Origin: Lentisphaeria bacterium
GTDB taxonomy: Bacteria; Verrucomicrobiota; Lentisphaeria; Oligosphaerales; Oligosphaeraceae
Direction of reading: 5' to 3'
Assembly (NCBI GenBank): GCA_016287975.1
Contig: JAEEXV010000218.1
Coordinates: 33,847-97,846 of the forward strand
Length of the DNA: 64,000 nt
The position numbers and the translations under genes were made by a program. This document shows positions 1 through 64,000 of this stretch, piece after piece. How positions within the stretch are numbered: the first letter of the stretch is position 1; every line of letters starts with the position of its first letter. The notes below the pieces were generated by a model. The model saw nothing but the letters and a program-made list of their open reading frames with translations. It had not been told where the DNA came from and made no database searches.

Positions 1-282
1 AGGGGAGGTGTGCGTCATGGATTGAAGCAGGGGGTCTGCGCCTGCCAGGTCGCGCAGGTGACTGTCGTATTCGCCTCTGAGAAAGGCGTCGATCAGCGGA
101 ATGAAGCGCACGGTGCACGAGCGCGACGCCCCGCGCTCCCATTTTCGGATGGTCGCCCAGCTGACCCGAAGAAACTGCGCCAGCTGCAGCAGGGACAGCC
201 CCAGCGACTTGCGCTTGTCGCGCAATTGCCGCTGGATCTCTGGCGTGAAGTGCCCTGAAAATGCGATGGTCTGGATTTGCAT
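1..282 (-). CDS. Helix-turn-helix (Xre-like) regulator, cut by window edge
   Basis: Reading from the ATG at 282-280 gives 94 open codons to the window edge, so the C-terminus is missing. The protein begins MQIQTIAFSGHFTPEIQ. Residues about 17-50 (RQLRDKRKSLGLSLLQLAQF, then LRVSWATIRKWERG) form a classic lambda-repressor-like HTH: helix, a Leu/Ser-rich turn, a recognition helix, and the WERG end typical of Xre family members. An AGGAGATATCACC leader puts a good Shine-Dalgarno next to this ATG, and a -35/-10 pair lies just upstream, which together fix the start. Overlapping frames also stay open but have no domain logic. Its target is unknown; short regulators of this kind are often autoregulatory. 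Confidence 0.75.
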   Translation of the reverse strand, partial: MQIQTIAFSGHFTPEIQRQLRDKRKSLGLSLLQLAQFLRVSWATIRKWERGASRSCTVRFIPLIDAFLRGEYDSHLRDLAGADPLLQSMTHTSP

Positions 283-316
283 GGTGATATCTCCTTGGAA
301 TGTCTGCGACAACGGG

Positions 317-344
317 AATGTATCCACTCCAGGACAATCTGCAA
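317..344 (-). promoter_or_regulatory. Putative sigma70-type promoter for the HTH regulator
   Basis: On the minus strand TTGCAG (344-339), a 16-nt spacer and TACATT (322-317) precede the RBS and ATG of the HTH gene by about 35 nt. I see no other gene in 345-560. Confidence 0.4.
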
Positions 345-560
345 TCACAGTGCAGCAAAGTCGCGCAAATCCATGAAAATGCGGGGCGTCGCGGGGAAAA
401 TCGCGGACGGCGGGAGACGGACCAGGCGTCGGACATCGTTACTGCGTATAGTGCCGACACGTTTCGGACGCAAGCATTTCCTGGAACCTGACAGGAGGCA
501 TGGCAGGCTCTAGTTGGAGACTGGTGGCTGGGACGACTGGTGTATTTTCCCCGACGGGAA

Positions 561-1433
561 TCATCCAGCGGGAGGTTCGTCGTGGAGCGCGACCTGGATC
601 CGATATTTGCCTGGTGAGATACCCCAGAAGTCTTTGAACCTACGGCAGAAATGGAAACGGTCTCGATAGCCGAGCCGAGGGAAGATGTCGTCGATGGGGA
701 GGGAGGATTCCTCCAGGAGGCGGGCGGCTTCGCGCAACTTGGCCTCCTCGATGTAGTTCTTCGGACGCTGTTTGGTAAGCTGGAGGAACTGCCGCCGGAA
801 CTGGGAGACGGAGAGGCCGCAGTAATCCGCCATCTCGTCCACAGTCCACCAGTGTTCGGGGGAGTTCTGGATCTCGTCCAAGAGCACGCCGATTTTCGAC
901 TGTTGCCCTGCGGTGCTTTTGGCGACCTGCAGATCCAGCAGCAGTTCCTGGAGGAGAAGCGACGCACGCCACTGCGAAACGGCGGCGGGATCTTGGACGA
1001 GCGGGTGCAGCGCGGTGAGGCGCCGCGCGGGCGAATAGTGGACGACGCCAGTCTCGATCAGTCCGCAGTCGGCCATCTGACGTGCGAGGGGGCCGTCGAA
1101 GAAGACGTAATCCTCCGCATATCCGGTTCCGGCGACGCCGCCATAGAGGTTCCATACGCCAGGGCGTAGGATGACGTAATCTCCTGCGTCAAGGGGGCAT
1201 TCACGGGAGTCCTCCAGCCAGAGGCGCCCCTGGCCACGGTAGATGTGGCCGAGCACGAAATAAGGGAACTGGCGCAATGGTGCCGTGGCGAAGTCGTCGC
1301 GCGCGCCTCCGTCGACGCGCAGTGAATAGATGGCGATGCCGTAGCGCGGCGCGATGCCAGGAGCAATGGCACTGGCCTCGATGCAGGCCCGCGCTCGGCT
1401 CTTCATGCAATTGGTCTCGTGCTTTCTGGGCAT
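561..1433 (-). CDS. AraC family transcriptional regulator
   Basis: A 290-aa DNA-binding regulator. The N-terminal half (about 25-120) is a cupin-like sensor barrel: PYFVLGHIYRGQG, then the LDAGDYVILRPG turn typical of AraC effector domains. The C-terminal about 100 residues hold the paired AraC HTH: DEMADYCGLSVSQFRRQF, then a second helix pair around DIFPRLGYRDRFHFCRRFKD and the closing GISPGKYR. The N-terminus is uncertain: M1 has only a weak RBS and Met10 is an alternative start. It lies downstream of and in the same orientation as the sugar cluster at 1577-9100, from which a 143-nt gap separates it, so it is the natural candidate to control that cluster. The effector is probably a sugar or oligosaccharide (inference). 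Confidence 0.9.
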   Translation of the reverse strand: MPRKHETNCMKSRARACIEASAIAPGIAPRYGIAIYSLRVDGGARDDFATAPLRQFPYFVLGHIYRGQGRLWLEDSRECPLDAGDYVILRPGVWNLYGGVAGTGYAEDYVFFDGPLARQMADCGLIETGVVHYSPARRLTALHPLVQDPAAVSQWRASLLLQELLLDLQVAKSTAGQQSKIGVLLDEIQNSPEHWWTVDEMADYCGLSVSQFRRQFLQLTKQRPKNYIEEAKLREAARLLEESSLPIDDIFPRLGYRDRFHFCRRFKDFWGISPGKYRIQVALHDEPPAG

Positions 1434-1576
1434 GGCTCACAGTTCCAAAACAAAAGGCATTGCCTGACGTTGCACAGCATAATATAAGGCGATGTCCACA
1501 AGCGGCGAGGACGGCGTCGGGCGCATTGGCGGGAGGTGTTCCGTGTCGGCCCGCTCTCCTCGGGCAGGGGGGCTGG

Positions 1577-2398
1577 TCATTTGAAGAAGCCGATGGCGCG
1601 CATCCATTCGGCGGACTGGCGGATGGCGGTCGCGGGCTCCAATTCACGGCCGGCGTATTCAATGTCGGCGAATCCGGCGTAGCCTTGGCGCAGCAGGGCG
1701 GCCGCGCAGACGGGGAGATCCACGTCGCCGTGACCGACGGGCGCGGGGGTGTAGAAGCGGCCGTCGCGTCCACGGAGGGCGCCGTCCTTCGGAGTGTCGG
1801 AGATGTGCCAGTCCTTGCAGTGGACGTATGCGACGAGGTCTTCGAGGGCGTCGAGGGCAGCGGCGGGATCGCCGCCCAAGGCCGCGTTCCCGATATCGAA
1901 GGTGAAGCGCAGGGAGGGCTCGGCGTGGCACGCCTCCAGCAACTCTTCGGCGGTGAGGAACGGTGAGGGCGGCCCATCGAAATTCTCGATGGTCAGGAGG
2001 CACCCTGCCTCCCGCGCAAGGGGGGCGAGACGGGGAAGAAGCCCGCACCAGCGCCGACGGTTCTCCGCCAGGTCAGCGAGGCCCAGGATCGGCAACGGCA
2101 CGACCATCGCGATCGGGGCGCCCAGTTCATGCGCCTCCTCAAAGCGCCGCGCGGCCTCGTCAAGCGCGGTGGCTTCGTCGCCCTTCTGGCGGAAACTCTG
2201 GAGGGCGAAGGTGAAGGCACTGACGGCGAGACCCGCGTCGTGCGTCCAGCGGCGCAGGTCGCGGGGGGCGCGTCCGTAGCAGGAGACCCAGTCGACGGCG
2301 TGTGCGCCGCAGGCGGCAATCAACTCTGGATAGCACTCTACTGGATAGAGTTCCGGGCGGGAGGCCAAAGTATAGGTCATGACTGAGATGCGCATCAT
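1577..2398 (-). CDS. Sugar phosphate isomerase/epimerase (xylose isomerase-like TIM barrel)
   Basis: A 273-aa protein of the AP-endonuclease-2/xylose isomerase-like superfamily, cytosolic. The metal-binding residues of the barrel are visible: Glu138 in LTIENFD, Asp168 in FTFDIGN, His193 in YVHCKDWH and Glu247 in FADIEYAG. Family members isomerise or epimerise free or phosphorylated sugars and cyclitols using a divalent metal. The ATG overlaps the stop of the aldo/keto reductase by 4 nt (ATGA arrangement), so the two are translationally coupled. It is the last gene of the probable operon from 9100 down to 1577. The substrate cannot be read from sequence; an amino- or keto-sugar derivative is suggested by the adjacent aminotransferase and oxidoreductase. 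Confidence 0.88.
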   Translation of the reverse strand: MMRISVMTYTLASRPELYPVECYPELIAACGAHAVDWVSCYGRAPRDLRRWTHDAGLAVSAFTFALQSFRQKGDEATALDEAARRFEEAHELGAPIAMVVPLPILGLADLAENRRRWCGLLPRLAPLAREAGCLLTIENFDGPPSPFLTAEELLEACHAEPSLRFTFDIGNAALGGDPAAALDALEDLVAYVHCKDWHISDTPKDGALRGRDGRFYTPAPVGHGDVDLPVCAAALLRQGYAGFADIEYAGRELEPATAIRQSAEWMRAIGFFK

Positions 2399-3408
2399 TT
2401 CTGCTTTGTCGCCTTGGCCTTCGCCTCCTCGATGGCACGCAAGTTCTCGGCAAAGGGCGGGGAGAAGGGCTCCCCGAAGGGGCGGAAGGGCACCTGACGG
2501 TAGATCTCCTCGATTCGCGACAGCAACGCCAGCGGCAGCGGCCCCTTGAGGGCGGCCTCAACATTGGCCTCCAGGCGCGCGATGGAGTCGACGCCAGTCA
2601 GGACGGAGGCGACACATGGCTGGGAAAGCACGAAGCGCAGGGCGAGTTCTGGCAGAGGGATGCCGCAGTCCTGAACCAGTTCATAGAGGGCCATGAACTG
2701 CTTCCGCCGCGGTTCGGAGAGCCAGCGCATCGGCTGAGCCACGACATCCTGCCAGTAGACTTTTGCGAGGGCGCCCTGCTGCAGCGGGGACCCCGCAAGG
2801 AGACCGATGCCGGTTTCCTTCGCGGCGGGGAAGACACTGTGGCGGGCTTCCTGCCACAGCAGGCTGTATTGGAAGGCAGTCAGGGCGACGTCGAAGCGGC
2901 GGCTTCGAATTAGGCGCGCCATCTCGGTGGTGGTGGTGCCGCCGAGGCCAAAGAAGCTTACGCGGCCTGCCGCGCGAAGTTCGTCCAGGAGGTCGAGGAC
3001 AGGGCCCTGGTATGGCTCCTCGCAGGTCCACCAGTGGTAGAACTCAGGGCGGTCTGGCTCGTGGACATAGAGGATGTCCACCTGGTTCCTGCCGAGGCGC
3101 TCCAGGGAATGGAGGAACTCCCCGCGCATGAAAGCGCGGTCCTGGGGGCGGTAATCGGCGGCGGGGAGATTGCCCAGTTTGGTTCCGACGTGGATGTCGA
3201 GGTCGTATTTGCGGAGGGCGGCGCCGATGACTGCCTCGCTGTCGTGGTAGCTGGGGGCGGTGTCGATGTAGTTGATGCCCAGTTCGGCGGCACGCCGTAC
3301 GATCTCCACGCCCTCCCCCTTCGACCACACGGTGCTCAAGGGCAGTCCCCCAAGTGCGAGGCACGAGAGTTCCAGTCCCGTCCTTCCCAGTTTTCTTCGT
3401 GGCAGCAT
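2395..3408 (-). CDS. Aldo/keto reductase
   Basis: A 337-aa NAD(P)-dependent oxidoreductase with the AKR TIM barrel. The full catalytic tetrad is present: Asp49 and Tyr54 (NYIDTAPSYHDSE), Lys77 (VGTKLG) and His116 (LYVHEPD). The opening RKLGRTGLELSCLALGG is the usual AKR start, and the family is close to the D-threo-aldose 1-dehydrogenase/YajO-like group by overall look. It is sandwiched between a DegT aminotransferase (18 nt away) and a TIM-barrel isomerase (4-nt overlap). This suggests stepwise conversion of one sugar: oxidation or reduction of a carbonyl, transamination, and isomerisation. The direction, catabolic or biosynthetic, is not decidable here. Confidence 0.9.
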   Translation of the reverse strand: MLPRRKLGRTGLELSCLALGGLPLSTVWSKGEGVEIVRRAAELGINYIDTAPSYHDSEAVIGAALRKYDLDIHVGTKLGNLPAADYRPQDRAFMRGEFLHSLERLGRNQVDILYVHEPDRPEFYHWWTCEEPYQGPVLDLLDELRAAGRVSFFGLGGTTTTEMARLIRSRRFDVALTAFQYSLLWQEARHSVFPAAKETGIGLLAGSPLQQGALAKVYWQDVVAQPMRWLSEPRRKQFMALYELVQDCGIPLPELALRFVLSQPCVASVLTGVDSIARLEANVEAALKGPLPLALLSRIEEIYRQVPFRPFGEPFSPPFAENLRAIEEAKAKATKQK

Positions 3409-3426
3409 CTCCTGGCCTCCCCCTTT

Positions 3427-4626
3427 TCAGCCGTCCTTGCGGAGGGTTTCAATGCAGCGTAGGAGGGCGGCCGCGATGAAGCGGTTCTCCTCGGAGGTCA
3501 TGGCGGGATGGATCGGCACGCACAGGATCTTGCGGGCGAGGGCCTCCGAACGGGGCGTCGTGCCCTGTACGCACTTCGCCAGGTAGGGGCTTACCTCGTA
3601 GATGGGCGGATTGGCGACCCAGCAGGCCAGATGGTAGCGCTCCGTCATCATCGCGATCAGTCGGTCTCGTTTCTCCCCCGCCCAGGCGTCGCATACGGTG
3701 AGACAGTAGAGGTAGAAGGAGCCCTCGTCGGTCCGTCCGCCCAGCGGGAGCTGGAGTTCGGGGATGTCCTTCAGCAGCAGGTTGCGCTCCGCCGCTACCC
3801 GTCTGCGCCCGGCGATGAAACTGTCTAGTTTCTTCAACTGCACCAGTCCTACGGCCGCCTGGACCTTGGTCATGACATTGCTGGTGCCCCAGGCCCCCAC
3901 GGCGCGGCCGTACATGCGCACCCGTCGCATCCAGGCGGCCAAGTCGCTGTCGTCGGTGACAAGGAGGCCGCCTTCACCGAGGGTAGTCATGTTCTTCATG
4001 GTGTGGAGGCTATATGCGCTGGCGTAGCCCTGTTTGCCGATCTTCGTGCCCTGGTAGTCGCCGCCCATGGCACGGGCGGCGTCGGCGATGACCTTCGGCG
4101 GTCCATGGACGGGGTGCGGATGGCGTGCGGCGATCTCCAGATACTCGTCCATCGGCGCGCTGTTGCCGTGGATGTGGACTGGGAAGATGGCGCGGGTGCG
4201 CGGAGTGATCTTGCGCTCCACGTCCTCGGGGTCCAGCAGATAGTCGGAGGCCCGGGATTCGCCCCAGACGACCGTGCCGCCCGCCCCCAGGACCGCCAAC
4301 GGCGCGGAGTCGTAGTTGATAGAAGGGACGATGACCTCGTCGCCGGGCTGTAGCTCAAGGTAGCGGAAGAGGATATCCTGGGCGGGGCCGCAACTGTTGA
4401 CGGCGACCGCCTCCTTGACGCCGACGTAGGCGGCGACGGCCTTCTCGAAGTCGATGATGGGCTGGGAGGTGAAGCCGAATCCCTCCTTGAAGTTCATGGA
4501 GTCGCGAATGGCTGTGACGGCGGCCTCGACCTCCTCCTCCCCATAGATGGAGCCCAAGCAAGGTTCCGACCCCCAGGCCTGGCAGGGGTATTTCAAGGCC
4601 TCGTTGATTTCATGTTCTGTCATCAT
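3427..4626 (-). CDS. DegT/DnrJ/EryC1/StrS-family PLP aminotransferase
   Basis: A 399-aa fold-type I PLP enzyme. Residues 70-110 carry the sugar-aminotransferase signature (EAVAVNSCGPAQDILFRYL then PGDEVIVPSINYDS). Asp182 in VIADAARAMGG should bind the pyridine nitrogen, and Lys211 in SLHTMKNMTTLGEGG is the Schiff-base lysine, followed by the family Glu-Gly-Gly. Members move an amino group from glutamate to a keto-sugar or keto-cyclitol, or run the reverse step. No strong RBS is visible at either of the two tandem ATGs. It lies 48 nt downstream of the BNR/sialidase-like gene and 18 nt upstream of the reductase, so it belongs to the same operon. This hints that the sugar released extracellularly may be an amino sugar. 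Confidence 0.9.
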   Translation of the reverse strand: MMTEHEINEALKYPCQAWGSEPCLGSIYGEEEVEAAVTAIRDSMNFKEGFGFTSQPIIDFEKAVAAYVGVKEAVAVNSCGPAQDILFRYLELQPGDEVIVPSINYDSAPLAVLGAGGTVVWGESRASDYLLDPEDVERKITPRTRAIFPVHIHGNSAPMDEYLEIAARHPHPVHGPPKVIADAARAMGGDYQGTKIGKQGYASAYSLHTMKNMTTLGEGGLLVTDDSDLAAWMRRVRMYGRAVGAWGTSNVMTKVQAAVGLVQLKKLDSFIAGRRRVAAERNLLLKDIPELQLPLGGRTDEGSFYLYCLTVCDAWAGEKRDRLIAMMTERYHLACWVANPPIYEVSPYLAKCVQGTTPRSEALARKILCVPIHPAMTSEENRFIAAALLRCIETLRKDG

Positions 4627-4674
4627 GGTTGCATGCTTTTTGGGGACAAGGGGCGCTCTGGAGACAAGGGGAGT

Positions 4675-5877
4675 TCAAAAAGTCACGATGCCGCATTCGA
4701 TGTCCTCCTTGTTGACGCTGTAGGCGATGAGGAGGCGGTTTCCGTCGACGAAGACGGCGGGATACTGGTAGCCGTGGCATTTGAGTTCGCCAGGGAGGCG
4801 CTGGCGGGTGGGCTCGGCGATGAGGCGGTGCATGGAGGTGAACTTGCGGCCGTCGGGGGAGAGGGAGATGGCGAAGAAGTTGCGGTCCATGTAGCGACGG
4901 GTGGAGTTGCCGATGACGAAGTAGCGTCCATCGGCGAGGCGTCCGACGGCCATGCGGGAGGCGGAATCGGGGAAGTTGCTCTGCATGACCGAGGACCAGG
5001 ATTGTCCACCGTCGGTGCTCAGGGAGACCCCGGCCTGGCAAGTGCCGTTCTCGTTGCGGAAAAGCATGACAAGCGTGCCGTCGTCGAGGGCGTAGAAGCA
5101 GTTTTCCCCATAGCACCAGATGCCGAGGTCGTGCCCCTCGTAGAAGTGCCGTTCGTCGACGGGCCAAGGCTGTTCGATGAGCTGCGGGGGCTCTTCGGGA
5201 TTGAGGCCGGGCCAGAGGAGGACAACCGGGCGCCCGCGGAAGTTGGCGGCGCCTTGGAGGAGACGGCCCTGCGGGGTGGGGACGGGGGGATGGAGCATGA
5301 AGAGAACGGGGGCGAGGTCGCGCTGGACCAGGCGCCAGTGCTCGCCGTCTTCGCTGGCCCAGAGATTGCTGAAGTTGGTGGCGCGGGCGGGGTCGAAGGC
5401 GGACATGGTGTAGCCGGTGTCGGGGGCCTTGGAGAACTTCTCCATGACGAGGAGGTAGAGGGTGTCGCGGCAGGTGCAGAAGCCGGCGGTCATGTAGAAC
5501 TGGTGGCAACTGGCGTCAGCCTGGAGTATGACTTGGGGGGCGGACCACTGCTGCCCGTCCCCGGAGGTGGCGAGGAGAACGGACTGGCCGGGGGCGTCCT
5601 CGTTGACAGCGCCGGTGTTCCAGGCGAGGAGGAAGCGGTTGCGGAATCGGGTTATGGCGGGTGCGTGGTTGTAGGTGCCGAAGCCCTCGCCGCCGCGGTA
5701 GACGGAGTGGCGTTCGAGGGGCATGGGGGGGACAGTGCCCATGTCGCCGAAGCCGCCGTCTCGAGTGCAGCCGGTGTCGGCGAAGCAGGCGGCGCGGTAT
5801 TGGAGGGCGACCTGCCGTTTGAGCTCCGGGGAGAGCAGGTCGATTTTGGCTTCCTGGTAGAGGTCAAGTTCGGGCAT
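4675..5877 (-). CDS. BNR-repeat / sialidase-like glycosidase
   Basis: I place the start at the ATG 5877-5875, giving 400 aa beginning MPELDLYQEAKIDL, because it is preceded by GGGGAGGAGTAGCC; the longer open frame upstream belongs to the neighbouring gene read in another frame. Asp-box (BNR) motifs recur along the chain: ATSGDGQQWSAP, WASEDGEHWRLV and SLSTDGGQSWSS, with a GIWCYGENCFYALDDG blade between. This is the six-bladed propeller of sialidases and related exo-glycosidases. There is no signal peptide, so it would be cytosolic or use an unusual export route. Only 2 nt separate it from the secreted 807-aa gene. Sialidase activity is not certain: the arginine triad cannot be assigned by eye, and many BNR proteins act on other acidic sugars. 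Confidence 0.78.
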   Translation of the reverse strand: MPELDLYQEAKIDLLSPELKRQVALQYRAACFADTGCTRDGGFGDMGTVPPMPLERHSVYRGGEGFGTYNHAPAITRFRNRFLLAWNTGAVNEDAPGQSVLLATSGDGQQWSAPQVILQADASCHQFYMTAGFCTCRDTLYLLVMEKFSKAPDTGYTMSAFDPARATNFSNLWASEDGEHWRLVQRDLAPVLFMLHPPVPTPQGRLLQGAANFRGRPVVLLWPGLNPEEPPQLIEQPWPVDERHFYEGHDLGIWCYGENCFYALDDGTLVMLFRNENGTCQAGVSLSTDGGQSWSSVMQSNFPDSASRMAVGRLADGRYFVIGNSTRRYMDRNFFAISLSPDGRKFTSMHRLIAEPTRQRLPGELKCHGYQYPAVFVDGNRLLIAYSVNKEDIECGIVTF

Positions 5878-5879
5878 GG

Positions 5880-8303
5880 CTACTCCTCCCCGGTGAAGTA
5901 GGGCATGAGGCTGACGTGGTTCAGGTAGACGCGCGTGCCCGGCGGCGCCCCGGCGTCGGAGAAGGTGACAAGGGGATCGGGGACGAGCGCCTTGAAGACG
6001 ATCTTGTCGTAGTTGCCGCGGGCTCCTGCGTCCCGCAGGGAATGCTCGGTGTATTCCGGGAGCACTTCCACGCCCTGGATAGTGCAGGTCAGCACGCCTT
6101 TCCGGTGGTCCGTCTGGCGGAGGCGGGCGGCGTCCCCGCTGACGAAGGAGAGCGAGTAGACTTTCCCGGGGACGAGGCCCTTGGCGCGCTGGGCGAGGGT
6201 GCCGGGGGCGCCGTTGCCGCGGCGGAACTGGGCGAAGCCGTCGCCCTCCTTGCCGTCCGTGATGCGGCGCTGCCAGTTCTTGCCGAACTCCTCGGCGGTG
6301 ACGGCGGCGACATCGCCCTGGGCCGACCATCCGGCGAGCCCCCATTCGAAGTCGGGGTTGTCGAGATGGCCTGGGCGGTAGGTGTATCCCAGCCGCGCGG
6401 TGAAGAGGTCGGCGCGCCCTTCGTGGACGTAGTGGCGGAGGAGCGCCGCGGCGAAGCGGCTCATTTCCCGGTCGGCGTAGTGGTCGCCCCAGAAGCCCAG
6501 GACCTTGAGGCCGCGGTATTGCGGGTCGTTGGCCAGGGCGTGGAGCTGCAGGTCGAGGAAGCGCTTGAAGTTCACGTCGGGATGGATGTCCAGGCAATAC
6601 CCGAAGGGGAGATTGCAGTGGCACAGGGTGGCGCCGATGGAATCCGGCGCCATGCCGAGGAGTTCTGAAAGTTGCCGGAACTTGGCGGCGATGGCATGGC
6701 GGGCCTCGCGCTCGGTGCGCGCGGACGGGAGATAGACCTCGTAGTGGTGGCGCATGTCGCGGGAGAGCGCCGCCGCCGTCTGCAGGAAGTCGGCAAGCCG
6801 GGCGCCGGGAAGGATGCTGCCGCCGCAGAGCCAGACATGCAGCGAAGTCTCTTCCGGAAGGCGCCCCATGCCCGCGAAGAGGTCCCGGAACCACTGGGTC
6901 TGAAGCGGGATGTTGTTCTCGATCTCATCCACGATGACGACACCGCTGGCGGTGGGCGCGGATGCGCGCTGGACGAAGAAGCGCCGCGCGGCATCTGCGT
7001 CCCCGGGTGAGAACCGGGAGACGGCGGCCATGCCGACGGAGGCATACATACGATGGTGCCCTGCGGCCAGCAGCGCTTTCAACTGGGCCTCGGTAATGTG
7101 GTCGCCGCGGGCGATAAAGGTAGTGTAGGCGGGGAGGAGATGGCGCCGTGCGTGCTCCCAGTCCAGCGGCTTCAGGCCGGGGCAACTGAGGGGGCCGTTG
7201 GCAAGGGGATAGAGGAGTGTCTCGGTCAGCAGCGAAACACGGACCGTGGCGGTCGCGCTGCCCGTGAGGGAAAGGTCGTAGACGCCGGCGGGGAGCCAGA
7301 GGGATTCGCCGTCGCCGCAGGCCGTGCCGTGGACTGCGACCTGGCATCCCTGCGGCACGGAAAAGCGGACGATGCCCGCTTCGGGCACTTCCAGCCGCGC
7401 GGGCTTTCCCGCGGCGAGGCGCACTTCCCCGAGTTCCCGATGGAAGTTGTTGCGCCAGACGATGGCCTGGGGAGTCGGCGCTGGCGGCACGGCGGTGAGC
7501 GGATAGGAGAAGTGGCCGGCAGTGCATTCAAGGTCGAGGCGATGCCTGCCGGGCGCCAGGGCGCCGAGTTCCAGACGATAGAGGCCGCCCTCGGGAAAGG
7601 CGCTCTTCTTCGGCTGTCCGGAAAGGGCGTAGCGGATGGGGCCCAGCGTGCTGGAATAGTCGCGGAAGGTCAGTGTGGTCCGCGATCCGGCGGGAATCAG
7701 GGAGAGAGGCGGGGAGACTGGCTGCAGAGGCGGCGCTTCCCCAATTACGAAGACTTCTGCCTGTGCCTTCCCCGAGTCGGGGAGGATTTCCGGCTTCGCC
7801 ACCTCCAGTTCGCCAGTGAAATTGTTCGCATAGATGGCGAAACTGTAGATGCTGCCCCGCCCGGTCGTCGCCAGGCAGACCTTCTCGATGGTGGTCCATC
7901 CCGTATTGGCGGGAAGCGAATCCTTCTCGATGCCGAAGGAGCCGTTCCAGCCAGGGCCGAAGGCCACGAAGCCGCCAGCGCCGCAATGGAAGTCTCGCGT
8001 CCGGATCTTCAGGCGGAAGCGATATGCCTCGCCCGGGACGATGCGGAGGCTGGAATAGGCCCGCACGCTGCAGGAGACGCCGCTCGCGCCAGTGCGATTG
8101 ACGAAGCACGCGATGCGCCCCCGCCCGTCCTCCGTCGGCTTCCACAGGACTGGATGGGAGGAGACGGTCGGCGACCAGCCGTCCGGGAACCGGCCATCCA
8201 GACTGGTGCAGACCATGCGGCTGTTGTAGATGAGGTTGTTGGTCTCGCCCGTGCAAAAGGCGGCGACCAGCATCAGGGACACGATGGCGTGGCGCATGGT
8301 CAT
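5880..8303 (-). CDS. Secreted carbohydrate-active-like protein with terminal CBM-like domains
   Basis: An 807-aa protein with a signal peptide (MRHAIVSLMLVAAFCTGE). An N-terminal jelly-roll of the CBM4/9 type (about 24-180) is followed by a middle region and a core containing SGVVIVDEIENN. The C-terminus has a second beta-rich domain introduced by NPDFEWGLAGWSAQGD. The order, the conserved RHYVHEGRADLF/RPGHLDNPDF junction and the VIVDE segment match the 871-aa and 1022-aa proteins at 55026-61490 (there RHYLIEGKRTML and GIAIDEFGSE). The three form one diverged paralogous family. Catalysis is not proven; the acidic pair on the VIVDE strand would suit a TIM-barrel glycosidase. It is 17 nt downstream of a prepilin-like gene and 2 nt upstream of the BNR protein. 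Confidence 0.75.
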   Translation of the reverse strand: MTMRHAIVSLMLVAAFCTGETNNLIYNSRMVCTSLDGRFPDGWSPTVSSHPVLWKPTEDGRGRIACFVNRTGASGVSCSVRAYSSLRIVPGEAYRFRLKIRTRDFHCGAGGFVAFGPGWNGSFGIEKDSLPANTGWTTIEKVCLATTGRGSIYSFAIYANNFTGELEVAKPEILPDSGKAQAEVFVIGEAPPLQPVSPPLSLIPAGSRTTLTFRDYSSTLGPIRYALSGQPKKSAFPEGGLYRLELGALAPGRHRLDLECTAGHFSYPLTAVPPAPTPQAIVWRNNFHRELGEVRLAAGKPARLEVPEAGIVRFSVPQGCQVAVHGTACGDGESLWLPAGVYDLSLTGSATATVRVSLLTETLLYPLANGPLSCPGLKPLDWEHARRHLLPAYTTFIARGDHITEAQLKALLAAGHHRMYASVGMAAVSRFSPGDADAARRFFVQRASAPTASGVVIVDEIENNIPLQTQWFRDLFAGMGRLPEETSLHVWLCGGSILPGARLADFLQTAAALSRDMRHHYEVYLPSARTEREARHAIAAKFRQLSELLGMAPDSIGATLCHCNLPFGYCLDIHPDVNFKRFLDLQLHALANDPQYRGLKVLGFWGDHYADREMSRFAAALLRHYVHEGRADLFTARLGYTYRPGHLDNPDFEWGLAGWSAQGDVAAVTAEEFGKNWQRRITDGKEGDGFAQFRRGNGAPGTLAQRAKGLVPGKVYSLSFVSGDAARLRQTDHRKGVLTCTIQGVEVLPEYTEHSLRDAGARGNYDKIVFKALVPDPLVTFSDAGAPPGTRVYLNHVSLMPYFTGEE

Positions 8304-8320
8304 TGGATTCTCTGGCCAGA

Positions 8321-9100
8321 TTACATCGCAGGCAGGTCGGAGCCCTCGGTGCCAGTGCGGAAGTCGTCATAATGGACGGCGACCCAGGTTCCGGCGCGGG
8401 GGCACCAGGCGGTGCCCTGCCGGAACTCCTTGCGCACGGTCTTGACGTGGCCGCCCATGTAGCCGATGTTCACCCAGTCGCCGTGGGGTGCCTTGATGTT
8501 GTTCGAGAAGGAGTATTCCGCATAGCCCCGCCCCACGTCCGAGTAGATCATCGCGTTCGGGTTGTCCCTGCCGACGCGGGCGCGGCCGCCGTGCTTGGCG
8601 CTCTTGAGGAAGCCCTGGCTGCGGCACCAGGTGTCGTAGTCGTTGGCACTGCGGCACCAGGCGTTGAGGTAACTGGTCGCTCCGTTGACGTTGGGCTGCC
8701 AGATGACGCCGTCGTGGTCGCTGGCGCAGCGCAGGTATTGCTTCTTGATCTTGATGATGTCGGCGTCGAGCGCTGTCTTCAGATCCATCTTGCATAGATA
8801 CCCGTTCAGGAGTTTGGAATAGGCGCAGCGGCGTGAATCGGAATTGTAGCGCGTTACCTGGAGCCCCGGACCGATCTCGCCAATGCCGTCGCTGCCCTGG
8901 TCTCCTGCCAGCCAGTCATCGTTGTCATTGGCGTACATGAGGTTGGTAAGGCACAGGGTTTTGATGGTGTTGGTGCAGGAGATCCTGCGTGCCTTTTCCC
9001 GCGCCTTCGCCAGCGACGGCAGCAGCATGCTCGCCAAAATGGCGATGATGGCGATTACGACCAGAAGTTCTATAAGCGTGAAAAGACGTTTTGATGGCAT
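8321..9100 (-). CDS. Prepilin-type N-terminal cleavage/methylation protein (type II pseudopilin-like)
   Basis: I place the start at the ATG 9100-9098 (259 aa, [13 protein letters not shown]), which has an AGAGGAACTCC leader; the extra 42 residues of the longer frame are non-coding. Residues 7-27 are the type IV pilin hydrophobic helix with Glu at +5 of the mature protein, followed by [10 protein letters not shown]. The C-terminal part ends in a pseudopilin-like sheet with [13 protein letters not shown], equivalent to the usual DGH strand. Such proteins are inserted in the inner membrane by SRP, cleaved by a prepilin peptidase and may join a pseudopilus. The residue before the cleavage Phe is Leu rather than Gly. 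It is the first gene of the cluster down to 1577, 17 nt from the secreted 807-aa gene. Confidence 0.9.
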
Positions 9101-9181
9101 CTTGGAGTTCCTCTTATGGCGTGGGAATTCTTCAGGACAATCGGCATGGCATTTTGCACCCGCCATGTTGTCGATGCGCTT

Positions 9182-9210
9182 AATATACGAAAGATGCCAG
9201 TCAAAATAAA
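9182..9210 (-). promoter_or_regulatory. Putative promoter of the 9100-1577 operon
   Basis: On the minus strand TTTATT (9210-9205), a 17-nt spacer and TATATT (9187-9182) lie about 80 nt upstream of the prepilin-like start. Local DNA is AT-rich compared with its surroundings. The rest of 9211-9375 holds nothing I recognise. Confidence 0.35.
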
Positions 9211-9375
9211 TGGAAAAATCGGCCATGCGGTATATCTAAAAACGCAGTGGCCGCGCAGCATTTCCGAAGACGCCGCCACGGCGGACCGACAGTGCTTCCG
9301 ACCTTGCGCCGCCTGGGATGCGGCGGGCGATGCTTGTGGCGGAAAGCCCTGGGCGCGGTTGCAAGGGGACTTGGG

Positions 9376-10323
9376 TCAGCGGGTCAGCTGAGTGGCTTCG
9401 CCGCTCTCGGCGGGAGGACGGCCTGGCGTCCAGGACGGCTCCTCGCCCCGACGCTGTCGGGAAAGCCATTCCATCGCGGGATAGGGCAGCAGGTCGTGTC
9501 CGCCCTCGAAGATGGTCAGGCGGACCAGGCCGGAAATTCGGCGCAGGAGGAGGTGGTGTTCGCCGTAGGCGGGATCGGCCACGGCGGTGCGCCATGGCGT
9601 CGGCACCGCTTCGGTCGCGACCAGCTCGCGCACCACCTCCTCGGGGATGCGCTCCTCTGGACGCGCCAGCAGGTTGAAGGCGCGGATGGCCTGGCTCACG
9701 GGCACGGAGTTGCCGCCATGGCCGTCGTGGATGCCAGTGTTGATGTCCACTGGCAGCGCACCGATGGCGTTGGGCAGCCAGGTCAGCGGCGAGCGCTTCC
9801 GCGCCTCGGCCATCGCCGCCGCGGAGGCATTCGGGTCGCCGCCGCAGGCGCGCTCGATGTGCCCCGCGTATTCGTTGCCGCGTTCCCTGCTCTCGCGGTG
9901 CCATGCCGCCACATCGGCAATCGGGCACCACGCCGAGACCGCCGTCCACAGGTCGGGGCGCCGCCCCGCCATCAGCAGCGTCGCATGGCCGCCGCCAGAG
10001 CCGCCGCAGAGATAGACGCGCGCGCCATCCACTGGCGCGTCGCCCTGGACGAAGCGCACGGCGTCCTCCAGGTCGGAGACGGCGTATTCCGAGCCGCACG
10101 CCTCGGGCGTCCAGTTGGGGCCGCGGAACTTCGGGAAGATGAGATGCCAGTTGTGCCGTAGGCAATATTCCGCATAGTGCGCGTAGCCGTCCGTGTGGTC
10201 GTAGCTCCAGGTATGGAGCGCCACCAGCAGCGGGCGCGGCCCGTCCCCCGCCGCGCGCCAGTAGAGCGCGGGCTGCCGTGTGCCGTCGATCTTGCAGGGA
10301 TAGGCGATTTCGTTCGGATGCAT
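9376..10323 (-). CDS. Alpha/beta hydrolase, prolyl-oligopeptidase/acetyl esterase-like
   Basis: The start is the ATG 10323-10321, giving 315 aa (MHPNEIAYPCKIDGTRQPAL); only 2 nt separate it from the aldolase stop. The nucleophile elbow is CGGSGGGHA with Ser109. Asp200 in GIHDGHGGNSVP and His276 in IFEGGHD complete a plausible Ser-Asp-His triad in the order expected for the S9/acetyl-xylan-esterase fold. HTWSYDHTDGY gives the oxyanion region. No signal peptide is present, so it acts in the cytoplasm. Given the neighbouring isomerase and aldolase and the upstream GH28/GH106-like genes, removal of acetyl or other ester groups from imported pectic oligosaccharides is the likeliest role; peptidase activity is an alternative. 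Confidence 0.82.
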   Translation of the reverse strand: MHPNEIAYPCKIDGTRQPALYWRAAGDGPRPLLVALHTWSYDHTDGYAHYAEYCLRHNWHLIFPKFRGPNWTPEACGSEYAVSDLEDAVRFVQGDAPVDGARVYLCGGSGGGHATLLMAGRRPDLWTAVSAWCPIADVAAWHRESRERGNEYAGHIERACGGDPNASAAAMAEARKRSPLTWLPNAIGALPVDINTGIHDGHGGNSVPVSQAIRAFNLLARPEERIPEEVVRELVATEAVPTPWRTAVADPAYGEHHLLLRRISGLVRLTIFEGGHDLLPYPAMEWLSRQRRGEEPSWTPGRPPAESGEATQLTR

Positions 10324-10325
10324 GC

Positions 10326-11213
10326 TCAGTATCTCCCCGCCGACTTGCAGATGCGCATCTTTTCGCGCATGACCTTGCGCATGGCGGCGTCGGGCTCCTT
10401 GCAGGCGACGACGAACCAGCAGGTCATCTGCTCGCGGCGGTTCAGGAAGTCCCGCATGGCCGTGTTCCACGCGGCGGTCAGCTCCGAGTAGATGTTGACC
10501 TTCGCGATGCCGTGCTCGATGGCCTGCGACAGCTGGTCCTCGGGCGTGCCGCTGCCGCCGTGCAGGACGAGGGGGATGTCCCCCGCCGCGGCCTTGAGCG
10601 TCTGGAGCAGCGGGATGTCGAGGCGCGGCGCGGAGATGTAGACGCCGTGCGTCGTGCCGATGGAGACGGCGAGGGCGTCCACCCCCGTCTGGTCGAGGAA
10701 CTGCACGAGGGAGTCGGGGTCGGTGAAGGTGGTGTTGCAGTCCTTGCGGATGCCGTTCTCGCTGCCGCCGTCCGCGGCCCCCGTGATGCCAGAGGCGACG
10801 TGCCCGAGTTCGGCCTCGACGGCGATGCCTTTGGCGTGCGCGAGCCGCACGACCTCGGCGCTCAGGCGGACGTTTTCGGCGAAGTCCTTGGCGGAGGCGT
10901 CGATCATGACGCTCTGGTAGTCGAGGTCGATGCACTTGCGGCAGGTCTCGACATCGACCGCGTGGTCGAGGTGCAGGCAGACGGGGACCTTGACCTGCTG
11001 CGCGGCGTAGAGCGCGCTGTTGTGCCAGTAGCCGAGGGTCGTGTCGTCGACGATGTCAAACGGGATCGAGGCGAGGATGACGGGCGAGCCCGCCTCCTCG
11101 GCGGTCTCGACGGCCGCGCGCATCATGGTGGCGTTGGAGACGTCGAACATCGGCACCGCGTAGTGCCGACGCGTGGCGTCCGCGAGCATTTCCTGAAAAC
11201 TGACAAGAGACAT
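10326..11213 (-). CDS. Class II (zinc) fructose-bisphosphate aldolase family protein
   Basis: A 295-aa TIM-barrel aldolase. Asp83 and His84 in CLHLDHA are the catalytic acid and first zinc ligand; His189 (IGTTHG) and His218 (LVLHGGSG) are the other two ligands. MIDASAKDF and AKVNIYSEL are the phosphate-binding and substrate loops. Family members such as GatY, KbaY and Fba cleave ketose 1-phosphates or 1,6-bisphosphates to dihydroxyacetone phosphate plus an aldehyde. Because the next gene upstream is a FucI-like isomerase, the substrate may be a deoxy-ketose or tagatose phosphate rather than fructose bisphosphate. No sugar kinase is seen in the window, so the phosphorylating step must be elsewhere. 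Confidence 0.92.
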   Translation of the reverse strand: MSLVSFQEMLADATRRHYAVPMFDVSNATMMRAAVETAEEAGSPVILASIPFDIVDDTTLGYWHNSALYAAQQVKVPVCLHLDHAVDVETCRKCIDLDYQSVMIDASAKDFAENVRLSAEVVRLAHAKGIAVEAELGHVASGITGAADGGSENGIRKDCNTTFTDPDSLVQFLDQTGVDALAVSIGTTHGVYISAPRLDIPLLQTLKAAAGDIPLVLHGGSGTPEDQLSQAIEHGIAKVNIYSELTAAWNTAMRDFLNRREQMTCWFVVACKEPDAAMRKVMREKMRICKSAGRY

Positions 11214-11240
11214 GGGGACTCTACTTGGGAACTGGTGGGT

Positions 11241-11312
11241 GGGACAACTGGGACAACTGGGACAACTGGGACGACTGGGACGACTGGGACGGCAGGGACG
11301 GCAGGGACGGCG
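11241..11312. repeat. 9-bp tandem repeat, GGGACAACT type, 8 units
   Basis: Eight units of 9 bp drift from GGGACAACT (three copies) to GGGACGACT (two) to GGGACGGCA/G (three). GGG runs every 6 nt give G-quadruplex potential on the plus strand. A perfect 8-bp stem with 6-nt loop (11309-11316 with 11323-11330) closes the array. It sits between the FucI-like and aldolase genes. Confidence 0.9.
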
Positions 11313-11360
11313 GGCCGAGAACGGCCCGCCACAGGACAGGACAAGGGACGGCAGGGGACT

Positions 11361-11432
11361 TTAGGTCGCTTAGGTCCCTTAGGTCCCTTTGGTCGCTTGG
11401 GTCCCTTAGGTCCCTTTGGTCCCTTGTGTCCC
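11361..11432. repeat. 9-bp tandem repeat, TTAGGTCCC type, 8 units
   Basis: Eight imperfect units (TTAGGTCCC, TTTGGTCGC, TTGGGTCCC and similar) fill the rest of the 233-nt spacer between the FucI-like gene and the aldolase. The unit differs from that of the neighbouring array but has the same 9-bp period. Confidence 0.9.
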
Positions 11433-11446
11433 TTGGGGTAGCGGGG

Positions 11447-12841
11447 TTAGATCTGGGTTTGTTCGTAGCCCAGGTAGCGGGAGAAGGCCTCGTCGACGGC
11501 CCGCTTCCAGCGGCCTGGGGTTACGCTGACATGGTGTCGGTATCCAGCATATCCGATGTTCACCAGTTTCTGCTGGAGGCCGGGGATGTGGGCGGCGCCG
11601 CCGCAGCCGAAGAATCCCTCGCCGAGGGGCTTGCCGGTGAACTCGCCCTCGCCTGAGTAGAACTTCAGGCGGCCGTTCTGCGTGCTCGAGGAGGCGAAGG
11701 TGAAGTCCATCGCGCGGATGAAGCCGACATTGCAGCCGTATCCGCAGCCCGCGCCGAGGGCCTTGGCGAACATGGCGTGGTCGACGACCCTGCCCTTGGC
11801 GGCCATGAGGCTCTGGGGGATGGAGCCGCAGTGGAAGAGGATGCAGCCGTCGGGGTCGCCAGGGTAGTTGTTGTTCCAGTCCAGGCAGGCGGGGGCCTCC
11901 CCGGAGGCCGCGCGGAGGGCGAGCATGGTGAGGGCGTTTCCGACATCGAGTTCGCAGGCGGCGGGGATGAGGCGGTCGTTGAGTTCGCTCAGCAGCACGC
12001 ACGGCGAGATCTTCAGCGTGTGCTGCAGGTCGCTCCAGCAGCGCAGCCCGATGGCGTCGAGGCCGTGTTCCGCGATGAACTGGTCCAGCGCGACCGAGAT
12101 CTTCGCGAGCAGCGCGAGCTTGTCGGCGGGGATGCCCGAGAAGTCGGTGTAGCCGCGGAAGCGCGCGATCCTGGCCGCGAGTTCGGGGGCGGTGTCCGAG
12201 ATGCGCTCTACCTTCACCAGCAGGTCGGAGTTGTCGAAGACCTCGGTGGTGATGCCGTGGCGCTGCAGGGTGACTTCGTCGAAGCGGATGGTCTTGAAGA
12301 GGGTGGGGCGCGCGCCGATGGCGCCGATGCGGCAGCGCTTCAGGCGCTTCACGATGCGGCAGACGGCGGCGAACTGGAGCATCTGCGCCGCGAACTCAGG
12401 GGCGGCGGGGGAGAGGGTGTGTGGCGCCCATGCCGTGAAGGGGATGCCGAACTGGGTGAAGACGTCCATGATGGAGAACTTGCCGCAGAAGGCGTCGCGG
12501 CGGTGGTCGAAGTCCATCTTGTCGAGTTCGTCGGGATAGGCCTGGATGTAGATGGGGACGCCCGCGTCCTGCAGGGCCTCGGAGGCGCCGTTTTCGTCGC
12601 CGAAGTTGGGAAGCGAGAGGATGACGCCGTCGTATTCGCCGCGGTGTTCCTGGAGGAACTTCGCGTAGACCCGCCCTTCGGCGGCGGTCTCGACGGCGCC
12701 GTAGCGGGTCGCGTCGGCGGGCAGCGCGATGGTGCGGATGCCGAGTTTTGCCAGGGCGCCCGCGATCTCCTCGCGGGCGGAGGCGATCAGGGATTCGGGG
12801 AAGAAGCCTCGGTTGCCGAAATACAGCGCGAACGTAGTCAT
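11447..12841 (-). CDS. L-fucose/L-arabinose isomerase-like protein
   Basis: A 464-aa protein of the FucI/AraA fold family, shorter than classical FucI (about 590 aa). The N-terminal Rossmann-like half (GVILSLPNFGDENGASEAL) binds sugar. The C-terminal half contains LDWNNNYP followed by CILFHCGSIPQ, a pair typical of FucI-like ketol isomerases, where acidic and His residues hold Mn2+. The HHVSV strand near the end provides another candidate ligand. The reaction would be aldose-ketose isomerisation of a C6 or deoxy sugar such as L-rhamnose, L-fucose or D-arabinose. It is followed by an aldolase and an esterase after a 233-nt spacer made of tandem repeats. A GGATCC-TCC leader precedes the ATG. 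Confidence 0.85.
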   Translation of the reverse strand: MTTFALYFGNRGFFPESLIASAREEIAGALAKLGIRTIALPADATRYGAVETAAEGRVYAKFLQEHRGEYDGVILSLPNFGDENGASEALQDAGVPIYIQAYPDELDKMDFDHRRDAFCGKFSIMDVFTQFGIPFTAWAPHTLSPAAPEFAAQMLQFAAVCRIVKRLKRCRIGAIGARPTLFKTIRFDEVTLQRHGITTEVFDNSDLLVKVERISDTAPELAARIARFRGYTDFSGIPADKLALLAKISVALDQFIAEHGLDAIGLRCWSDLQHTLKISPCVLLSELNDRLIPAACELDVGNALTMLALRAASGEAPACLDWNNNYPGDPDGCILFHCGSIPQSLMAAKGRVVDHAMFAKALGAGCGYGCNVGFIRAMDFTFASSSTQNGRLKFYSGEGEFTGKPLGEGFFGCGGAAHIPGLQQKLVNIGYAGYRHHVSVTPGRWKRAVDEAFSRYLGYEQTQI

Positions 12842-12882
12842 GCAGGGATCCTCCTTATGGTTTTCACAAATGGCGCTTCATT

Positions 12883-13677
12883 TCACAGCGCGACCACCTG
12901 CCCGTCGCGGGCGATTTCGACAGGGTAGGGCAGTTCCGCCGTGAGCTGGAGCAGTTTGTACTCGTTGCCGTCGGTCCAGTAGGGGCTGACGTGGTTGAAG
13001 ATCATGCGGCGGACGGGCGCCTCCCGCAGCACCGCCAGCGCCTTCTCCTGTTCCCAGTAGAAGTGCGTGCCCTCGCAGACGCAGAGGTCGCACGGGGCGT
13101 CGCCAGGTTTCAGCGGGAAGTCGTCGAGTTCCTCGCAGAGGTCGCCTGTATGGACGATGCGCAGGCCGTCGGCCTCGATGACGAAGGCCTGGGCGCGGGC
13201 GTTGCGCCGCCACAGGTGCCGCCCGTTGACCGAGGTGATGCGGACCGCGCCCTCGGAATCGTCGGCGCTGGCGTGGTTGCCCTGGACGAAGACGGGGACG
13301 CCTGGCGGGGGGAACGCGGCCAGGGTGACCTTGTCGAGCGGGGCGATGGAGTAGGTCGCCTCCAGCCATGCCAGGAACGGCGCGATGTCCTTCTCCTCGG
13401 GGAAGAAGATGGTCGGATGGACGCCTTCCGCAGGATAGCGCCCCATCTGGTAGGTCAGCTGGAAGAGTCCGTTGACGTGGTCGCCGTGGAAATGGGTGAT
13501 GGCGACGGTGCCGATGGTTCCAGGGTCGATCCCCAGCCGCAGCAGCAGCGCCGCGACGGGCTCGCCCGCGTCGATCAGCACGCGGGAATCCCCGAAGGTG
13601 TAGAGGGTGCTGGAGCAGAAGCGCGTCCGCGACGGCTCGCCGTGGCTGGTGCCAAGAAAGGTGATGCTCTTGTTCAT
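12883..13677 (-). CDS. Metallo-beta-lactamase fold hydrolase
   Basis: I take the start at ATG 13677 (264 aa, MNKSITFLGTSHGEPSRTRF); an in-frame ATG 15 codons upstream gives an Arg-rich extension and is less likely. The metal-binding motif THFHGDH (residues 61-67) is intact, with further ligands in VHTGDLCEE, CEGTHFYWE and IFNHVSPY. The overall architecture resembles RNase Z/phosphodiesterase-like members of the MBL superfamily. The substrate is unknown. In this locus a lactonase-like step on sugar lactones or a phosphodiesterase role are both possible. It is 41 nt upstream of the FucI-like gene and 115 nt downstream of the GH106-like gene. Confidence 0.85.
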   Translation of the reverse strand: MNKSITFLGTSHGEPSRTRFCSSTLYTFGDSRVLIDAGEPVAALLLRLGIDPGTIGTVAITHFHGDHVNGLFQLTYQMGRYPAEGVHPTIFFPEEKDIAPFLAWLEATYSIAPLDKVTLAAFPPPGVPVFVQGNHASADDSEGAVRITSVNGRHLWRRNARAQAFVIEADGLRIVHTGDLCEELDDFPLKPGDAPCDLCVCEGTHFYWEQEKALAVLREAPVRRMIFNHVSPYWTDGNEYKLLQLTAELPYPVEIARDGQVVAL

Positions 13678-13691
13678 GGTCGGAAAGGGGA

Positions 13692-13767
13692 CATTCGCTC
13701 GGCGCCGCAAGCGGCGCCGCACGGGGGGCTCGGCGCATTCGCTCGGCGCCGCAGCGGCGCCGCACGG
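13692..13767. repeat. Duplicated GC-rich hairpin between GH106-like and MBL genes
   Basis: Two direct copies of CATTCGCTCGGCGCCGC followed by its inverted half (13692-13724 and 13736-13767). Each copy contains the palindrome GCGCCGC-a-GCGGCGC and can fold into a strong hairpin in the transcript. No U-run follows, so it may stabilise or space the mRNA rather than end transcription. Confidence 0.75.
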
Positions 13768-13792
13768 AGGGGGCGCCGCATTGGGGGATGGT

Positions 13793-16700
13793 CTAAAGTC
13801 CCGCCGCCTGTACTATAATCGGCGCGGCGAGAATTCCCATCGCCCGCAGGCGGTATTCGCGCGTGTGGAGCGGGTCGTCGGGGAACCAGCAGCGCGGGCA
13901 GACGGGGGTGCGTCCGAGTTGGTGGAAGGCTCCGAAGGCGTTGTAGCGGTGGCCGTAGAGGGTGAGGTCGAGCGCGTGGCGCCCCGCCTTGAGCGGCCCC
14001 AGCGCGAGTTCGAAGGGCGCGAAGGCGATGTCGCCTGCGGGCTGCCCGTTTAGCGTCACGCCGACCAGTGCGCCAGAGAAGGAGGCGCCGTCGATCTCCT
14101 GGCACGCGAATGGGCGGCCGGCGGCGAGTGCGGACGTATGGGCGGGCAGTCGCAGCGCGGCCTGCGCCAGGGGCTCTGGCAGGAAGAAGGTCGCGTGGTA
14201 GGTGAGATTGCCGCCGTAGAAGGGCAGGCCCTGGATGGTCCAGTCGCCCCAGTGGAGGTGGCGGACCGAGGACAGGATGGCGGCGTCCGTGCCGTCGAGG
14301 CGGACGGCGAAGTCTCCCAGCAGGAAGGCGCGCTCCAGGGTGGTGCTGGCGGTGTAGTCGCGGGTCAGGGTAAGCGTGTGGATGCCAGGCGGGAGCGGCG
14401 GGAGCGGGATGGTCGCGAGCGCGGCATCCACCCAGAAGCCGTCGGTTTCCTGGAGCGGGGCGGCCGATCGTCCGTCGCCCAGGGTGATCCGCCATGCCTT
14501 CGGCTCTTCCAGGGCGAGGTGCAGTTGGCGGAAGACGCCCTGGCTCTGGAAGGTGAAGCGCAGGCTGAGCGGGACGCCCTCTGGGTCTGGCGGCACGGCC
14601 CAGGCCTGCCGCCCCCGATGCTCGACGGGTGGCAGATGCAGCGCCTCCCGCACGCGGGTGTTGAGGCGGTGCAGTTCCTCCCGAGGCTGCCAGTCCCCGT
14701 CCCCCAGGCGCCACTCGGGCAGATCCAGCACCAGGCAGTTTGGCTCGTCGAGGGTGACGGGCAGGCAATCACCCGCGATCCGCGTGACGGTGGAAGCCGC
14801 CCGCGCGGCAAGCGGCACGCCTGGCGAAATGGCGGCGGGCGTCAATCGCAGCAGCAGATGGCCGCCGTGGCAGAAGGTGAACGCGAAGCGCGTCTCCGTC
14901 GCCGCGACCTCGGCCGCCGCGGGCGTGATCGCGCCAGTCGCCGTGTCGAGCAGTTCCACCTGCCACCGCCCCTTGAGGCGCACCTGCGCGGCGCGGGCGT
15001 CTCCGCTTCGCCGCGTGTCGCAGAGGAAGAGGATGCGGCGCGTCCCGTCCTGGCGGATCTGGCAAAGGAGCCCGTCCAAGGGCAGCCCGCTCCGCGCATC
15101 CAGGACGGAGACTGGCGCCCCCAGCGCTTCGATAATGGCCTGGCGTCGGAAGGGCAGGCGCACGCGCGCCAAAGCGGCTGGACGCGTCGAGGGCGCTGCG
15201 TCGCAGAGGCGCGGCGGTTCGCCCAGAAAGAGCAGCCGTCCTCCCGCCGCCTGGAAGCGCTCCAGCCAGGAGAGCGTCGTCGCGCGCAGGGTCAGCACAG
15301 GCGGCACGACGATGGTGCGGTAGCGCATCGCGCCGACCTGCAGCGCGCCGTCCGCGACCGCGACGTGCTGTTTCGGCAGCAGCGCCTCGCTGAGATAGTC
15401 GAAAGGCACCAGGCCGTCGCAGAGCCAGCGAGCCAGCGTCTGGAACTCCTCCTCCGCCTGTGCCTGGCGCATGCCGCTGGTGGCCTGCGGCCCGCGCAGC
15501 AGCCAGAAGGATTCGACGGGATGGAGCACGGCGGTCTCCACCAGCGGCCGCCCCTGGCGGAGCGCCGCCGTGAGGCGCGCGAAGTGGTCGGCGAGCAGCG
15601 GGTATTTCGTGTGCCACGGCGAATGGCCGTCGATGGGGGCGGGATAGTCGCGCTTGGCCTCGCCACCCATCGAATACCAGGCCAGATGCGGCACGCGGCG
15701 GGTGACGCCCAGGGCGGCCTGCCAGTCGCCGTGCGCCTTGTGGGCGTGGAACGGATAGTCCCAGTCGGTCGCCCCGCCCAGTTCGCTCAGCACCTCCGCG
15801 CGTCCGTCCTGGTGCGCCACGCTCGCGGCCTGCAGCACGGTGGTGAGTTCGATGTGGTCCTGCAGCATGTCGACGCCTGGGAGGTCGAAGGCGTGGTAGT
15901 GGAGCATGCACTCCCCGAGGTATCCGCTCTGGTCGAAGAGGCTTTGCTCGCCCATGAGATGGCCTGTGAAGGCGAGGCCGTGCGCGCGGCACCATGCGGC
16001 GAGCGGCTGGAAATACGCCTCGTCCAGCATTTCCTCCAGCAGCAGCAGATAGCGGTAGCGTGCGAGCGAGGGCGCGTGGCCCTTGAGGTCCCAGACGACC
16101 TCGGGGAAACTCGCCCAGAAGTCGGCCTGGAAGCGCGCGCGGCAGCGCTCTGGCAGCGCCTCCGTGAAGGGATAGCGCACGTTGTCCAGTTCCAGCGGCG
16201 ACACGGGCAGGTCGTGGAAGCGCAGCTGCGGCTCGTCGGTGAAGATGCCTGGGATGGCGGCGCCGAACTCGCGCCCGAGGCGCGCGGCGTAGCGCTCGTG
16301 GGTCATGTCGAGGAAGGCGCGGGTCGCCTCGGGATTCAGCAGATCCGCATAGCGCTCGCCGTTGAACCAGTTCTCGCGGCGGAACAGCGCCTTGCAGCAG
16401 TAGACGCGGCGGAAGCCCGTCGGCATCGGCTGCCCCTCGTCGCGGGCGTAGTCCAGGAGAAAGCCCCCCTCGTCCAGGCGCACCTGATAGGCCGCCAGCG
16501 GCTCCTGATCGCCGCCCTCAGGCGGCGTCCAGCGGAGGGTGATGCTGCGTCCCGCGAAGCGCGGGTCGCGCGTCAGTTGTCCCGAGACGCTGCCCGATGG
16601 CCAGCGGTCCTCGTCGTAGAGCCACGCCTGCAGCCCCAGCGATTTGGCGTGGCGCACGCACGCCGCGACGGCATGCAGGAACTCCTCGCCCATATAGCGG

Positions 16701-16867
16701 GTGCGCATGCCGCTGCGGGGGTGCATGAAGAAGCCGCCCATTCCCATTTGCGCGAAGGTCTCGATCTGGCGGCGCAGTTCCGCCTCGTCCAGGAGGCCGT
16801 TCCACGCCCAGAATGGCGCATCGCGCAAATCGGCGCCTGGATGCTTGAATTGGGAGGAAAAGGACAT
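13793..16867 (-). CDS. GH106-like glycoside hydrolase (alpha-L-rhamnosidase family), copy 1
   Basis: I use the ATG at 16867-16865 (1024 aa, MSFSSQFKHPGADLRDAPFW); the longer frame runs into the upstream gene. The N-terminal barrel shows WAWNGLLDEAELRRQI, GMGGFFMHPRSGM, YDEDRWPSG (84-92), GIFTDEPQL, and SELGGATDWDYPF, all features of the GH106/large glycosyl-hydrolase-like group. The C-terminal third is jelly-roll-like (HWGDWTIQGLPFYGGNLTYH). No signal peptide is present, so it would trim imported oligosaccharides. It is clearly paralogous to the 27313-30501 protein. Activity on rhamnosyl linkages is inferred from family likeness and from the GH28/GH42 neighbours; it was not tested against CAZy. 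No clear RBS precedes the start. Confidence 0.82.
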   Translation of the reverse strand: MSFSSQFKHPGADLRDAPFWAWNGLLDEAELRRQIETFAQMGMGGFFMHPRSGMRTRYMGEEFLHAVAACVRHAKSLGLQAWLYDEDRWPSGSVSGQLTRDPRFAGRSITLRWTPPEGGDQEPLAAYQVRLDEGGFLLDYARDEGQPMPTGFRRVYCCKALFRRENWFNGERYADLLNPEATRAFLDMTHERYAARLGREFGAAIPGIFTDEPQLRFHDLPVSPLELDNVRYPFTEALPERCRARFQADFWASFPEVVWDLKGHAPSLARYRYLLLLEEMLDEAYFQPLAAWCRAHGLAFTGHLMGEQSLFDQSGYLGECMLHYHAFDLPGVDMLQDHIELTTVLQAASVAHQDGRAEVLSELGGATDWDYPFHAHKAHGDWQAALGVTRRVPHLAWYSMGGEAKRDYPAPIDGHSPWHTKYPLLADHFARLTAALRQGRPLVETAVLHPVESFWLLRGPQATSGMRQAQAEEEFQTLARWLCDGLVPFDYLSEALLPKQHVAVADGALQVGAMRYRTIVVPPVLTLRATTLSWLERFQAAGGRLLFLGEPPRLCDAAPSTRPAALARVRLPFRRQAIIEALGAPVSVLDARSGLPLDGLLCQIRQDGTRRILFLCDTRRSGDARAAQVRLKGRWQVELLDTATGAITPAAAEVAATETRFAFTFCHGGHLLLRLTPAAISPGVPLAARAASTVTRIAGDCLPVTLDEPNCLVLDLPEWRLGDGDWQPREELHRLNTRVREALHLPPVEHRGRQAWAVPPDPEGVPLSLRFTFQSQGVFRQLHLALEEPKAWRITLGDGRSAAPLQETDGFWVDAALATIPLPPLPPGIHTLTLTRDYTASTTLERAFLLGDFAVRLDGTDAAILSSVRHLHWGDWTIQGLPFYGGNLTYHATFFLPEPLAQAALRLPAHTSALAAGRPFACQEIDGASFSGALVGVTLNGQPAGDIAFAPFELALGPLKAGRHALDLTLYGHRYNAFGAFHQLGRTPVCPRCWFPDDPLHTREYRLRAMGILAAPIIVQAAGL

Positions 16868-16889
16868 TGCGCGCGATTGTGTTTCCCGA

Positions 16890-16916
16890 AAATCTGTGAA
16901 ATCTGCGAAATCTGCG
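16890..16916. repeat. 9-bp tandem repeat AAATCTGNG, 3 units
   Basis: Three units (AAATCTGTG, AAATCTGCG, AAATCTGCG) occupy half of the short spacer between the GH42-like and GH106-like genes. Confidence 0.8.
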
Positions 16917-16923
16917 GTTTTGC

Positions 16924-19674
16924 TCAATCGCAGGCGAAGAAGTAGGTGGTGTTGGCCTTGGCCTCCAGCACCAGCGTGTCGGCGCCTTTCGCCATCGTGC
17001 GCTCCTCGGGGAAGAGGCACTGCCAGCGGACCTTCCTCGGGAAACGCAGCGTGTAGCGGCCCGCCTTTCCAGTATGCAGCATCACCATCGACGCATTGGC
17101 GTAGACCGCCGCGTCGTCGTTGTCGCAGTAGCGGAAGACGCCCGCCTTCGCGAAGATGGCCTTGAGCGCCTGGTGCGGCAGATACGGCGTCGTGCACAGG
17201 ACGCTGTTCCAGCCCTGCTGCGCCTTCCACGCGAGCGCGGGCCGCCTGCCGCCGCTTTCGATCTCGCCGAGCACTTCCGCCTTGCCGTCGGCGATGGCGG
17301 CGACGGGGCTGAAGGGGAGGCTGCGGTTGGTGTCGGCGACGGCGCCGCCCTTCAGGAACAGCCGCGGCTTCGCCTCGCCTGGCAGCGCCTTCAAGGCGAT
17401 GCCAGTCAGGGCCGCCGTGTCCGCGAGGTCCGCCTGGCGCTCGGTGAAATAGCCTGGCACATGCGTCCAGACGAGGGTGTGGCCGCCGCGCTTCAGGCGC
17501 TCGACCGCGGCGCGCTTTTCAGGCGTCATCAGGTAGTTGTTCAGGAAGAGGTAGACCTTGTAGTCCTTGCAGCCTGGCTTGGCGAGGTCGCCGAAGGAGA
17601 GCATGTCGTACGGGATCTGGCAGGCGCCCAGTTCGCGCGGCGTCTCCATTGAGATCGCGTAGTTCGCGCAGTTCGGGTTCTCCTCGATCGCGTGGATGGG
17701 CACGCTGTCGAAGTCGCCGACCACGGCGACCTCCGCCGCCGAGCCGAAGTCGCCCGCGTGCTTCAGGAGACGGCTGACGTCCTTGCGGAAGAACTCCTGG
17801 ATTTTCGGCGGCATGTACCAGCCGCGCGAGAAGTCCATGAACCAGAGGCCGCATCCGTGCGCGAAGGCGTGCGCGAGATCGCGCGCCAGAAGCGCGATGC
17901 TCTCCTCCTCGTCGGTGGCGAAGGTGTGGCCGCCCGTGTTGGGTTCGACGAAGGTGCGCGTGTCCGCCTCGATGATGCAGAACTTGCCGCGCTGGCGGTA
18001 GCTGTCCGCGAGGGCGCGCACGCTGCCGTATCTGCCGAGGGCGCGGAAGTCCGCGCCGTACTGGTTCGGCGAGATCTGGAAACCCGTGGCGGGGTCGTCC
18101 AGGATCTCGTCGTTGCGGAGGTGCCAGCCCTCGGCGGGGTAGTTCATACCGAAGAAGTAGCCGTAGTAGTTTCCGATCGGCACGCGCCCGCCGCAGGCCC
18201 GCTTCGCCGCGCGGTTCATGGCGAGCACGCAGTCGCGCTCGACCTCGCCCATGCACTCGAAGTAGTCGAGCACCTTGCGTTCCGACACCGTGGAACGCAG
18301 CCGCCCCGCGCCCGTCGCCAGGCGCTCCGCCTTGCCCGGCACCGACGCCCCCGCGAAGGTCGCCGCCTTGTCCCCCCACGCCTGCCGCAGCGCCGCCTCC
18401 GTCGCGTATTTGCGCTTGAGGAAGCGCCGAAAGGCCTCCGTCATCGGGCGCGAGCAGTCGGGCATGGCGGCGGGCATCCCGTAGTAGTGCCATTCGAGGT
18501 AGACGCCCGAATCCACGCGGTAGGAGAAGATGCGCGCCGCGAGCGGCGTCCGCTCCAGTTCCCGCACAATCTGCGTGATGACGGCCTGCGCGTCCTCCAG
18601 CCACACCGACGAGGCGTACGACGGCGCCACGAAGTTCCGCTGCACATGCGTCTCATTCAGGTTGCGGCCGCCGTTCGCGTAGTCGATGCACTCCTCGGGG
18701 TGCCTCGCCCGCCACCAGTATGGCGGACGCGCGAAACTGATGCCCACCGAGAGGTAGACCCCTGGCGCCATCTCCAGATAGTCCTGCACGATCTTCGCCG
18801 CCGCCTCCGTGTCCACCGTGCCGTCTGGTTTCCAGATCGCGTCATTGACGTCGATGGTGGCCGCGTGCAGCGCAATGCCGCTTTCGGCCATCATCGCGAC
18901 CTGCGCGCGCCATTTGGCGTTGTCGTAGAGGAGGTGCGTCGTCGCCGCGTAGATCACCAGCGGCAGGCGCTTCCCGCCGATGCGCATGAACGCGCGCCCG
19001 TCCACGTATTCGGCGGCGCACACGGGTTTCGGCTCGTCGGCGAGGCGCTTCTGGAGCGCCAGTCCGCGCGCCTGGCGGCGCGCGTAGAGGGCCTCCAGGG
19101 CGCGGTTCTCCGCGCGGTTCAGCAGCATCCGCATCGGATAGATGTACGCCCAGATGTTCTCCGAGATGTCGCAGAAGGCGTTGACGGCTTCCCACGCGCG
19201 GTCGTCATAGCCTGGCTGCCGCCACGCCCCCGAGGCCTTTCGGCTGCACTTCCAGCGCCCGTCCGTGTAGAAGTCCTGGATGCGTCCGTCGGCGTATTCG
19301 AGTTCCAGGTGCAGGACGAGGCCGCCCATGCCGATCTGGTTCACGATCTCCGCCGCGATCGCGTTCCCGCCCGCGCGCACCGCCTTCGTCACCTCCGCGC
19401 GCTTCGGCCACGCCTTGCGCTCCAGCCGGCACTGCTTCTCGACCTCCACGCCGTTGATGGTGAGCGTGCACAGGTCGTCGTAGACATAGACCAATGTCGC
19501 CTTCTTCAGCCCCGCCTCCGCCGTGAACTCCGCCCGGAAACAGCGCTTCTGGTTGCGGCTGTCCTCGAACTTCTCGTGCGTCCACAGCCACCGCGCCCGG
19601 CTCGGCGCAGGCACCTCCGCCAGCGCCAGACACGACACGACAACCGCCATCAACCAGCCCAGCCTGCGCAGCAT
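16924..19674 (-). CDS. Secreted GH42-like (beta-galactosidase-like) protein
   Basis: A 916-aa protein with a signal peptide (MLRRLGWLMAVVVSCLALAE, cleavage near residue 20). Residues about 25-165 form a lectin-like jelly-roll (FRAEFTAEAGLKKATLVY, LTINGVEVEKQ). A central TIM barrel follows with SYRVDSGVYLEWHYYGMP, GDKAATFAG and CIIEADTRTFVEP, and then a flavodoxin-like segment (DYKVYLFLNNYLMTPEKRAAVERLKRG, split here by a short loop) typical of the GH42 trimerisation domain. The Glu of CIIEAD and the Glu of YLEWHYYG are candidate nucleophile and acid. Removal of beta-galactosyl side chains outside the cytoplasm would suit a pectin locus. It begins 12 nt downstream of a prepilin-like gene. Confidence 0.78.
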   Translation of the reverse strand: MLRRLGWLMAVVVSCLALAEVPAPSRARWLWTHEKFEDSRNQKRCFRAEFTAEAGLKKATLVYVYDDLCTLTINGVEVEKQCRLERKAWPKRAEVTKAVRAGGNAIAAEIVNQIGMGGLVLHLELEYADGRIQDFYTDGRWKCSRKASGAWRQPGYDDRAWEAVNAFCDISENIWAYIYPMRMLLNRAENRALEALYARRQARGLALQKRLADEPKPVCAAEYVDGRAFMRIGGKRLPLVIYAATTHLLYDNAKWRAQVAMMAESGIALHAATIDVNDAIWKPDGTVDTEAAAKIVQDYLEMAPGVYLSVGISFARPPYWWRARHPEECIDYANGGRNLNETHVQRNFVAPSYASSVWLEDAQAVITQIVRELERTPLAARIFSYRVDSGVYLEWHYYGMPAAMPDCSRPMTEAFRRFLKRKYATEAALRQAWGDKAATFAGASVPGKAERLATGAGRLRSTVSERKVLDYFECMGEVERDCVLAMNRAAKRACGGRVPIGNYYGYFFGMNYPAEGWHLRNDEILDDPATGFQISPNQYGADFRALGRYGSVRALADSYRQRGKFCIIEADTRTFVEPNTGGHTFATDEEESIALLARDLAHAFAHGCGLWFMDFSRGWYMPPKIQEFFRKDVSRLLKHAGDFGSAAEVAVVGDFDSVPIHAIEENPNCANYAISMETPRELGACQIPYDMLSFGDLAKPGCKDYKVYLFLNNYLMTPEKRAAVERLKRGGHTLVWTHVPGYFTERQADLADTAALTGIALKALPGEAKPRLFLKGGAVADTNRSLPFSPVAAIADGKAEVLGEIESGGRRPALAWKAQQGWNSVLCTTPYLPHQALKAIFAKAGVFRYCDNDDAAVYANASMVMLHTGKAGRYTLRFPRKVRWQCLFPEERTMAKGADTLVLEAKANTTYFFACD

Positions 19675-19686
19675 CCTGGTTCCTCC

Positions 19687-20430
19687 TCAATACCGGATCT
19701 CGTCCATCAACTTCAACCACTTCCCCACGTCACGCACGTTGAGACTCCCCTTCTTGGATGCGCAGTGGCCATCCATGTAGACGCCATTCGTGGTGTCGTC
19801 CAAGTGGTTCTGCGCTTTTGCCGTGACGTCATTCCAGGTGCCGAACCCGTAGTAACTCGCCTGGCCGGAGCAGATGTCCCCCATGATGCAGGCGCCGGCT
19901 GGATCCCGGGCCAGGATGGCGCGATAGCCCTTGCTGATTTCATCGGCCGTGATTCCGCCAGGCAGTTTGTAGCGCAGTGTCGCCGAGGTCGACGAGCCCG
20001 GCGTCTCCGAAATGTAGATCCAGAAGTAGGAGATGGCTCCGTTCATCGTTGTCCCATCGAAGTTTTGCGTGTCGCTGGGGCACTTGAAGACACCCCGCTT
20101 GTCAGCCACCGTCAAGGATTCGTATGTGGTCTTGCCGGAACCGACATATCCGTTGACCATCAACCGCGGGAACGGGAAGTTCGCATTGGTGCCAAAACGG
20201 TTGCCATACGCGAATGTATAGATGTGGAAGGCCACCAGGTTGTCGCGGTTGTCCCCTGCGTACAGCGCATCCGCCAACCCCAGTTGCTTCAGGTTGTTGA
20301 CGCACGCGATGCTGCGCGCCTTCTCCCGCGCCTTCGACAGCGCCGGCAGCAGCATCGACGCCAAAATGGCGATGATCGCGATCACCACCAGAAGTTCAAT
20401 CAGCGTGAATGTGTTTTGGATTTTCCGCAT
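19687..20430 (-). CDS. Prepilin-type N-terminal cleavage/methylation protein
   Basis: The start is ATG 20430-20428 with a GGAGGAAACGCC leader (247 aa, [14 protein letters not shown]). The pilin helix has Glu at +5 and is followed by [20 protein letters not shown], the signature of the expanded pseudopilins of Lentisphaerota. The C-terminal part has [20 protein letters not shown], matching the conserved DGH strand of this group. The residue before the cleavage Phe is Thr, not the canonical Gly. Twelve nt separate it from the secreted GH42-like gene, the second such pairing in the window. It may form part of a pseudopilus or a surface fibre; no assembly ATPase or platform gene is in the window. 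Confidence 0.92.
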
Positions 20431-20456
20431 GGCGTTTCCTCCAGATTGCATGGTTC

Positions 20457-20606
20457 GGATTTCAGGATTCAGGATTCAAGATTCAGGATTCAAGATTCAA
20501 GGCGGGATTCAAGATTCCAGATTCACCGTCAAGATTCAGGATTCAAGATTCAAGGGGAGTCCAGATTCAGGATTCAAGATTCAGGGCGGCTCAAGATTCA
20601 GGATTC
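20457..20606. repeat. 7-bp tandem repeat GATTCAR, about 15 units with interruptions
   Basis: Runs of GATTCAG and GATTCAA, broken by short GC-rich inserts (AGGCGG, CCGTCA, AGGGGA), fill the spacer between GH28 and the prepilin-like gene. The upstream end of the prepilin transcript would cross it, so copy number may influence expression (inference). Confidence 0.9.
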
Positions 20607-20612
20607 CCTCCG

Positions 20613-21803
20613 CTACGTCGTCTCCCAACTGGTGGACGGCCGTCGGTCCAGGGTCTCGGGCGGCCCGTCGACGGCGGTCAGGGTCATGGCGTCCATCTGG
20701 AGCCCGCGCACAAAGCGGGCGGAGAAAGCCTCGGGGACACCACGGATGACACCTGCGACCTGTGCGAAGCGGATGTCCTCCAGCGGCGCGTGGCGGTTGC
20801 CGTTGAGGATGACGGGCAGGCCAGCCGTGATGCGCATGTTGCTGAAAGTGAAGCCTCGGATGGCGCGCGCCGTGACGCCTGGATCCACGGTGAGGTGGAT
20901 GGGATGGCGGGGGCATTCGAGGGTGATGCCGTCGAAGAGGATGTCGTGGATGTCGAGGGCGCCCGTGTCCGAGGGGCGCAGGTAGGAGACGCATGCCTCG
21001 CAGAGGATGCCGTTGTTGTGTCCGACCATCGTGAGGCCGTGGAAGACGACGTGGCGGATGGTGTCGTCGCTGGGGCAGCCCAGGCGCACGCACTGGCAGC
21101 CGCTGTCCAGGACGCAGTCGCTGACGGTCACCTGCTCGCAGACGGCGTGCTCCTCTGGCGTGCGCCGCATCGCGCGGATGGAGATGCAGTCGTCCCCCGT
21201 CTTGAGGAAGCACCCGTGGATGGCGACGCGTCGGCAGCTGTCCAGGTCGATGCCGTCGTTGTTGATCATGCGCTGGTCGCCGTCGATGCGGATGCCCTCG
21301 ACGCGGACGTCCTCGCAGTGCGTGATCCACAGCGACCAACCAGGCGAATCCTTGAGCGTGATCCCCTCCAGGCGCACGCCCTGGCAGTTGTGGAACTGCA
21401 TCGCGCGCGGACGCGGCACCCCTGGAAGGCGCGCCCAGAAGTCGAAGTCCGGATACTGCCGCGCGTCGTGGTCGTAGTAGGCTGGGCCCTGCCCGTCGAT
21501 GACGCCCGCCCCCGTGACGGCGATGTTCTCGGCGTCCGCGGCGCACACCAGGCACTTCTGGCTGCGCTCAGGGCGCACGCGCTCCAGCCCTGGTGGATTG
21601 AAGTCGGGGATCCGCGACGGCTCCCGAGGCCCCACCAGCCTCGCCCCCGCCGACAGATGCAGCTCGACGTTGCTCTTCAGCCGAAGGCCAAGGCACTCGT
21701 ATTCCCCTGGCGCGAGCGCCACCCGCCCGCCGCCCGCCGCCGCCGCCGCGTCGATCGCCGACTGCACCGCCTCCGTCGTCCGATTCTCCACCCAGCATTC
21801 CAT
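20613..21803 (-). CDS. GH28 family glycoside hydrolase (polygalacturonase-like)
   Basis: A 396-aa right-handed beta-helix protein. The GH28 acidic signatures are present as NNDGIDLD (181-188, Asp183) and TGDDCIS (202-208, Asp204/Asp205). The third classical motif Gly-His-Gly is not found where expected; the equivalent region reads CVRLGCPSDDTIRHV, and the RIK element is also not obvious. The protein may therefore be an exo-acting or divergent member such as a rhamnogalacturonan- or xylogalacturonan-directed enzyme. There is no signal peptide, so it is cytosolic. A CGGGAGGAGAGAAGCC leader marks the ATG. It opens the second minus-strand glycan locus and is divergent from the ATPase at 22109. 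Confidence 0.88.
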   Translation of the reverse strand: MECWVENRTTEAVQSAIDAAAAAGGGRVALAPGEYECLGLRLKSNVELHLSAGARLVGPREPSRIPDFNPPGLERVRPERSQKCLVCAADAENIAVTGAGVIDGQGPAYYDHDARQYPDFDFWARLPGVPRPRAMQFHNCQGVRLEGITLKDSPGWSLWITHCEDVRVEGIRIDGDQRMINNDGIDLDSCRRVAIHGCFLKTGDDCISIRAMRRTPEEHAVCEQVTVSDCVLDSGCQCVRLGCPSDDTIRHVVFHGLTMVGHNNGILCEACVSYLRPSDTGALDIHDILFDGITLECPRHPIHLTVDPGVTARAIRGFTFSNMRITAGLPVILNGNRHAPLEDIRFAQVAGVIRGVPEAFSARFVRGLQMDAMTLTAVDGPPETLDRRPSTSWETT

Positions 21804-21835
21804 GGCTTCTCTCCTCCCGAATGGTCACGCCGCAT

Positions 21836-21841
21836 ATTATA
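21836..21841 (-). promoter_or_regulatory. Putative -10 box for GH28
   Basis: A perfect TATAAT on the minus strand 33 nt upstream of the GH28 ATG. No convincing -35 is present at the usual distance, which would fit an activator-dependent promoter. Confidence 0.35.
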
Positions 21842-22017
21842 GCCCATTCGCCCCCCAAAAACCTTGATTTTTCAATGCAAAATCTTGAATTTTGTGCAAA
21901 TATCGCATTTTCTTGCCCGCCCTTTTCTGGCAACCACCCTCCCCGCCCCGCGCATAAGAGTTATAGTCGCTACCAGCCCCTTTGGAGGGCAAGGCCCAAC
22001 CGGATGTGCCGACCTCC

Positions 22018-22045
22018 TTGTAATCTCAAAAACACCGGATACATT
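22018..22045 (+). promoter_or_regulatory. Putative promoter of the first DUF4143 ATPase
   Basis: TTGTAA (22018-22023), a 16-nt spacer and TACATT (22040-22045). The first iteron of the 22025-22090 array overlaps the spacer. The remaining 21842-22017 stretch shows nothing further. Confidence 0.35.
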
Positions 22046-22090
22046 ATATCAAAAACACCGATTGAAATACATCAAAAACACCGATTGAAT
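22025..22090. repeat. Three 23-bp-spaced iterons upstream of the ATPase gene
   Basis: The core TCAAAAACACCGATTGAA occurs at 22049 and 22072, with a diverged first copy (TCAAAAACACCGGATACA) near 22026. Starts are exactly 23 bp apart, about two helical turns, so a protein could bind all three on one face. They overlap the putative promoter and the 5' leader. Confidence 0.8.
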
Positions 22091-22108
22091 CATGTTAACA
22101 ATTTTGTT

Positions 22109-23401
22109 ATGAAATACTTAACAAGAATCATAGAAGGCCAGTTCAGACTGCACCTGGAAGCCTTTGGAGCGGTTCTGCTGGAAGGTCCCAAATGGTGTGG
22201 CAAGACCACGACGGCGAGCCAGTTCGCCAAAAGCGTCATCACCCTCCAGGATCCGGATCAGCGGGACGAGTATCTGACGACAGCGCAGGTCAAGCCGTCA
22301 TTGCTGCTGGAGGGGGCGACGCCCCGGCTGCTGGATGAATGGCAGGATGCTCCAGTGCTTTGGGATTCGGTTCGGACTGCCGTGGACAATCGCGGCCTGA
22401 CTGGGCAGTTCATCCTGACTGGCTCGAATACGGTGGACGAGACGAAAATCCTGCATTCAGGGACAGGGCGGATTGCCCGGTTGCAGATGTCGCCCATGAG
22501 CATCTGGGAATCCAAGGAATCCAATGGCCGGATCTCCTTGATGGAATTGTTCGATTCCCCGGACGGCGACATCGACGGCATCACCTCCGATCTGTCCGTC
22601 GAGGAACTGATCTACATTGCCTGCCGCGGCGGCTGGCCTGCCTCGCTTCATGCGACCAGCCGGACAGCGGCATTGCTGCTGTCCAGGGACTATGTGCATA
22701 CCATCTGCCGCGATGACATCTCGCGGGTGGACGGCGTACGGCGCGACCCGCGGATTGCCAGGAGGATTCTCTGGTCATACGCCAGGAACATCTCGACCCT
22801 TGCCAAGAAGACCTCGCTTCTGGCCGATGTCGTCTCATCTGGGGAAATCTCCCTTTCCCAGGATGCCTTCGACGAATACCTGCGGGCACTGGGCCGGCTT
22901 TTCGTCATCCAGGACATGGATGGCTGGTGCCCGTCCATCCGCAGCAAGACCGTCATCCGCAGTTCCCCAAAACGGTGCTTTGTCGATCCGTCCATTGCCG
23001 TGGCGGCGCTGGGATTGACGCCCGCCATGCTGCAAACGCAGTTGAAGACCTTTGGATTCATCTTCGAGCAGATGTGCATCCGGGATCTGAAGGCCTATTC
23101 GGCGGGACGGAACGGCACATTCTCGTATTACCGGGATCGGTATGGGCTGGAGGCCGACGGCGTCCTGCATCTGGAGGACGGGCGCTATGCCTTGCTGGAG
23201 TTCAAACTCGGCAGTCGGGAAATCGAAGAAGGCGCTGGGCATCTGACTAGACTTCACGACCTGATTCGACAGCACAATCAGGAAGAAACGCAAGTTCCCC
23301 TGCGGGAACCCGACCTGCTCGCGGTAATCACAGGCGGCAAACTGGCCTACACCCGCCCCGACGGCGTGAAAGTCATTCCCCTCGGCTGCCTGAAACCATA
23401 G
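22109..23401 (+). CDS. ATP-binding protein, AAA_14/DUF4143 family
   Basis: The start is the ATG at 22109 (430 aa, MKYLTRIIEGQFRLHLEAFG); codons upstream cover the iteron array and are not coding. Walker A is GPKWCGKTTT (26-35) and the Walker B/DEW motif is RLLDEWQD (73-80), followed by the sensor-like FILTGSN. The DUF4143 half ends in a PD-(D/E)XK-like core (EADGVLHLEDGRYALLEFKLG, read as Asp then Glu-x-Lys). Proteins of this class are abundant in accessory regions and their role is unknown; a toxin, anti-phage or DNA-maintenance function is often guessed. A second DUF4143 gene lies 466 nt downstream. Confidence 0.88.
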   Translation: MKYLTRIIEGQFRLHLEAFGAVLLEGPKWCGKTTTASQFAKSVITLQDPDQRDEYLTTAQVKPSLLLEGATPRLLDEWQDAPVLWDSVRTAVDNRGLTGQFILTGSNTVDETKILHSGTGRIARLQMSPMSIWESKESNGRISLMELFDSPDGDIDGITSDLSVEELIYIACRGGWPASLHATSRTAALLLSRDYVHTICRDDISRVDGVRRDPRIARRILWSYARNISTLAKKTSLLADVVSSGEISLSQDAFDEYLRALGRLFVIQDMDGWCPSIRSKTVIRSSPKRCFVDPSIAVAALGLTPAMLQTQLKTFGFIFEQMCIRDLKAYSAGRNGTFSYYRDRYGLEADGVLHLEDGRYALLEFKLGSREIEEGAGHLTRLHDLIRQHNQEETQVPLREPDLLAVITGGKLAYTRPDGVKVIPLGCLKP

Positions 23402-23556
23402 CGGAAAGGCCAATGTCGCCGCATCGGCACCCCCTTATGTCAATTTCCACCTGTGCAATTGGCTCCCCGTAAACGCATCGCCATCCAATGTCCGAAGTCC
23501 CCCATCTGTCCAGAGTCCAGCGTCCCATCCAAAGTCCAAAGTCCAGCGGCGGCCTC

Positions 23557-23654
23557 GCTAATACTCCTGACTTTACTGGGACATCTGGGACATCTGGGAC
23601 ATCTGGGACATCTGGGACATCTGGGACATCTGGGACAAAGTTAGGAGTATTAGC
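23557..23654. repeat. 9-bp GGGACATCT array flanked by inverted repeats
   Basis: Six perfect GGGACATCT units and a seventh ending AAAG (23578-23640) are bracketed by an inverted repeat. The left arm GCTAATACTCCTGACTTT (23557-23574) pairs with AAAGTTAGGAGTATTAGC (23637-23654), 17 of 18 positions. The whole forms a stem with a G-rich loop. Shorter AAGTCCA repeats lie just to the left (23517-23547). Nothing else is seen in 23402-23831. Confidence 0.9.
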
Positions 23655-23831
23655 GGCCTCGCCGTCGGCACCACAACTTGAACATTTTTGCTGGATTTCC
23701 ATGAAAATTGTCCAAGTCGAGTGGCAGGCTTCAATAAGGGGAAGCCAGTCTGCCCATGGGCCATGCGTCACCAAAACGCAGCGGGTTGCGGAAAAGTTCG
23801 CACCATTCCGCAACTTCCTGCGTTTTGGCAC

Positions 23832-23859
23832 TTGCATTTTGAGGGAGATTCATTATAGT
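23832..23859 (+). promoter_or_regulatory. Promoter of the second DUF4143 ATPase, apparently leaderless
   Basis: TTGCAT (23832-23837), a 16-nt spacer and TATAGT (23854-23859) end 7 nt before the ATG at 23867. Transcription would begin at or next to the start codon, leaving no room for a ribosome binding site. Confidence 0.5.
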
Positions 23860-23866
23860 AAGCGGC

Positions 23867-25066
23867 ATGATGAGACAGCGCGTCTATGACAAGATCATCC
23901 GAAGGCATCTTTCGAGTTATCGCCAGATGGTGTTTCTCTCGGGGCCGCGGCAGGTCGGCAAGACCACGCTGGCGCGGTCCTTTTCGAGCAGTTATCTGGA
24001 CTGGGACAATGCGGATGCGCGGGCGGTGATCCTGAAGGGGCCGTCCGCCGCGGCAGGGGCGGCCGTCGGGCGCCTGTCCGCCGCGATGCCGGTGGTGGCT
24101 TTTGACGAGATCCACAAATACCGCAAGTGGAAGGATTTCCTCAAAGGCTTCTTCGACACCTATGAAAACGAGTTGAAGGTCATTGCGACGGGCTCGGCCA
24201 GGATGGACATCTATGCACGTGGCGGCGACAGCCTGATGGGGCGTTATTTCCCCTATCGCGTGCATCCGTTTTCCGTGGCGGAACTGCTGGACGGCGAGTT
24301 GCCGAGCGAGGGTCAGTTGACTGGGCGGCCGCGTCCACTCGGCGACGCCGACTGGGAGGCGCTGCTCACGCACGGGGGTTTCCCCGAGCCATTTCTGCGC
24401 CGCGAGATGGCCTTCACGCGGCGCTGGCGTTCGCTGCGCGCCGCGCAGTTGCTGCGGAAGGACGTGAGCGACCTCTACCACACCCCCGAACTGGCCCAGC
24501 TGGAGGTGCTGGCGCGGCTGCTGGCGCTGCGTTCCAGCGAGCAGCTGGTGGTCTCGTCGCTGGCCAATGAGATCCGAGTCAGCGAGAACACTCTCCGCGA
24601 ATGGGTGACGGTCTTGAAGACGCTCTATTATGGTTTCGAGTTGCGCCCGTGGTACAAGAACATTGAGAACTCCCTGCGCAAGACACCGAAATGGTATCTG
24701 CGGGACTGGTCGGCGGTGGCGGATCCCGGCAAGCGTGCCGAAACCCTGATCGCCTGCCACTTGCTGAAGGCGGTCGAGGGCTGGACCGACCTCGGCCTCG
24801 GGGAGTTTGAACTCTTCTACCTGCGCGACAAGAAGAAACGGGAAGTCGACTTTCTCGTGACCCGCGACCAGGAGCCGTGGTTCCTGGCGGAGGCCAAGAA
24901 AGGCGACGAGGATCTTTCACCCCATCTGGCCTTTTTCCAGCAGGCCACTGGCGCCCGACACGCATTCCAAGTGGTGCTGGACGCCCCGTATGTGGAGGCG
25001 GATTGCTTTTCGCGCACCGCGCCAGTCGTGGTGCCGGCCCGCACCTTCCTCGCCCAGCTTTTCTGA
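23867..25066 (+). CDS. ATP-binding protein, AAA_14/DUF4143 family with PD-(D/E)XK-like C-terminus
   Basis: A 399-aa P-loop protein. Walker A is GPRQVGKTTL (26-35); the B motif is VVAFDEIHKYRKW; the sensor strand is KVIATGSARMD. A winged-helix-like stretch (SSLANEIRVSENTLREWV) precedes the DUF4143 end, which contains REVDFLVTRDQEPWFLAEAKKG spread over two strands, a credible Asp...Glu-x-Lys nuclease core. It is related to, but clearly diverged from, the 22109 gene. Both point the same way, but they are separated by a repeat array and have separate promoters, so they are probably independent acquisitions. The start codon follows a -10 box by only 7 nt. The function is unknown. Confidence 0.9.
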   Translation: MMRQRVYDKIIRRHLSSYRQMVFLSGPRQVGKTTLARSFSSSYLDWDNADARAVILKGPSAAAGAAVGRLSAAMPVVAFDEIHKYRKWKDFLKGFFDTYENELKVIATGSARMDIYARGGDSLMGRYFPYRVHPFSVAELLDGELPSEGQLTGRPRPLGDADWEALLTHGGFPEPFLRREMAFTRRWRSLRAAQLLRKDVSDLYHTPELAQLEVLARLLALRSSEQLVVSSLANEIRVSENTLREWVTVLKTLYYGFELRPWYKNIENSLRKTPKWYLRDWSAVADPGKRAETLIACHLLKAVEGWTDLGLGEFELFYLRDKKKREVDFLVTRDQEPWFLAEAKKGDEDLSPHLAFFQQATGARHAFQVVLDAPYVEADCFSRTAPVVVPARTFLAQLF

Positions 25067-25133
25067 CGCAGCCCCCTTGTCCTTGTGTCGGCGGCCGCGC
25101 CGCCGTCGAACGCGTGAATCCATTTCCCGAGCC

Positions 25134-26006
25134 ATGAGCATCCTGATCTCCGCGAGCGAGCGCATCACCCCGCACGGGGGGAACATCCATGTGGTTACCC
25201 GTGCGCAGAACGAGAAGCCGCAGCACTACCACGACTTCTACGAACTGGTCATCATCAACGGCGGCAGCTGCACCCACTGGCTCGACGGCAACACCTACCG
25301 CATCTCGTGCGGGGACGTCTTCCTCATCCCGCCCGACATGACCCACGCCTACCTGGAGCCGAAGAACCTCCAGTTGACCAACATCATGTACACCGTCGAC
25401 GCGCTCAAACGCTACCAGCGCGAACTGGAGGAGATCCCTGGATTCGTCGCCATGTTCCGCACCGAGCCCAGCCTGCGCATCTCGACCGACTTCAAGGCAC
25501 GGATGGTGCTCACGCCAGAGCAGCTCGCCTTCCTCGACGCCATCCTCGCCCGCTGGGAGGAGGAGATCCGCCGCCCCCAGGCCGCCCACCAGCTCCTCTC
25601 CGAAGTCCTGCTCCTGGACGTCATCATCTACCTCGCCCGCAATTTCGGCGCGCACCACTCCTCGGGCGAATCCCGCAAACTGCTGCAGTTCACCCAGATG
25701 ACCCAATTCATCAACGAGCATTTCGCCGCCGCCATCGGACGCGACGACATCATGGCCGCCGCAGGCGTCTCCGCCTCCAGCGGCACCGCGCTCTTCCGCA
25801 GCCTCGCCCGCCTGACCCCCATGCAGTTCCTCCTGAACGTCCGCCTGAACCACGCCTGCGAACTGCTGCGCACGACCGACAAGTCCGTCACCGCCATCGC
25901 CTTCGAATGCGGCTTCTGGGACAGCAACTACTTCTCCCTGCGCTTCCACCAGCAAATCGGCATGACCCCGCGCGGATACCGCGCCGTGAATCCGACGACA
26001 AAATGA
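25134..26006 (+). CDS. AraC family transcriptional regulator
   Basis: I start at ATG 25134 (290 aa, MSILISASERITPHGGNIHV); the longer frame upstream is Arg/Pro noise. The N-terminal cupin has HYHDFYELVII and ISCGDVFLIPPDMTHAY, as in sugar-sensing AraC proteins. The C-terminal dual HTH contains DIMAAAGVSASSGTALFRSL and SVTAIAFECGFWDSNYFSL, split by the usual linker helix, and ends MTPRGYR. Its stop overlaps the ATG of the DUF1016 gene by 4 nt, an odd partner for a sugar regulator. The GH106-like gene beyond it at 27313 is the more logical target. No promoter is obvious in 25067-25133. Confidence 0.92.
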   Translation: MSILISASERITPHGGNIHVVTRAQNEKPQHYHDFYELVIINGGSCTHWLDGNTYRISCGDVFLIPPDMTHAYLEPKNLQLTNIMYTVDALKRYQRELEEIPGFVAMFRTEPSLRISTDFKARMVLTPEQLAFLDAILARWEEEIRRPQAAHQLLSEVLLLDVIIYLARNFGAHHSSGESRKLLQFTQMTQFINEHFAAAIGRDDIMAAAGVSASSGTALFRSLARLTPMQFLLNVRLNHACELLRTTDKSVTAIAFECGFWDSNYFSLRFHQQIGMTPRGYRAVNPTTK

Positions 26007-27223
26007 AACGAGACCTCGAAAAGACACTTGGCTACACCGATTGGCTGCAATCCATATCCAGGCACTATCGCCAAAGCCAGATCAAGGCGGCGATGGCAGT
26101 CAACACCGAGATGCTGAAGTTCTACTTCGGGCTTGGACGCGACATCGTTCGGATGGAGGCGGACCAGCCGTGGGGCAGCCGCTTCCTCAAGCGGCTGAGT
26201 CTTGACCTCAAGATGCAGATGCCAGAAGCGGAGTGCTTCTCGCCGAGAAACTTACAGTATATGCGGCAGTTTTTTAAGATGTATGCGGCAATGCCAGGCG
26301 GGCTCCAAAAGGGCGGCCGAATTGCGCACCAACCTGGTGCGCAATTGAACGCTGTCGGCCGAATTGCGCACCAACCTGGTGCGGCAATAGAGACCGCGCC
26401 GAATCTTCACCACATTGGAGACAAATCCTACGTTTTGAATTTTGAAGATATTTGTCCAGAGATCGCGAAAATGTTGTTTTCCATTCCCTGGAGGCATCAT
26501 GTGGTGCTTCTGGACAAGTGCAAGGATAATCTGGACAAGGCCCTTTTCTACGTCAGGCAGGTTGTCAAAAATGGATGGAGCAGATCTGTCCTCATGCATT
26601 TTCTAGATACGCGGCTTCACGAGCGGCACGGGAATGCCGTATCCAACTTCGAAATGGCCCTGCCTGAGACAGACTGCGACCTGGCGCAGGAGGTGACCAG
26701 GGATCCATATTGCTTTGACTTCGTGGCCCTCACGCCGAAATACCGCGAAAAGGAACTGAAGGATGCGATGATGACCCACATCGAGAAGTTCCTTCTGGAA
26801 CTTGGCCAGGGCTTCATGCTGGTCGGCCGTGAATATCGCCTTGAAATCGGCGCCAAGGAAGTCTTTGCCGATCTGCTGTTTTTTCACATGAACCTCAACC
26901 GCTACATTGTGGTGGAGGTCAAGGCGACGGAGTTCGCGGCAGAGCAGTTGGGGCAACTCGGGCTCTATGTCTCCGCAGTGAACCATCTCCTCAAGAAGCC
27001 AGAACACGAGCCGACAATCGGTCTGCTTATCTGCAAGACGAAGGACAACACGATGGTCAAGTGGGCATTGGAATCGACACAGCATCCCATCGGCGTCTCG
27101 GAATACCGCATTCGGGAAATCCTTCCGCAGGAGGTGGCGAGCAGTCTGCCGACCATCCAGGAAATCGAGAATGGCCTCGCGCTTGCCACGTCAGCACAGC
27201 CTCGCAGGAGAGCGAAACAATGA
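26003..27223 (+). CDS. DUF1016 (YhcG-like) PD-(D/E)XK nuclease family protein
   Basis: The ATG at 26003 overlaps the AraC stop (ATGA), giving 406 aa. The N-terminal DUF1016_N domain runs LQSISRHYRQSQIKAAMAVN through GLGRDIVRMEADQPWGSRFL, and the C-terminal domain starts near SIPWRHHVVLLDKCKD. The nuclease core FADLLFFHMNLNRYIVVEVK holds the Asp and Glu-x-Lys residues. Between the two domains (about residues 104-132) the protein carries two in-frame copies of GRIAHQPGA, encoded by a palindromic DNA repeat that is not part of the family. YhcG-like proteins are linked to restriction systems and toxin-like activity in other bacteria; here no hsd genes are adjacent. Confidence 0.88.
   Translation: MKRDLEKTLGYTDWLQSISRHYRQSQIKAAMAVNTEMLKFYFGLGRDIVRMEADQPWGSRFLKRLSLDLKMQMPEAECFSPRNLQYMRQFFKMYAAMPGGLQKGGRIAHQPGAQLNAVGRIAHQPGAAIETAPNLHHIGDKSYVLNFEDICPEIAKMLFSIPWRHHVVLLDKCKDNLDKALFYVRQVVKNGWSRSVLMHFLDTRLHERHGNAVSNFEMALPETDCDLAQEVTRDPYCFDFVALTPKYREKELKDAMMTHIEKFLLELGQGFMLVGREYRLEIGAKEVFADLLFFHMNLNRYIVVEVKATEFAAEQLGQLGLYVSAVNHLLKKPEHEPTIGLLICKTKDNTMVKWALESTQHPIGVSEYRIREILPQEVASSLPTIQEIENGLALATSAQPRRRAKQ
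26315..26387. repeat. In-frame palindromic 42-bp duplication inside the DUF1016 gene
   Basis: Two copies of GGCCGAATTGCGCACCAACC followed by the matching TGGTGCG arm start at 26315 and 26357, 42 bp apart. Each copy is a near-perfect palindrome (ATTGCGCACCA / TGGTGCGCAAT in copy 1). The 42-bp period keeps the reading frame, so the repeat became part of an interdomain linker. Confidence 0.9.
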
Positions 27224-27312
27224 GACAATGGACGATCCTTGGACAACGTTTGGGGCGGGCTGGCCTTGTCCGCTCCACCTTCGTTTTCAATTCCGCACAG
27301 TGAACTACTCCC

Positions 27313-30300
27313 ATGCCTGACTTCGCCGACCAATTCCGCACTCCTCCCGCCGCCTTCCGCGACGCGCCCTTCTGGTCCTGGAACTGCCGCCTGCGCGAGG
27401 AGGAACTGCGCCGCCAGATCCGCGTCTTCCGCGACATGGGGATGGGCGGCTTCTTCATGCACCCGCGCGTCGGGCTCAAGACCCCCTATCTTTCCGAGGA
27501 GTTCCTCGACTGCGTCGGCGCCTGCGTCAACGAGGCGAAGCGCGACGGGCTCCTCGCCTGCCTCTACGACGAGGACCGCTGGCCCAGCGGCACCGCGGGC
27601 GGCATGGTGACCTGCCAGCCGCAGTTCCAGGCGCGCCACCTCGAACTGCGCTGCGCGCCCACCGCCGCCCCGAACGACCGCGAGCGCTTCCTGCAGGCCT
27701 ATCTCGTCCGCCAGGGGCCGTCGGGCGAACTCCTCGACTACCGCCTTTGCGCGCCAGACGGCGCCGTCCCCGACGGCTTTCGTCGGGTCTGGTGCTGGCG
27801 CGTCATCGAGCCCCCGCAGCCGCGCTTCAACGACACCCCGTACATCGACGCCCTGAACCCGCGCGCCGTCGAGGAGTTCCTCCGCCAGACCCACGAGCGC
27901 TACCGCCAGCGCTTCGGCGGGGAGTTCGGCGCGGCCATCCCCGCCATCTTCACCGACGAGCCGCAGCTGATCTTCCCGCGGCTCCCCGTGACCGCGCGGG
28001 AGCGCGCCGACTTCCGCCTCGCCTACACCGACGACTTCCCCGAGACCTACCGCCAGCGCTGGCACGCCGAGTTCCTCGACACCCTCCCCGAACTCTTCTG
28101 GGACCTCCCCGAGGGGCGGCGCTCCGCCGCCCGCTACCGCTACTACGAGCATCTCTCCGAGCGCTTCGCCGCCGCCTACGCCGACACCATCGGGCGGTGG
28201 TGCGCCGAGCACGGCCTGGCCAGCACGGGGCACCTGATGCTCGAACCCCGCCTCGAAAGCCAGACCCGCGCCGTCGGCGAGGCGATGCGCTCCTACCGCT
28301 CCTTCCAGATCCCAGGGATCGACATCCTCTGCGACGACGAGGAGCTCTCCACCGCCAAGCAGGCTCAGAGCGCCGCCCGCCAGTTCGGGCGCGCCAGGAT
28401 GCTCAGCGAACTCGACGGGGTGACCGACTGGGACTTCCCGTTCTACGGCCACAAGGGCCACGGCGACTGGCAGGCCGCCCTCGGCGTCAATCTGCGCGTG
28501 CCGCATCTGGCGTGGCTCTCCATGGGCGGCGAATCCAAGCGCGACTATCCCGCCCCCATCGACCAGCATTCCGCCTGGCACCGCCAATATCCCGTCCTCG
28601 CCGACCACTTCGCGCGGCTGAACGCCGCCCTCACGCAGGGCGCGCCGCGCTGCCGCATCGCCGTCGTCCACCCCGTCGAATCCTTTTGGCTCCTCTGCGG
28701 CCCGCAGATGGAGAACGCCCTTGAATGCCAGCAGGCCGAGGCCGACTTCGACCACCTCTTCCAGTGGCTGCTCAAAGGCCTGCTCGACTTCGACCTCCTC
28801 GCCGAATCCCTGCTGCCCGACCTCAGGCCCCGTCCTGAAGGCCAGGCCCTCCAGGTCGGACGGATGCGCTACGAGGCCGTCGTCGTCCCGCCCTGCCTCA
28901 CGCTGCGCGGCACTACCCTCGACGCCCTGGAGGCCTTCCGCGACGCGGGTGGGGCCGTCCTCTTCGCGGGCGAGCCGCCCGCGCTGGTGGACGCGCTGCC
29001 CTCGGAGCGCGCCCGCGCCCTCGCGGGGCGCTGCCCCCGCATTCCCTTCACGCGGCACGCCCTCCTCGCCGCCCTCGAACCCTGGCGCGAGGTCCGCGTC
29101 CTCCAGCGAGCGGAGGAACTGCGCGACCAGGCGGCGCACCAGACCGACGGCACGCCCGTCACGGGCAAGCCCAGCCCCGTGGGCGCGCCGCTCGACGACC
29201 TGCTCCTGCAACTGCGCGACCTCCCGAACGGCCAGCGCATCCTCTTCCTCGCCAACACTCTCCGCATAGGCAACGCCACCCCCGCGACCGTCTCCGTCCG
29301 AGGCCGCTGGCAGCTCGAACTGCTCGACACCGCCAGCGGCGCCATCTCGCCGCTGCAGGCCGACCAGCAGGACGGCTGGACGCATCTCCCGTTCGACTTC
29401 TATCCCCACGGGCACCTGCTGCTCCGCCTCACCCCCGCCCCGCAAAGCCAGGGGGAGGTCCTCCCGCACCATCCCATCGGCGACGACTTCATCGAGGCCG
29501 CCATCGCCGCCCGCGTTCCAGGGCGCGCCCTCCCGTATACGCTGGACGAGCCTAATGCGCTCATGCTCGACATGCCCGAGGCCAGCATCGACGGCGGCCC
29601 CTGGCTGCCCCGCGAGGAGATCCTCCGCCTCGACAACCGCGTCCGCGCCCATTTCGGCTTGCGCCTGCGCCAGGCCCGCTCCGTGCAGCCCTGGTTGAAC
29701 CAGGAGCCGCCGCGGCGCCTCGGCACCGTGGCGCTGCGCTATCAACTGGAGTGCCGCGCCCCCGTCGACGGCGCCGAACTGGCGATGGAGCAGCCCGAGA
29801 AGGCGGCGCTGGCCCTGGACGGCGCGCCGCTCCCCTTCCGCGACTGCGGACACTGGATCGACCCGTGCCTGCACCGCACCGCCATCCCCGCGCTCCCGCC
29901 TGGCCTCCATACGCTCACCGTCACATACGCCTTCGACACCGAGACCGCCCTCGAGCGCCTCTATCTGCTGGGCGGCTTCGCCGTCCGCGCCGAGGGCGAC
30001 TGGTGCGCGCTCGACGCGCCTGCCCGCGCCCTCCACTGGGGCGATCTCGCGCCGCAGGGGCTCCCGTTCTTCGGCGGCAACCTCACCTACCACGCCCGCT
30101 TCACCGTCCCCGAGGGAGGCCGCTATCTCCTGCGGCTGCCGTCCCGCCAGTCCGACGTGCAGCCCGAACTCACCCGAGGGCAGGTGCGCCGCGAGGTCGA
30201 GTTCGCCTCCTTCCGAGGCGCGCTGGTCACCGCCTCCCTCGACGGCGGCCCCGCCGTCCCCATCGCCTTCGCCCCGTTCCAGGCCGACCTGGGCTTCCTG

Positions 30301-30501
30301 TCGGCGGGCGAACACCGCCTCGACCTCACCCTCGGCTGCACCCGCGTCAACGGCTGCGGCGCCGTCCACCTCGCCCACCGCGTGCGCTACTGCGGCCCGC
30401 CCTCCTTCCGCACCAGCGGCAACCACTTCTCCTACGACTATACCCTCATCCCCCAGGGCATCCTCCGATCCCCGCTTATCCTACGGCACCCCAACCATTA
30501 G
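27313..30501 (+). CDS. GH106-like glycoside hydrolase, copy 2
   Basis: A 1062-aa cytosolic protein (MPDFADQFRTPPAAFRDAPF) paralogous along its whole length to the 13793-16867 protein. Shared landmarks are GMGGFFMHPRVGL, YDEDRWPSG (85-93), AIFTDEPQL, SELDGVTDWDFPF, GHGDWQAALGVN and SMGGESKRDYPAPID, plus the C-terminal HWGDLAPQGLPFFGGNLTYH. It differs by an insertion around VTGKPSPVGAP. No signal peptide. The copy is on the opposite strand and next to an AraC regulator rather than inside the pectin locus, suggesting duplication followed by separate control. Rhamnosidase-type activity is inferred from the family; the exact linkage may differ from copy 1. Confidence 0.85.
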   Translation: MPDFADQFRTPPAAFRDAPFWSWNCRLREEELRRQIRVFRDMGMGGFFMHPRVGLKTPYLSEEFLDCVGACVNEAKRDGLLACLYDEDRWPSGTAGGMVTCQPQFQARHLELRCAPTAAPNDRERFLQAYLVRQGPSGELLDYRLCAPDGAVPDGFRRVWCWRVIEPPQPRFNDTPYIDALNPRAVEEFLRQTHERYRQRFGGEFGAAIPAIFTDEPQLIFPRLPVTARERADFRLAYTDDFPETYRQRWHAEFLDTLPELFWDLPEGRRSAARYRYYEHLSERFAAAYADTIGRWCAEHGLASTGHLMLEPRLESQTRAVGEAMRSYRSFQIPGIDILCDDEELSTAKQAQSAARQFGRARMLSELDGVTDWDFPFYGHKGHGDWQAALGVNLRVPHLAWLSMGGESKRDYPAPIDQHSAWHRQYPVLADHFARLNAALTQGAPRCRIAVVHPVESFWLLCGPQMENALECQQAEADFDHLFQWLLKGLLDFDLLAESLLPDLRPRPEGQALQVGRMRYEAVVVPPCLTLRGTTLDALEAFRDAGGAVLFAGEPPALVDALPSERARALAGRCPRIPFTRHALLAALEPWREVRVLQRAEELRDQAAHQTDGTPVTGKPSPVGAPLDDLLLQLRDLPNGQRILFLANTLRIGNATPATVSVRGRWQLELLDTASGAISPLQADQQDGWTHLPFDFYPHGHLLLRLTPAPQSQGEVLPHHPIGDDFIEAAIAARVPGRALPYTLDEPNALMLDMPEASIDGGPWLPREEILRLDNRVRAHFGLRLRQARSVQPWLNQEPPRRLGTVALRYQLECRAPVDGAELAMEQPEKAALALDGAPLPFRDCGHWIDPCLHRTAIPALPPGLHTLTVTYAFDTETALERLYLLGGFAVRAEGDWCALDAPARALHWGDLAPQGLPFFGGNLTYHARFTVPEGGRYLLRLPSRQSDVQPELTRGQVRREVEFASFRGALVTASLDGGPAVPIAFAPFQADLGFLSAGEHRLDLTLGCTRVNGCGAVHLAHRVRYCGPPSFRTSGNHFSYDYTLIPQGILRSPLILRHPNH

Positions 30502-30546
30502 CCTGGCAACCCTTTTTGATCCGCTCGGTTCCCCATCTAAGCGGTT

Positions 30547-30655
30547 TCATCGCCATTTCGCCATGTCGTCATTTCGGCTTAATCGCCATTTCGCCATGTC
30601 GGCATGTCGGCGCAGGCGCCATTTCGCCATGTCGGCATGTCGTCATGTCGGCTTT
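30547..30655. repeat. 8-bp tandem repeat CATTTCGC/CATGTCGG
   Basis: Units alternate CATTTCGC, CATGTCGT, CATTTCGG and CATGTCGG with small interruptions. They fill the spacer downstream of the GH106-like gene. A fragment resembling the right end of the dispersed inverted-repeat element (GAGGAACAGCGCG) follows at 30681-30693. Confidence 0.85.
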
Positions 30656-30721
30656 GCCAGGGACAGTTGCCGCCCCTCATGAGGAACAGCGCGTTTTGAT
30701 TCAATTTCATGTGCGTTGCAT

Positions 30722-30749
30722 TTGGAATTCAATGAATCATAGATATATT
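30722..30749 (+). promoter_or_regulatory. Putative promoter of the toxin-antitoxin pair
   Basis: TTGGAA (30722-30727), a 16-nt spacer and TATATT (30744-30749), 32 nt before the antitoxin ATG. GATTCA (30698) and TGAATC (30733) form an inverted repeat around the -35, a plausible operator for the antitoxin (inference). Confidence 0.4.
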
Positions 30750-30781
30750 ATGTGAAGTTTCAACCACAAGGAGGCTTGAAT

Positions 30782-31066
30782 ATGGCGACACTGACCTGTA
30801 ACAAGAACTTTACCATCCGACTGGACGCCAAGGTCAAAGCCGAGGCTGAACGCCTTTTCGCCGACCTCGGGATGACGCTTTCTGGCGCCATGAACATCTT
30901 CCTTCACCAGGCGCTCCTCGTGGGGGGGCTTCCATTCGCAGTCAGGAAGGAGCGTCCGAACAAGACCACGCTTGCCGCGATGGAGGAGGCAGTCCGCATA
31001 GCCAATGATCCGAATACCAGACGTTTTGCGACAGTCGAAGAACTGATGGAGGATCTGGAGAAATGA
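30782..31066 (+). CDS. RelB/DinJ family antitoxin
   Basis: Starting at ATG 30782, which follows AAGGAGGCTTGAAT, the product is 94 aa. It has the DinJ layout: a ribbon-helix-helix N-terminus (TIRLDAKVKAEAERLFADLG then MTLSGAMNIFLHQAL) for DNA binding and dimerisation, and a charged C-terminal tail (ATVEELMEDLEK) that wraps the toxin. The 3' end overlaps the toxin ATG by 4 nt. It should neutralise the YafQ-like toxin and repress its own promoter, as known for DinJ-YafQ. Confidence 0.93.
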   Translation: MATLTCNKNFTIRLDAKVKAEAERLFADLGMTLSGAMNIFLHQALLVGGLPFAVRKERPNKTTLAAMEEAVRIANDPNTRRFATVEELMEDLEK

Positions 31067-31341
31067 GTTTCGAGATTGTCCGCACCTCGCAATTCCGCAA
31101 GGACTACAAATTGATGATGAAGCGCGGCAAGGACAAGCAGAAACTTGAAGATGTCCTCCGCATTCTGGCCGAGGGCGGACAACTTCCCCCAGAGAAACGC
31201 GACCACGCGCTTTTCGGCGACTATGCGGGATTCCGCGAATGCCACATTGAACCAGATTGGCTCCTCATATATTGTTACCTGAACAGCCAACTTGTCCTTG
31301 TCTGTTCCCGCACTGGGACGCATAGCGACCTGTTCGGCTAG
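31063..31341 (+). CDS. YafQ-family mRNA interferase toxin
   Basis: A 92-aa RelE-superfamily toxin. The residues equivalent to the catalytic set of E. coli YafQ are all present: His48, His61 and Asp65 in RECHIEPDWLLIY, and His87 in SRTGTHSDLFG. It should cleave mRNA in the ribosomal A site. It is translationally coupled to the DinJ-like antitoxin. The gene is directly followed by a long 7-bp tandem repeat array. Confidence 0.94.
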   Translation: MSFEIVRTSQFRKDYKLMMKRGKDKQKLEDVLRILAEGGQLPPEKRDHALFGDYAGFRECHIEPDWLLIYCYLNSQLVLVCSRTGTHSDLFG

Positions 31342-31425
31342 CAGAACGGGGAAGTGATTCTCTCCGCTTGACAAGCAAGGTCTTTTTACGCGATCATTCC
31401 GAACGGGGCAGCGGGGAACGCCAGC

Positions 31426-31638
31426 GACGGGTCTTGGGTCTCGGGTCTTGGGTCTTGGGTCCTGGGTCTTGGGTCTCGGGTCCTGGGTCCTGGGTCTCGG
31501 GTCCTGGGTCCTGGGTCGTGGGTCCTGGGTCGCGGGTCCTGGGTCGCGGGTCGTGGGTCCTGGGTCCTGGGTCGTGGGTCCTGGGTCCTGGGTCGTGGGT
31601 CCTGGGTCGTGGGTCCTGGGTCCTGGGTCCTGGGTCGT
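31426..31638. repeat. 7-bp tandem repeat TCNTGGG, about 30 units
   Basis: About thirty 7-bp units (TCTTGGG, TCCTGGG, TCTCGGG, TCGTGGG and TCGCGGG) run without a break. GGG every 4 nt makes this the strongest G-quadruplex candidate in the window, on the plus (non-template) strand, between the toxin gene and the type III chaperone promoter. All six frames stay open across it because the unit has no stop; the resulting Pro/Gly-rich ORFs are not real genes. Confidence 0.95.
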
Positions 31639-31688
31639 GGATTCCACTTGCACTGGCGGGGGATTTCAACTATTTGCGGCGAATTGCC

Positions 31689-31716
31689 TTGCAATTCTGG
31701 AAAAAAGGGACATAAT
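31689..31716 (+). promoter_or_regulatory. Putative promoter of the chaperone-effector unit
   Basis: TTGCAA (31689-31694), a 16-nt spacer and CATAAT (31711-31716), leaving a leader of about 105 nt before the chaperone ATG. The leader contains ACGGGGAA / TTCCCGT (31773 and 31791 regions), a small potential hairpin. Confidence 0.4.
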
Positions 31717-31828
31717 ATGTTTTTTCCCAAAGGCACAGTCGTTGCCGAACCTCCATCCAAGTACGGGGAACCGTGTTCTTCCCGTGCCTCGCTCCAGAGG
31801 CCTGGGTGGTCGCATAAGCAGGTGAAAG

Positions 31829-32299
31829 ATGAAAACCATTGAAGACTACAAGACGTTTCTCTCGCAAGTCCGCCAGGAGACTGGCCTTTCGGCCATCAGT
31901 TCCGATGATTCAGGGCTGGTGACGGTCCGCGTGGACGACCGATACAACCTGAACCTCCAGTTCGTGGAGGCCACTGGCAGGATCCTCTGCTTCATCGAAG
32001 TCGCGACGCTCCCGAAGGACGCACCCAGGAAAGTCTACCGCGACCTGCTCATCGGCGGGCTCTTCGGCAAGGAGACGGCGGGCGGCTATTTCGCGCTGGA
32101 GGACGAAACCGAGGCCGTCGTCTACAACTATTTCTTCGACTTCGAGGACGCGTCCAAGGACATCTCCGAGTTCGTCTCCACGATGGAGAAGATTCTGCAA
32201 CTCTGCGATATCTGGGCGGACCGCATCCAGGAGATGCTGCATCCAGAAAAGGACGTGCCTGCGCTGGAGGCCCCCGCGGATTCGGTCATCCATCCGTAA
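31829..32299 (+). CDS. CesT/Tir-type type III secretion chaperone-like protein
   Basis: A small (156 aa) acidic protein with the class I T3S chaperone pattern. An N-terminal helix (YKTFLSQVRQETGL) leads to a three-stranded sheet (SGLVTVRVDDRYNLNLQFVE, then ILCFIEVATLP), a middle helix with GGLFGKETAGG, a strand (YFALEDETEAVVYNYFF) and a long C-terminal helix (SEFVSTMEKILQLCDIWADR). The GxATGG-like loop before the second sheet is a CesT hallmark. Such proteins dimerise and hold the N-terminal part of one effector unfolded for export. The next gene, 146 nt downstream, is a 1203-aa protein of unknown family, the usual place for the client. No type III apparatus gene is in the window. Confidence 0.75.
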   Translation: MKTIEDYKTFLSQVRQETGLSAISSDDSGLVTVRVDDRYNLNLQFVEATGRILCFIEVATLPKDAPRKVYRDLLIGGLFGKETAGGYFALEDETEAVVYNYFFDFEDASKDISEFVSTMEKILQLCDIWADRIQEMLHPEKDVPALEAPADSVIHP

Positions 32300-32329
32300 G
32301 GCGGTTTTCGGGACCGCGCGTCCCCCCAC

Positions 32330-32418
32330 CCCCAGGCGGGTCGGCAAATTGCGTCCATGCCTTGCCCGCCTCGCGCCTCCTGGCTTCGCTCGTATCTCCA
32401 CCACCTCCCCGCCTGGGG
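32330..32418. other. Inverted repeat between chaperone and effector genes
   Basis: CCCCAGGCGGG (32330-32340) pairs perfectly with CCCGCCTGGGG (32408-32418) across a 67-nt loop. In the transcript this closes a hairpin that ends 27 nt before the effector ATG and includes most of the intergenic region. It may set the chaperone-to-effector ratio. Confidence 0.6.
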
Positions 32419-32445
32419 AATAGAGCATTCGACAAAGGGATTTCT

Positions 32446-35400
32446 ATGCCACTGACCATCAGTGAATTCAAGGCAATCGCGAACTCGACCGTCTTCTCCT
32501 CGCGCGACATCGTCCTCGACCAGAACAAGAAGGCGCAGTTAGGCAACTTCATCTTCTCGGCGGGCAAGACCAAGAACAACGCCGTGATGCTCGCCTTCAA
32601 GACCGCGCTCGAACAGGAATACGGCGCGCTGGGCACCCATGCGTTCGACACCGTGGTCGGCGCGCGCAACCAGTTGCACAAGTCGCTGCGCGCCTGCGAC
32701 GTGAAGGCCACCTTGTCCAAACTCAATTCCCTGCGGCAGAACCGCTTCATCGGCGAACTCAACCGCCAGCTGGACACCAGCCCGAAGTTTCGGGAACTGC
32801 CCCAGGATCTGCGGAACAGGGTGCGCCAGGCACTGGCCGCCGCGCCGCTCGAAGGATGCAACCTGGATTCCTGCTCGACTCCAGCCGACGTGTCCGCGAT
32901 GGCCGCCCGCAGAATCGACGCCGCCATCGAGAAATGCCGCGACTGGGAACATGACGAGCCCACGCAGCTCGACGGGCGCAAGCACACGGAAGGCGGGATC
33001 GCCTCCAACGAGCCGACGGGCCTCCGCAACCTGACGACGGTGATGGAGAAGGGCACCACCTCCGTCGAGGATCGGATCAAGCGGGGCACCCTCGGCGCGG
33101 GAATGCGCATCAACCGCTCCAACACCAATCCGCTCCTCCTGGAAAAACTCAAGACCAACGGCGTGGAGCCAGGCTTCATCTACCGCAACGACTGGTCCAA
33201 GGACGACACGCACGGCTTCATGTCGGACATCAACACCCAGGAAAGCCGTAAGACCCTGGAACGGCTCAAGGACGAATCCCCAAGCCTCGCGGAGGCGTGC
33301 AACACCCCGAACGCCGACGGAACGGCCAAGACCCTCCGCCAGCAGATCATGCTCGCGGGCCGCGCGCACCCCGCCGCGATGGCGGCCGTGTCGGAGTTCC
33401 TCCTCGAAAAGGCCGCCGCCGTCGCGCTGGGCCTCAACGACCCCCAGAAAAAAGTCTCCGAGAGCGTCGCCAACCTCGCCAAGGCCCTCAAGGAGCATTT
33501 CATGGACGTGGATCTCCAGCGGCTGGCCAGGGGCCCCAGCGCCAACGGCTGGGCGGGAGTCGTCCGCGAAGCGAAACTGGATCTCTTCGTGGCGATCCGC
33601 GACGCCGTCCTGGGCGTGAAGACGGACGACGAGGAATACGCCGCCTCCCCCGTCTTCAAGCACTTTGCGGAACGGCACATCATGAAGCTCGACTACAACG
33701 AGGGCGACCGCGTCTCCAAGAAGAGCGTCGCCCACGCGGGCTCGTTCATGCGCCCCGAACGCATCCTCACCACCCGCAAGCCCATCCTCGCCCAGATCTA
33801 CCGCCTGGAGACGGCCTCCAGCGCCGACGACATCTCCTCCAACGCCGTCACCGAGGCGCTCGCCAACGACCTGACCCGCCTCGCTGGCGTCCCCTCGCAG
33901 GAACTCCAGATCGTGCGCGGGCAGTACTCCGACGGGCACCCGAAACTCATGCTGCAGGCCAAGTTCGCGGACGGCTACAAGGACATGGAGGCGGGCTTCA
34001 TCAAGGACGGGCGCGTCGTCCCGCCCAAGGACGCGAATGGCAATCCGCAGCAAGTCGAGAGCCTCGGCAAATACAAGATGTTCTTCCTGCTGACGGCGGA
34101 CCGCGACGCGATCGGCAAGCGCGGGCAGAACAAGGGCTTCGCCCACGGGCAGTTCTTCGCGATCGACCCTGGCCACTCGCTCGAAGGGAACGCAAAATAC
34201 CTCAAGGTCGAGGACGACTTCTCCTTCAAGGACACCTACGGGCATAGCACCAAGCCCCGCTTCAAGAACTTCTCGGTCTTCGACGACGACACGCGCTTCG
34301 CGAAACTCCAGGGGCTGATCAACCTGCGCGACATCTCCCAGTCTGGCGCCTTCGACAAGCTCTTCACGGACTACCGCAAGGCCTTCGACCCCGAGGAGAC
34401 TGGGATCTCCGAGGCGGAGAAGGCCCTGCGCACCAAGATTGTCGCGGACATCAACAAGAAGGAGATCGAGTTCAAGGAATCGCTCGCCAAGCTCCTGAAA
34501 GTCGGCGGGATGCAGCTGGAGATGTATGACGCGCTTGCGAACGACGGCCCCGCCATGCAGGAGGGCGCCATCGAGACCATCGCCAATCTCGAGAAGCTCA
34601 CCTCCCCGACGACCTGGACCAGCAGGCACGGCGAAGTCCCCCTCAAGCACCTCGAGGTCAAGCCCGAGACGCGCATCCCCTGGCGCGCGGGCGTCGAGGG
34701 CGACAACCTCGTCTACCACTGCGACAAGCCGATCCCCGATGAGGCGCGGAAAATCCTCCAGGACATCGCCGCCCAGACTGGCGCTACCTACGACGAGGAC
34801 GCCTTCAGGACGTCGCGCCTGGTCATCCCCAAGTCGGCGGCGGCGAAGTTCTTCGAAGCGTTCAACGAGGACAAGGTCGCGGAACTGACGCATCCAAAGG
34901 AGCACGAGGCGCGGCGCTTCGGCGGCGACGGCCTCCTGGAGGCCGTGCTCTACGAGCCGTTCAAGCCTGGCGTGGTGGGCAGGGATCCAAATCCGCCGCT
35001 GTCGGCGGCTGCGCTGCCTGACTACCTCGATCTGGAACTCCCTGGCAGGCACTCCATTCGGCTGCCGAAGGTCCACTACGAGACCATGGCCACGACGAGT
35101 TGCCCTGGCGTGCACCGCCCGCGCTCGATCGGCGAACTCCGCGCCCAGCTGACGGCGCGGTTCCGCCGCGGCAATGAGATCATCCGCACGCTCCTCTCGG
35201 GCAACGTCTCGCGCTTCGAGGCCAACGAGTTCAACGTCGCCGCCCTCACGCTCGCGCTGCATGGCGCCGCCCTCAAGAAGGGCGAGTTCATGTACCGAGG
35301 CTCCTTCTCCGTCGCCGACCCGCATGGATACATCGCGCGCTGGCTCGACACGGCGGAGGGCATCTACCAGCGCACCTCCACCCACGCCAGGCCATTCCAG

Positions 35401-36057
35401 GAAATGCAGGTCGACGGGCATCTCAACATGCCGCGCGGATACGATGTCCGCGAGGGCATGGGCGGCCTCCTGAACGGCATGCGCACCTTCCACTACTTCT
35501 CACTGCCCGACACCGACCACCTCCACGACTGGGGCGGCAGCGGCCCGAGACGGCGGCTCTTCCTCAAATGCGAGACCTACGGCATCTTCCTGAGCACCGC
35601 GCATTTCCATCCCAACAAGAAGGCGGACGCCCGCACCGAGGGCATGAAGACGCGCGGCTACCAGTTCGGGGACATCTGCGAATCCATCGCCCACGGCATG
35701 TCGCTGGTCGTCTCCAAGTTCACCTCCAAGACCAAGCAGGGAATCCGCAAGGAGGATGTGCCCGCGGTGGTCGCTAAATACCTCCAGGAGGCGGAAAAGG
35801 AACTCCGCTCAAATGGCTTGCAGGCTCTCGTGGAGAAGGTGGACTTCCCGCAGGCCCTCAACGGCGGCGGCATGAAGAAGTTCTTCGACAACTTCAATGC
35901 CGCAATGCGCGAATTGGACGACGAAGACGTACTCAAGACTATGGACATCGTCTTCCCGCTCCTCAACAAGATCGACGAGTACCTCCATGACCTCAACGGC
36001 AGCCTCGACAGCCGCCTCGGCAACGAAATCATGCTCGACCAGGCGGACTTCGAATAG
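32446..36057 (+). CDS. Large candidate type III effector, possible kinase-like core
   Basis: I start at ATG 32446 after AAAGGGATTTCT, giving 1203 aa; the 28 upstream codons are Pro/Arg-rich and unlikely. No signal peptide or membrane segment is visible. The N-terminus (MPLTISEFKAIANSTVF) is Ser/Thr/Ile-rich and polar, as type III signals tend to be. Residues about 446-600 read like a phosphotransferase: a strand-helix (ILAQIYRLETASSADD, then EALANDLTRLAGVPSQELQI), and DRDAIGKRGQNKG (552-564) followed by FFAIDPGHSL (570-579), resembling the catalytic Asp/Asn and metal-binding Asp of HipA- or PI3K-like kinases. The C-terminal 250 residues (HYFSLPDTDHLHDWGGSGPR, FLSTAHFHPNKK) are unrecognised. 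Being encoded next to a CesT-like chaperone is the main evidence for secretion. Catalytic identity is speculative. Confidence 0.6.
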   Translation: MPLTISEFKAIANSTVFSSRDIVLDQNKKAQLGNFIFSAGKTKNNAVMLAFKTALEQEYGALGTHAFDTVVGARNQLHKSLRACDVKATLSKLNSLRQNRFIGELNRQLDTSPKFRELPQDLRNRVRQALAAAPLEGCNLDSCSTPADVSAMAARRIDAAIEKCRDWEHDEPTQLDGRKHTEGGIASNEPTGLRNLTTVMEKGTTSVEDRIKRGTLGAGMRINRSNTNPLLLEKLKTNGVEPGFIYRNDWSKDDTHGFMSDINTQESRKTLERLKDESPSLAEACNTPNADGTAKTLRQQIMLAGRAHPAAMAAVSEFLLEKAAAVALGLNDPQKKVSESVANLAKALKEHFMDVDLQRLARGPSANGWAGVVREAKLDLFVAIRDAVLGVKTDDEEYAASPVFKHFAERHIMKLDYNEGDRVSKKSVAHAGSFMRPERILTTRKPILAQIYRLETASSADDISSNAVTEALANDLTRLAGVPSQELQIVRGQYSDGHPKLMLQAKFADGYKDMEAGFIKDGRVVPPKDANGNPQQVESLGKYKMFFLLTADRDAIGKRGQNKGFAHGQFFAIDPGHSLEGNAKYLKVEDDFSFKDTYGHSTKPRFKNFSVFDDDTRFAKLQGLINLRDISQSGAFDKLFTDYRKAFDPEETGISEAEKALRTKIVADINKKEIEFKESLAKLLKVGGMQLEMYDALANDGPAMQEGAIETIANLEKLTSPTTWTSRHGEVPLKHLEVKPETRIPWRAGVEGDNLVYHCDKPIPDEARKILQDIAAQTGATYDEDAFRTSRLVIPKSAAAKFFEAFNEDKVAELTHPKEHEARRFGGDGLLEAVLYEPFKPGVVGRDPNPPLSAAALPDYLDLELPGRHSIRLPKVHYETMATTSCPGVHRPRSIGELRAQLTARFRRGNEIIRTLLSGNVSRFEANEFNVAALTLALHGAALKKGEFMYRGSFSVADPHGYIARWLDTAEGIYQRTSTHARPFQEMQVDGHLNMPRGYDVREGMGGLLNGMRTFHYFSLPDTDHLHDWGGSGPRRRLFLKCETYGIFLSTAHFHPNKKADARTEGMKTRGYQFGDICESIAHGMSLVVSKFTSKTKQGIRKEDVPAVVAKYLQEAEKELRSNGLQALVEKVDFPQALNGGGMKKFFDNFNAAMRELDDEDVLKTMDIVFPLLNKIDEYLHDLNGSLDSRLGNEIMLDQADFE

Positions 36058-36059
36058 GG

Positions 36060-36298
36060 ACGCCCCGAAAATGGCAGCCACGGCGTCCGCCGTGGTCGCC
36101 CCGACGAGCAACGCAACGCACGATTCCACCGTCCAATTGCAAACCCTGTGTGGCTCACCCGCCCGCCACGGCGGGACGCCGTGGCTACGTCCGCTTCGTC
36201 AAGCGCGCGGCTCGGCCATGATCCCTCGTGAGGCAGGCAATTCGGCATGGCGACCTGGCGAAATGGCGATGGAACCGACTCTCATGGGGAACAGCGCG
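36060..36298. repeat. Dispersed inverted-repeat element, left end truncated
   Basis: Begins 3 nt after the effector stop with CGCCCCGAAAATGG and the palindrome CCACGGCGTCCGCCGTGG, contains GCAAACCCTGTGTGGCTCA and a second palindrome GCCACGGCGGGACGCCGTGGC in two halves, and ends ATGGGGAACAGCGCG. It closely matches the element at 37487-37734 in its middle. The outer GTTCCCC end is missing on the left. The last bases of the element supply the 5' leader of the flavin-binding gene. Confidence 0.85.
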
Positions 36299-36306
36299 AG
36301 GTGAAC

Positions 36307-36735
36307 ATGATCCGAAATCCAGAAAAGACTCTTGGCGCGCTCATCGACAGGTCTTCCATTGCGCAGCTTTGCTACATTGACAAGGACGGCTTTCCTGTCA
36401 CGCGCGCGATGCTGAAGCCAAGGGAACGCAACGGCCTCCGCGAGTTCTTCTTCACGACCAACACCTCCAGCGGAAAGGTGAAGGCCTTGCGGAACAACCC
36501 GAAGGCCAGCATCTACTTCGTCGACCGCCGTTTCTTCCGCGGCCTCAGCCTCGCGGGCACCGCGGAAATCCTGGAGGACGCCGCCACGAAAGAGCGGATC
36601 TGGCGGGACGGCGACGAGCAGTATTACCGCCAGGGCGTCACCGACCCAGACTACTGTGTCATCAAGGTCACGGTCCAGAACGGCCGCTATTACTCCAACT
36701 TCAAATCAACGGATTTCACGGTCCACACTGGTTGA
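36307..36735 (+). CDS. Pyridoxamine 5'-phosphate oxidase-family (FMN-binding split barrel) protein
   Basis: The start is ATG 36307 with GAGGTGAAC in front (142 aa, MIRNPEKTLGALIDRSSIAQ). The split-barrel pattern is visible: SIAQLCYIDKDGFPVTRAML, then REFFFTTNTSSGKVKALRNN, ASIYFVDRRFFRGLSLAGTA and the C-terminal VIKVTVQNGRYYSN. It resembles the small general-stress-protein-26 group that binds FMN or F420-like cofactors rather than true PdxH (which is about 220 aa). It is likely a cytosolic flavin-dependent reductase; the substrate is unknown. The gene is wedged between two copies of the dispersed repeat element and only 9 nt from the left one. Confidence 0.88.
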   Translation: MIRNPEKTLGALIDRSSIAQLCYIDKDGFPVTRAMLKPRERNGLREFFFTTNTSSGKVKALRNNPKASIYFVDRRFFRGLSLAGTAEILEDAATKERIWRDGDEQYYRQGVTDPDYCVIKVTVQNGRYYSNFKSTDFTVHTG

Positions 36736-36737
36736 TT

Positions 36738-37131
36738 CGCCTTGTGCCCAATAGCGGCGGCGATCGCCTGGCTCACGCCCCAAAAATGGTTGCCACGGCG
36801 GCCTCGCCGTGGCGGCTCGGTGAATGGCGGGCTGTCGATTTTGGAGCCTATGCTGCGCCTTGTGGCGGGCCCGATTGGACACCGCACGGCTTTCCTGCCA
36901 CGGAGGAGCCCCCGAAGGGGGGCTTTCTTAGGGAGACGCTTGGTTCCCCAAGAGGGTAGGCGATTGCCTGATTGAAGACTCCGAAAATGGTTGCCACGGC
37001 GGCCTCGCCGTGGCGGCTCGGTGAATGGGCGGCAGTCGATTCCGAAGCCTTGGCTGCGCCCTGTGGCGGGCCTGATTGGACACCGCACGGCTTTCCTGCC
37101 ACGGAGGAGCCCCCGAAGGGGGCGACGGCAG
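36738..37131. repeat. Two adjoining copies of the dispersed inverted-repeat element
   Basis: Copy one spans roughly 36738-36960 and copy two roughly 36948-37131. Both contain CCGAAAATGGTTGCCACGG or a close match, the palindrome GCCACGGCGGCCTCGCCGTGG in two halves, CGGCTCGGTGAATGG, and GGACACCGCACGGCTTTCC. A GTTCCCCAAGAGGGTAGG end separates them. There is no gene in this stretch; the overlapping open frames are repeat-derived. Confidence 0.85.
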
Positions 37132-37452
37132 CATAGCCAGGGGTGGAGGGCGCGTAGCGCCTGGAACCCCTGGGGGCGGATTCTTATTTTCCAGAGCCCT
37201 GCAAGGGCGGAAGGACCATAGCCAGGGGTGGAGGGCGCGTAGCGCCTGGAACCCTGGGGGCGGATTCTTATTTTCCAGAGCCCTGCAAGGGCGGAAGGAC
37301 CATAGCCAGGGGTGGAGGGCGCGTCAGCGCCCAGAACCCTTGGGGGCGGGGAAAAAACGATGGGAGCCCCGTAAGGGGCGGGAGGAAATCGTCCGCCCTT
37401 CCAGGGGTTCCACTCGCCGCTTCGCGGCTCGCTTTACCCCTGGCTATGCTCC
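37132..37452. repeat. 85-bp tandem units with an inverted copy at the right end
   Basis: Units beginning CATAGCCAGGGGTGGAGGGC start at 37132, 37217 and 37301 (periods 85 and 84 bp). Each includes a small hairpin (GGGCGC...GCGCCT) and ends CCCTGCAAGGGCGGAAGGAC. Between about 37392 and 37452 the reverse complement of the unit core appears (GGGGTTCCACTCGCC ... ACCCCTGGCTATG), so the array can fold back on itself. The same unit recurs at 63878. It is not a CRISPR: there are no variable spacers. Confidence 0.9.
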
Positions 37453-37486
37453 GACGCCCCCTTGCGGGGCTTTCTTAGACAAGGCG

Positions 37487-37734
37487 TTGTTCCCCAAGAG
37501 GGTAGGCGATTGCCCAGTCAAAGCCCCGAAAATGGTAGCCACGGCGTCCCGCCGTGGTCCCCCCGGCGAGCGACGCAGCGAACGATTTCGCCGCCCCATT
37601 GCAAACCCTGTGTGGCTCATCCACCTGCCACGGCGGGACGCCGTGGCTACGTCCGCTTCGTCAATCGCGCCCAACCCACAGGCTTCTAACGTGTCTGCAT
37701 TATGAGGGGCTGTTACCGACCTTCTTGGGGAACA
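37487..37734. repeat. Dispersed inverted-repeat element, apparently complete copy
   Basis: About 248 bp from GTTCCCCAAGAGGGTAGGCG to ACCTTCTTGGGGAAC. Inverted ends are followed inward by CCCCGAAAATGGTAGCCACGG on the left and a related inverted palindrome (GCCACGGCGGGACGCCGTGGC in two halves) on the right. No transposase gene is inside, as in MITEs. The stretch 37735-37792 up to the methyltransferase stop shows nothing else. Confidence 0.85.
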
Positions 37735-37792
37735 AAGCGTTAGGCAAAAATGCCGCGCATCTTTTCGGGAGCGCGTGTGGAAAAGTACGATT

Positions 37793-40700
37793 TCAAATCT
37801 TGTCGATTTCGGACATGAGCGCGGCGGTGCGGCGGAGGGCGCGGACGATGCGCTTGTAGTGCGAGATGTCGGCGTCGGAGAGCGTGCGGCCCTTGCGGTC
37901 CTTGAGCCATTTCTGCAACGGCTGGTAGCCGCCGATGTACTGGTTGAACGTCGCCTCTTCCACGCCCGTGAAGCGCGACTCCTTGTTGATGTACACGGAG
38001 CCGTTCTTCCACGACACCTTGCCGACTTCGCGACCGCCCGCATCCTCAAACGCCACGTCGTCCGCCTCGTTGAAGTCCTTCATCGTGTGGATCGCGACGA
38101 GCTGAGCGCCAAGCGCCGCCAGCGCGTGGAACGTCGCGGCGGATGTCGGGTACGGGATACGAGGGAAGTCGATCTTCAGAAACTCCTTGAACTTCTCGCG
38201 GTACGTCGGCGAATGCAATACGGCGTAGATGTAGTTGAAGATGTCTGCGGGTGTTGTTTTTTCGCCAAGCGCCGCCTCGATCTTCTTCACAATCTCCGAA
38301 TTCAGGTTCGGCACCTTCTGCATCTTCCCGTGATACTCCTCGTAGAGGTAAAGGGGAAAGACATAGCCACGCTCTTTCGTCTTGTTGGAAACAAAACAGT
38401 CATCCGCTATGCAATCGGTTACATTTGCCAATGCCCACGACTCTGTCGCTGATTGCCTACATGTTACTAAGCCAACATTACCCTGTTGTTCAAAATGCTG
38501 CATCACCGTAATACGAGTACGCCAAATACTCTTCGGCGAATAATTAACCCAGCGCTTGTCAAACGGTCGGTAATTATACGTCTTGATGACCTCAGGCAAA
38601 GGAAGATTTCCCAGTAAGAATTCTGCATAATTCTTACCTAGGCCAAATTGTTCTTTGAGAGAATCTTCTGCTGGCGTGTTTTCATTTACGTATTGGATTC
38701 TTTTCCCCAAAATATGTTTGTCGCTACAGACGACAAATGAATCCCCCATAGTAAGTACCGCCGTACTGTTTACCTTTATGAGTTTATCGATCCGGAACCC
38801 CCGGTTGTATTCTCCTTCGCCTTCGTTATTCTTTGGCACGAAGAAGCACATTGGTTCTTTTACTTCAACCGTCTGCCATTTAATCGAATTGAGCAAACCT
38901 TTCTCAAGTGCATCGTATTTATCTTCGCGCAAGCCCCACATGTCGGCGTAATGGACGATGTTTTGTGGCGGTCGCGACGCGCTCTTCGCTTTTGCGTCTC
39001 TGCGTTGGGAAATATTGCCGTGTTTCACGAAGATGTTGATGCTCACGCCCTGCATGATGTCAAATACGTTTTCGTCCTTAGTCCCGTCGGGGCAGGTTTC
39101 CTTCTTCTTCGCGTTGCCGTGCAGATTCAGCACATAGATTTCATCGAATGCCTGCATGAGATTCCACCTCATGCCACGGAAAGTCGGATTGTCAATGAAG
39201 CCATGCGGATTGATGTAGGCAAGAACTCCCGCTCCCCCACGTTCAACAAAGTGCTGCGCAAGGCGCATAAACTTCACATAGTCATCGTTCAGCCAGTTCT
39301 TACGCTCCTGAAGCTTCTGTTTTCCCCCTGGTTCGACCTTGTATTCATTGACCATTTTCGTGATCCATTCGCCGTTATTCTGCGAGATGCCCGAATACGG
39401 TGGATTGCCAATGATGATATTGATGCCGTTGTTTTTCTTGGCCCCGTTGGCGGCGACGGATTCTGTAGCGAGGGGATCGGAGTCGTGGATCCTGACCTGC
39501 AGTTCGGAGTCTCCAGGTTCCTCCAGCGAGTTGGTGAGATAGATGTGGAGTCGGTCCGATCCGGGGCTACTGAAGTTGTAACCTGTTTCTTTGAGTACCA
39601 TCGCGAGTTTCATGTGCGCGATGGCGTAGGGCGCCATCATCAGTTCGAAGCCGTTGAGGCGGGGGAGGACGTTGAGGTTTACGTAGTGGCTCCAGGCGGA
39701 GGATACGGCTGTCGCAGTCTGCGGCCGTCCCGATTTGGCGTAGTTCTTCTTGAAAGTATTGTGGATGGTAAGAATGATTTCGCGGAGGAAGGTGCCCGTT
39801 CCCGTAGCGGGGTCGAGGATCTGGATTACAGGGACTTCCTTTTTGCTGTTCTTCTTCGTTCCTTTTGAAGCGACCGTGATCGTCTTCTTTGTCTCGGTGG
39901 CGAGGCCGTCGGGGAGATTGAACTGCGTGCGGAGAATGTGATCCACGGCGCGGACCATGAAAGAGACGACGGGCATGGGCGTGTAGAACTCGCCGCACTT
40001 GACCTTTTGCTCCTTGTCGTACGCCTTGAGGAACTCCTCGTAGAAGTAGATGACGGGGTCCTCGCGTCCACCGCCCGTCTGCCTCCCGAAATCGGCGGCG
40101 ATCTTGGCTGCATCCACCTTCGCGAACATGTCCACCACGTCGGCGACGCCCAGCTCGTCGAAGGAGATGCCGCCGCCCTTCCGCACGGTGCAGCAGTCGC
40201 GCATCATGTTCTTGAGGAACGGATTCGTGTTCGGGATGAGGTCGATCGCCTCTTCGATGCTGAAGGTGTCGGGCGTCTTGTCCAGGCAGCGTGCGGAGAA
40301 GAGCCCGTAGACGATCGTCTGCGCGTACATGTCCGCGAAGTCGGATTCGTCGAGATCATGGACAAGCATGTCCTTGACCTTTTTGCATAGGAGGTGGATG
40401 AAGCCTTTCGCGGTCTCGACGCGCATCGCCTCGAGGATGCGCCCCTTGATGTCCTTGGCGACCTTCGCCATCCGCTCGGCGAGCGCGGCGGAGGTCTTGA
40501 TGACCTCGCCCCAGTACGTATCGAACGCCGCAGACCACGAGTTGTGCCACTTTTCGTAGTCGGACGTGTCTTTCGGCCATTCAAGGCGGGCGAGCCTCTC
40601 CTCGAAGTGGGCGAGAACGACGGGGTCTTCCATTGTCGGGGCGCAGTGGATCGTGCGCACTTGCGAGAGGGCGTCAGACTGCTGCTCGAAGTGCGCGGCG

Positions 40701-41101
40701 CAGATCGTGCGGTTGCCGCCCGTGCCCCAGAAACAGAGGAAGAGCAGGTCCTTCTCGTCCCAGACCGTGTGCATCGTGGCGTTGCGGCGCGTGGGGACGA
40801 GGCGGGAGAGAATCTTGCGGAGCGCGGTGACGGAGAACTTCTCCGTGTTGAACTCGACGCAGAAGATGCCCCACTGCTGGTTCGCCTCCAGTGGCGGCAG
40901 CTGGTAGAGCGACTTGATCTTGGCGAACTCTTCATCCTTCAGGCCAAGATCGTTCGCGTCGAACCCGTACGCGTAGTCCTCGACGTCGCTGAGATCATCG
41001 ATGCCGAGATTCCAGTTCAGGTGGTCGCGGAAATACCTGAGGAGTCCACCGAAGTCCGTCACGTCACGGATGTTCATGATGTCGTTCTCTACCAGTTTCA
41101 T
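37793..41101 (-). CDS. N6-adenine DNA methyltransferase with type ISP-like specificity region
   Basis: A 1102-aa protein. Motif I is ILDPATGTGTF (428-438) and motif IV IIIGNPPYSG (562-571), an N6-adenine (Asn-Pro-Pro-Tyr) methyltransferase; CGEFYTPMPVVSFMV (369-383) is the preceding cofactor-site helix typical of gamma-class enzymes. The long C-terminal half (YNYRPFDKRWVNYSPKSIW, CFVSNKTKERGYVFPLYLY) matches the target-recognition part of type ISP enzymes such as LlaGI. The first 350 residues hold a helical/unknown region without an obvious nuclease. AAAGGAGAACCACA precedes the ATG. It is the third gene of an operon: 12 nt after the AlbA_2 gene, itself after a PLD-helicase. The pair could supply the ATPase and nuclease parts that LlaGI has in one chain. 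Confidence 0.9.
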   Translation of the reverse strand: MKLVENDIMNIRDVTDFGGLLRYFRDHLNWNLGIDDLSDVEDYAYGFDANDLGLKDEEFAKIKSLYQLPPLEANQQWGIFCVEFNTEKFSVTALRKILSRLVPTRRNATMHTVWDEKDLLFLCFWGTGGNRTICAAHFEQQSDALSQVRTIHCAPTMEDPVVLAHFEERLARLEWPKDTSDYEKWHNSWSAAFDTYWGEVIKTSAALAERMAKVAKDIKGRILEAMRVETAKGFIHLLCKKVKDMLVHDLDESDFADMYAQTIVYGLFSARCLDKTPDTFSIEEAIDLIPNTNPFLKNMMRDCCTVRKGGGISFDELGVADVVDMFAKVDAAKIAADFGRQTGGGREDPVIYFYEEFLKAYDKEQKVKCGEFYTPMPVVSFMVRAVDHILRTQFNLPDGLATETKKTITVASKGTKKNSKKEVPVIQILDPATGTGTFLREIILTIHNTFKKNYAKSGRPQTATAVSSAWSHYVNLNVLPRLNGFELMMAPYAIAHMKLAMVLKETGYNFSSPGSDRLHIYLTNSLEEPGDSELQVRIHDSDPLATESVAANGAKKNNGINIIIGNPPYSGISQNNGEWITKMVNEYKVEPGGKQKLQERKNWLNDDYVKFMRLAQHFVERGGAGVLAYINPHGFIDNPTFRGMRWNLMQAFDEIYVLNLHGNAKKKETCPDGTKDENVFDIMQGVSINIFVKHGNISQRRDAKAKSASRPPQNIVHYADMWGLREDKYDALEKGLLNSIKWQTVEVKEPMCFFVPKNNEGEGEYNRGFRIDKLIKVNSTAVLTMGDSFVVCSDKHILGKRIQYVNENTPAEDSLKEQFGLGKNYAEFLLGNLPLPEVIKTYNYRPFDKRWVNYSPKSIWRTRITVMQHFEQQGNVGLVTCRQSATESWALANVTDCIADDCFVSNKTKERGYVFPLYLYEEYHGKMQKVPNLNSEIVKKIEAALGEKTTPADIFNYIYAVLHSPTYREKFKEFLKIDFPRIPYPTSAATFHALAALGAQLVAIHTMKDFNEADDVAFEDAGGREVGKVSWKNGSVYINKESRFTGVEEATFNQYIGGYQPLQKWLKDRKGRTLSDADISHYKRIVRALRRTAALMSEIDKI

Positions 41102-41113
41102 TGTGGTTCTCCT

Positions 41114-42985
41114 TTACTTCATGTAGTAGCCGCCGGTCTTCTTGCTGCCACGATGCTCGATCTTTCCGTCACGTCGAAGCGCTGCCAAAGCCTCCATTAC
41201 AATGGTCCTCCCCTTGCCTGTAGCTGCTATTAAGGCAGGTCCAGCCACTCCTGGCGTTCGAGAGATGACTTCCAGCAAGCCTTCTTTTATCGTCCGTTTT
41301 ATCGTCCGCTCACCGGACGATAAAACATTTACTCCCTCATTTAACGCCTCATCTATCGTGACATCAGGACGTTTTGTCGATTCATTTACAGTCTCGCTTA
41401 CAGTCTCATTCAAAACCCGCAGCCCCATATCCGTCAGAGAATAGCGAACGTTCGGATCATGCGGAGAAATGCCGTCTTTTAAGCATATAAGCCCATCTTT
41501 CAAGGCGGGATTGAGATAATTTCCCCTGAATGTCTGGCGGTGTTTTATGCCAACGGCAACCCGCAGTTCAGACGGCGAACAAGGCCCGTTTTTCAGAGCG
41601 GAAAGCAGTTTCCGAACTGGGTCGGTCACTGGTACGGTACTGGGTCGGTACTGGGTCGGTACTGGGTCGGTTACTGGTACGGTTATCGGGTCATCGGTGG
41701 CGTTCAGTTCGCGCATGGTCTTCGCATCGGACTGACGGAAATACTTGTGGATGGGCAGGACAAAGGTGAAGTAGTCCCGGCTTGCGTTCGTCTCGATGAT
41801 CGGCTTGGGCGAACCGTTCCTTTCGACCGCGCGCAGGATTGCGGGATAACCCGTGTTGCGCGCTTCGGCGAGTTCAAGTTCCTTCAGGAAGTCCCCGATG
41901 CGACGGTTTCTGTCCTGCTTGGCGAAAAGACGGAACTTTTCCAAGTCCGCTTTCCTGATCGACCTGTCTGGGCCAGGAAGGCTGTTGATCTCCATTCGAT
42001 CTGGCGTGAACGTGACGACGATCGGCTCCGGCTTGCGGTAGGACTTGTGGTAAACCGCATTGGCAAGCGCCTCTTCGATGGCGACATACGGATAGTTCCA
42101 GTGGCGCTCCGCCTCCGCGCGGTCGGACAGCTTGAACACCTTTTCCTGAAGCACGTAGTTCTTGATGAAAGCCAGCGCCTCGCGCAGCTGTATGTGCAGC
42201 GGCCCCTTGAAGTATTTCTCCGTCATTCCCTGCCCCGTGGGGTCGGGCTTGTCCACGACCTCGATCCACGCATAGCGGAAGAAGTCCTCGGGGTGCGGAT
42301 TGAAAAACAAAAGCCCCACATTGAGCGGCTTGACGTTTTCCTCCGCGCCGCGAACGATCCGCAGGTTCTTCCCAAGCTCCAACGGAGACATTCCCTCCGC
42401 CGCAGGGTAGAGGTCGCTGCCGACTTCGCGAAGGTAGTCCGCCATGAGGTTCACCTTGAGATCGGTGACTGCCGCCTGCATGTTGGGGCGGTCGTCAAAC
42501 GGAACGTCACCAGACAGTTCAAACAGTTCCTTCATGGCGGCACGGGACGCCTTCACCGTACTGGACATCTTGCGGATGAAATACGACTTGGGGGACTTCC
42601 CCTTCTTCAGAATATGGTCGGGACAGGCGTAGGGGCGCTCGTCGCCACCTGGTGCCCAGATGACGAGCAGCGTCTTTCCCTGATACTCAATCGGCTCGAC
42701 GACTGGCAGATACAAGGGTTCAATGAGATGGCAAACGCCCAGAAGCTCCTTCTGAATCTTGTCGATAGAATCAGACTGCAAGCCCTTTACTGGAAACATC
42801 GGCTTGCCGTCCTTCTCCGCAACGCCCAATATGACATACCCGCCACCCCAGTTATCGATGTCATTGGCAAATGCGCACAGGGTGTGGAGCACCTTTTCGG
42901 GATTCCATCCCTCCTTGTACTCGATACGCGCACACTCCACCTTGCGGTGGTTGACCAGATCGTCTATGTTTACTGGAAGGGCCAA
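41114..42985 (-). CDS. AlbA_2/Schlafen-type ATP-binding protein
   Basis: I propose the TTG at 42985-42983 as start (623 aa, ALPVNIDDLVNHRKV after the initiator), because GTGGAGGAAACGCC sits right before it; an ATG at 43024 would overlap the helicase by 26 nt. The N-terminal AlbA_2 (AAA_4) domain is clear: ARIEYKEGWNPEKVLHTLCA and GGGYVILGVAEKDG. A HATPase-like centre follows (NYPYVAIEEALANAVYHKSY), then winged-helix-like modules at the end. A low-complexity linker is encoded by an 11-bp tandem repeat. AlbA_2 proteins appear in several defence islands as regulators or nucleases. Here it joins helicase and methyltransferase, perhaps as a switch. Confidence 0.85.
   Translation of the reverse strand: MALPVNIDDLVNHRKVECARIEYKEGWNPEKVLHTLCAFANDIDNWGGGYVILGVAEKDGKPMFPVKGLQSDSIDKIQKELLGVCHLIEPLYLPVVEPIEYQGKTLLVIWAPGGDERPYACPDHILKKGKSPKSYFIRKMSSTVKASRAAMKELFELSGDVPFDDRPNMQAAVTDLKVNLMADYLREVGSDLYPAAEGMSPLELGKNLRIVRGAEENVKPLNVGLLFFNPHPEDFFRYAWIEVVDKPDPTGQGMTEKYFKGPLHIQLREALAFIKNYVLQEKVFKLSDRAEAERHWNYPYVAIEEALANAVYHKSYRKPEPIVVTFTPDRMEINSLPGPDRSIRKADLEKFRLFAKQDRNRRIGDFLKELELAEARNTGYPAILRAVERNGSPKPIIETNASRDYFTFVLPIHKYFRQSDAKTMRELNATDDPITVPVTDPVPTQYRPSTVPVTDPVRKLLSALKNGPCSPSELRVAVGIKHRQTFRGNYLNPALKDGLICLKDGISPHDPNVRYSLTDMGLRVLNETVSETVNESTKRPDVTIDEALNEGVNVLSSGERTIKRTIKEGLLEVISRTPGVAGPALIAATGKGRTIVMEALAALRRDGKIEHRGSKKTGGYYMK
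41638..41670. repeat. 11-bp tandem repeat inside the AlbA_2 gene
   Basis: Three perfect copies of TACTGGGTCGG (plus-strand reading), flanked by diverged copies (AACTGGGTCGG at 41616 and TTACTGGTACGG at 41671). The unit is not a multiple of three, so the same DNA is read in three frames (TDPV, PTQY, RPST). Gain or loss of one unit would shift the frame. Confidence 0.95.
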
Positions 42986-42998
42986 GGCGTTTCCTCCA

Positions 42999-45900
42999 CT
43001 ACGCGAGCTGAAGCCACGTGACAAGGCGCGGGGCCGCGCCGAGCGGCGCCTGGATCTTCTTCATGTAGGTGTTGCGGATGTGCTTCTCCATCATCTTGCG
43101 GATGGTGGGGAAGTCATCATGCCCGAGGGTCACGATGCGAGGCTCGTTCTTCTCGCACTGGATGGCATGCCAGATGGCCCCGACGTTCTCGGAGACGGTC
43201 TTTGCGGCGGGATCGAGGACAAACCATTTGTACATGCCTTCTTCCGCCATGGAGCCGTCAGACTTCCTGACGGGCAGCTCGTAGCAGAAGAACACGCCTT
43301 TCAGCTTGGAAGATGCCTTTCCGCTGTACATCTTGGCGGGCAGGTTCTTCACGTTGTCAATGTAGCCTGGATTGTCTTTGAGAAGCCGCTGGTAGGCAAG
43401 CGAGATTTCCTCCATTTCGGAGGGCGTGCCTTCGTACTGGGCGTTGAAGTCCTTCAGCGCGGCGAAGTCGTCGTCTGGCGTAAGCAGTTGCTTGCCCTCG
43501 ATGCCGAACAACTTGGAGATGCGGAGCGTCTTTCGGGAGACCGTCTGGTAGAGCGCGAGCAGGTTCTCGAGTTCATCTGGCGGAAGGAAGTTCCAGTAGA
43601 ACACTTCATCGCGATCCGAGGCAATACCAGGGTGGTCGGCAAGGAGCCGTGCCTCGACGTCGGCGCTGCGGCGGCGGTCCACGCGGCCGATGCGCTGCAT
43701 GAGGCGGACGGGGTTCCAGTGAAGCTCGTAGTTGACGAGGCGCGAGGCATCCTGAAGGTTAAGCCCCTCGGAAAGAACGTCGGTGGCGATGAGCGTATGG
43801 ATCTCGTTTCCGCCGATCGCGGCCGACGACGTTTCGTTGTAGTATGGGGCGAAACGCTGCACCATCTCGTGGCGGTCGCCCTTGCTCTGTCCGTCGATCT
43901 CGAACAGGCCTGCGAATCCAGCCTTTGACAGCTCCCGCTCCAGATACTTGGCCGTGGCGCGGTATTCGGTGAAGATCAGCACCTTGCGGTTTTGGAGGCG
44001 CGGGTCGTTGGCGAGCAGGTTCTTGAGGACGTTGAGTTTGTCGTCCTGCGAAGGATCGAAGCTGATCATGTCGCGGATGAGCTGGGAGAGGTTGGCAAGA
44101 TCGAGAACCGTATCGTCCAGCATGGCGCCGATGTCGAAGTCATCCTCTGAAAGGTCGTTGTCCTCGACGTCCCACACGTACTCTGGGAGGTCGTCCTCGA
44201 AATCCTCGATGCCTTCGTCCGCGCGGACGAGATTCACCCTGATGTACTGTTCGACGAACTCGATCACGTCGCGCTGCTGCGCAAGCGTCTTGTCGACGAG
44301 GTGGGCGTTCTTGTCGTGATAATCGGCGAGAAACGTCTTGAGGCGATGGTAGATGCGCACGCAGGTCTCCTGGAATGCGGCGACTGAACTCTCGAAGCGC
44401 TTCAGCAACAGCTGGCGAATGAGGGCCACGATCTGCTGCTGGCGTCCCATCTTCATTGGATCGACCTTGCTGAGGTCGCCCTTGTAGTATACCGCCTCGT
44501 ACGGGGAATAGACGGCAAGGGACAGAATCGGGATGGAGCGGCCGCGGGAGTCCCTGCGGTTGAAGAGCGCGGAGAAATGGTCGAGGAGCGCGCCGCACGT
44601 CGTGCGGAGCGAGTAGTCCGCTACGACGGGCTTCTTGATCTTCGGGAACAAGACCTGTGCGCCCTCTTCCGCGTCAAGGCTCTGCTTGACGTATGCGCGG
44701 CTGCGCTGGACGACGAGTTCCTTGATGAGCGGATCTGTCGAAAAGGCGGACTGGACCTGAACGGATGCGTCTTCGGCCGAAAGCGCGTCAATCTCCGCGC
44801 CAAGCTTCTTGAAGTGCCCAGAGAGGCTGTTGATGCCGAGGGACTTGAAGTAGTCGTCCTGGCGGTGTGTGAAGAGTTCGATCAAGTGCTGCAAGTCGAG
44901 GAGGCTGTTGTTGATCGGGGTGGCCGTAAGCATGAACAGCTTCTTCTTCTTCGCGTGATCCTCGGACATCATGTCGAGGAACTTGCGATACGCCTTTCCG
45001 CTCTGGTTGCGGAAGTGGTGCGCTTCGTCGATGATCACGATCTCACCTTGCGCGGCGATCTGCCCCATGAGGTTCTGCATCTTGTCGCGGATAAGGTCGG
45101 TATGGTTGACAATGCGGAATGGGAAGAATCCGTCAAGAAGATCTGGCATGTATTTGCGGATGGCAGTTTCCCACACGGAGACTCGTGCAGAAGCTGGAAC
45201 GGCGAGGACGACGTTCAGTCGCTCGCGCATGACAAAGCGCTCGATCAGCATGAGGCCGACGAACGTCTTGCCGAGTCCGACGCCGTCGCAGAGGAAGGCG
45301 CCCGAGTACTTGTCGGCGATCTCGACGAGGTTGTTGTAGCCGTCCCGCTGATATTGCGAAAGGACCTTGTACATGACGGATGACTCGCGCTCCCATTCCG
45401 AGACCGTTTTCTCCCTGCCCTTGAAGAACTCGTACATGGAACGCAGATAGACTTCGTAGGGCGAGTAGTCCTTGACGTGGTTCTCGACGATCTTGAGGAC
45501 GGCGGCGGTGATGTCCGTGCTTTCGTTCCAGCGGTCCTCGAACCAAGCCTGCAGTTCATCGACGTTGTCCTTGATTTGGACATTCAGCTCGACATTCTGC
45601 GTAAGCCCTGCGGCGGTGAAATTGCTGGAGCCGACGAGCGCATAGTCGCTGGGGATGTGCATGGAAGTGAGAAAGTGCGCGTGCACATCATCGCGAAAAT
45701 GCGTAATGTAGGCTTTCGCGTGGAACTTGCCCTTTTCGTAGACACGGCATTCAATCTTCCCGCTTTTCAGCGCGTCGACGATTGCGGGGACTCCCAGCAG
45801 GAAGTCGTTCTTGGACTGTTCCGCATCAAGGCTCGTCTGCATTTGGGATAGGAAGCCCTGCGCGGCGGCGTTGCGAAGCACAGAGGCCGTGCGCGGGGTC

Positions 45901-46094
45901 ACCTCGTTTCCAAGGATGATACGGATCTTGTCAAGTTGCTGCCAGTTCGTATCAAGCGTGAGCAGCCCGCCGATTTCAAGATAGCCTGTGGCGATGTCCA
46001 TCTGTGTGGAGAGGCCACACCATTCGGCAAGGTAGTGCTTGACAGACAATTGCTCGTTTGAGTTGTCAACAATGTAGAGATTGCTATTGTTCAT
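42999..46094 (-). CDS. PLD-domain SNF2-type helicase
   Basis: I choose ATG 46094 (1031 aa, MNNSNLYIVDNSNEQLSVKH); 35 further upstream codons look non-coding. Residues 1-190 form a phospholipase D-like nuclease half: GKFHAKAYITHF (His125, Lys127) and YALVGSSNFTAAG (Ser156, Asn158). The SF2/SNF2 motor has Walker A GVGLGKTF (271-278), DEAH box IIDEAHHF (354-361), TATPINN, and the C-terminal lobe with LIATDVLSEGLNLQDA and QRIGRVDRR. A degenerate PLD plus SNF2 fusion is a recurrent theme in defence loci. As the first gene of a three-gene operon it could provide DNA translocation and cleavage for the methyltransferase encoded two genes on. Its 3' end is followed after 13 nt by the AlbA_2 start. Confidence 0.92.
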   Translation of the reverse strand: MNNSNLYIVDNSNEQLSVKHYLAEWCGLSTQMDIATGYLEIGGLLTLDTNWQQLDKIRIILGNEVTPRTASVLRNAAAQGFLSQMQTSLDAEQSKNDFLLGVPAIVDALKSGKIECRVYEKGKFHAKAYITHFRDDVHAHFLTSMHIPSDYALVGSSNFTAAGLTQNVELNVQIKDNVDELQAWFEDRWNESTDITAAVLKIVENHVKDYSPYEVYLRSMYEFFKGREKTVSEWERESSVMYKVLSQYQRDGYNNLVEIADKYSGAFLCDGVGLGKTFVGLMLIERFVMRERLNVVLAVPASARVSVWETAIRKYMPDLLDGFFPFRIVNHTDLIRDKMQNLMGQIAAQGEIVIIDEAHHFRNQSGKAYRKFLDMMSEDHAKKKKLFMLTATPINNSLLDLQHLIELFTHRQDDYFKSLGINSLSGHFKKLGAEIDALSAEDASVQVQSAFSTDPLIKELVVQRSRAYVKQSLDAEEGAQVLFPKIKKPVVADYSLRTTCGALLDHFSALFNRRDSRGRSIPILSLAVYSPYEAVYYKGDLSKVDPMKMGRQQQIVALIRQLLLKRFESSVAAFQETCVRIYHRLKTFLADYHDKNAHLVDKTLAQQRDVIEFVEQYIRVNLVRADEGIEDFEDDLPEYVWDVEDNDLSEDDFDIGAMLDDTVLDLANLSQLIRDMISFDPSQDDKLNVLKNLLANDPRLQNRKVLIFTEYRATAKYLERELSKAGFAGLFEIDGQSKGDRHEMVQRFAPYYNETSSAAIGGNEIHTLIATDVLSEGLNLQDASRLVNYELHWNPVRLMQRIGRVDRRRSADVEARLLADHPGIASDRDEVFYWNFLPPDELENLLALYQTVSRKTLRISKLFGIEGKQLLTPDDDFAALKDFNAQYEGTPSEMEEISLAYQRLLKDNPGYIDNVKNLPAKMYSGKASSKLKGVFFCYELPVRKSDGSMAEEGMYKWFVLDPAAKTVSENVGAIWHAIQCEKNEPRIVTLGHDDFPTIRKMMEKHIRNTYMKKIQAPLGAAPRLVTWLQLA

Positions 46095-46301
46095 GACACT
46101 GCCCATCAGCGGAGTTGTATGTGACGGGATTCCTCCGTGAATCCAGAAAATAAGGAAAACGCGCTCGCCTTCGGCTTGCCACCTCTTCGCGGCTTCCATG
46201 GCAATGGGGAAGGTGTTCGTTTGCGTAAAGGAGAAAGCCGTGATAAGATAATATTCCTTCTTGGGCGTGCCAACCGAAATTCACATTTCCCGCGCCCTAT
46301 T

Positions 46302-46412
46302 TGTTCCCACAAAGGGGCGGTGACAGCCCCTCATAATGCAGACACGCCAGAAGCGTGTGGATGGGGCGCGATTGACGAAGCGGACGTAGCCACGGCGGGA
46401 CGCCGTGGCTAC
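46302..46412. repeat. Half copy of the dispersed inverted-repeat element
   Basis: Reverse complement of the right half of the 37487-37734 element: GTTCCCACAAAGGGGCGG, CAGCCCCTCATAATGC, GACACGCCAGAAGCGTG and the palindrome GCCACGGCGGGACGCCGTGGC in two halves. It lies 0.2 kb upstream of the helicase gene. A weak TTGGCA/TATCTT pair on the minus strand (near 46250-46272) could serve the helicase operon. Confidence 0.8.
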
Positions 46413-46478
46413 GCATTCCACACGGCGGCACGTCAAGCGACGCAGGGAGGCCGCCGCTGTGGGTGGCGTGCGGAGCGG

Positions 46479-46507
46479 TTGGCAATGCGGCGACATGGTG
46501 TCATATT
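46479..46507 (+). promoter_or_regulatory. Putative promoter of the PocR-AraC regulator
   Basis: TTGGCA (46479-46484), a 17-nt spacer and CATATT (46502-46507), about 135 nt upstream of the ATG. The leader in between is G-rich and has no ORF of note. Confidence 0.4.
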
Positions 46508-46641
46508 ATCGGGGGAGGCGTGAAGAAGATGAAAATGCATGGACCATTCTGGGGGCGGGTGCAAGGCGCGTGGGGCAGTCGGGGCGCCTGTCCTTGGGCG
46601 GCGTCCACTGAGGGCAATCATTCAATGGAGGCGAGCCGCTG

Positions 46642-47514
46642 ATGGAAGGCAACCGCCTGTCGTTTCATGGCGAGGGCGCCGTGGAGAAGATGCTGGGCTA
46701 CTGGCACGGGATGGAGGAGGTCGCGGGCGTGCGGCTGACGCTGCACGACCACATCGGGGCCTTCATCATGCCAGACCGCACGCGGCTGCTGCCAGACGTC
46801 AACGTCCACCATTTTCCGTGCTGCGAATATCGGAAGGGATCGCGGAAGCGGTGCGGCGCGCACTGTCGGATGGAGGCGATGGAGCGGGCGGCGCGGGAGG
46901 GCAGGCCCTTCCAGTTCTGCTGCTGGCGCGGCGTCACCGAACTGGTGATGCCGCTGTTCCTGGGGAAGGTGCACGCCGCCACCATCTTCGTCGGCGCCTT
47001 CCGTGACCCCGACTTCGATCTTTCGGGCTTTTCGCCGACCTACCGTCGGCTGTATGCGGCGATGCCCGCGTGGGACGAAGGGCGGCGTCCGATGCTGGAG
47101 ACCGTGCTGGTCGCCTCGGGCTACTCGCTGCTGCTGCTGGCCGCGAACCTCCGCGCGCAGTTCGCCGAGGAGACTGGGCGGCGCGGGCAGATCCACCGCT
47201 TCTTCCTCTACCACTTCAAGGAGCCCGTGACCGTCCCCGACCTCGCGGGCGAACTGAACCTCTCCGAATCCCGCACCCTGCATCTGCTGCACGAACTCTT
47301 CGGCAAGGGCTTCTCCGAACTCCTGAACGAGGAGCGCGTGCGCCATGTCGAGGAATACCTGCTCAACTCCGACTATTCCCTGCGCGAAATCGCCCGCATG
47401 ACGGGCTTCCGCAACGAATACTATCTGAGCGCCGTCTTTCGGCGCCTGCGCCGAACCACCCCTGGCGCCGTGCGGCGAAACGCCCTCGCGAACCCGCCGC
47501 CGAGGAGGACGTAG
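46642..47514 (+). CDS. PocR-domain AraC family regulator
   Basis: A 290-aa regulator with GGAGG 10 nt before the ATG. Residues about 10-190 match a PocR-type sensory domain: a run of cysteines at 60-61, 71, 75 and 93-94 (FPCCEYRKGSRKRCGAHC, FCCWRGVTELVMPLF) and a typical VGAFRDPDF strand. The C-terminus has one clear AraC HTH (REIARMTGFRNEYYLSAVFR) and a more degenerate first HTH (TVPDLAGELNLSESRTLHLL). PocR domains are thought to bind small hydrocarbon or sugar-derived ligands; the clustered Cys could bind a metal. It converges with the GH3 gene, whose stop is 151 nt away, and may control it. Confidence 0.88.
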   Translation: MEGNRLSFHGEGAVEKMLGYWHGMEEVAGVRLTLHDHIGAFIMPDRTRLLPDVNVHHFPCCEYRKGSRKRCGAHCRMEAMERAAREGRPFQFCCWRGVTELVMPLFLGKVHAATIFVGAFRDPDFDLSGFSPTYRRLYAAMPAWDEGRRPMLETVLVASGYSLLLLAANLRAQFAEETGRRGQIHRFFLYHFKEPVTVPDLAGELNLSESRTLHLLHELFGKGFSELLNEERVRHVEEYLLNSDYSLREIARMTGFRNEYYLSAVFRRLRRTTPGAVRRNALANPPPRRT

Positions 47515-47665
47515 AGGCGGCGGCCGCGAAAACGGGAATGGCAGACGCAATCCAGCGGGGCGGACTTCATCATCGCAAGAAACGCGCGGCATTTCCCTGA
47601 GGACATGATCCCCGTGCCGTCCCCGACAGACTTCCTGGCGCTGACCCATTGAGCCGCCAGGCGGT

Positions 47666-50395
47666 TCACACGGGGTCGATGCGCAGCGCGCCGAGGCTGG
47701 CGAAGTGGGTGTCGGTGGTGTCGCGGGTATAGATCTTCAGGTCGTGTTCGCCTGCGTCGAGGGTGAACTCCCAGGGGCCAGTGGTCTGGAAGGCGTGCAT
47801 GCCGCCAGTCGGGGCGACGGGGAGGAGGCCCAGGCTTTTTCCGTCGACGACCGCTTCGAGGCGCGTCGTGTCGTGGACGGCGGCGGTGCGGGCCGAGAGG
47901 CGGTATCGCCCCGCCTCGGCGCGGAGGCAGTATCGGATGAAGACGTCCTGGCCGCGCTGGTCCTTGCAGAGTCGGGCGTGGCAGAGGCGGCTGAAGGCGT
48001 CGTCGCAGACCTCGAGGCGGGTGATGTTGCAGGAGATCTCGCTGATCTCCTGCGGGAGGATGACGAGGGGGCGCGCCCGCGTCAACTCGAAGACCCGCCC
48101 CAGGTCGTGGTCGCGGAACTTCCTGGTCTTCCGCACCAGTTCCAGCACGCGCCGCGCGCTGCGGCGGACGGCTTCCAGCGGGAGGAGCGTCCCGAGTTTG
48201 CCGAGGGCCATCTCGAGTTCCTCGGGGTAGCCGAAGGGCATCTTGATGTCGTTTCCCGCGAGGAGTTCCTGCCACAGGTGGGAGTTGTTGCGCCAGTCGG
48301 TCATGACGAGGCCGTCGAAGCCCCATTCGTCGCGGAGGATGCCCGTGAGCAGGTTGCGGAAGGTGCTGACCTTGACGCCGTTCAGGGAATTGTAGGCGCT
48401 CATGATGCAGTGCGGGCGCCCGATCCTGACGGCGATCTCGAAGTTCCTGAGGTAGATTTCGCGCAGGGCGCGTTCGGAGACCATGCTGCTGCAGAAGAAG
48501 CGGTATTCCTCCTTGTTGTTGGCGGCGAAGTGCTTCAGGGTCGCCGAGGTGCCCGTGGACTGGATGCCGCGCACCATGGAGGCGGCGATGGTGCCTGAAA
48601 GCACGGGATCCTCGGAGTAGTACTCGAAGTTGCGGCCGCAGAGGACGTCGCGGTGGAGGTTGAGGCCAGGGGCGAGCATGATGTCGATGCCGTTGGCGTC
48701 GGCCTCGCGCCCCATGACCGCGCCGAGTTCGAAGATGGCCTCGTGGTCCCAGGAGCAGGCCGCCAGCATCGGCGAGGGCAGGCTGCTCGTGGGGACGGCC
48801 AGGCGCACGCCCGCAGGCCCGTCGGCGGTCTGCGGGTTGGGGACGCCGTATTGCCGCAGGTCGCCGATGCCCGCGGTGCCGTGCGGGAAGGCGGGCAGCT
48901 GCGCCTGGCACAGCCCCAGCAGTTCGCGCGGGGAGAGCTGGTCCAGGAAGTCGTCGAGGGTGATTCCGTTGCCGCCGACTTCGGAGAGCTGGATCTTCTG
49001 TGTGGCCTCGGAGGCCGCTTCGCGGGCGGCGGGCTTCGGCGATTCGCCGAGGGCGTCGATGAAACTGGATTCGACGGACAGGTCCTCCGAATCGGCGTCG
49101 GGCTGCTCCGCGACGAAGGTGCCGCGCACGGCGGGCGCCTTGCCTGGGACGAGGGTGCGCCGAAGGCCAGGCGTCAATTTCAGGCCTGGCGTGGAAAGGC
49201 ATCGGTCTTCGGTGAAATCGACCTTCCCAGCCGCGAAGCGCTCGCGGACGGAGCCGCCCAGCGTGATGCGGTAGCGGCCTTGCTCGACGACCCAGCTGCC
49301 TGGCGGTGCGAGGATGCCATCCTCGTCGAAGACGGCGAGGTCGCCTGCCTTGCACGAGAGTTCGAGGTCGGCGCTTTGGCCAGGCTGGAGCAGGGGGGTC
49401 TTGGCGAAGCCGCGCAGTTCGGCGGCGGGGCGGTCGAGGCGCGAGGGCGTCTCAAGTTCGCTCCACAGCCCGAGGCTCTCCCTGCCCGCCACGCGGCCCG
49501 CGTTGGCGACGCGGCAGCGGGCGCGGATGGCGTCGCCGTCGGCGTGGAACGCCAGGAGCTCGTGCGTGAAGGCGGTGTAGCTCAGGCCATGCCCGAAGCA
49601 GTAGACGACCTTGGCCTGTTCGCTCTGGCAGGCCTCGAACCAGCGGTAGCCGACGAAGACGCCCTCCTCGTAGTCGACGCGGAACTTGGAACGGCGGAAA
49701 CTCGCGCTGCTCGGATAGTCCGCGTAGGCGGCGGCCCAGGTGTCGACCAGGCGCCCCGACGGATTGACCGCACCCAGCAGGACGTCGGCGATGGCGTGCC
49801 CCGCCTCGCCGCCTGGCAGCCCCGCGAAGAGGATCGCGGCGACCTCGGGCGCCTCCGCCAGTTCCCGTATGCCCAGGACGCCGCAGGTGTTCAGCACCAC
49901 GGCCAGCCGTCCAGGGAAATGCCGTTTCAGCAGGGCGAGCAGTTCGGTCTCGGCGCGGGAGAGGCGGAAGTCCCCCTCGGCGTCCTGTCGGTCGAGCCCC
50001 TCGCCGGAGTTGCGGGAGAGGATCCACACGGCGGCGTCGCACCGCGCCGCCGCGGCCGCCACCGCCGTCGGCGCGGGGGCGAAATCCGCGTCTTCGCGAT
50101 AATTGTCCAGCAGGTCGTGTTCCAGCTGCAGCCGCCCCTGCGCCTCGGCTTCCAGCAGCGCGTCGGCGAGTTCGACGGTCGCGCCGTTGAAGACGTCGGC
50201 GCTGCCCGCGCCGCCCTTGACCAGATGGAACTGCGCGGCGCCGAAAAGCGCCACGCGGCGGCCCTCCCGCAGCGGCAGCGCCGCAGGATCGTTCTTCATC
50301 AGGACCATGCTTTCCGCCGCGATCCGCCGCAGCGCGGGGCGGTGCCGCGCCATCAGTTCCATGTCGCCGATTTTTCCCATCATGTCAACAGGCAT
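47666..50395 (-). CDS. Beta-glucosidase-like GH3 enzyme with permuted domain order
   Basis: A 909-aa protein whose GH3 domains are in reverse order. The GH3_C alpha/beta sandwich comes first (AAESMVLMKNDPAALPL, LPGGEAGHAIADVLLG, VNPSGRLVDTW), followed by a fibronectin III-like part, and only then the (beta/alpha)8 barrel (ADGPAGVRLAVP, LAPGLNLHRDVLCGRNFEYY, KHFAANNKEE) with the nucleophile Asp700 in GFDGLVMTDW. The final about 150 residues resemble a beta-sandwich CBM (GRYRLSARTAAV). No signal peptide. Permuted GH3 enzymes are known from gut and rumen bacteria and hydrolyse beta-glucosides or related glycosides. It faces the PocR-AraC gene. An alternative start is Met5/Met6. Confidence 0.93.
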   Translation of the reverse strand: MPVDMMGKIGDMELMARHRPALRRIAAESMVLMKNDPAALPLREGRRVALFGAAQFHLVKGGAGSADVFNGATVELADALLEAEAQGRLQLEHDLLDNYREDADFAPAPTAVAAAAARCDAAVWILSRNSGEGLDRQDAEGDFRLSRAETELLALLKRHFPGRLAVVLNTCGVLGIRELAEAPEVAAILFAGLPGGEAGHAIADVLLGAVNPSGRLVDTWAAAYADYPSSASFRRSKFRVDYEEGVFVGYRWFEACQSEQAKVVYCFGHGLSYTAFTHELLAFHADGDAIRARCRVANAGRVAGRESLGLWSELETPSRLDRPAAELRGFAKTPLLQPGQSADLELSCKAGDLAVFDEDGILAPPGSWVVEQGRYRITLGGSVRERFAAGKVDFTEDRCLSTPGLKLTPGLRRTLVPGKAPAVRGTFVAEQPDADSEDLSVESSFIDALGESPKPAAREAASEATQKIQLSEVGGNGITLDDFLDQLSPRELLGLCQAQLPAFPHGTAGIGDLRQYGVPNPQTADGPAGVRLAVPTSSLPSPMLAACSWDHEAIFELGAVMGREADANGIDIMLAPGLNLHRDVLCGRNFEYYSEDPVLSGTIAASMVRGIQSTGTSATLKHFAANNKEEYRFFCSSMVSERALREIYLRNFEIAVRIGRPHCIMSAYNSLNGVKVSTFRNLLTGILRDEWGFDGLVMTDWRNNSHLWQELLAGNDIKMPFGYPEELEMALGKLGTLLPLEAVRRSARRVLELVRKTRKFRDHDLGRVFELTRARPLVILPQEISEISCNITRLEVCDDAFSRLCHARLCKDQRGQDVFIRYCLRAEAGRYRLSARTAAVHDTTRLEAVVDGKSLGLLPVAPTGGMHAFQTTGPWEFTLDAGEHDLKIYTRDTTDTHFASLGALRIDPV

Positions 50396-50416
50396 CGCGA
50401 TGCGATGTCAATCGCT

Positions 50417-50640
50417 ATGCTCCCCAAGAGGGGCGCTAATTGCCTCAACTGTGCAGAATGTTCAACCAGAGATGTCCACAAAGACGTTGCCACGGCGTCC
50501 CGCCGTGGCGGTGTCTATCGTGGAAGGCACGCTTCATGCCCGAAACCGGTCGTTCGCCGGGGGGCCACGGCGAGGACGCCGTGGCAACCATTTTCGGGGC
50601 TTCCACTGAGGCAATTGCCGACCCGTATGGGGAACAGCGC
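50417..50640. repeat. Dispersed inverted-repeat element, complete copy
   Basis: About 224 bp. Left end GCTCCCCAAGAGGGGCGC, CAATTGCC-type core and TTGCCACGGCGTCCCGCCGTGG; right end the reverse arrangement (CCACGGCGAGGACGCCGTGG, CCATTTTCGGGGC, GCAATTGCCGACCC, ATGGGGAACAGCGCG). The two ends pair imperfectly over about 60 nt. It separates GH3 from the AAA-ATPase gene. Confidence 0.85.
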
Positions 50641-50648
50641 GATGTCAA

Positions 50649-52346
50649 TCAGTTTTCGGGCTGCATGAGGATGCGGCAGCGCTTGGCGTGGCAAGCGATG
50701 CCATAGACGTGGACCTGGTGGAAGCCGCGCAGGCGCAGGGGGGCGTCATAGTGCAGATTGACGGCCTGTTCGAGGGCCTTTTCGGCGGCCTGCTGAAGGG
50801 CCTCGGGAGTGCGGGCGGCGGCCTCCTTGACCTCGATGACGGCGGCGGCGGAGTAGTCCTTCGCTTCAAGGGTCAGGTCGGAGCGTCCGTCGCCGGATTC
50901 GCGGTTGGAGATGCAGAGGCGTCCGGGGGCACCGGCGAGGAGGCCGGCGAGGAAGCCGTGGTGGAAGTTCTCCTGGCTGTCGTGGTAGGAGACAGTCTGC
51001 ATCAAGAGGTCGTCGAGCATCGCCTGGGCGTTCTCGGGTTTCCCGTCTTCGAGGGCGTTGACGAGCGGCATCTGCTGCCCGCTGTGGTAGAGTTCCATGT
51101 ACCAGACCTCGACCTTCTCCCGGAGGATGTACTCCACTTCGCGGTTCACCAGCCGCAGCGGCACGCGGTAGTTGTTTTCTAGGAGGGCCGGTGGTTCCGC
51201 CGGCTTGAGGTATCCGGTGAAGAGCAGCAGGTTCCAGATGGCGTCCGCCTCGGTCTTGAGCGAATCGTAGTTGACGTTCTCGTTGACCTTGCACACGACG
51301 GTTTCGCCGTCGAGCAGTTTCTCGACGGCGTTGCGTGTCGTCCTGGCCGCAGTGCTGGTGCGGATCAATTCCACGAGCAGGTTGTTGCCTGAGGTATTCA
51401 TCCAGTAGGGCTGGACGGCGCGCCTCGGATCCGAGAATGCCTCGTGGAGGAAATGCAGCAGGCTCCAGGGGTTGTAGATCTCCGTGTTCCCGAAGCGGTA
51501 GCCGTCGTACCAGTCGCGCACGGTCGGCATCAGTTTCTCCATGCCGTAGTATCCGAACATCGCTTGCACCTCCTTCTCGGTGAAGCCGAAGCAGTCGCTG
51601 GCATCGGTCGAGAGGAGGGTGTTGATGGTGGGGTTGTTGAAGCCGGTGTAGATGCTCTCGCGGGCGATGCGCAGGCAGCCGGTGTGGACGGCCTGGCGCA
51701 GGTGGGGGTTGTCCTTGCACGACGAGCTCATCAAAGAGCGCATGAGCGCCAACGCCTCCTGGTAGTAGCCGCCCGTGTAGCCCGCCTCCAGCGGGACGTC
51801 GTACTCGTCGAAGAGCAGCACGGCGGGCGCGCCGTGGTGGCGGTGCAAAAAAAACGTGAGATCGGCGATGGAGTTCGCCAGTGGTCCGGTGGCCATTCGG
51901 TCGAAAAGGATGTCGTCGACCTGCCGCTGGTGCTGCGGCTCCAGTTTCGGGCTGTTCCTGAGATAACTGTGTTGCTCCCAGGCTTTTCGGATGATGATCC
52001 GGAAGTTGGCTTCCGCCGCGGCGTAGTTCGGCTGCTTCATCTCCTTGAAGGTGAGTTTTACGACGGGGTACTTTCCCATTTCGGAGGTATAGTCCTCGCC
52101 GGCCCGCATGATGGCGGTGCCCTCGAAGAGATCCCTGCCGCGCCCGTCGATGTTGAAGAAGCAGTCGAGCATCGAGAGGTTCAGCGACTTGCCGAAACGC
52201 CGCGGGCGTGCGTACAGCGTGACCTCACTGCCGCTGTCGAGCAGGTGCTTCACCAGCAGTGTCTTGTCCACATAGTAGTAGCCGCCCCTGACCAATTTTC
52301 CGTAGTCAGAGATGTTCAACGGGATTTTCTTCTTGCGTGGCGTCAT
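50649..52346 (-). CDS. AAA-ATPase-like protein with PD-(D/E)XK C-terminus (DUF1703 type)
   Basis: The start is ATG 52346 with GGGAGAAACCGC in front (565 aa, MTPRKKKIPLNISDYGKLVR). The N-terminal AAA-ATPase_like domain has the family opening (GGYYYVDKTLLVKHLLDSG), Walker A-like RPRRFGKSLNLSML, and Walker B VLLFDEYDVPL. The C-terminal nuclease-like region reads GDGRSDLTLEAKDYSAAAVI then EVKEAAARTPEALQQA, a typical Asp...Glu-x-Lys. Expanded in Lentisphaerota, Bacteroidota and Clostridia; no function is established, though a link to mobile elements or defence is often proposed. It is flanked by a dispersed repeat element and by the transport operon. Confidence 0.92.
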   Translation of the reverse strand: MTPRKKKIPLNISDYGKLVRGGYYYVDKTLLVKHLLDSGSEVTLYARPRRFGKSLNLSMLDCFFNIDGRGRDLFEGTAIMRAGEDYTSEMGKYPVVKLTFKEMKQPNYAAAEANFRIIIRKAWEQHSYLRNSPKLEPQHQRQVDDILFDRMATGPLANSIADLTFFLHRHHGAPAVLLFDEYDVPLEAGYTGGYYQEALALMRSLMSSSCKDNPHLRQAVHTGCLRIARESIYTGFNNPTINTLLSTDASDCFGFTEKEVQAMFGYYGMEKLMPTVRDWYDGYRFGNTEIYNPWSLLHFLHEAFSDPRRAVQPYWMNTSGNNLLVELIRTSTAARTTRNAVEKLLDGETVVCKVNENVNYDSLKTEADAIWNLLLFTGYLKPAEPPALLENNYRVPLRLVNREVEYILREKVEVWYMELYHSGQQMPLVNALEDGKPENAQAMLDDLLMQTVSYHDSQENFHHGFLAGLLAGAPGRLCISNRESGDGRSDLTLEAKDYSAAAVIEVKEAAARTPEALQQAAEKALEQAVNLHYDAPLRLRGFHQVHVYGIACHAKRCRILMQPEN

Positions 52347-52417
52347 GCGGTTTCTCCCGGTTCGGGCGATGGACATACTATAGCGCACAAATCGCCCGCA
52401 ATGTCACGCCATGTCGG

Positions 52418-53266
52418 CTATGCCGATGTTGCCATCGCCGCGATATAGGCCGCGAACAGGCGCAGTTCGATGGTGTCGGATTGCCGCATCCGTTCCAGCA
52501 TTTGCCGGAAGGCTGGGCTTTTAGGCGCGTGAAGCCAGAGCAGCGCGAGCGCGTCCTTGCCTGGCTCGGAGGGGAGTCGGGGAATCTCGGCGAAGCGCAT
52601 CCGACGGTGGTTCAGCAGCAGGAACGCCGCCGCCACGCGGTGCGATTCCGACGGGGCTTCGCGGCAGATGGCCTGCACCTGCGCGAAGAGGCGCTCGGTG
52701 GGGCTCGGCACCAGGCGCAGGGCGTAGAGCAGGACGCCGCACCAGACGGGTTCCTCGCGATGGCGTTCCAGCAGTCGTTCCAGCGCCGCGTAGCCCTCTG
52801 GCTCGGCGAGCGCCAGCAGCGCGGCGGAATAGATCTGCAGGCCAGGCTGGGAGGCGCTGTCCTTCAGGATGGCCCGCAGGCGGGAGGCCTCCCTGGGCGT
52901 GCAGCGGTATTGCAGTTTCAGGAGCGTCTCGATGGCGTGGGTCTGGTCGGGGGCGGGCGGCTCCGCGAAGGCGGCGCGGCGGAGGCAGGCGATGGCCGCG
53001 GCGCGTTCCGCGCCCTCCGCCCGCAGGGCCATGACCCGCCACAGCCCGATGCGCTCGACGGGGACGGACGCGCAGCCCCGTTTCCGCGCGACAAAGGCGT
53101 CGACCGCCTCGGGCGCCTGCCTTAGGTCGATCAGATACTCGGCGGCGTGGACGGCGGTCCAGAAGTTCGGGTGCTCCAGGCCCGCCATCAGCGTCTGCAC
53201 AGCGTCCCCGCCAGGCAGCCACGCCGCCGCCAGCAGCAGGATGCAGAGCCATCGGTGCATGGTCAT
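52418..53266 (-). CDS. Secreted HEAT-repeat-like protein
   Basis: The ATG at 53266 overlaps the symporter stop by 4 nt (ATGA); an in-frame ATG two codons later is possible. The 282-aa product has a signal peptide (MHRWLCILLLAAAWLPGGDA) followed by repeated alpha-helical pairs (NFWTAVHAAEYLIDLRQAP, AIACLRRAAFAEPPAPDQTH, LQIYSAALLALAEPEGYAAL), i.e. HEAT/PBS-lyase-like solenoid. No catalytic residues are evident. As the last gene of the GntR-led operon it may be a periplasmic scaffold or binding partner. Unrecognised beyond that. Confidence 0.75.
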   Translation of the reverse strand: MTMHRWLCILLLAAAWLPGGDAVQTLMAGLEHPNFWTAVHAAEYLIDLRQAPEAVDAFVARKRGCASVPVERIGLWRVMALRAEGAERAAAIACLRRAAFAEPPAPDQTHAIETLLKLQYRCTPREASRLRAILKDSASQPGLQIYSAALLALAEPEGYAALERLLERHREEPVWCGVLLYALRLVPSPTERLFAQVQAICREAPSESHRVAAAFLLLNHRRMRFAEIPRLPSEPGKDALALLWLHAPKSPAFRQMLERMRQSDTIELRLFAAYIAAMATSA

Positions 53267-54837
53267 TTTTCCAGCGTGGCCTCGGATTCCCATTTCAGCA
53301 GTGGATTTCCCCAGACGACATACTGGCGCTTGTCGGCGGGGCGGACGAAGAGCGAGGCGATGGAGCCGATGAGGAAGACGCCGAAGGGGGCGAGCACCGC
53401 GAACCACAGGAAACTCATGCGGTCGCCCTTGTCCTTCAGCAGGTAGTGGAAGATTGCGAAGTAGAAGGTCACGCAGAAGGAGCCCGCCAGGCCGATGATG
53501 GCGCACAGGCTGTTGGCGCGGAAGTTCATCATCCCCAGCGCGAAGATGCCGATGAGTAGCCCGGAGAAGATGCCGAGGCAGGTGTTGGAGATCTCGATGA
53601 GCGGCACATTGTAGCGCTTGCAGATGGTGGCGATGGCGAGGCTGCTGCCGATCGCTAGGAACCCCCAGAGCACCATCAGCGCCTTGGAGACGACGAGGTA
53701 GTGCCGGTCATCCCGGCCGGTCACCACGACCCGCTGGTAGATGTCCTTCAGCGTGACCGTCGCCAGGCTGTTGAGCAGCGAGACGATGGTCGACATGATC
53801 GCCGCCAGCAGCCCCGCCACGATCAGCCCGCGGATGCCGACCGGGAGGATGTGGGTCACGAAGTAGGTGTAGACCTTGTCGCCCTTGCCCAGGGCCTCCG
53901 GGTCAATGCCTTGCCCCAGCCCCAGGATCCGCACGTAGGCCAGAAGTGCGAGGCCGCAGATGTAGAAGAGCAGGACGACCGGCCAGCTGCCGAAGGCGGA
54001 GCCCAGGGAGGACCAGATGACATTCTTGTAGTTCTTGCAGGAGAGGCTCAGTTGCAGGCTGACCTGGTCCGTGGCCGGCGAGATGCAGTGGGGGATCATC
54101 GCGATGGTCCACGCCCAGAAGGTGATGCGCTGCGAGAAGTCGAAACTCCAGAAGCCGCTCTTGGGGCCGATGTTGAAGCCGTGGTTGGTGGCGACGGTCG
54201 TGTTCCAGACGTCGGCGGCGCCGTGCGGCAGTTTAATCAGGATGAAGATGATGACGGCCACGACGCCGCCGCAGAGCACGAAGAACTGCGCGACGTCGGT
54301 CCAGATGATGCCCTTCATGCCGCCGAGGGAGGCGTAGAGGAGGCCGACGAGGCCGACGAGGCAGATGGAGAAGAGCATGCTCCAGCCGAGGGCGGGTTCC
54401 AGCATCATCGCGGTCGCGTAGAGCGCCACGCCGAGGTACACGCATTTGTTCAGCAGGTAGATGCTGCTGCCCATGACCCGGATGCCCATCGAGAAGCGCT
54501 TTTCCAGATACTCGTAGGCCGTCCACAGTTTCAGCTTGTAGAAGAGCTTGACGAAAACGATCAGGGCGACGGGCGTCGGGAGGGCCAGGAAGACCATCGC
54601 CAGGAACATCGTGAGGCCGTAGTTGTAGGCCTCGCCGGGTATCGCGACATAGCTGATCGCCGAGAAATAGGCGGCGAAGGAGCTGATGGCGACCGGCCAC
54701 CACATCATCTTGCGCCCCGCCAGCAGGAACTCCTCCGTGTTCTTCTGCCGCACGCCCTGCCAGATTCCCAGCGCGATGATCGCCGCCAGATAGACGATGA
54801 TCAGCACATAGTCCAGTCCTGTCAATCCCGCTTGCAT
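53263..54837 (-). CDS. Sodium:solute symporter (SSS) family transporter
   Basis: A 524-aa membrane protein with about 13 hydrophobic helices. The SSS hallmarks are visible: the N-terminal DYVLIIVYLAAIIALGIW helix, GRKMMWWPVAISSFAAYFSA in TM2, the Na+-binding-region style CISPATDQVSLQLSLSCKN loop, and GLIVAGLLAAIMSTIVSLLN in TM8 with the conserved Ser/Thr pair. It should import a sugar, sialic acid or other small solute with Na+. Being 188 nt downstream of two secreted glycan-active genes suggests it brings in their product. Its last codon overlaps the HEAT-like gene. Confidence 0.95.
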   Translation of the reverse strand: MQAGLTGLDYVLIIVYLAAIIALGIWQGVRQKNTEEFLLAGRKMMWWPVAISSFAAYFSAISYVAIPGEAYNYGLTMFLAMVFLALPTPVALIVFVKLFYKLKLWTAYEYLEKRFSMGIRVMGSSIYLLNKCVYLGVALYATAMMLEPALGWSMLFSICLVGLVGLLYASLGGMKGIIWTDVAQFFVLCGGVVAVIIFILIKLPHGAADVWNTTVATNHGFNIGPKSGFWSFDFSQRITFWAWTIAMIPHCISPATDQVSLQLSLSCKNYKNVIWSSLGSAFGSWPVVLLFYICGLALLAYVRILGLGQGIDPEALGKGDKVYTYFVTHILPVGIRGLIVAGLLAAIMSTIVSLLNSLATVTLKDIYQRVVVTGRDDRHYLVVSKALMVLWGFLAIGSSLAIATICKRYNVPLIEISNTCLGIFSGLLIGIFALGMMNFRANSLCAIIGLAGSFCVTFYFAIFHYLLKDKGDRMSFLWFAVLAPFGVFLIGSIASLFVRPADKRQYVVWGNPLLKWESEATLEK

Positions 54838-54917
54838 GTTCTTTTCTCCTGTGAATCAATCCGTAGCCGATTTGCTTTCATCGGCATGAGTCGTGGCTTT
54901 CCCCCCTTCCCTAAAAC

Positions 54918-55004
54918 AGTCCACAGAATACACAGAAAAACACAGAACGGACTATGTTGTCCAGCCAAAGAAGGTTTCTGTGGCTTCTGTGTGTTCTGTG
55001 GACT
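54918..55004. repeat. Long inverted repeat built of CACAGAA units
   Basis: AGTCCACAGAATACACAGAA (54918-54937, continuing to 54945) pairs with the region 54978-55004, which ends GTGTGTTCTGTGGACT; about 24 of 27 positions match, with a 32-nt loop. Both arms are themselves degenerate 9-bp repeats (CACAGAATA, CACAGAAAA, ACACAGAAC). It would form a strong hairpin in the mRNA between the 871-aa gene and the symporter. No U-run follows on the minus strand, so it may be an mRNA-stabilising or processing structure rather than a terminator. Confidence 0.8.
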
Positions 55005-55025
55005 CAAAATCAAGGCATGCGCGTT

Positions 55026-57641
55026 TTACCGATCCCACCCATCAAGCAGCTCCGTTACTTGCACGAGATTGAAGAGCACGCGCTTCTGGGTCGGTTCGGC
55101 GGAGGCGAAAGGCTGTCCGTGGTAGGTGCGCGCGGGGTAGTCGGGGGCTTCGTCGGAGATGACGAGTTCCGCCGTCGGCGCGGTCGCCTGGAAGACCAGG
55201 CAGTGGTGGTTCCCGACCAGCGGGTGCTTGCGTCCGCGGGTGTTGTTGGCGACGATGGGATAGACGTGGACGACGCAGTGCTCTTTTTGGACGGCGGCGC
55301 CATGGACCGCCAGGCGCAAGTTGGAAAGGCGCAAAGGAAACGCGCCGTCGTGGTCGACATTTTCGCCGTCGGCGCCGCGCAGAGTAATCTCATAGGTCTT
55401 TCCGACCTTGAGATTTTGCAGGGTCTGGCGGACTTGATTGACTTTGCCGGGGGTGCGTTTGAACTCGATGACGCGGTCGCCTGCCGCGGGGACGGTGCAG
55501 CGGGTGCCGCGGTTGAAGCCATAGTCCTTGACGACGCGCGAGACGACCGTGCCGGGTGCGGCGGCCAGTACCGTCCAATGCCTGAGGCCCTCCGCGCAGT
55601 CCCCGTCCATAAGGTGATTGGGGTTGAAGGTGAAACCATATTCATAGCTGAGCATGGTTCGTTTGCCTTCGATGAGATAGTGCCGGATCAGTTTGGCCTC
55701 CCAGAGGAGGGTGTCGGGGCGGGTGTAGCGGATGATCCACGGAATGACGCCGCGCTGGCCGAAGAATGCCGGGTCATTGGCGCGGAGCGCGAACTGCATG
55801 TCCAGGAAATACTTCTGGTCGCAGGAGGCGAAGCAGTCCAGGCTGTAGGAGGCGGGATAGGAGTCGCTGGTGCCGTAGCACCAAAGGGTGTTTTGGATGG
55901 CGCCGGGATAGGCTTTTTCCCATTGTCTGGAATGTTCGAAGACGGCCTGGATGTAGTTTTTGGCGGCGCCTTCGGTGGGTTGTTCGCGCAGGTATTGTTC
56001 CGGCGCGAAGGCATGGTGCCCTTCGGTCAAGGCGGCCCGCAAATCAATGGTGCGCGTATGGGAGTACCAGGCGGCGCAGGTGAAGGCGATCATCAGCTTT
56101 CCGGGATGGCGCTGGTTGATTACGCGGACCGCCGGGGCGAAGAAGGGCGCCTCCTTGTCCTTTTCCGACCCGAACTCGTCGATGGCGATGCCGTCGAGTT
56201 CCCGGATGCCCACGCGGGAGAGCCAGTATTCCAAGGTGTCCTCGGGCTTGACATGCCATCGGGCGTCGTAGCCCGTGCGCTTGACGGTGTGGATGACGTG
56301 GCGGCCGGTGGCGCGCCAGGCGTCGATCCGCGCCTGTTCGCCGGGCGGAATCCGGTCCGGTTCCAGGGCATTGTGTCCGGGGAAGCGCTCCTGCATGACA
56401 TTGCAGTTGCGCAGCATTTCGCGCATGGCGAGGGAATCCATCAGGCCGTTGGTGAACTTGCGGCGATCGGGGTCGCTTTCATATTCGTCGGCGACGACTT
56501 CGGCCATGGTCGTGATGGTGTAGTCGGCGAGATTGACATCCGTCAAGGCGGTGATGTAGTTGGTGCCGGTTTCAAGCAACTGCATGCTTTCGACCGGAAC
56601 GCCACGTTTCAGGGATAGTTTGACCTGGCGTGCCCCGGGCAGTTGCAGCATGCCGTCCGAGGCGGGCGTGAAGGCGAAGAAGACCCAGCCGCGGCGGGGA
56701 TTCGGAAATGCGAAGCGCTGGCCGTTCTTCCAGGCGGAGGGGCGGGTGGACACCGCCAGTTCCGTCACGAAGTTGTTGCGCACTTTGAGGTGGTCGTAGG
56801 GCGCAGGCCAGTGGACGCGGGGAGCGGGATAATGCAAGGCGTCGGTGATCGCGCGCGCTTCCTCCCCGACCGGATACACCTTGACCTTGTAGTCGCCCGG
56901 CGGGACATTCCCCAGGGGGATGGAAACGGCCTGGTCGGTGCCGTGCGCGACTTCGGCGACGGTTCGCAAGACCGCCTGGTTTCTGGCGTCGTAAAGCTCG
57001 ACTTGCAGGGTGGCGGGCTTCCGGGAGGGAAGGGCGTTGTAGAGGTTCAGCACCAGTTGGCGCTCAGGAAGCCAGACAAAGCAGGAGCGCAGATAGACGC
57101 CGGTGGATTCAATCAGCGAGACATCGTCAAAATAGGTGGTGGTCTTGCGGCAGCGTAGGTAGAGGCACAGTTTCTGGCATCCTTGCGGCGCGGTGAAACT
57201 CCACCGGAACTCCTCGTAGGCTTCGCTGGCGTTGAAGATCTTGTGCTGGGGGTCGGCGAGGCTTTTCCCGGCGGCGTCAAAGAAGCGCACCGTGGCCTGG
57301 ATCGGCGCGTTGTGGCTGTTCTCCACGGCGACCTTCGCCCAGAAGGTCAGCAGGAAGTCGAGATTCGCCTTGACCGGCACCTGCTGGCTGATGAGGATAT
57401 TGTCCCCGCCGGAGACCCATTGGATTTTGGCGCATTTCTCGCCGTTTCTGGGCGAACTTTTGTCGACCAGGAAGTTGATCTTGGAGGGCTTGCCGCTCCA
57501 TTCGCGGCAACCCCAGCCCGAGAAGCCTTCCTCGAAGCCGGGGTTCTTCAGCAGATTCCTGCTGGCGCCGTCGTCCTTCCCCGCCGCCGTCAGGCACAGC
57601 GCCAGCAGGCCACTCCACAACAGGCATTTGATGAGCGTCAT
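55026..57641 (-). CDS. Secreted TIM-barrel glycosidase-like protein with CBM-like ends, 871 aa
   Basis: The start is ATG 57641 (MTLIKCLLWSGLLALCLTAAG, signal peptide written with its cleavage region). A CBM4/9-like jelly-roll (about 30-175) opens with NLLKNPGFEEGFSGWGCREW. A linker domain (YLRSCFVWLPERQLVLNLYN) leads to a barrel with HVIHTVKRTGYDARWHVKPE, ELDGIAIDEFGSEKDKEAPF and LMIAFTCAAWYSH. A C-terminal beta-sandwich starts at NHLMDGDCAEGLRHW. It shares high identity with the 1022-aa protein and distant similarity with the 807-aa one. The Asp/Glu of IDEFGSE are the obvious catalytic candidates. I do not recognise a named GH family. It lies 22 nt downstream of a prepilin-like gene. Confidence 0.8.
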   Translation of the reverse strand: MTLIKCLLWSGLLALCLTAAGKDDGASRNLLKNPGFEEGFSGWGCREWSGKPSKINFLVDKSSPRNGEKCAKIQWVSGGDNILISQQVPVKANLDFLLTFWAKVAVENSHNAPIQATVRFFDAAGKSLADPQHKIFNASEAYEEFRWSFTAPQGCQKLCLYLRCRKTTTYFDDVSLIESTGVYLRSCFVWLPERQLVLNLYNALPSRKPATLQVELYDARNQAVLRTVAEVAHGTDQAVSIPLGNVPPGDYKVKVYPVGEEARAITDALHYPAPRVHWPAPYDHLKVRNNFVTELAVSTRPSAWKNGQRFAFPNPRRGWVFFAFTPASDGMLQLPGARQVKLSLKRGVPVESMQLLETGTNYITALTDVNLADYTITTMAEVVADEYESDPDRRKFTNGLMDSLAMREMLRNCNVMQERFPGHNALEPDRIPPGEQARIDAWRATGRHVIHTVKRTGYDARWHVKPEDTLEYWLSRVGIRELDGIAIDEFGSEKDKEAPFFAPAVRVINQRHPGKLMIAFTCAAWYSHTRTIDLRAALTEGHHAFAPEQYLREQPTEGAAKNYIQAVFEHSRQWEKAYPGAIQNTLWCYGTSDSYPASYSLDCFASCDQKYFLDMQFALRANDPAFFGQRGVIPWIIRYTRPDTLLWEAKLIRHYLIEGKRTMLSYEYGFTFNPNHLMDGDCAEGLRHWTVLAAAPGTVVSRVVKDYGFNRGTRCTVPAAGDRVIEFKRTPGKVNQVRQTLQNLKVGKTYEITLRGADGENVDHDGAFPLRLSNLRLAVHGAAVQKEHCVVHVYPIVANNTRGRKHPLVGNHHCLVFQATAPTAELVISDEAPDYPARTYHGQPFASAEPTQKRVLFNLVQVTELLDGWDR

Positions 57642-57663
57642 GCGTGGTCCGTCGAAGGCGTGG

Positions 57664-58383
57664 CTATTGGGCGCCGATGTCGATGAATTTGATGAAGGCG
57701 GGGAGTTGCGCGCGACCCGCGGAGGCCGACGCATAGAACTGGTTCTTCCCGCACTTGCGGTTCTCGACATGGAGGTCGCCGTACAGCGCGTTGTAGTTGT
57801 CGCCGCCGTGTCCCTTGGGTCTGGAGTCGGTGAAGTAGCAGCCATAGTCCCAGATCAGGGCGCGGTTGATGCCGTTGAGGCGCAAGTCGGTGATTTTCTG
57901 CCCGCAGGCCGCCCCGGAATAGACGCTGTTGAGGCCCATGTAGCAGTTGTAGGAGCGGGCCAGATAGCCCATGCAGGCAACCGTGCTGGGAAGCGGATTG
58001 TGGCCGAATCCGGTGGAACTGTAGTAGTCCCCCGACAAGGAGTTGCCCATGGCGTTGGGGCAATAGAAGACCTTGAGCGTGTTTGCGGTGATATAGCCGT
58101 TTAAATACAGGCGGCCGAAGCCATTGTACTTGCCGCCGGCGCGGATGACGTCTGTGGCGAGATAGCACCAGGTGGTGGGGTCGTTGCCCGTGTAGGGGAC
58201 GAAGTCATTGTGGTCGTTGGCGTAGATGCTGGTGTAGAGGCCGATCTGCTTGAGGTTGGAGACGCACGCCGCGCTGCGCGCCTTTTCGCGTGCCTTGGAG
58301 AGCGCGGGGAGGAGCATCGAGGCGAGAATTGCGATGATCGCGATGACGACCAGCAGTTCGATCAGGGTGAAGTTTTTCTTCAT
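57664..58383 (-). CDS. Prepilin-type N-terminal cleavage/methylation protein
   Basis: A 239-aa protein starting [11 protein letters not shown] with a very short leader and an AAGGAGAAACGACTC ribosome site. The pilin helix with Glu at +5 is followed by [20 protein letters not shown]. The C-terminal half is Cys/Tyr-rich ([18 protein letters not shown]) with [15 protein letters not shown], equivalent to the conserved C-terminal strand of this group. The residue before the cleavage Phe is Asn. It is inserted between the two paralogous secreted genes, 38 nt after one and 22 nt before the other, the third prepilin/secreted-protein pair in the window. Confidence 0.94.
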
Positions 58384-58421
58384 GAGTCGTTTCTCCTTGT
58401 TTTTTGGGGATTAACTATTCT

Positions 58422-61400
58422 TCATTTTTCAACACTTTCATCCAGCAGTTCTGTCACCTGCACAAAGTTGAAGATCACGCTCTTCTGCTCTGGGGCGGCG
58501 GGGGCGAAGGGCTGTCCGTGGTAGGTGCGCGCGGGGATGTCGGGGGTTTGGTCCGAGATGACCAGTTCCGCCGTAGGGGCGGTCGCCTTGAAGACCAGCC
58601 TGTGGTGGTTGCCCACGATCGGGTTCTTGCGGCCGCGGGTGTTGTTGGGGACGACCGGATAGACGTGGATCACGCTCTTGTCCCGGTTCACCTGGGCGCC
58701 CTTGACCGTCATGCGCAGATTCATGAGTTTCAGGTCCGGCAGGGCGTCGTTGTCCACGCACTCGCCGTCGGCGCAGCGGACCGTGATCTCGTAGGTTTTC
58801 CCGACCTTCAGATTGCGGAGGGTCTGGCTGACCGAATTGACTTTGCCGGGCACTCGCTTGAATTCGATGACGCGGTCGCCGGCGGGGGCGGTGTTGCGGG
58901 TGCCCCGGCTGAAGCCGTAGTCCTTGATGACGCGGGAGACGATGGCGCCTTTATCCGCCGGCCGGGCGTTCCAGTGCTTGAGCCCTTCGTCGCAGTCGCC
59001 GTCCTCCAGATGGCCCGCATTGAACTGGAAGCCGTACTCCTTGCTGAGCATGGTGCGCTTTCCCTCGATGAGGTAATGGCGAATCAACTTGGCCTGCCAC
59101 AGCAGCCGGTCGGGCGCCGTGTAGCGGATGATAAACGGTTCGACGCCGCGCTGGCCGAAGAAGGCGGGGTCGTTGGCGAGGACCGCGAACTGCATGTCCA
59201 GGAAATACTTCTGGTCGCAGGAGGCGAAGCAGTCCAGGCCGTAGTAGGCGTGGTAGTTCTCGCAGGATCCATAGCACCACAGGGTGTTCTTGATGGCGCC
59301 GGGGAAGGCCTTTTCCCACAGCCGGGCGTAGTCGAAGAAGTCATTAATGTAGGTCTTGGCGCTGCCTTCCGTGGGCTGCTCCCGCAGGTACTGTTCTGGC
59401 GCGAAGGCGTGATGCCCTTCGGTCAGCGCCGTACGCAGATCGTTGGTCTTGGTGTGGCTGTACCAGGCGGCGCAAGTATACGCCACCAGCATCTTGCCGG
59501 GATACTTCTTGTTGATTTCGCGCACGGCCGGGGCGAAGAAGGGGGCCTCCTCCACGGTCTCGCTGCCGAACTCGTCGATGCCGATGCCGTCGAGTTCCCG
59601 GAGCCCCACACGGGAGAGCCAGAATTCCGCGGTGTGCTCGGGCCTGACCGACCAGCGTGACGTGTAGCCTGTGCGCGCGACCGTGGTAATGGTGTAGCGG
59701 CCGGTGGCGCGCCAGGCGGCGATTCGTTCCCGCTCGCTTTCGGGGATCTGGTCGAGGGCCATCACGTTGTGGTTGTTGAAGCGCTCCTGCATCACATTGG
59801 CGTTGCGCAGGTATTCCTTCATGGCGTATGATTCCATCAGGCCATTGGTGAACTTGCGGCGGCCAGGATCGCTTTCGTATTCATCGACGACCACCTCGGC
59901 CATCGTGGTGATGACGTAGTCCGACAACTTGACCTCCGTCAGCGCCTTGATCTGGTTCGCGCCTTCTTCCAGCATCTGCATGCTTTCGACGGGCACCCCC
60001 TTGCTCAACTTCAATTTGACCTGGCGTTTGCCGGGAAGCAAGACCTCGCCGTCCGCTTCGGGCGTGAAGGCGAAGAACACCCAGCCGTGACGGGGATTTG
60101 GGAACTCCAGCGTCTGGCCCGCCTTCAGCGTGACCGGCCGGGCGGAGATCGCCAGTTCAGTGACGAAATTGTTGCGGACCTTCAACTTGTCGTAAGGGGC
60201 CGGCCAATGGACGTTCGTGTCGGGATAGGTGAACCGGTCCATGATCGCGTTTTCTTCCTCGCCGACAGGATAGACCTTGAGCTTATAGTCCGCCGGCGGC
60301 AGCTTCGGCAACGGCATGGAGACCGCCTCGTCCGTCCCGTAGGGGACATCCACTTCACAGTCATAGACCTTCTTCTGCTGAAGATCGAACATCTCCACCT
60401 TCAGTTTGGCGGGCTGACGGGACGGCAGCGCGTTGAACATGTTCAGCACCAGCTGGTTCTCGGGCAGCCAGACAAAGCAGGAGCGGAGATAGATGCCTTT
60501 GGACTCGATCAGGGTCACGTCGTCGAAGTAGGTCGCGACTCTGCGGCAGCGCAGGAAAATGCCCAATGTCTTGCAGTTGTCCGGGACCGTGAAACTCCAG
60601 CGGAATTCTTCGTAGATATTGCTGGCGCTGAAAATCTTATGCTGTGGAGGGATGAGGTCCTTCCCATTCGCGTCCAGGAAGCGGGCCGTGGCCTGCACCT
60701 GCGAGTTGTGGCTGACCTCCACGTCCGCCCTGGCCCAGAACGAGAGCATGAAGTTCTTGTTCGCGCCGACGCGCACATTCTGCCCGATCAGGATGTTGTC
60801 GCCGCCCGACACCCATTCGATCTTGGCGCATTTTTCGCCGTTGCGCGGGCGGATCTTGTCCTCGACGAAGTTGATTCGGTAGGGCTTGCCGCTCCATTCG
60901 AACTTCCCCCAGGATTGGAAGCCCTCCTCGAAGCCTGGGTTCTTCAGCAGGTTGACGCTGGCGTTGCCGTCCACCACGGCCTCCTTGACCTCCACGTCGT
61001 CGAAATGGGTGGCGACCCGCCTGCAGCGCAGGTAGAAGAGCATGGCCGCCGCGCCTTCGGGCGCCTGGACCTCCTGCTCCCATTTCTGCCATTCCACGCC
61101 ATTGTCGAAGAGCGCCTGGACTGGCGTCCCGATCTTCTTTCCCGCGGCATTGTAGAATTCCACCGTCAACTGGACGCGCGCCGCCTTGGCGGCGCGGCTC
61201 CAGAAGGAGATGAGATACAGCCCGTCCCCTTTGACGGGGAGGCGTCTGGCGGGGCTGACCAGCAGATTGTCGCCGCCCGCGCGCCAGCGGATGCACAGCG
61301 AGCTTTTGCCCGAATGGGGATTCTCCGCGTCCGCGAGGAAATCCGCGCCCGCGATTTTGCCCGTGCTCCATTCATGGCATCCCCAGCCCTTGATTCCAGA

Positions 61401-61490
61401 TTCAAAGCCAGGGTTCTCCAGGGGAAGCGACTGGGCATGCGCCGCCAGGAAGCAGAAAGCCAGCAGGACGATGACAAACGCCTTTTTCAT
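58422..61490 (-). CDS. Secreted TIM-barrel glycosidase-like protein with tandem CBM-like domains, 1022 aa
   Basis: Signal peptide MKKAFVIVLLAFCFLAAHA with cleavage before QS. Two consecutive CBM4/9-like domains (about 22-175 opening NPGFESGIKGWGCHEW, and 180-335 opening NPGFEEGFQSWGKFEW) precede the linker and barrel shared with the 871-aa protein: ELDGIGIDEFGSETVEEAPF, MLVAYTCAAWYSHTKTNDLR, GHHAFAPEQYLREQ, then the C-terminal beta-sandwich. The first CBM is an extra copy; the two end in near-identical YLRCRRVATHFDDVEV / FLRCRRVATYFDDVTL. It is first after the GntR gene (40-nt gap), so it is probably a major product of the operon. The substrate is unknown. Confidence 0.82.
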   Translation of the reverse strand: MKKAFVIVLLAFCFLAAHAQSLPLENPGFESGIKGWGCHEWSTGKIAGADFLADAENPHSGKSSLCIRWRAGGDNLLVSPARRLPVKGDGLYLISFWSRAAKAARVQLTVEFYNAAGKKIGTPVQALFDNGVEWQKWEQEVQAPEGAAAMLFYLRCRRVATHFDDVEVKEAVVDGNASVNLLKNPGFEEGFQSWGKFEWSGKPYRINFVEDKIRPRNGEKCAKIEWVSGGDNILIGQNVRVGANKNFMLSFWARADVEVSHNSQVQATARFLDANGKDLIPPQHKIFSASNIYEEFRWSFTVPDNCKTLGIFLRCRRVATYFDDVTLIESKGIYLRSCFVWLPENQLVLNMFNALPSRQPAKLKVEMFDLQQKKVYDCEVDVPYGTDEAVSMPLPKLPPADYKLKVYPVGEEENAIMDRFTYPDTNVHWPAPYDKLKVRNNFVTELAISARPVTLKAGQTLEFPNPRHGWVFFAFTPEADGEVLLPGKRQVKLKLSKGVPVESMQMLEEGANQIKALTEVKLSDYVITTMAEVVVDEYESDPGRRKFTNGLMESYAMKEYLRNANVMQERFNNHNVMALDQIPESERERIAAWRATGRYTITTVARTGYTSRWSVRPEHTAEFWLSRVGLRELDGIGIDEFGSETVEEAPFFAPAVREINKKYPGKMLVAYTCAAWYSHTKTNDLRTALTEGHHAFAPEQYLREQPTEGSAKTYINDFFDYARLWEKAFPGAIKNTLWCYGSCENYHAYYGLDCFASCDQKYFLDMQFAVLANDPAFFGQRGVEPFIIRYTAPDRLLWQAKLIRHYLIEGKRTMLSKEYGFQFNAGHLEDGDCDEGLKHWNARPADKGAIVSRVIKDYGFSRGTRNTAPAGDRVIEFKRVPGKVNSVSQTLRNLKVGKTYEITVRCADGECVDNDALPDLKLMNLRMTVKGAQVNRDKSVIHVYPVVPNNTRGRKNPIVGNHHRLVFKATAPTAELVISDQTPDIPARTYHGQPFAPAAPEQKSVIFNFVQVTELLDESVEK

Positions 61491-61530
61491 AAGAGACTCC
61501 TGTCAGGGAAAGAGATCAGGTGGGAAAGTG

Positions 61531-62214
61531 TCATTGGGCGTCCTCCGCGGCGAGGCGGATGTAGCGCCCCAGGTGCTTGCGGAGCAGCCCTCGGGCCAGT
61601 TCGGTGTTGCCGTCCTCCAGGGCCTCCAGCAGCGCCAGGTGCTCGGAATCGCCCAGGTCGCTGGGATCCGCCGTGGCGCTGGGCACGCGCTCGATGTATT
61701 TGACGAAGAAGACCTCCAGCAGCTGCGAGAAGGAGAGGAGGATGTCGTTGCCGCAGAGGCGGAGCAGTTCCTGGTGGAAGGCGCAGTCGAGCCGAGCGCG
61801 GCTGGAGAGGTCGTCGTCCGCCACCGCCGTCATCGCCAGTTTCCTGAGGCGCGCCAGCCGCTCCGCGCCGAGCTTCCCCGAGAGCATGTCCAGCGCCCCC
61901 AGTTCCAGCGTGAGACGCGCCTCCAGCAGTTGACGGAACGAGTAGTTCAACAGCGAAATCTGAAAACCGATGATTCGGTTCAGAACTCGGAAGTCCACCT
62001 TGCTCAGGCGCGTGCCCCCGCGCGTGTTGCTCTGCAGCAAACCCAGGAACTTCAAGCCCAGCAGCGCCTCCCGCACGCACAGACGGCTCACCCCAAGCAT
62101 CGACACCAGCTCGTCCTCCGACGGCAGCTTGTCCCCAACGCCCAGGTGGTTGTTGATGATGTGCGCCAAAATGGCGTCCACCGTCCGCTCAGTCTTGCTC
62201 GCTTTTTGGTTCAT
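61531..62214 (-). CDS. GntR/FadR-type transcriptional regulator
   Basis: Product MNQKASKTERTVDAILAHII from the ATG at 62214 (227 aa). The winged-helix part has GDKLPSEDELVSMLGVSR then EALLGLKFLGLLQSNTRGGT, the GntR signature. The C-terminal all-helical FCD domain (LLEARLTLELGALDMLSGKL, CAFHQELLRLCGN, SEHLALLEALEDGNTELARG) has the acidic/His pockets that bind carboxylates or metals in this subfamily. An upstream ATG at 62220 lies directly next to a TATAAT box and cannot be in the mRNA if that promoter is used, so translation probably starts leaderless at 62214. It is the first gene of the operon down to 52418. Confidence 0.93.
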   Translation of the reverse strand: MNQKASKTERTVDAILAHIINNHLGVGDKLPSEDELVSMLGVSRLCVREALLGLKFLGLLQSNTRGGTRLSKVDFRVLNRIIGFQISLLNYSFRQLLEARLTLELGALDMLSGKLGAERLARLRKLAMTAVADDDLSSRARLDCAFHQELLRLCGNDILLSFSQLLEVFFVKYIERVPSATADPSDLGDSEHLALLEALEDGNTELARGLLRKHLGRYIRLAAEDAQ

Positions 62215-62220
62215 GATCAT

Positions 62221-62248
62221 ATTATAACAATTTTTTATGACAATTCAA
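62221..62248 (-). promoter_or_regulatory. Promoter of the GntR-led operon, apparently leaderless
   Basis: On the minus strand TTGAAT (62248-62243), a 16-nt spacer and a consensus TATAAT (62226-62221). The -10 ends 6 nt before the GntR ATG at 62214. TTGTCATAA and TTGTTATAA repeat 13 bp apart across the spacer and may be the operator for autoregulation. Confidence 0.6.
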
Positions 62249-62427
62249 GGGGGCAAAATGGAAAAATTCGCGGAAAGACACCTGCGGGGGCGGATTATTT
62301 GTAATAAAAATCTCTGACATGGGCTATGATAGCCGTCCATTCGGTTTCGTTGCCTTGTCGTCCATGAGCATTTTGATGGCAAGAGTTCCTCTGGGCCACC
62401 TCACCAGTCTTTAACCAAACCAAACCT

Positions 62428-62654
62428 CTGTTCCCCATACGGGTCGGCAACCGCCGCCATTTTCATGCCCGAAGTTGTTGCCACGGCGCCCGCCGTGGCG
62501 GTCCGCCGAGCCTGCGGTGCCCAGGCAGGCTCATCACAGGGCGCAGCAAGGCTCCGAATTCGACTGCCGCCCATTCACCGAGCCGCCACGGCGTCCGCCG
62601 TGGCTACCTTTTTCGGGGCGTTGATTAGGCAATAGCCTCCCGTCATGGGGGACA
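62428..62654. repeat. Dispersed inverted-repeat element, complete copy
   Basis: About 227 bp from CTGTTCCCCATACGGGTCGG to CCCGTCATGGGGGACAG. Inner palindromes GCCACGGCGCCCGCCGTGGC and GCCACGGCGTCCGCCGTGGC lie at each end, with CCGAGCCTGCGG-type unique DNA between. Ends pair imperfectly over about 60 nt. I see no gene in 62249-62842, but TTTATAGTATG near 62703 resembles a promoter for the next gene. Confidence 0.85.
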
Positions 62655-62842
62655 GAGCAACCCCCCAAAAAACGGCAATTGCCCACCGTGTTGGGAAAGA
62701 TGGTTTATAGTATGAAAAGCAAAATGAGACACCATGATCCTCGGATGGCGGATTCAAGGGGCCTCGTTTCCCTGTTTTGCCATGGGGCCGCTGGGAGAAT
62801 AAGGTGAGTGTTCTGTGGCCCGAAAGAAAAGAAACGGATGCA

Positions 62843-63538
62843 ATGTGCAATTCAAGTTTATTGTTTAAGAACCATAAAGACAAGGGGCTGACTTGGATTC
62901 CTTGGATTGGGGAAAAATACTTTTCCGAACCTCAAAAGCTTCTGGTCCTTGGGGAAAGTCATTATTGCTATGGCAGCAACTCGCCGCAAGACATCGAATC
63001 CTGCGAAAATGAGACAGTCGAGGTCGTGGGGGAATACGCAAACGGCAGCAGCGCAGGAAATCAGTATAAGACATACGGGACTATAGACGAAGTGTTGGGC
63101 AGGACATTTTTCCCAGGTGCAGGCAGGTTAGAAATATGGTCAAGAATCGCATTCATGAATATTGTGCAGAAATGCATGGCGAACAATCAGGCTCGCCCAA
63201 AGTGGGAGTTTTTCCTGACAGGTTGGAAAGCGGTTCTTTATGTGATCCGCGCCTTGAAGCCTGATGCTTGCCTCTGCTTCAGCACGGGCAAGATGGTCAA
63301 TCGCGTCAACTTTAATCGACTTGAAGAATTCAGACCAGAATTCGACTTTTCATATTGCATTCGACCTACGCAAGACACCCAAATGAAAATCTCAGGCTGC
63401 ATTGTCGCCACGCCTGGTGGAATCACCATTGAAGATGGCAAGGAGATTCCCGTGATTTTTGTCCAACACCCGTCACGAATGAAGAAAATCGATGAATGGT
63501 GCAAAGTGATTGAGCAATACCATCCTATGCATGGGTGA
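62843..63538 (+). CDS. Uracil-DNA glycosylase-superfamily-like protein of unknown function
   Basis: A 231-aa protein from ATG 62843 (MCNSSLLFKNHKDKGLTWIP); a GTG at 62804 behind GGGAGAATAA or the ATG at 62777 are alternatives. It has the layout of UDG-like folds: a first strand with KLLVLGESHYCYG, a middle helix with WSRIAFMNIVQKCM, and the strand ALKPDACLCFSTGKMVNRVN. The catalytic motifs of true UDGs are not evident, so DNA-repair activity should not be assumed. Base composition is noticeably more AT-rich than that of its neighbours and the gene is framed by dispersed repeats, which suggests recent acquisition. Confidence 0.7.
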   Translation: MCNSSLLFKNHKDKGLTWIPWIGEKYFSEPQKLLVLGESHYCYGSNSPQDIESCENETVEVVGEYANGSSAGNQYKTYGTIDEVLGRTFFPGAGRLEIWSRIAFMNIVQKCMANNQARPKWEFFLTGWKAVLYVIRALKPDACLCFSTGKMVNRVNFNRLEEFRPEFDFSYCIRPTQDTQMKISGCIVATPGGITIEDGKEIPVIFVQHPSRMKKIDEWCKVIEQYHPMHG

Positions 63539-63750
63539 CATAGCGAACTGTGCCTTTATTGAGCACCTTCCTCCGACGGACATGATGACTTGGCGCTCTT
63601 GCGCAGCGCTTCCGTCTGTTTGGCAACGCCTCTCGTCCCCGCAGTGGCTTCTGAACCGCATCTGGCAGGACTGGATGGGCGCATCGGTGAAGAAATGCCA
63701 GGAGCCAGGTCGATGTGTTCAAGGAGTTCAAGATGCCTGTTCCTGTACGC

Positions 63751-64000
63751 TCTGTTCCCCAAGAGGGTCGGTAACAGCCCCTCATAATGCCGACACGCCA
63801 GAAGCGTGCAGGGGGGGGCGCGATCCCCGAAAAGATGCGCGGCATTCCCGCCTGGGGAAGCCCCGGGGGCGTTGGATCATAGCCAGGGGTGGAGGGCGCG
63901 CAGCGCCCGGAACCCCTGGGGGCGGGTCCCTGTTTTCCAGAGCCCTGCAAGGGCGGAAGGACCGTGGCCAGGGGTGGAGGGAGCGCCGAAGGCGCGGACG
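63751..64000. repeat. Half inverted-repeat element followed by 85-bp tandem units
   Basis: CTGTTCCCCAAGAGGGTCGG, CAGCCCCTCATAATGCCGAC and CGCCAGAAGCGTGCAGG (63751-63800) match the element half seen at 46302. From 63878 the CATAGCCAGGGGTGGAGGGC unit appears and restarts at 63963 (85-bp period), running off the window. There is no gene in 63539-64000. Confidence 0.85.

Follow-up and report, generated by a model that had tools for sequence, protein, structure and literature searches.

The operon at positions 37793 to 46094 of the window, the 64,000-nt stretch of Lentisphaeria contig JAEEXV010000218.1 that was analysed, probably encodes a two-subunit ATP-dependent restriction-modification system together with one accessory effector. 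Its function is most likely DNA restriction-modification, with the nuclease-motor and the sequence-reading methyltransferase (MTase) being two proteins and an extra toxin-like gene lying between them in some genomes. The pair of helicase and MTase is a conserved unit and its adjacency is not due to chance. In 83 of 86 related loci, the helicase is followed on its strand by an MTase-like ORF, a count that takes in weak matches (14 of the 83 score below 150 bits; L007 and L028 are cut or broken, and several carry another specificity domain, such as TaqI_C in L080 or DUF7008 in L029). All 89 MTase-like ORFs in these loci are located downstream and co-oriented, none upstream or on the opposite strand, and the two genes adjoin directly in 63 of the 86 loci (start no more than 210 nt away). 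The number 86 refers to loci rather than genomes, as L075 and L077 share one assembly and near-copies of the helicase (L012, L017) are included; L081-L090 and L097-L137, which repeat counted loci or were fetched for other searches, are left out. The features of the operon are as follows:

37793..46094, minus strand: operon of helicase, AlbA_2 gene and MTase, in that order
42999..46094, minus strand: HKD (PLD)-nuclease/SNF2 helicase, 1031 aa, predicted restriction motor-nuclease subunit (ATG at 46094; Pfam)
45528..45779, minus strand: PLDc_2 match, HxK...GSSN (Pfam, motif residues, alignment)
41102..42998, minus strand: cargo slot from helicase stop to MTase start (inserts at the same junction in related loci)
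41114..42985, minus strand: AlbA_2 (Schlafen-type), GHKL ATPase and winged-helix protein, 623 aa, cargo gene (Pfam)
37793..41101, minus strand: N6-adenine MTase with ISP-type specificity domain, 1102 aa, predicted modification/specificity subunit (ATG at 41101)
40511..41101, minus strand: MTase N-terminal domain, residues 1-197, candidate helicase-docking domain (no family at E 1)
38252..39424, minus strand: equivalent of the swap block, MTase residues about 560-950, second MTase half and TRD (pattern from relatives)

The first-pass annotation had described three co-oriented genes, which the ORF coordinates confirm with intergenic gaps of 13 nt (42986-42998) and 12 nt (41102-41113). Its proposal that an ISP-like MTase belongs to a restriction-type system with nuclease and motor on another chain is supported by profiles and gene linkage; its suggestion that the three genes together make up the system is not supported.

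The helicase and the methyltransferase

The SNF2 helicase with a fused PLD nuclease was recovered in Pfam, where the longer ORF starting at 46199 matches PLDc_2, SNF2-rel_dom, ResIII and Helicase_C. The start at 46094 is supported by 1028-aa relatives, which align along the entire 1031-aa form. The PLD motif residues are H125/K127 and GSSN; H125 and K127 are kept in 50 of 51 aligned rows, the remaining row being a gap, and S156-S157-N158, Walker A (K276), DEAH and the motif VI residues are present in all 51. The motifs of an ATP-driven motor are present, and translocation with cleavage at two sites is a prediction. Each chain possesses one HKD motif, and an active site would therefore need two chains, by analogy with SauUSI. 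Where the classical H-x-K-x4-D/E motif has its acidic residue, H or Y is found instead, which counts against the favoured model.

The 1102-aa N6-adenine MTase with ISP-like target recognition was likewise borne out: Pfam matched N6_Mtase/Eco57I and Type_ISP_C, the latter at 233.9 bits, and the catalytic motifs DPATGTGTF and NPPY were found. PADLOC labels the protein PDLC03610 REase_MTase_IIG ('Type IIG') with 773 bits, and residues 198-1102 match DrdV (7lo5), a solved methyltransferase-DNA complex. DrdV is a one-chain restriction enzyme. Both matches would suit a self-sufficient Type IIG enzyme with the helicase as an unrelated neighbour; this is very improbable, however, because helicase and MTase are linked in 83 of 86 loci and because residues 1-200 of the MTase contain neither a Pfam family at E 1 nor a conserved PD-(D/E)XK set (D...(D/E)xK) across 26 aligned sequences. 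A nuclease at the MTase N-terminus appears unlikely from these two sequence-level searches of residues 1-200, which an unknown or degenerate fold could escape. In the VIA comparison, none of the 50 matches listed aligns before residue 197, which carries no weight.

Residues 1-197 are possibly a helicase-docking domain, a lead only. Their partial rank correlation with helicase identity is 0.45, compared with 0.24 for the coupler, 0.10 for the TRD and 0.32 for the MTase core, whose value is lowered since the core as defined (residues 346-700) includes part of the swap block. The coupler and the first MTase half are likewise well conserved in close locus pairs.

Comparisons among relatives point to swapping of the specificity part of the MTase. 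L008, L017 and L025, for example, have helicases that are 93-95% identical, and their methylation motifs are predicted to differ. Among 51 rows, 21 of 1275 pairs have helicases that are at least 80% identical; in 19 of these 21 mutually dependent pairs, to none of which the window TRD belongs, the TRDs are less than 40% identical, and in the other two they exceed 80%. Median identities in the close pairs are 24.7% for the TRD, 69.9% for the MTase core and 82.3% for the MTase N-terminus; 36 of the 86 loci were dropped from this count, as their MTase was incomplete, weakly matching or short, or their helicase short. Identity profiles in 40-residue steps for 12 close locus pairs, all of them relatives of the window locus, revealed that the swap block differs between closely related loci. 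The divergence of the TRD on the MTase points to sequence-specific self-marking rather than modification-dependent attack. That alternative would be a Type IV-like system, or one that excludes DNA without cutting it, with modified DNA as the target of the HKD-helicase and a regulatory role for the MTase. A precedent among PLD-helicase chains that have been studied is SauUSI, which depends on modification according to excerpts of PMC7913695 and PMC12707154, but the Pfam scan of the window helicase shows no SRA-like reader, nor does a search at E 1 with the C-terminal 233 residues. We give this reading hardly any credence, and SauUSI-like Type IV membership was rejected for want of the reader in the helicase chain.

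In the restriction-modification system that we favour, the MTase would recognise a short asymmetric site with its ISP-type TRD and methylate one adenine per site, thereby marking self. The MTase would recruit the helicase, perhaps via its N-terminal domain, a step that is weakly founded. By analogy with SauUSI, CglI and LlaGI, the SNF2 motor would pump along DNA from unmethylated sites, and when two complexes meet, their HKD domains would pair as one active site and then cut. Specificity would shift when the segment between roughly MTase motif IV and the TRD end is exchanged, as the pattern in relatives suggests.

Related loci are distributed over Bacillota, Spirochaetota, Pseudomonadota, Chloroflexota, Planctomycetota and other phyla, plus an archaeon; Butyrivibrio sp. 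AE3009 (L005) is among the relatives in culture. Viral contigs, scanned with a single helicase, contained no relative, and phage records gave no helicase match at E 1e-60; 12 plasmid records match at this threshold, each with less than 30% identity. In a Bacillota sample, the helicase was found at E 1e-150 in one of 398 genomes, which is the centre genome of the sample. No description of the helicase-MTase pair or of its slot was recognised in the open-licence PMC literature, covered mostly at title and abstract level and with REBASE and supplements outside its scope. Should helicase and MTase form one system, an ATP-dependent restriction barrier whose specificity is readily exchanged has gone unrecognised in many genomes, and the PADLOC REase-MTase label is misplaced for this MTase family.

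Genes inserted between helicase and methyltransferase

In other genomes, the slot between helicase and MTase holds toxin-antitoxin modules, nucleases or other genes. An insert is present at this junction in 20 of 83 related loci, and 19 of the 20 gaps contain a gene with a family match, where the ORFs scanned are those co-oriented with the core genes and antisense ones only if longest. Cargo counts on the helicase tree omit L057, L058, L070, L093 and L095, whose cargo was named after labelling. As a rough control, the flanks of the pair were inspected: a co-oriented ORF lies within 400 nt upstream of the helicase in 56 of 67 loci with room, and downstream of the MTase in 46 of 55. The control set comprises 97 of 102 flanking ORFs, as the five longest (1262-2214 aa) were left out, one of them, from L044, being scanned separately. 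PIN, PemK, HTH_37, Gp49, Zeta and DUF1016 are outside the 25 commonest of 87 control families, on which the comparison is based; since the last of these 25 matches two members, each unlisted family occurs in at most two of the 97 ORFs. DUF3800 and AAA_16 match four of 97 control ORFs each, among the commonest families outside the pair, and these two slot families are therefore not slot-specific.

In the window, the slot is occupied by a gene that starts with TTG at 42985, 7 nt behind GGAGG. Its Schlafen-type AlbA_2 identity, as first annotated, rests on the Pfam match to SLFN_AlbA_2 (53 bits against a cut-off of 25.3); HATPase_c_4 and Fic-like_C also match. E17, E22 and K24 are invariant in all 30 aligned rows, as are the N-box residues E304, E305 and N309, and position 57 is acidic in 28 of the 30. 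Conserved residues of the E17, E22 and K24 type are catalytic in Schlafen RNases. In a fold search, the N-domains of SLFN5 and SLFN13 match weakly (E 0.010 and 0.018). The protein in the slot is probably an RNase-type backup effector under the control of its GHKL ATPase and winged-helix domains, a weaker prediction than that for the core pair.

Co-occurrence across genomes separates this gene from its neighbours. The helicase and the MTase remain together, but AlbA_2 as a third partner was found in only one of the 86 loci (80 plus 6 loci, within the fetched flanks) and is one insert among many. Because AlbA_2 adjoins the helicase in just this locus, L080, a conserved three-gene unit was rejected. 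In L080, the gene is likewise located between helicase and MTase, but the MTase type differs (TaqI_C). The rows of the window and of L080 are on separate branches of the helicase tree, requiring two changes, and AlbA_2 was therefore inserted between the core genes at least twice. Among the neighbouring ORFs listed for 19 further AlbA_2 relatives, several of them on short contigs (e.g., L128, L134), no helicase or MTase of the window type was found. With one of 86 loci and none of 19 further contexts, the link between AlbA_2 and the system rests on two loci, the window and L080. A true three-component system with an obligatory AlbA_2 protein, for example as an ATP-dependent adaptor that couples the motor to the methyltransferase, would fit the tight spacing and the two or more placements in different helicase clades; it is nevertheless unlikely, given that the core genes are directly adjacent in 63 of 86 loci, that 85 of 86 lack AlbA_2 in the fetched flanks and that none of the 19 further AlbA_2 genes has a core gene among its listed neighbours.

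A broader proposal is that the pair constitutes a separate, widespread split ISP type powered by HKD, in which interchangeable toxins, toxin-antitoxin modules or RNases in a guard slot, in this locus a Schlafen/GHKL protein, would be translated along with the core genes, restrained by the intact restriction complex and freed when a phage disables it, with specificity block and death effector being exchanged independently; as a whole, we regard it as doubtful. The recurrent toxin-antitoxin and nuclease genes between the core genes provide a natural construct series for asking whether backup killers serve to protect restriction systems.

Comparison with known systems and possible origin of the operon

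No profile hit covers the helicase-MTase pair as one system. Type ISP enzymes (LlaGI, LlaBIII) are single chains with an Mrr-type nuclease, according to excerpts of PMC3874165. The window MTase resembles them in its gamma-MTase and ISP-type TRD. In contrast to their one-polypeptide layout, however, helicase and MTase are separate ORFs with AlbA_2 between them, and instead of an Mrr-type PD-(D/E/Q)XK nuclease, the only nuclease found is the PLDc_2 domain on the HKD-SNF2 helicase. In SauUSI (Type IV, PLD-helicase-SRA), a single chain carries an N-terminal PLD nuclease and, behind it, an SF2 motor, and a PLD dimer forms the active site (PMC7913695, in excerpts). The window helicase has the same order of nuclease and motor; in SauUSI, methylated DNA is read by a C-terminal TRD of the same chain, whereas recognition is here predicted on the partner MTase. 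CglI and NgoAVII are described in excerpts of PMC5737866 and PMC7913695 as multi-subunit ATP-dependent restriction systems with a PLD nuclease and a helicase-like ATPase, which cleave after collision. In these systems, the PLD nuclease shares the DNA-recognising R subunit with B3 while the ATPase is separate, unlike the fused nuclease-motor of the window, where recognition is assigned to the MTase.

The Type-2 BREX-related (BR) systems share this layout: as far as the excerpts of PMC12839542 describe them, their SNF2 helicase begins with an HKD nuclease and has an N6-MTase as its partner, and Schlafen-HATPase-wHTH proteins are auxiliary effectors; all three elements recur in the window. A BR system that has lost its ATPase, leaving HKD-helicase and MTase without DUF499 and DUF3780, is nevertheless distinctly unlikely. 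BR systems centre on the DUF499 ATPase, and DUF3780 occurs in 98% of Type-2 BR taxa (same excerpts). DUF499 was found neither among the window neighbours scanned nor in five large neighbours of other loci, out of 26 ORFs of at least 850 aa, and DUF3780 did not turn up in any Pfam scan of neighbouring ORFs, which did not use its own profile. In addition, the helicase (1066-aa form) reaches just 79.5 bits against HmaA and 207.5 bits against the PADLOC 'HKD+Snf2' profile C3a139. Type-2 BR membership was rejected on the absence of both families among the ORFs scanned. The window neighbours scanned with Pfam were:

46618-47649: no family
47666-50395: GH3
36247-36735: PNPOx

The earlier exclusion of BREX and DISARM agrees with profile scans over a selection of window ORFs. 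PglZ and BrxC are absent among the larger ORFs scanned. The helicase is distantly related to DrmD of DISARM class 1 (116.2 bits in PADLOC, 135.7 bits in NCBIfam against a cut-off of 610), and the adjacent ORFs scanned include no DrmA or DrmB gene. MADS was rejected with 37.2 bits for the MTase against MAD2 (cut-off 720).

The operon is surrounded by the arms of a 110-nt inverted repeat (I1):

37627..37736, no strand: downstream arm, 87% complementary to 46300-46409
46300..46409, no strand: upstream arm of the same repeat (complementarity)

The core of this repeat recurs at 36165, 37538, 46389 and 50489 as a repeat family within the window. Mobile-element ends were considered and are not claimed, because the core is shared with other intergenic sites of the window. 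The GC content of the operon is 0.51-0.59 (2-kb windows, 38001 to 46000), compared with 0.60-0.72 in the flanking windows out to roughly 10 kb and 0.54-0.72 in the rest of the window, and in the helicase tree the helicase clusters with sequences of gut Bacillota. An aldo/keto-reductase gene used as query matched 3 of 221 genomes from the phylum of L080 and none of 179 from the phylum of Lachnospiraceae at E 1e-60. Together, the lower GC content and the grouping of the helicase suggest that the operon may have been acquired by horizontal transfer.

Anatomy of the operon and linkage of the helicase and methyltransferase genes

The operon in the window consists of the following genes:

46094-42999, - strand, HKD (PLD)-nuclease/SNF2 helicase
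42985-41114, - strand, AlbA_2 protein (TTG start, GGAGG 7 nt upstream)
41101-37793, - strand, N6-adenine methyltransferase with an ISP-type target recognition domain (TRD)

The first-pass annotation had described three co-oriented genes with spacings of 13 and 12 nt, which is borne out, as all three lie on the - strand at these positions. Its proposal that ISP-type functions are split over separate chains also agrees with the sequence, in which the nuclease-motor chain is encoded apart from the ISP-like methyltransferase and the motifs are conserved.

A scan of genome contigs with the helicase alignment gave 375 confirmed loci, the best 80 of which were taken; among 387 genomes of the phylum of L080, the other locus with an AlbA_2 gene between the pair, the helicase was found in seven (E 1e-80), and as these include the L080 genome counted before, six loci are added to make 86. 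As judged from gene order, helicase and methyltransferase are linked: a methyltransferase-related ORF (phmmer E 1e-5) follows the helicase on the same strand in 83 of 86 loci, starting at most 210 nt from the helicase end in 63 and 385-2342 nt away in 20. All 89 methyltransferase-like ORFs of the 86 loci are downstream and co-oriented, with none upstream or on the opposite strand. In the three exceptions, the contig ends 33 nt on (L042), 1.1 kb of contig with a DUF3800 gene is left (L037), or an IS1595-type transposase comes next (L051). The most frequent direct distances (start minus end) are 13 (9/63) and 14 (8/63); by this measure the window's two junctions come to 14 and 13. The loci come from Bacillota, Spirochaetota, Pseudomonadota, Myxococcota, Chloroflexota, Planctomycetota, Acidobacteriota, Nitrospirota, Kiritimatiellota, one archaeon and others. 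The expected co-occurrence of three families thus holds for helicase and methyltransferase and fails for AlbA_2, which among the filled slots of related loci is present in L080 only.

The methyltransferase is divided into two ORFs in L002:13104-16391 and L036:3689-5973 and the helicase in L028:10001-13096, which may reflect assembly error, decay or phase variation. Downstream of the methyltransferase, L005:16748-17866 and L018:16790-19666 match a Schlafen group 3-type helicase, and L080:11597-12556, downstream of the related operon, has a possible FokI-type cleavage domain (24.9 bits, cut-off 25).

The cargo slot and the AlbA_2 protein

Across the linked loci, the junction between helicase and methyltransferase forms a cargo slot, which is filled in 20 of 83 loci, 19 of them with a co-oriented gene matching a family.

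Cargo of the filled slots
L057, L058, L070: HTH_37 with or without Gp49, presumably a HigBA-like pair
L029, L078: PIN
L076: PemK
L093: Zeta toxin
L095: HTH protein with sub-threshold MqsA and SecB matches
L039: DUF5615 with a sub-threshold PIN_10 match
L052: AbiEii (weak)
L074, L094: DUF1016 with or without YhcG nuclease
L040: PDDEXK_3
L075, L096: DUF3800
L091: ORF6N
L047: AAA_16
L004: two cytosine methylases
L080: AlbA_2 (phmmer and HMM)
L077: no match in the family scan

Toxin or antitoxin types occupy 10 of the 20 slots, three (L095, L039, L052) through weak matches. The spectrum differs among 97 co-oriented ORFs within 400 nt outside the pair, where phage integrases lead (6/97), followed by DUF3800 and AAA_16 (4/97 each). 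In a 92-row helicase tree, whose SH-aLRT support values come from a short search, DUF3800, PIN, DUF1016 and AlbA_2 (the repeated kinds among the cargo labelled at that stage) each required as many changes as rows, scored against rows of other cargo kinds; separate insertions of these kinds are therefore likely.

In the AlbA_2 protein, E17, E22 and K24 are present in 30/30 aligned rows of the AlbA_2 domain; a GHKL-type ATPase N-box is also present, and the winged-helix tail is variable. A fold search with its model (mean pLDDT 76.9, pTM 0.46) gave DIP2311 (3lmm) as best match, an AlbA_2-type domain (2kyy) among the next ones and weak matches to human Schlafen N-domains. Relatives occur in 16/387 genomes of the L080 phylum (E 1e-90) and 2/398 of the Lachnospiraceae phylum (E 1e-100); the neighbouring ORFs listed for 19 contexts besides L080 include no window-type helicase or methyltransferase. 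A scan of the neighbours in five contexts revealed a TOTE primase-helicase near the AlbA_2 relative in L116 and L123 (AEP-TOTE conflict-system genes, L116:5249-8074 and L123:308-2788). Genome G163 carries the helicase-methyltransferase system (L096) and an AlbA_2 relative (L122) on separate contigs. One study reports Schlafen proteins of identical three-part layout adjoining BREX and BR systems, in no fewer than 1017 taxa, and credits several Schlafen-linked systems with the ability to cleave tRNA and bring about abortive infection (PMC12839542). From these contexts and the Schlafen data, the AlbA_2 protein is therefore read as a putative mobile backup effector.

Specificity swapping and a possible mechanism

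The specificity block diverges between close relatives in the 51 rows with a complete methyltransferase (50 loci and the window; 1275 pairs). Helicases share 80% identity or more in 21 pairs, for which the methyltransferase segments have the following median identities: residues 20-197, 82.3%; coupler, 86.9%; core, 69.9%; TRD, 24.7%; C-terminal part, 67.0%. Of these mutually non-independent pairs, 19 have TRDs less than 40% identical; the counter-examples, L035/L046 and L060/L061, have TRDs more than 80% identical. For L008/L017, whose helicases are 95% identical, 40-residue bins of the methyltransferase show 92-100% up to residue 360, then 80, 56, 94, 94 and 80% to residue 560, 7-60% at residues 561-960 and 72-95% thereafter, which places the divergent block at about residues 560-950.

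The partial rank correlation with the helicase is largest for residues 20-197 (0.45; core 0.32, coupler 0.24, TRD 0.10), a hint of docking that is confounded because the core as cut contains part of the divergent block.

Type ISP enzymes are single chains with an Mrr nuclease, whereas neither feature is found here, so the system is not a member of this type; it probably works like one. The methyltransferase would methylate adenine of self DNA and dock the helicase through residues 1-197, and the helicase would translocate along DNA, driven by ATP. By analogy with SauUSI (PMC7913695) and CglI (PMC5737866), HKD domains acting as a pair may cut when triggered by collision. The AlbA_2 protein possibly has a backup role.

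Other features of the window

An AAA-ATPase_like and PDDEXK_9 protein (50649-52388, - strand) is encoded close to the operon, outside it. Intergenic DNA at 36087-37670 and 50414-50635 contains a palindromic-core repeat family with 10 matches (at most 3 mismatches, both strands; 0.01 expected). Two AAA_14/DUF4143 ATPases lie near each other (21821-23401 and 23867-25066, + strand), a tandem array of 12 overlapping copies with 14- and 21-nt spacings spans 31393-31679, and several carbohydrate-related genes are present besides a CesT-family (type III secretion chaperone-like) ORF (31829-32299, + strand).
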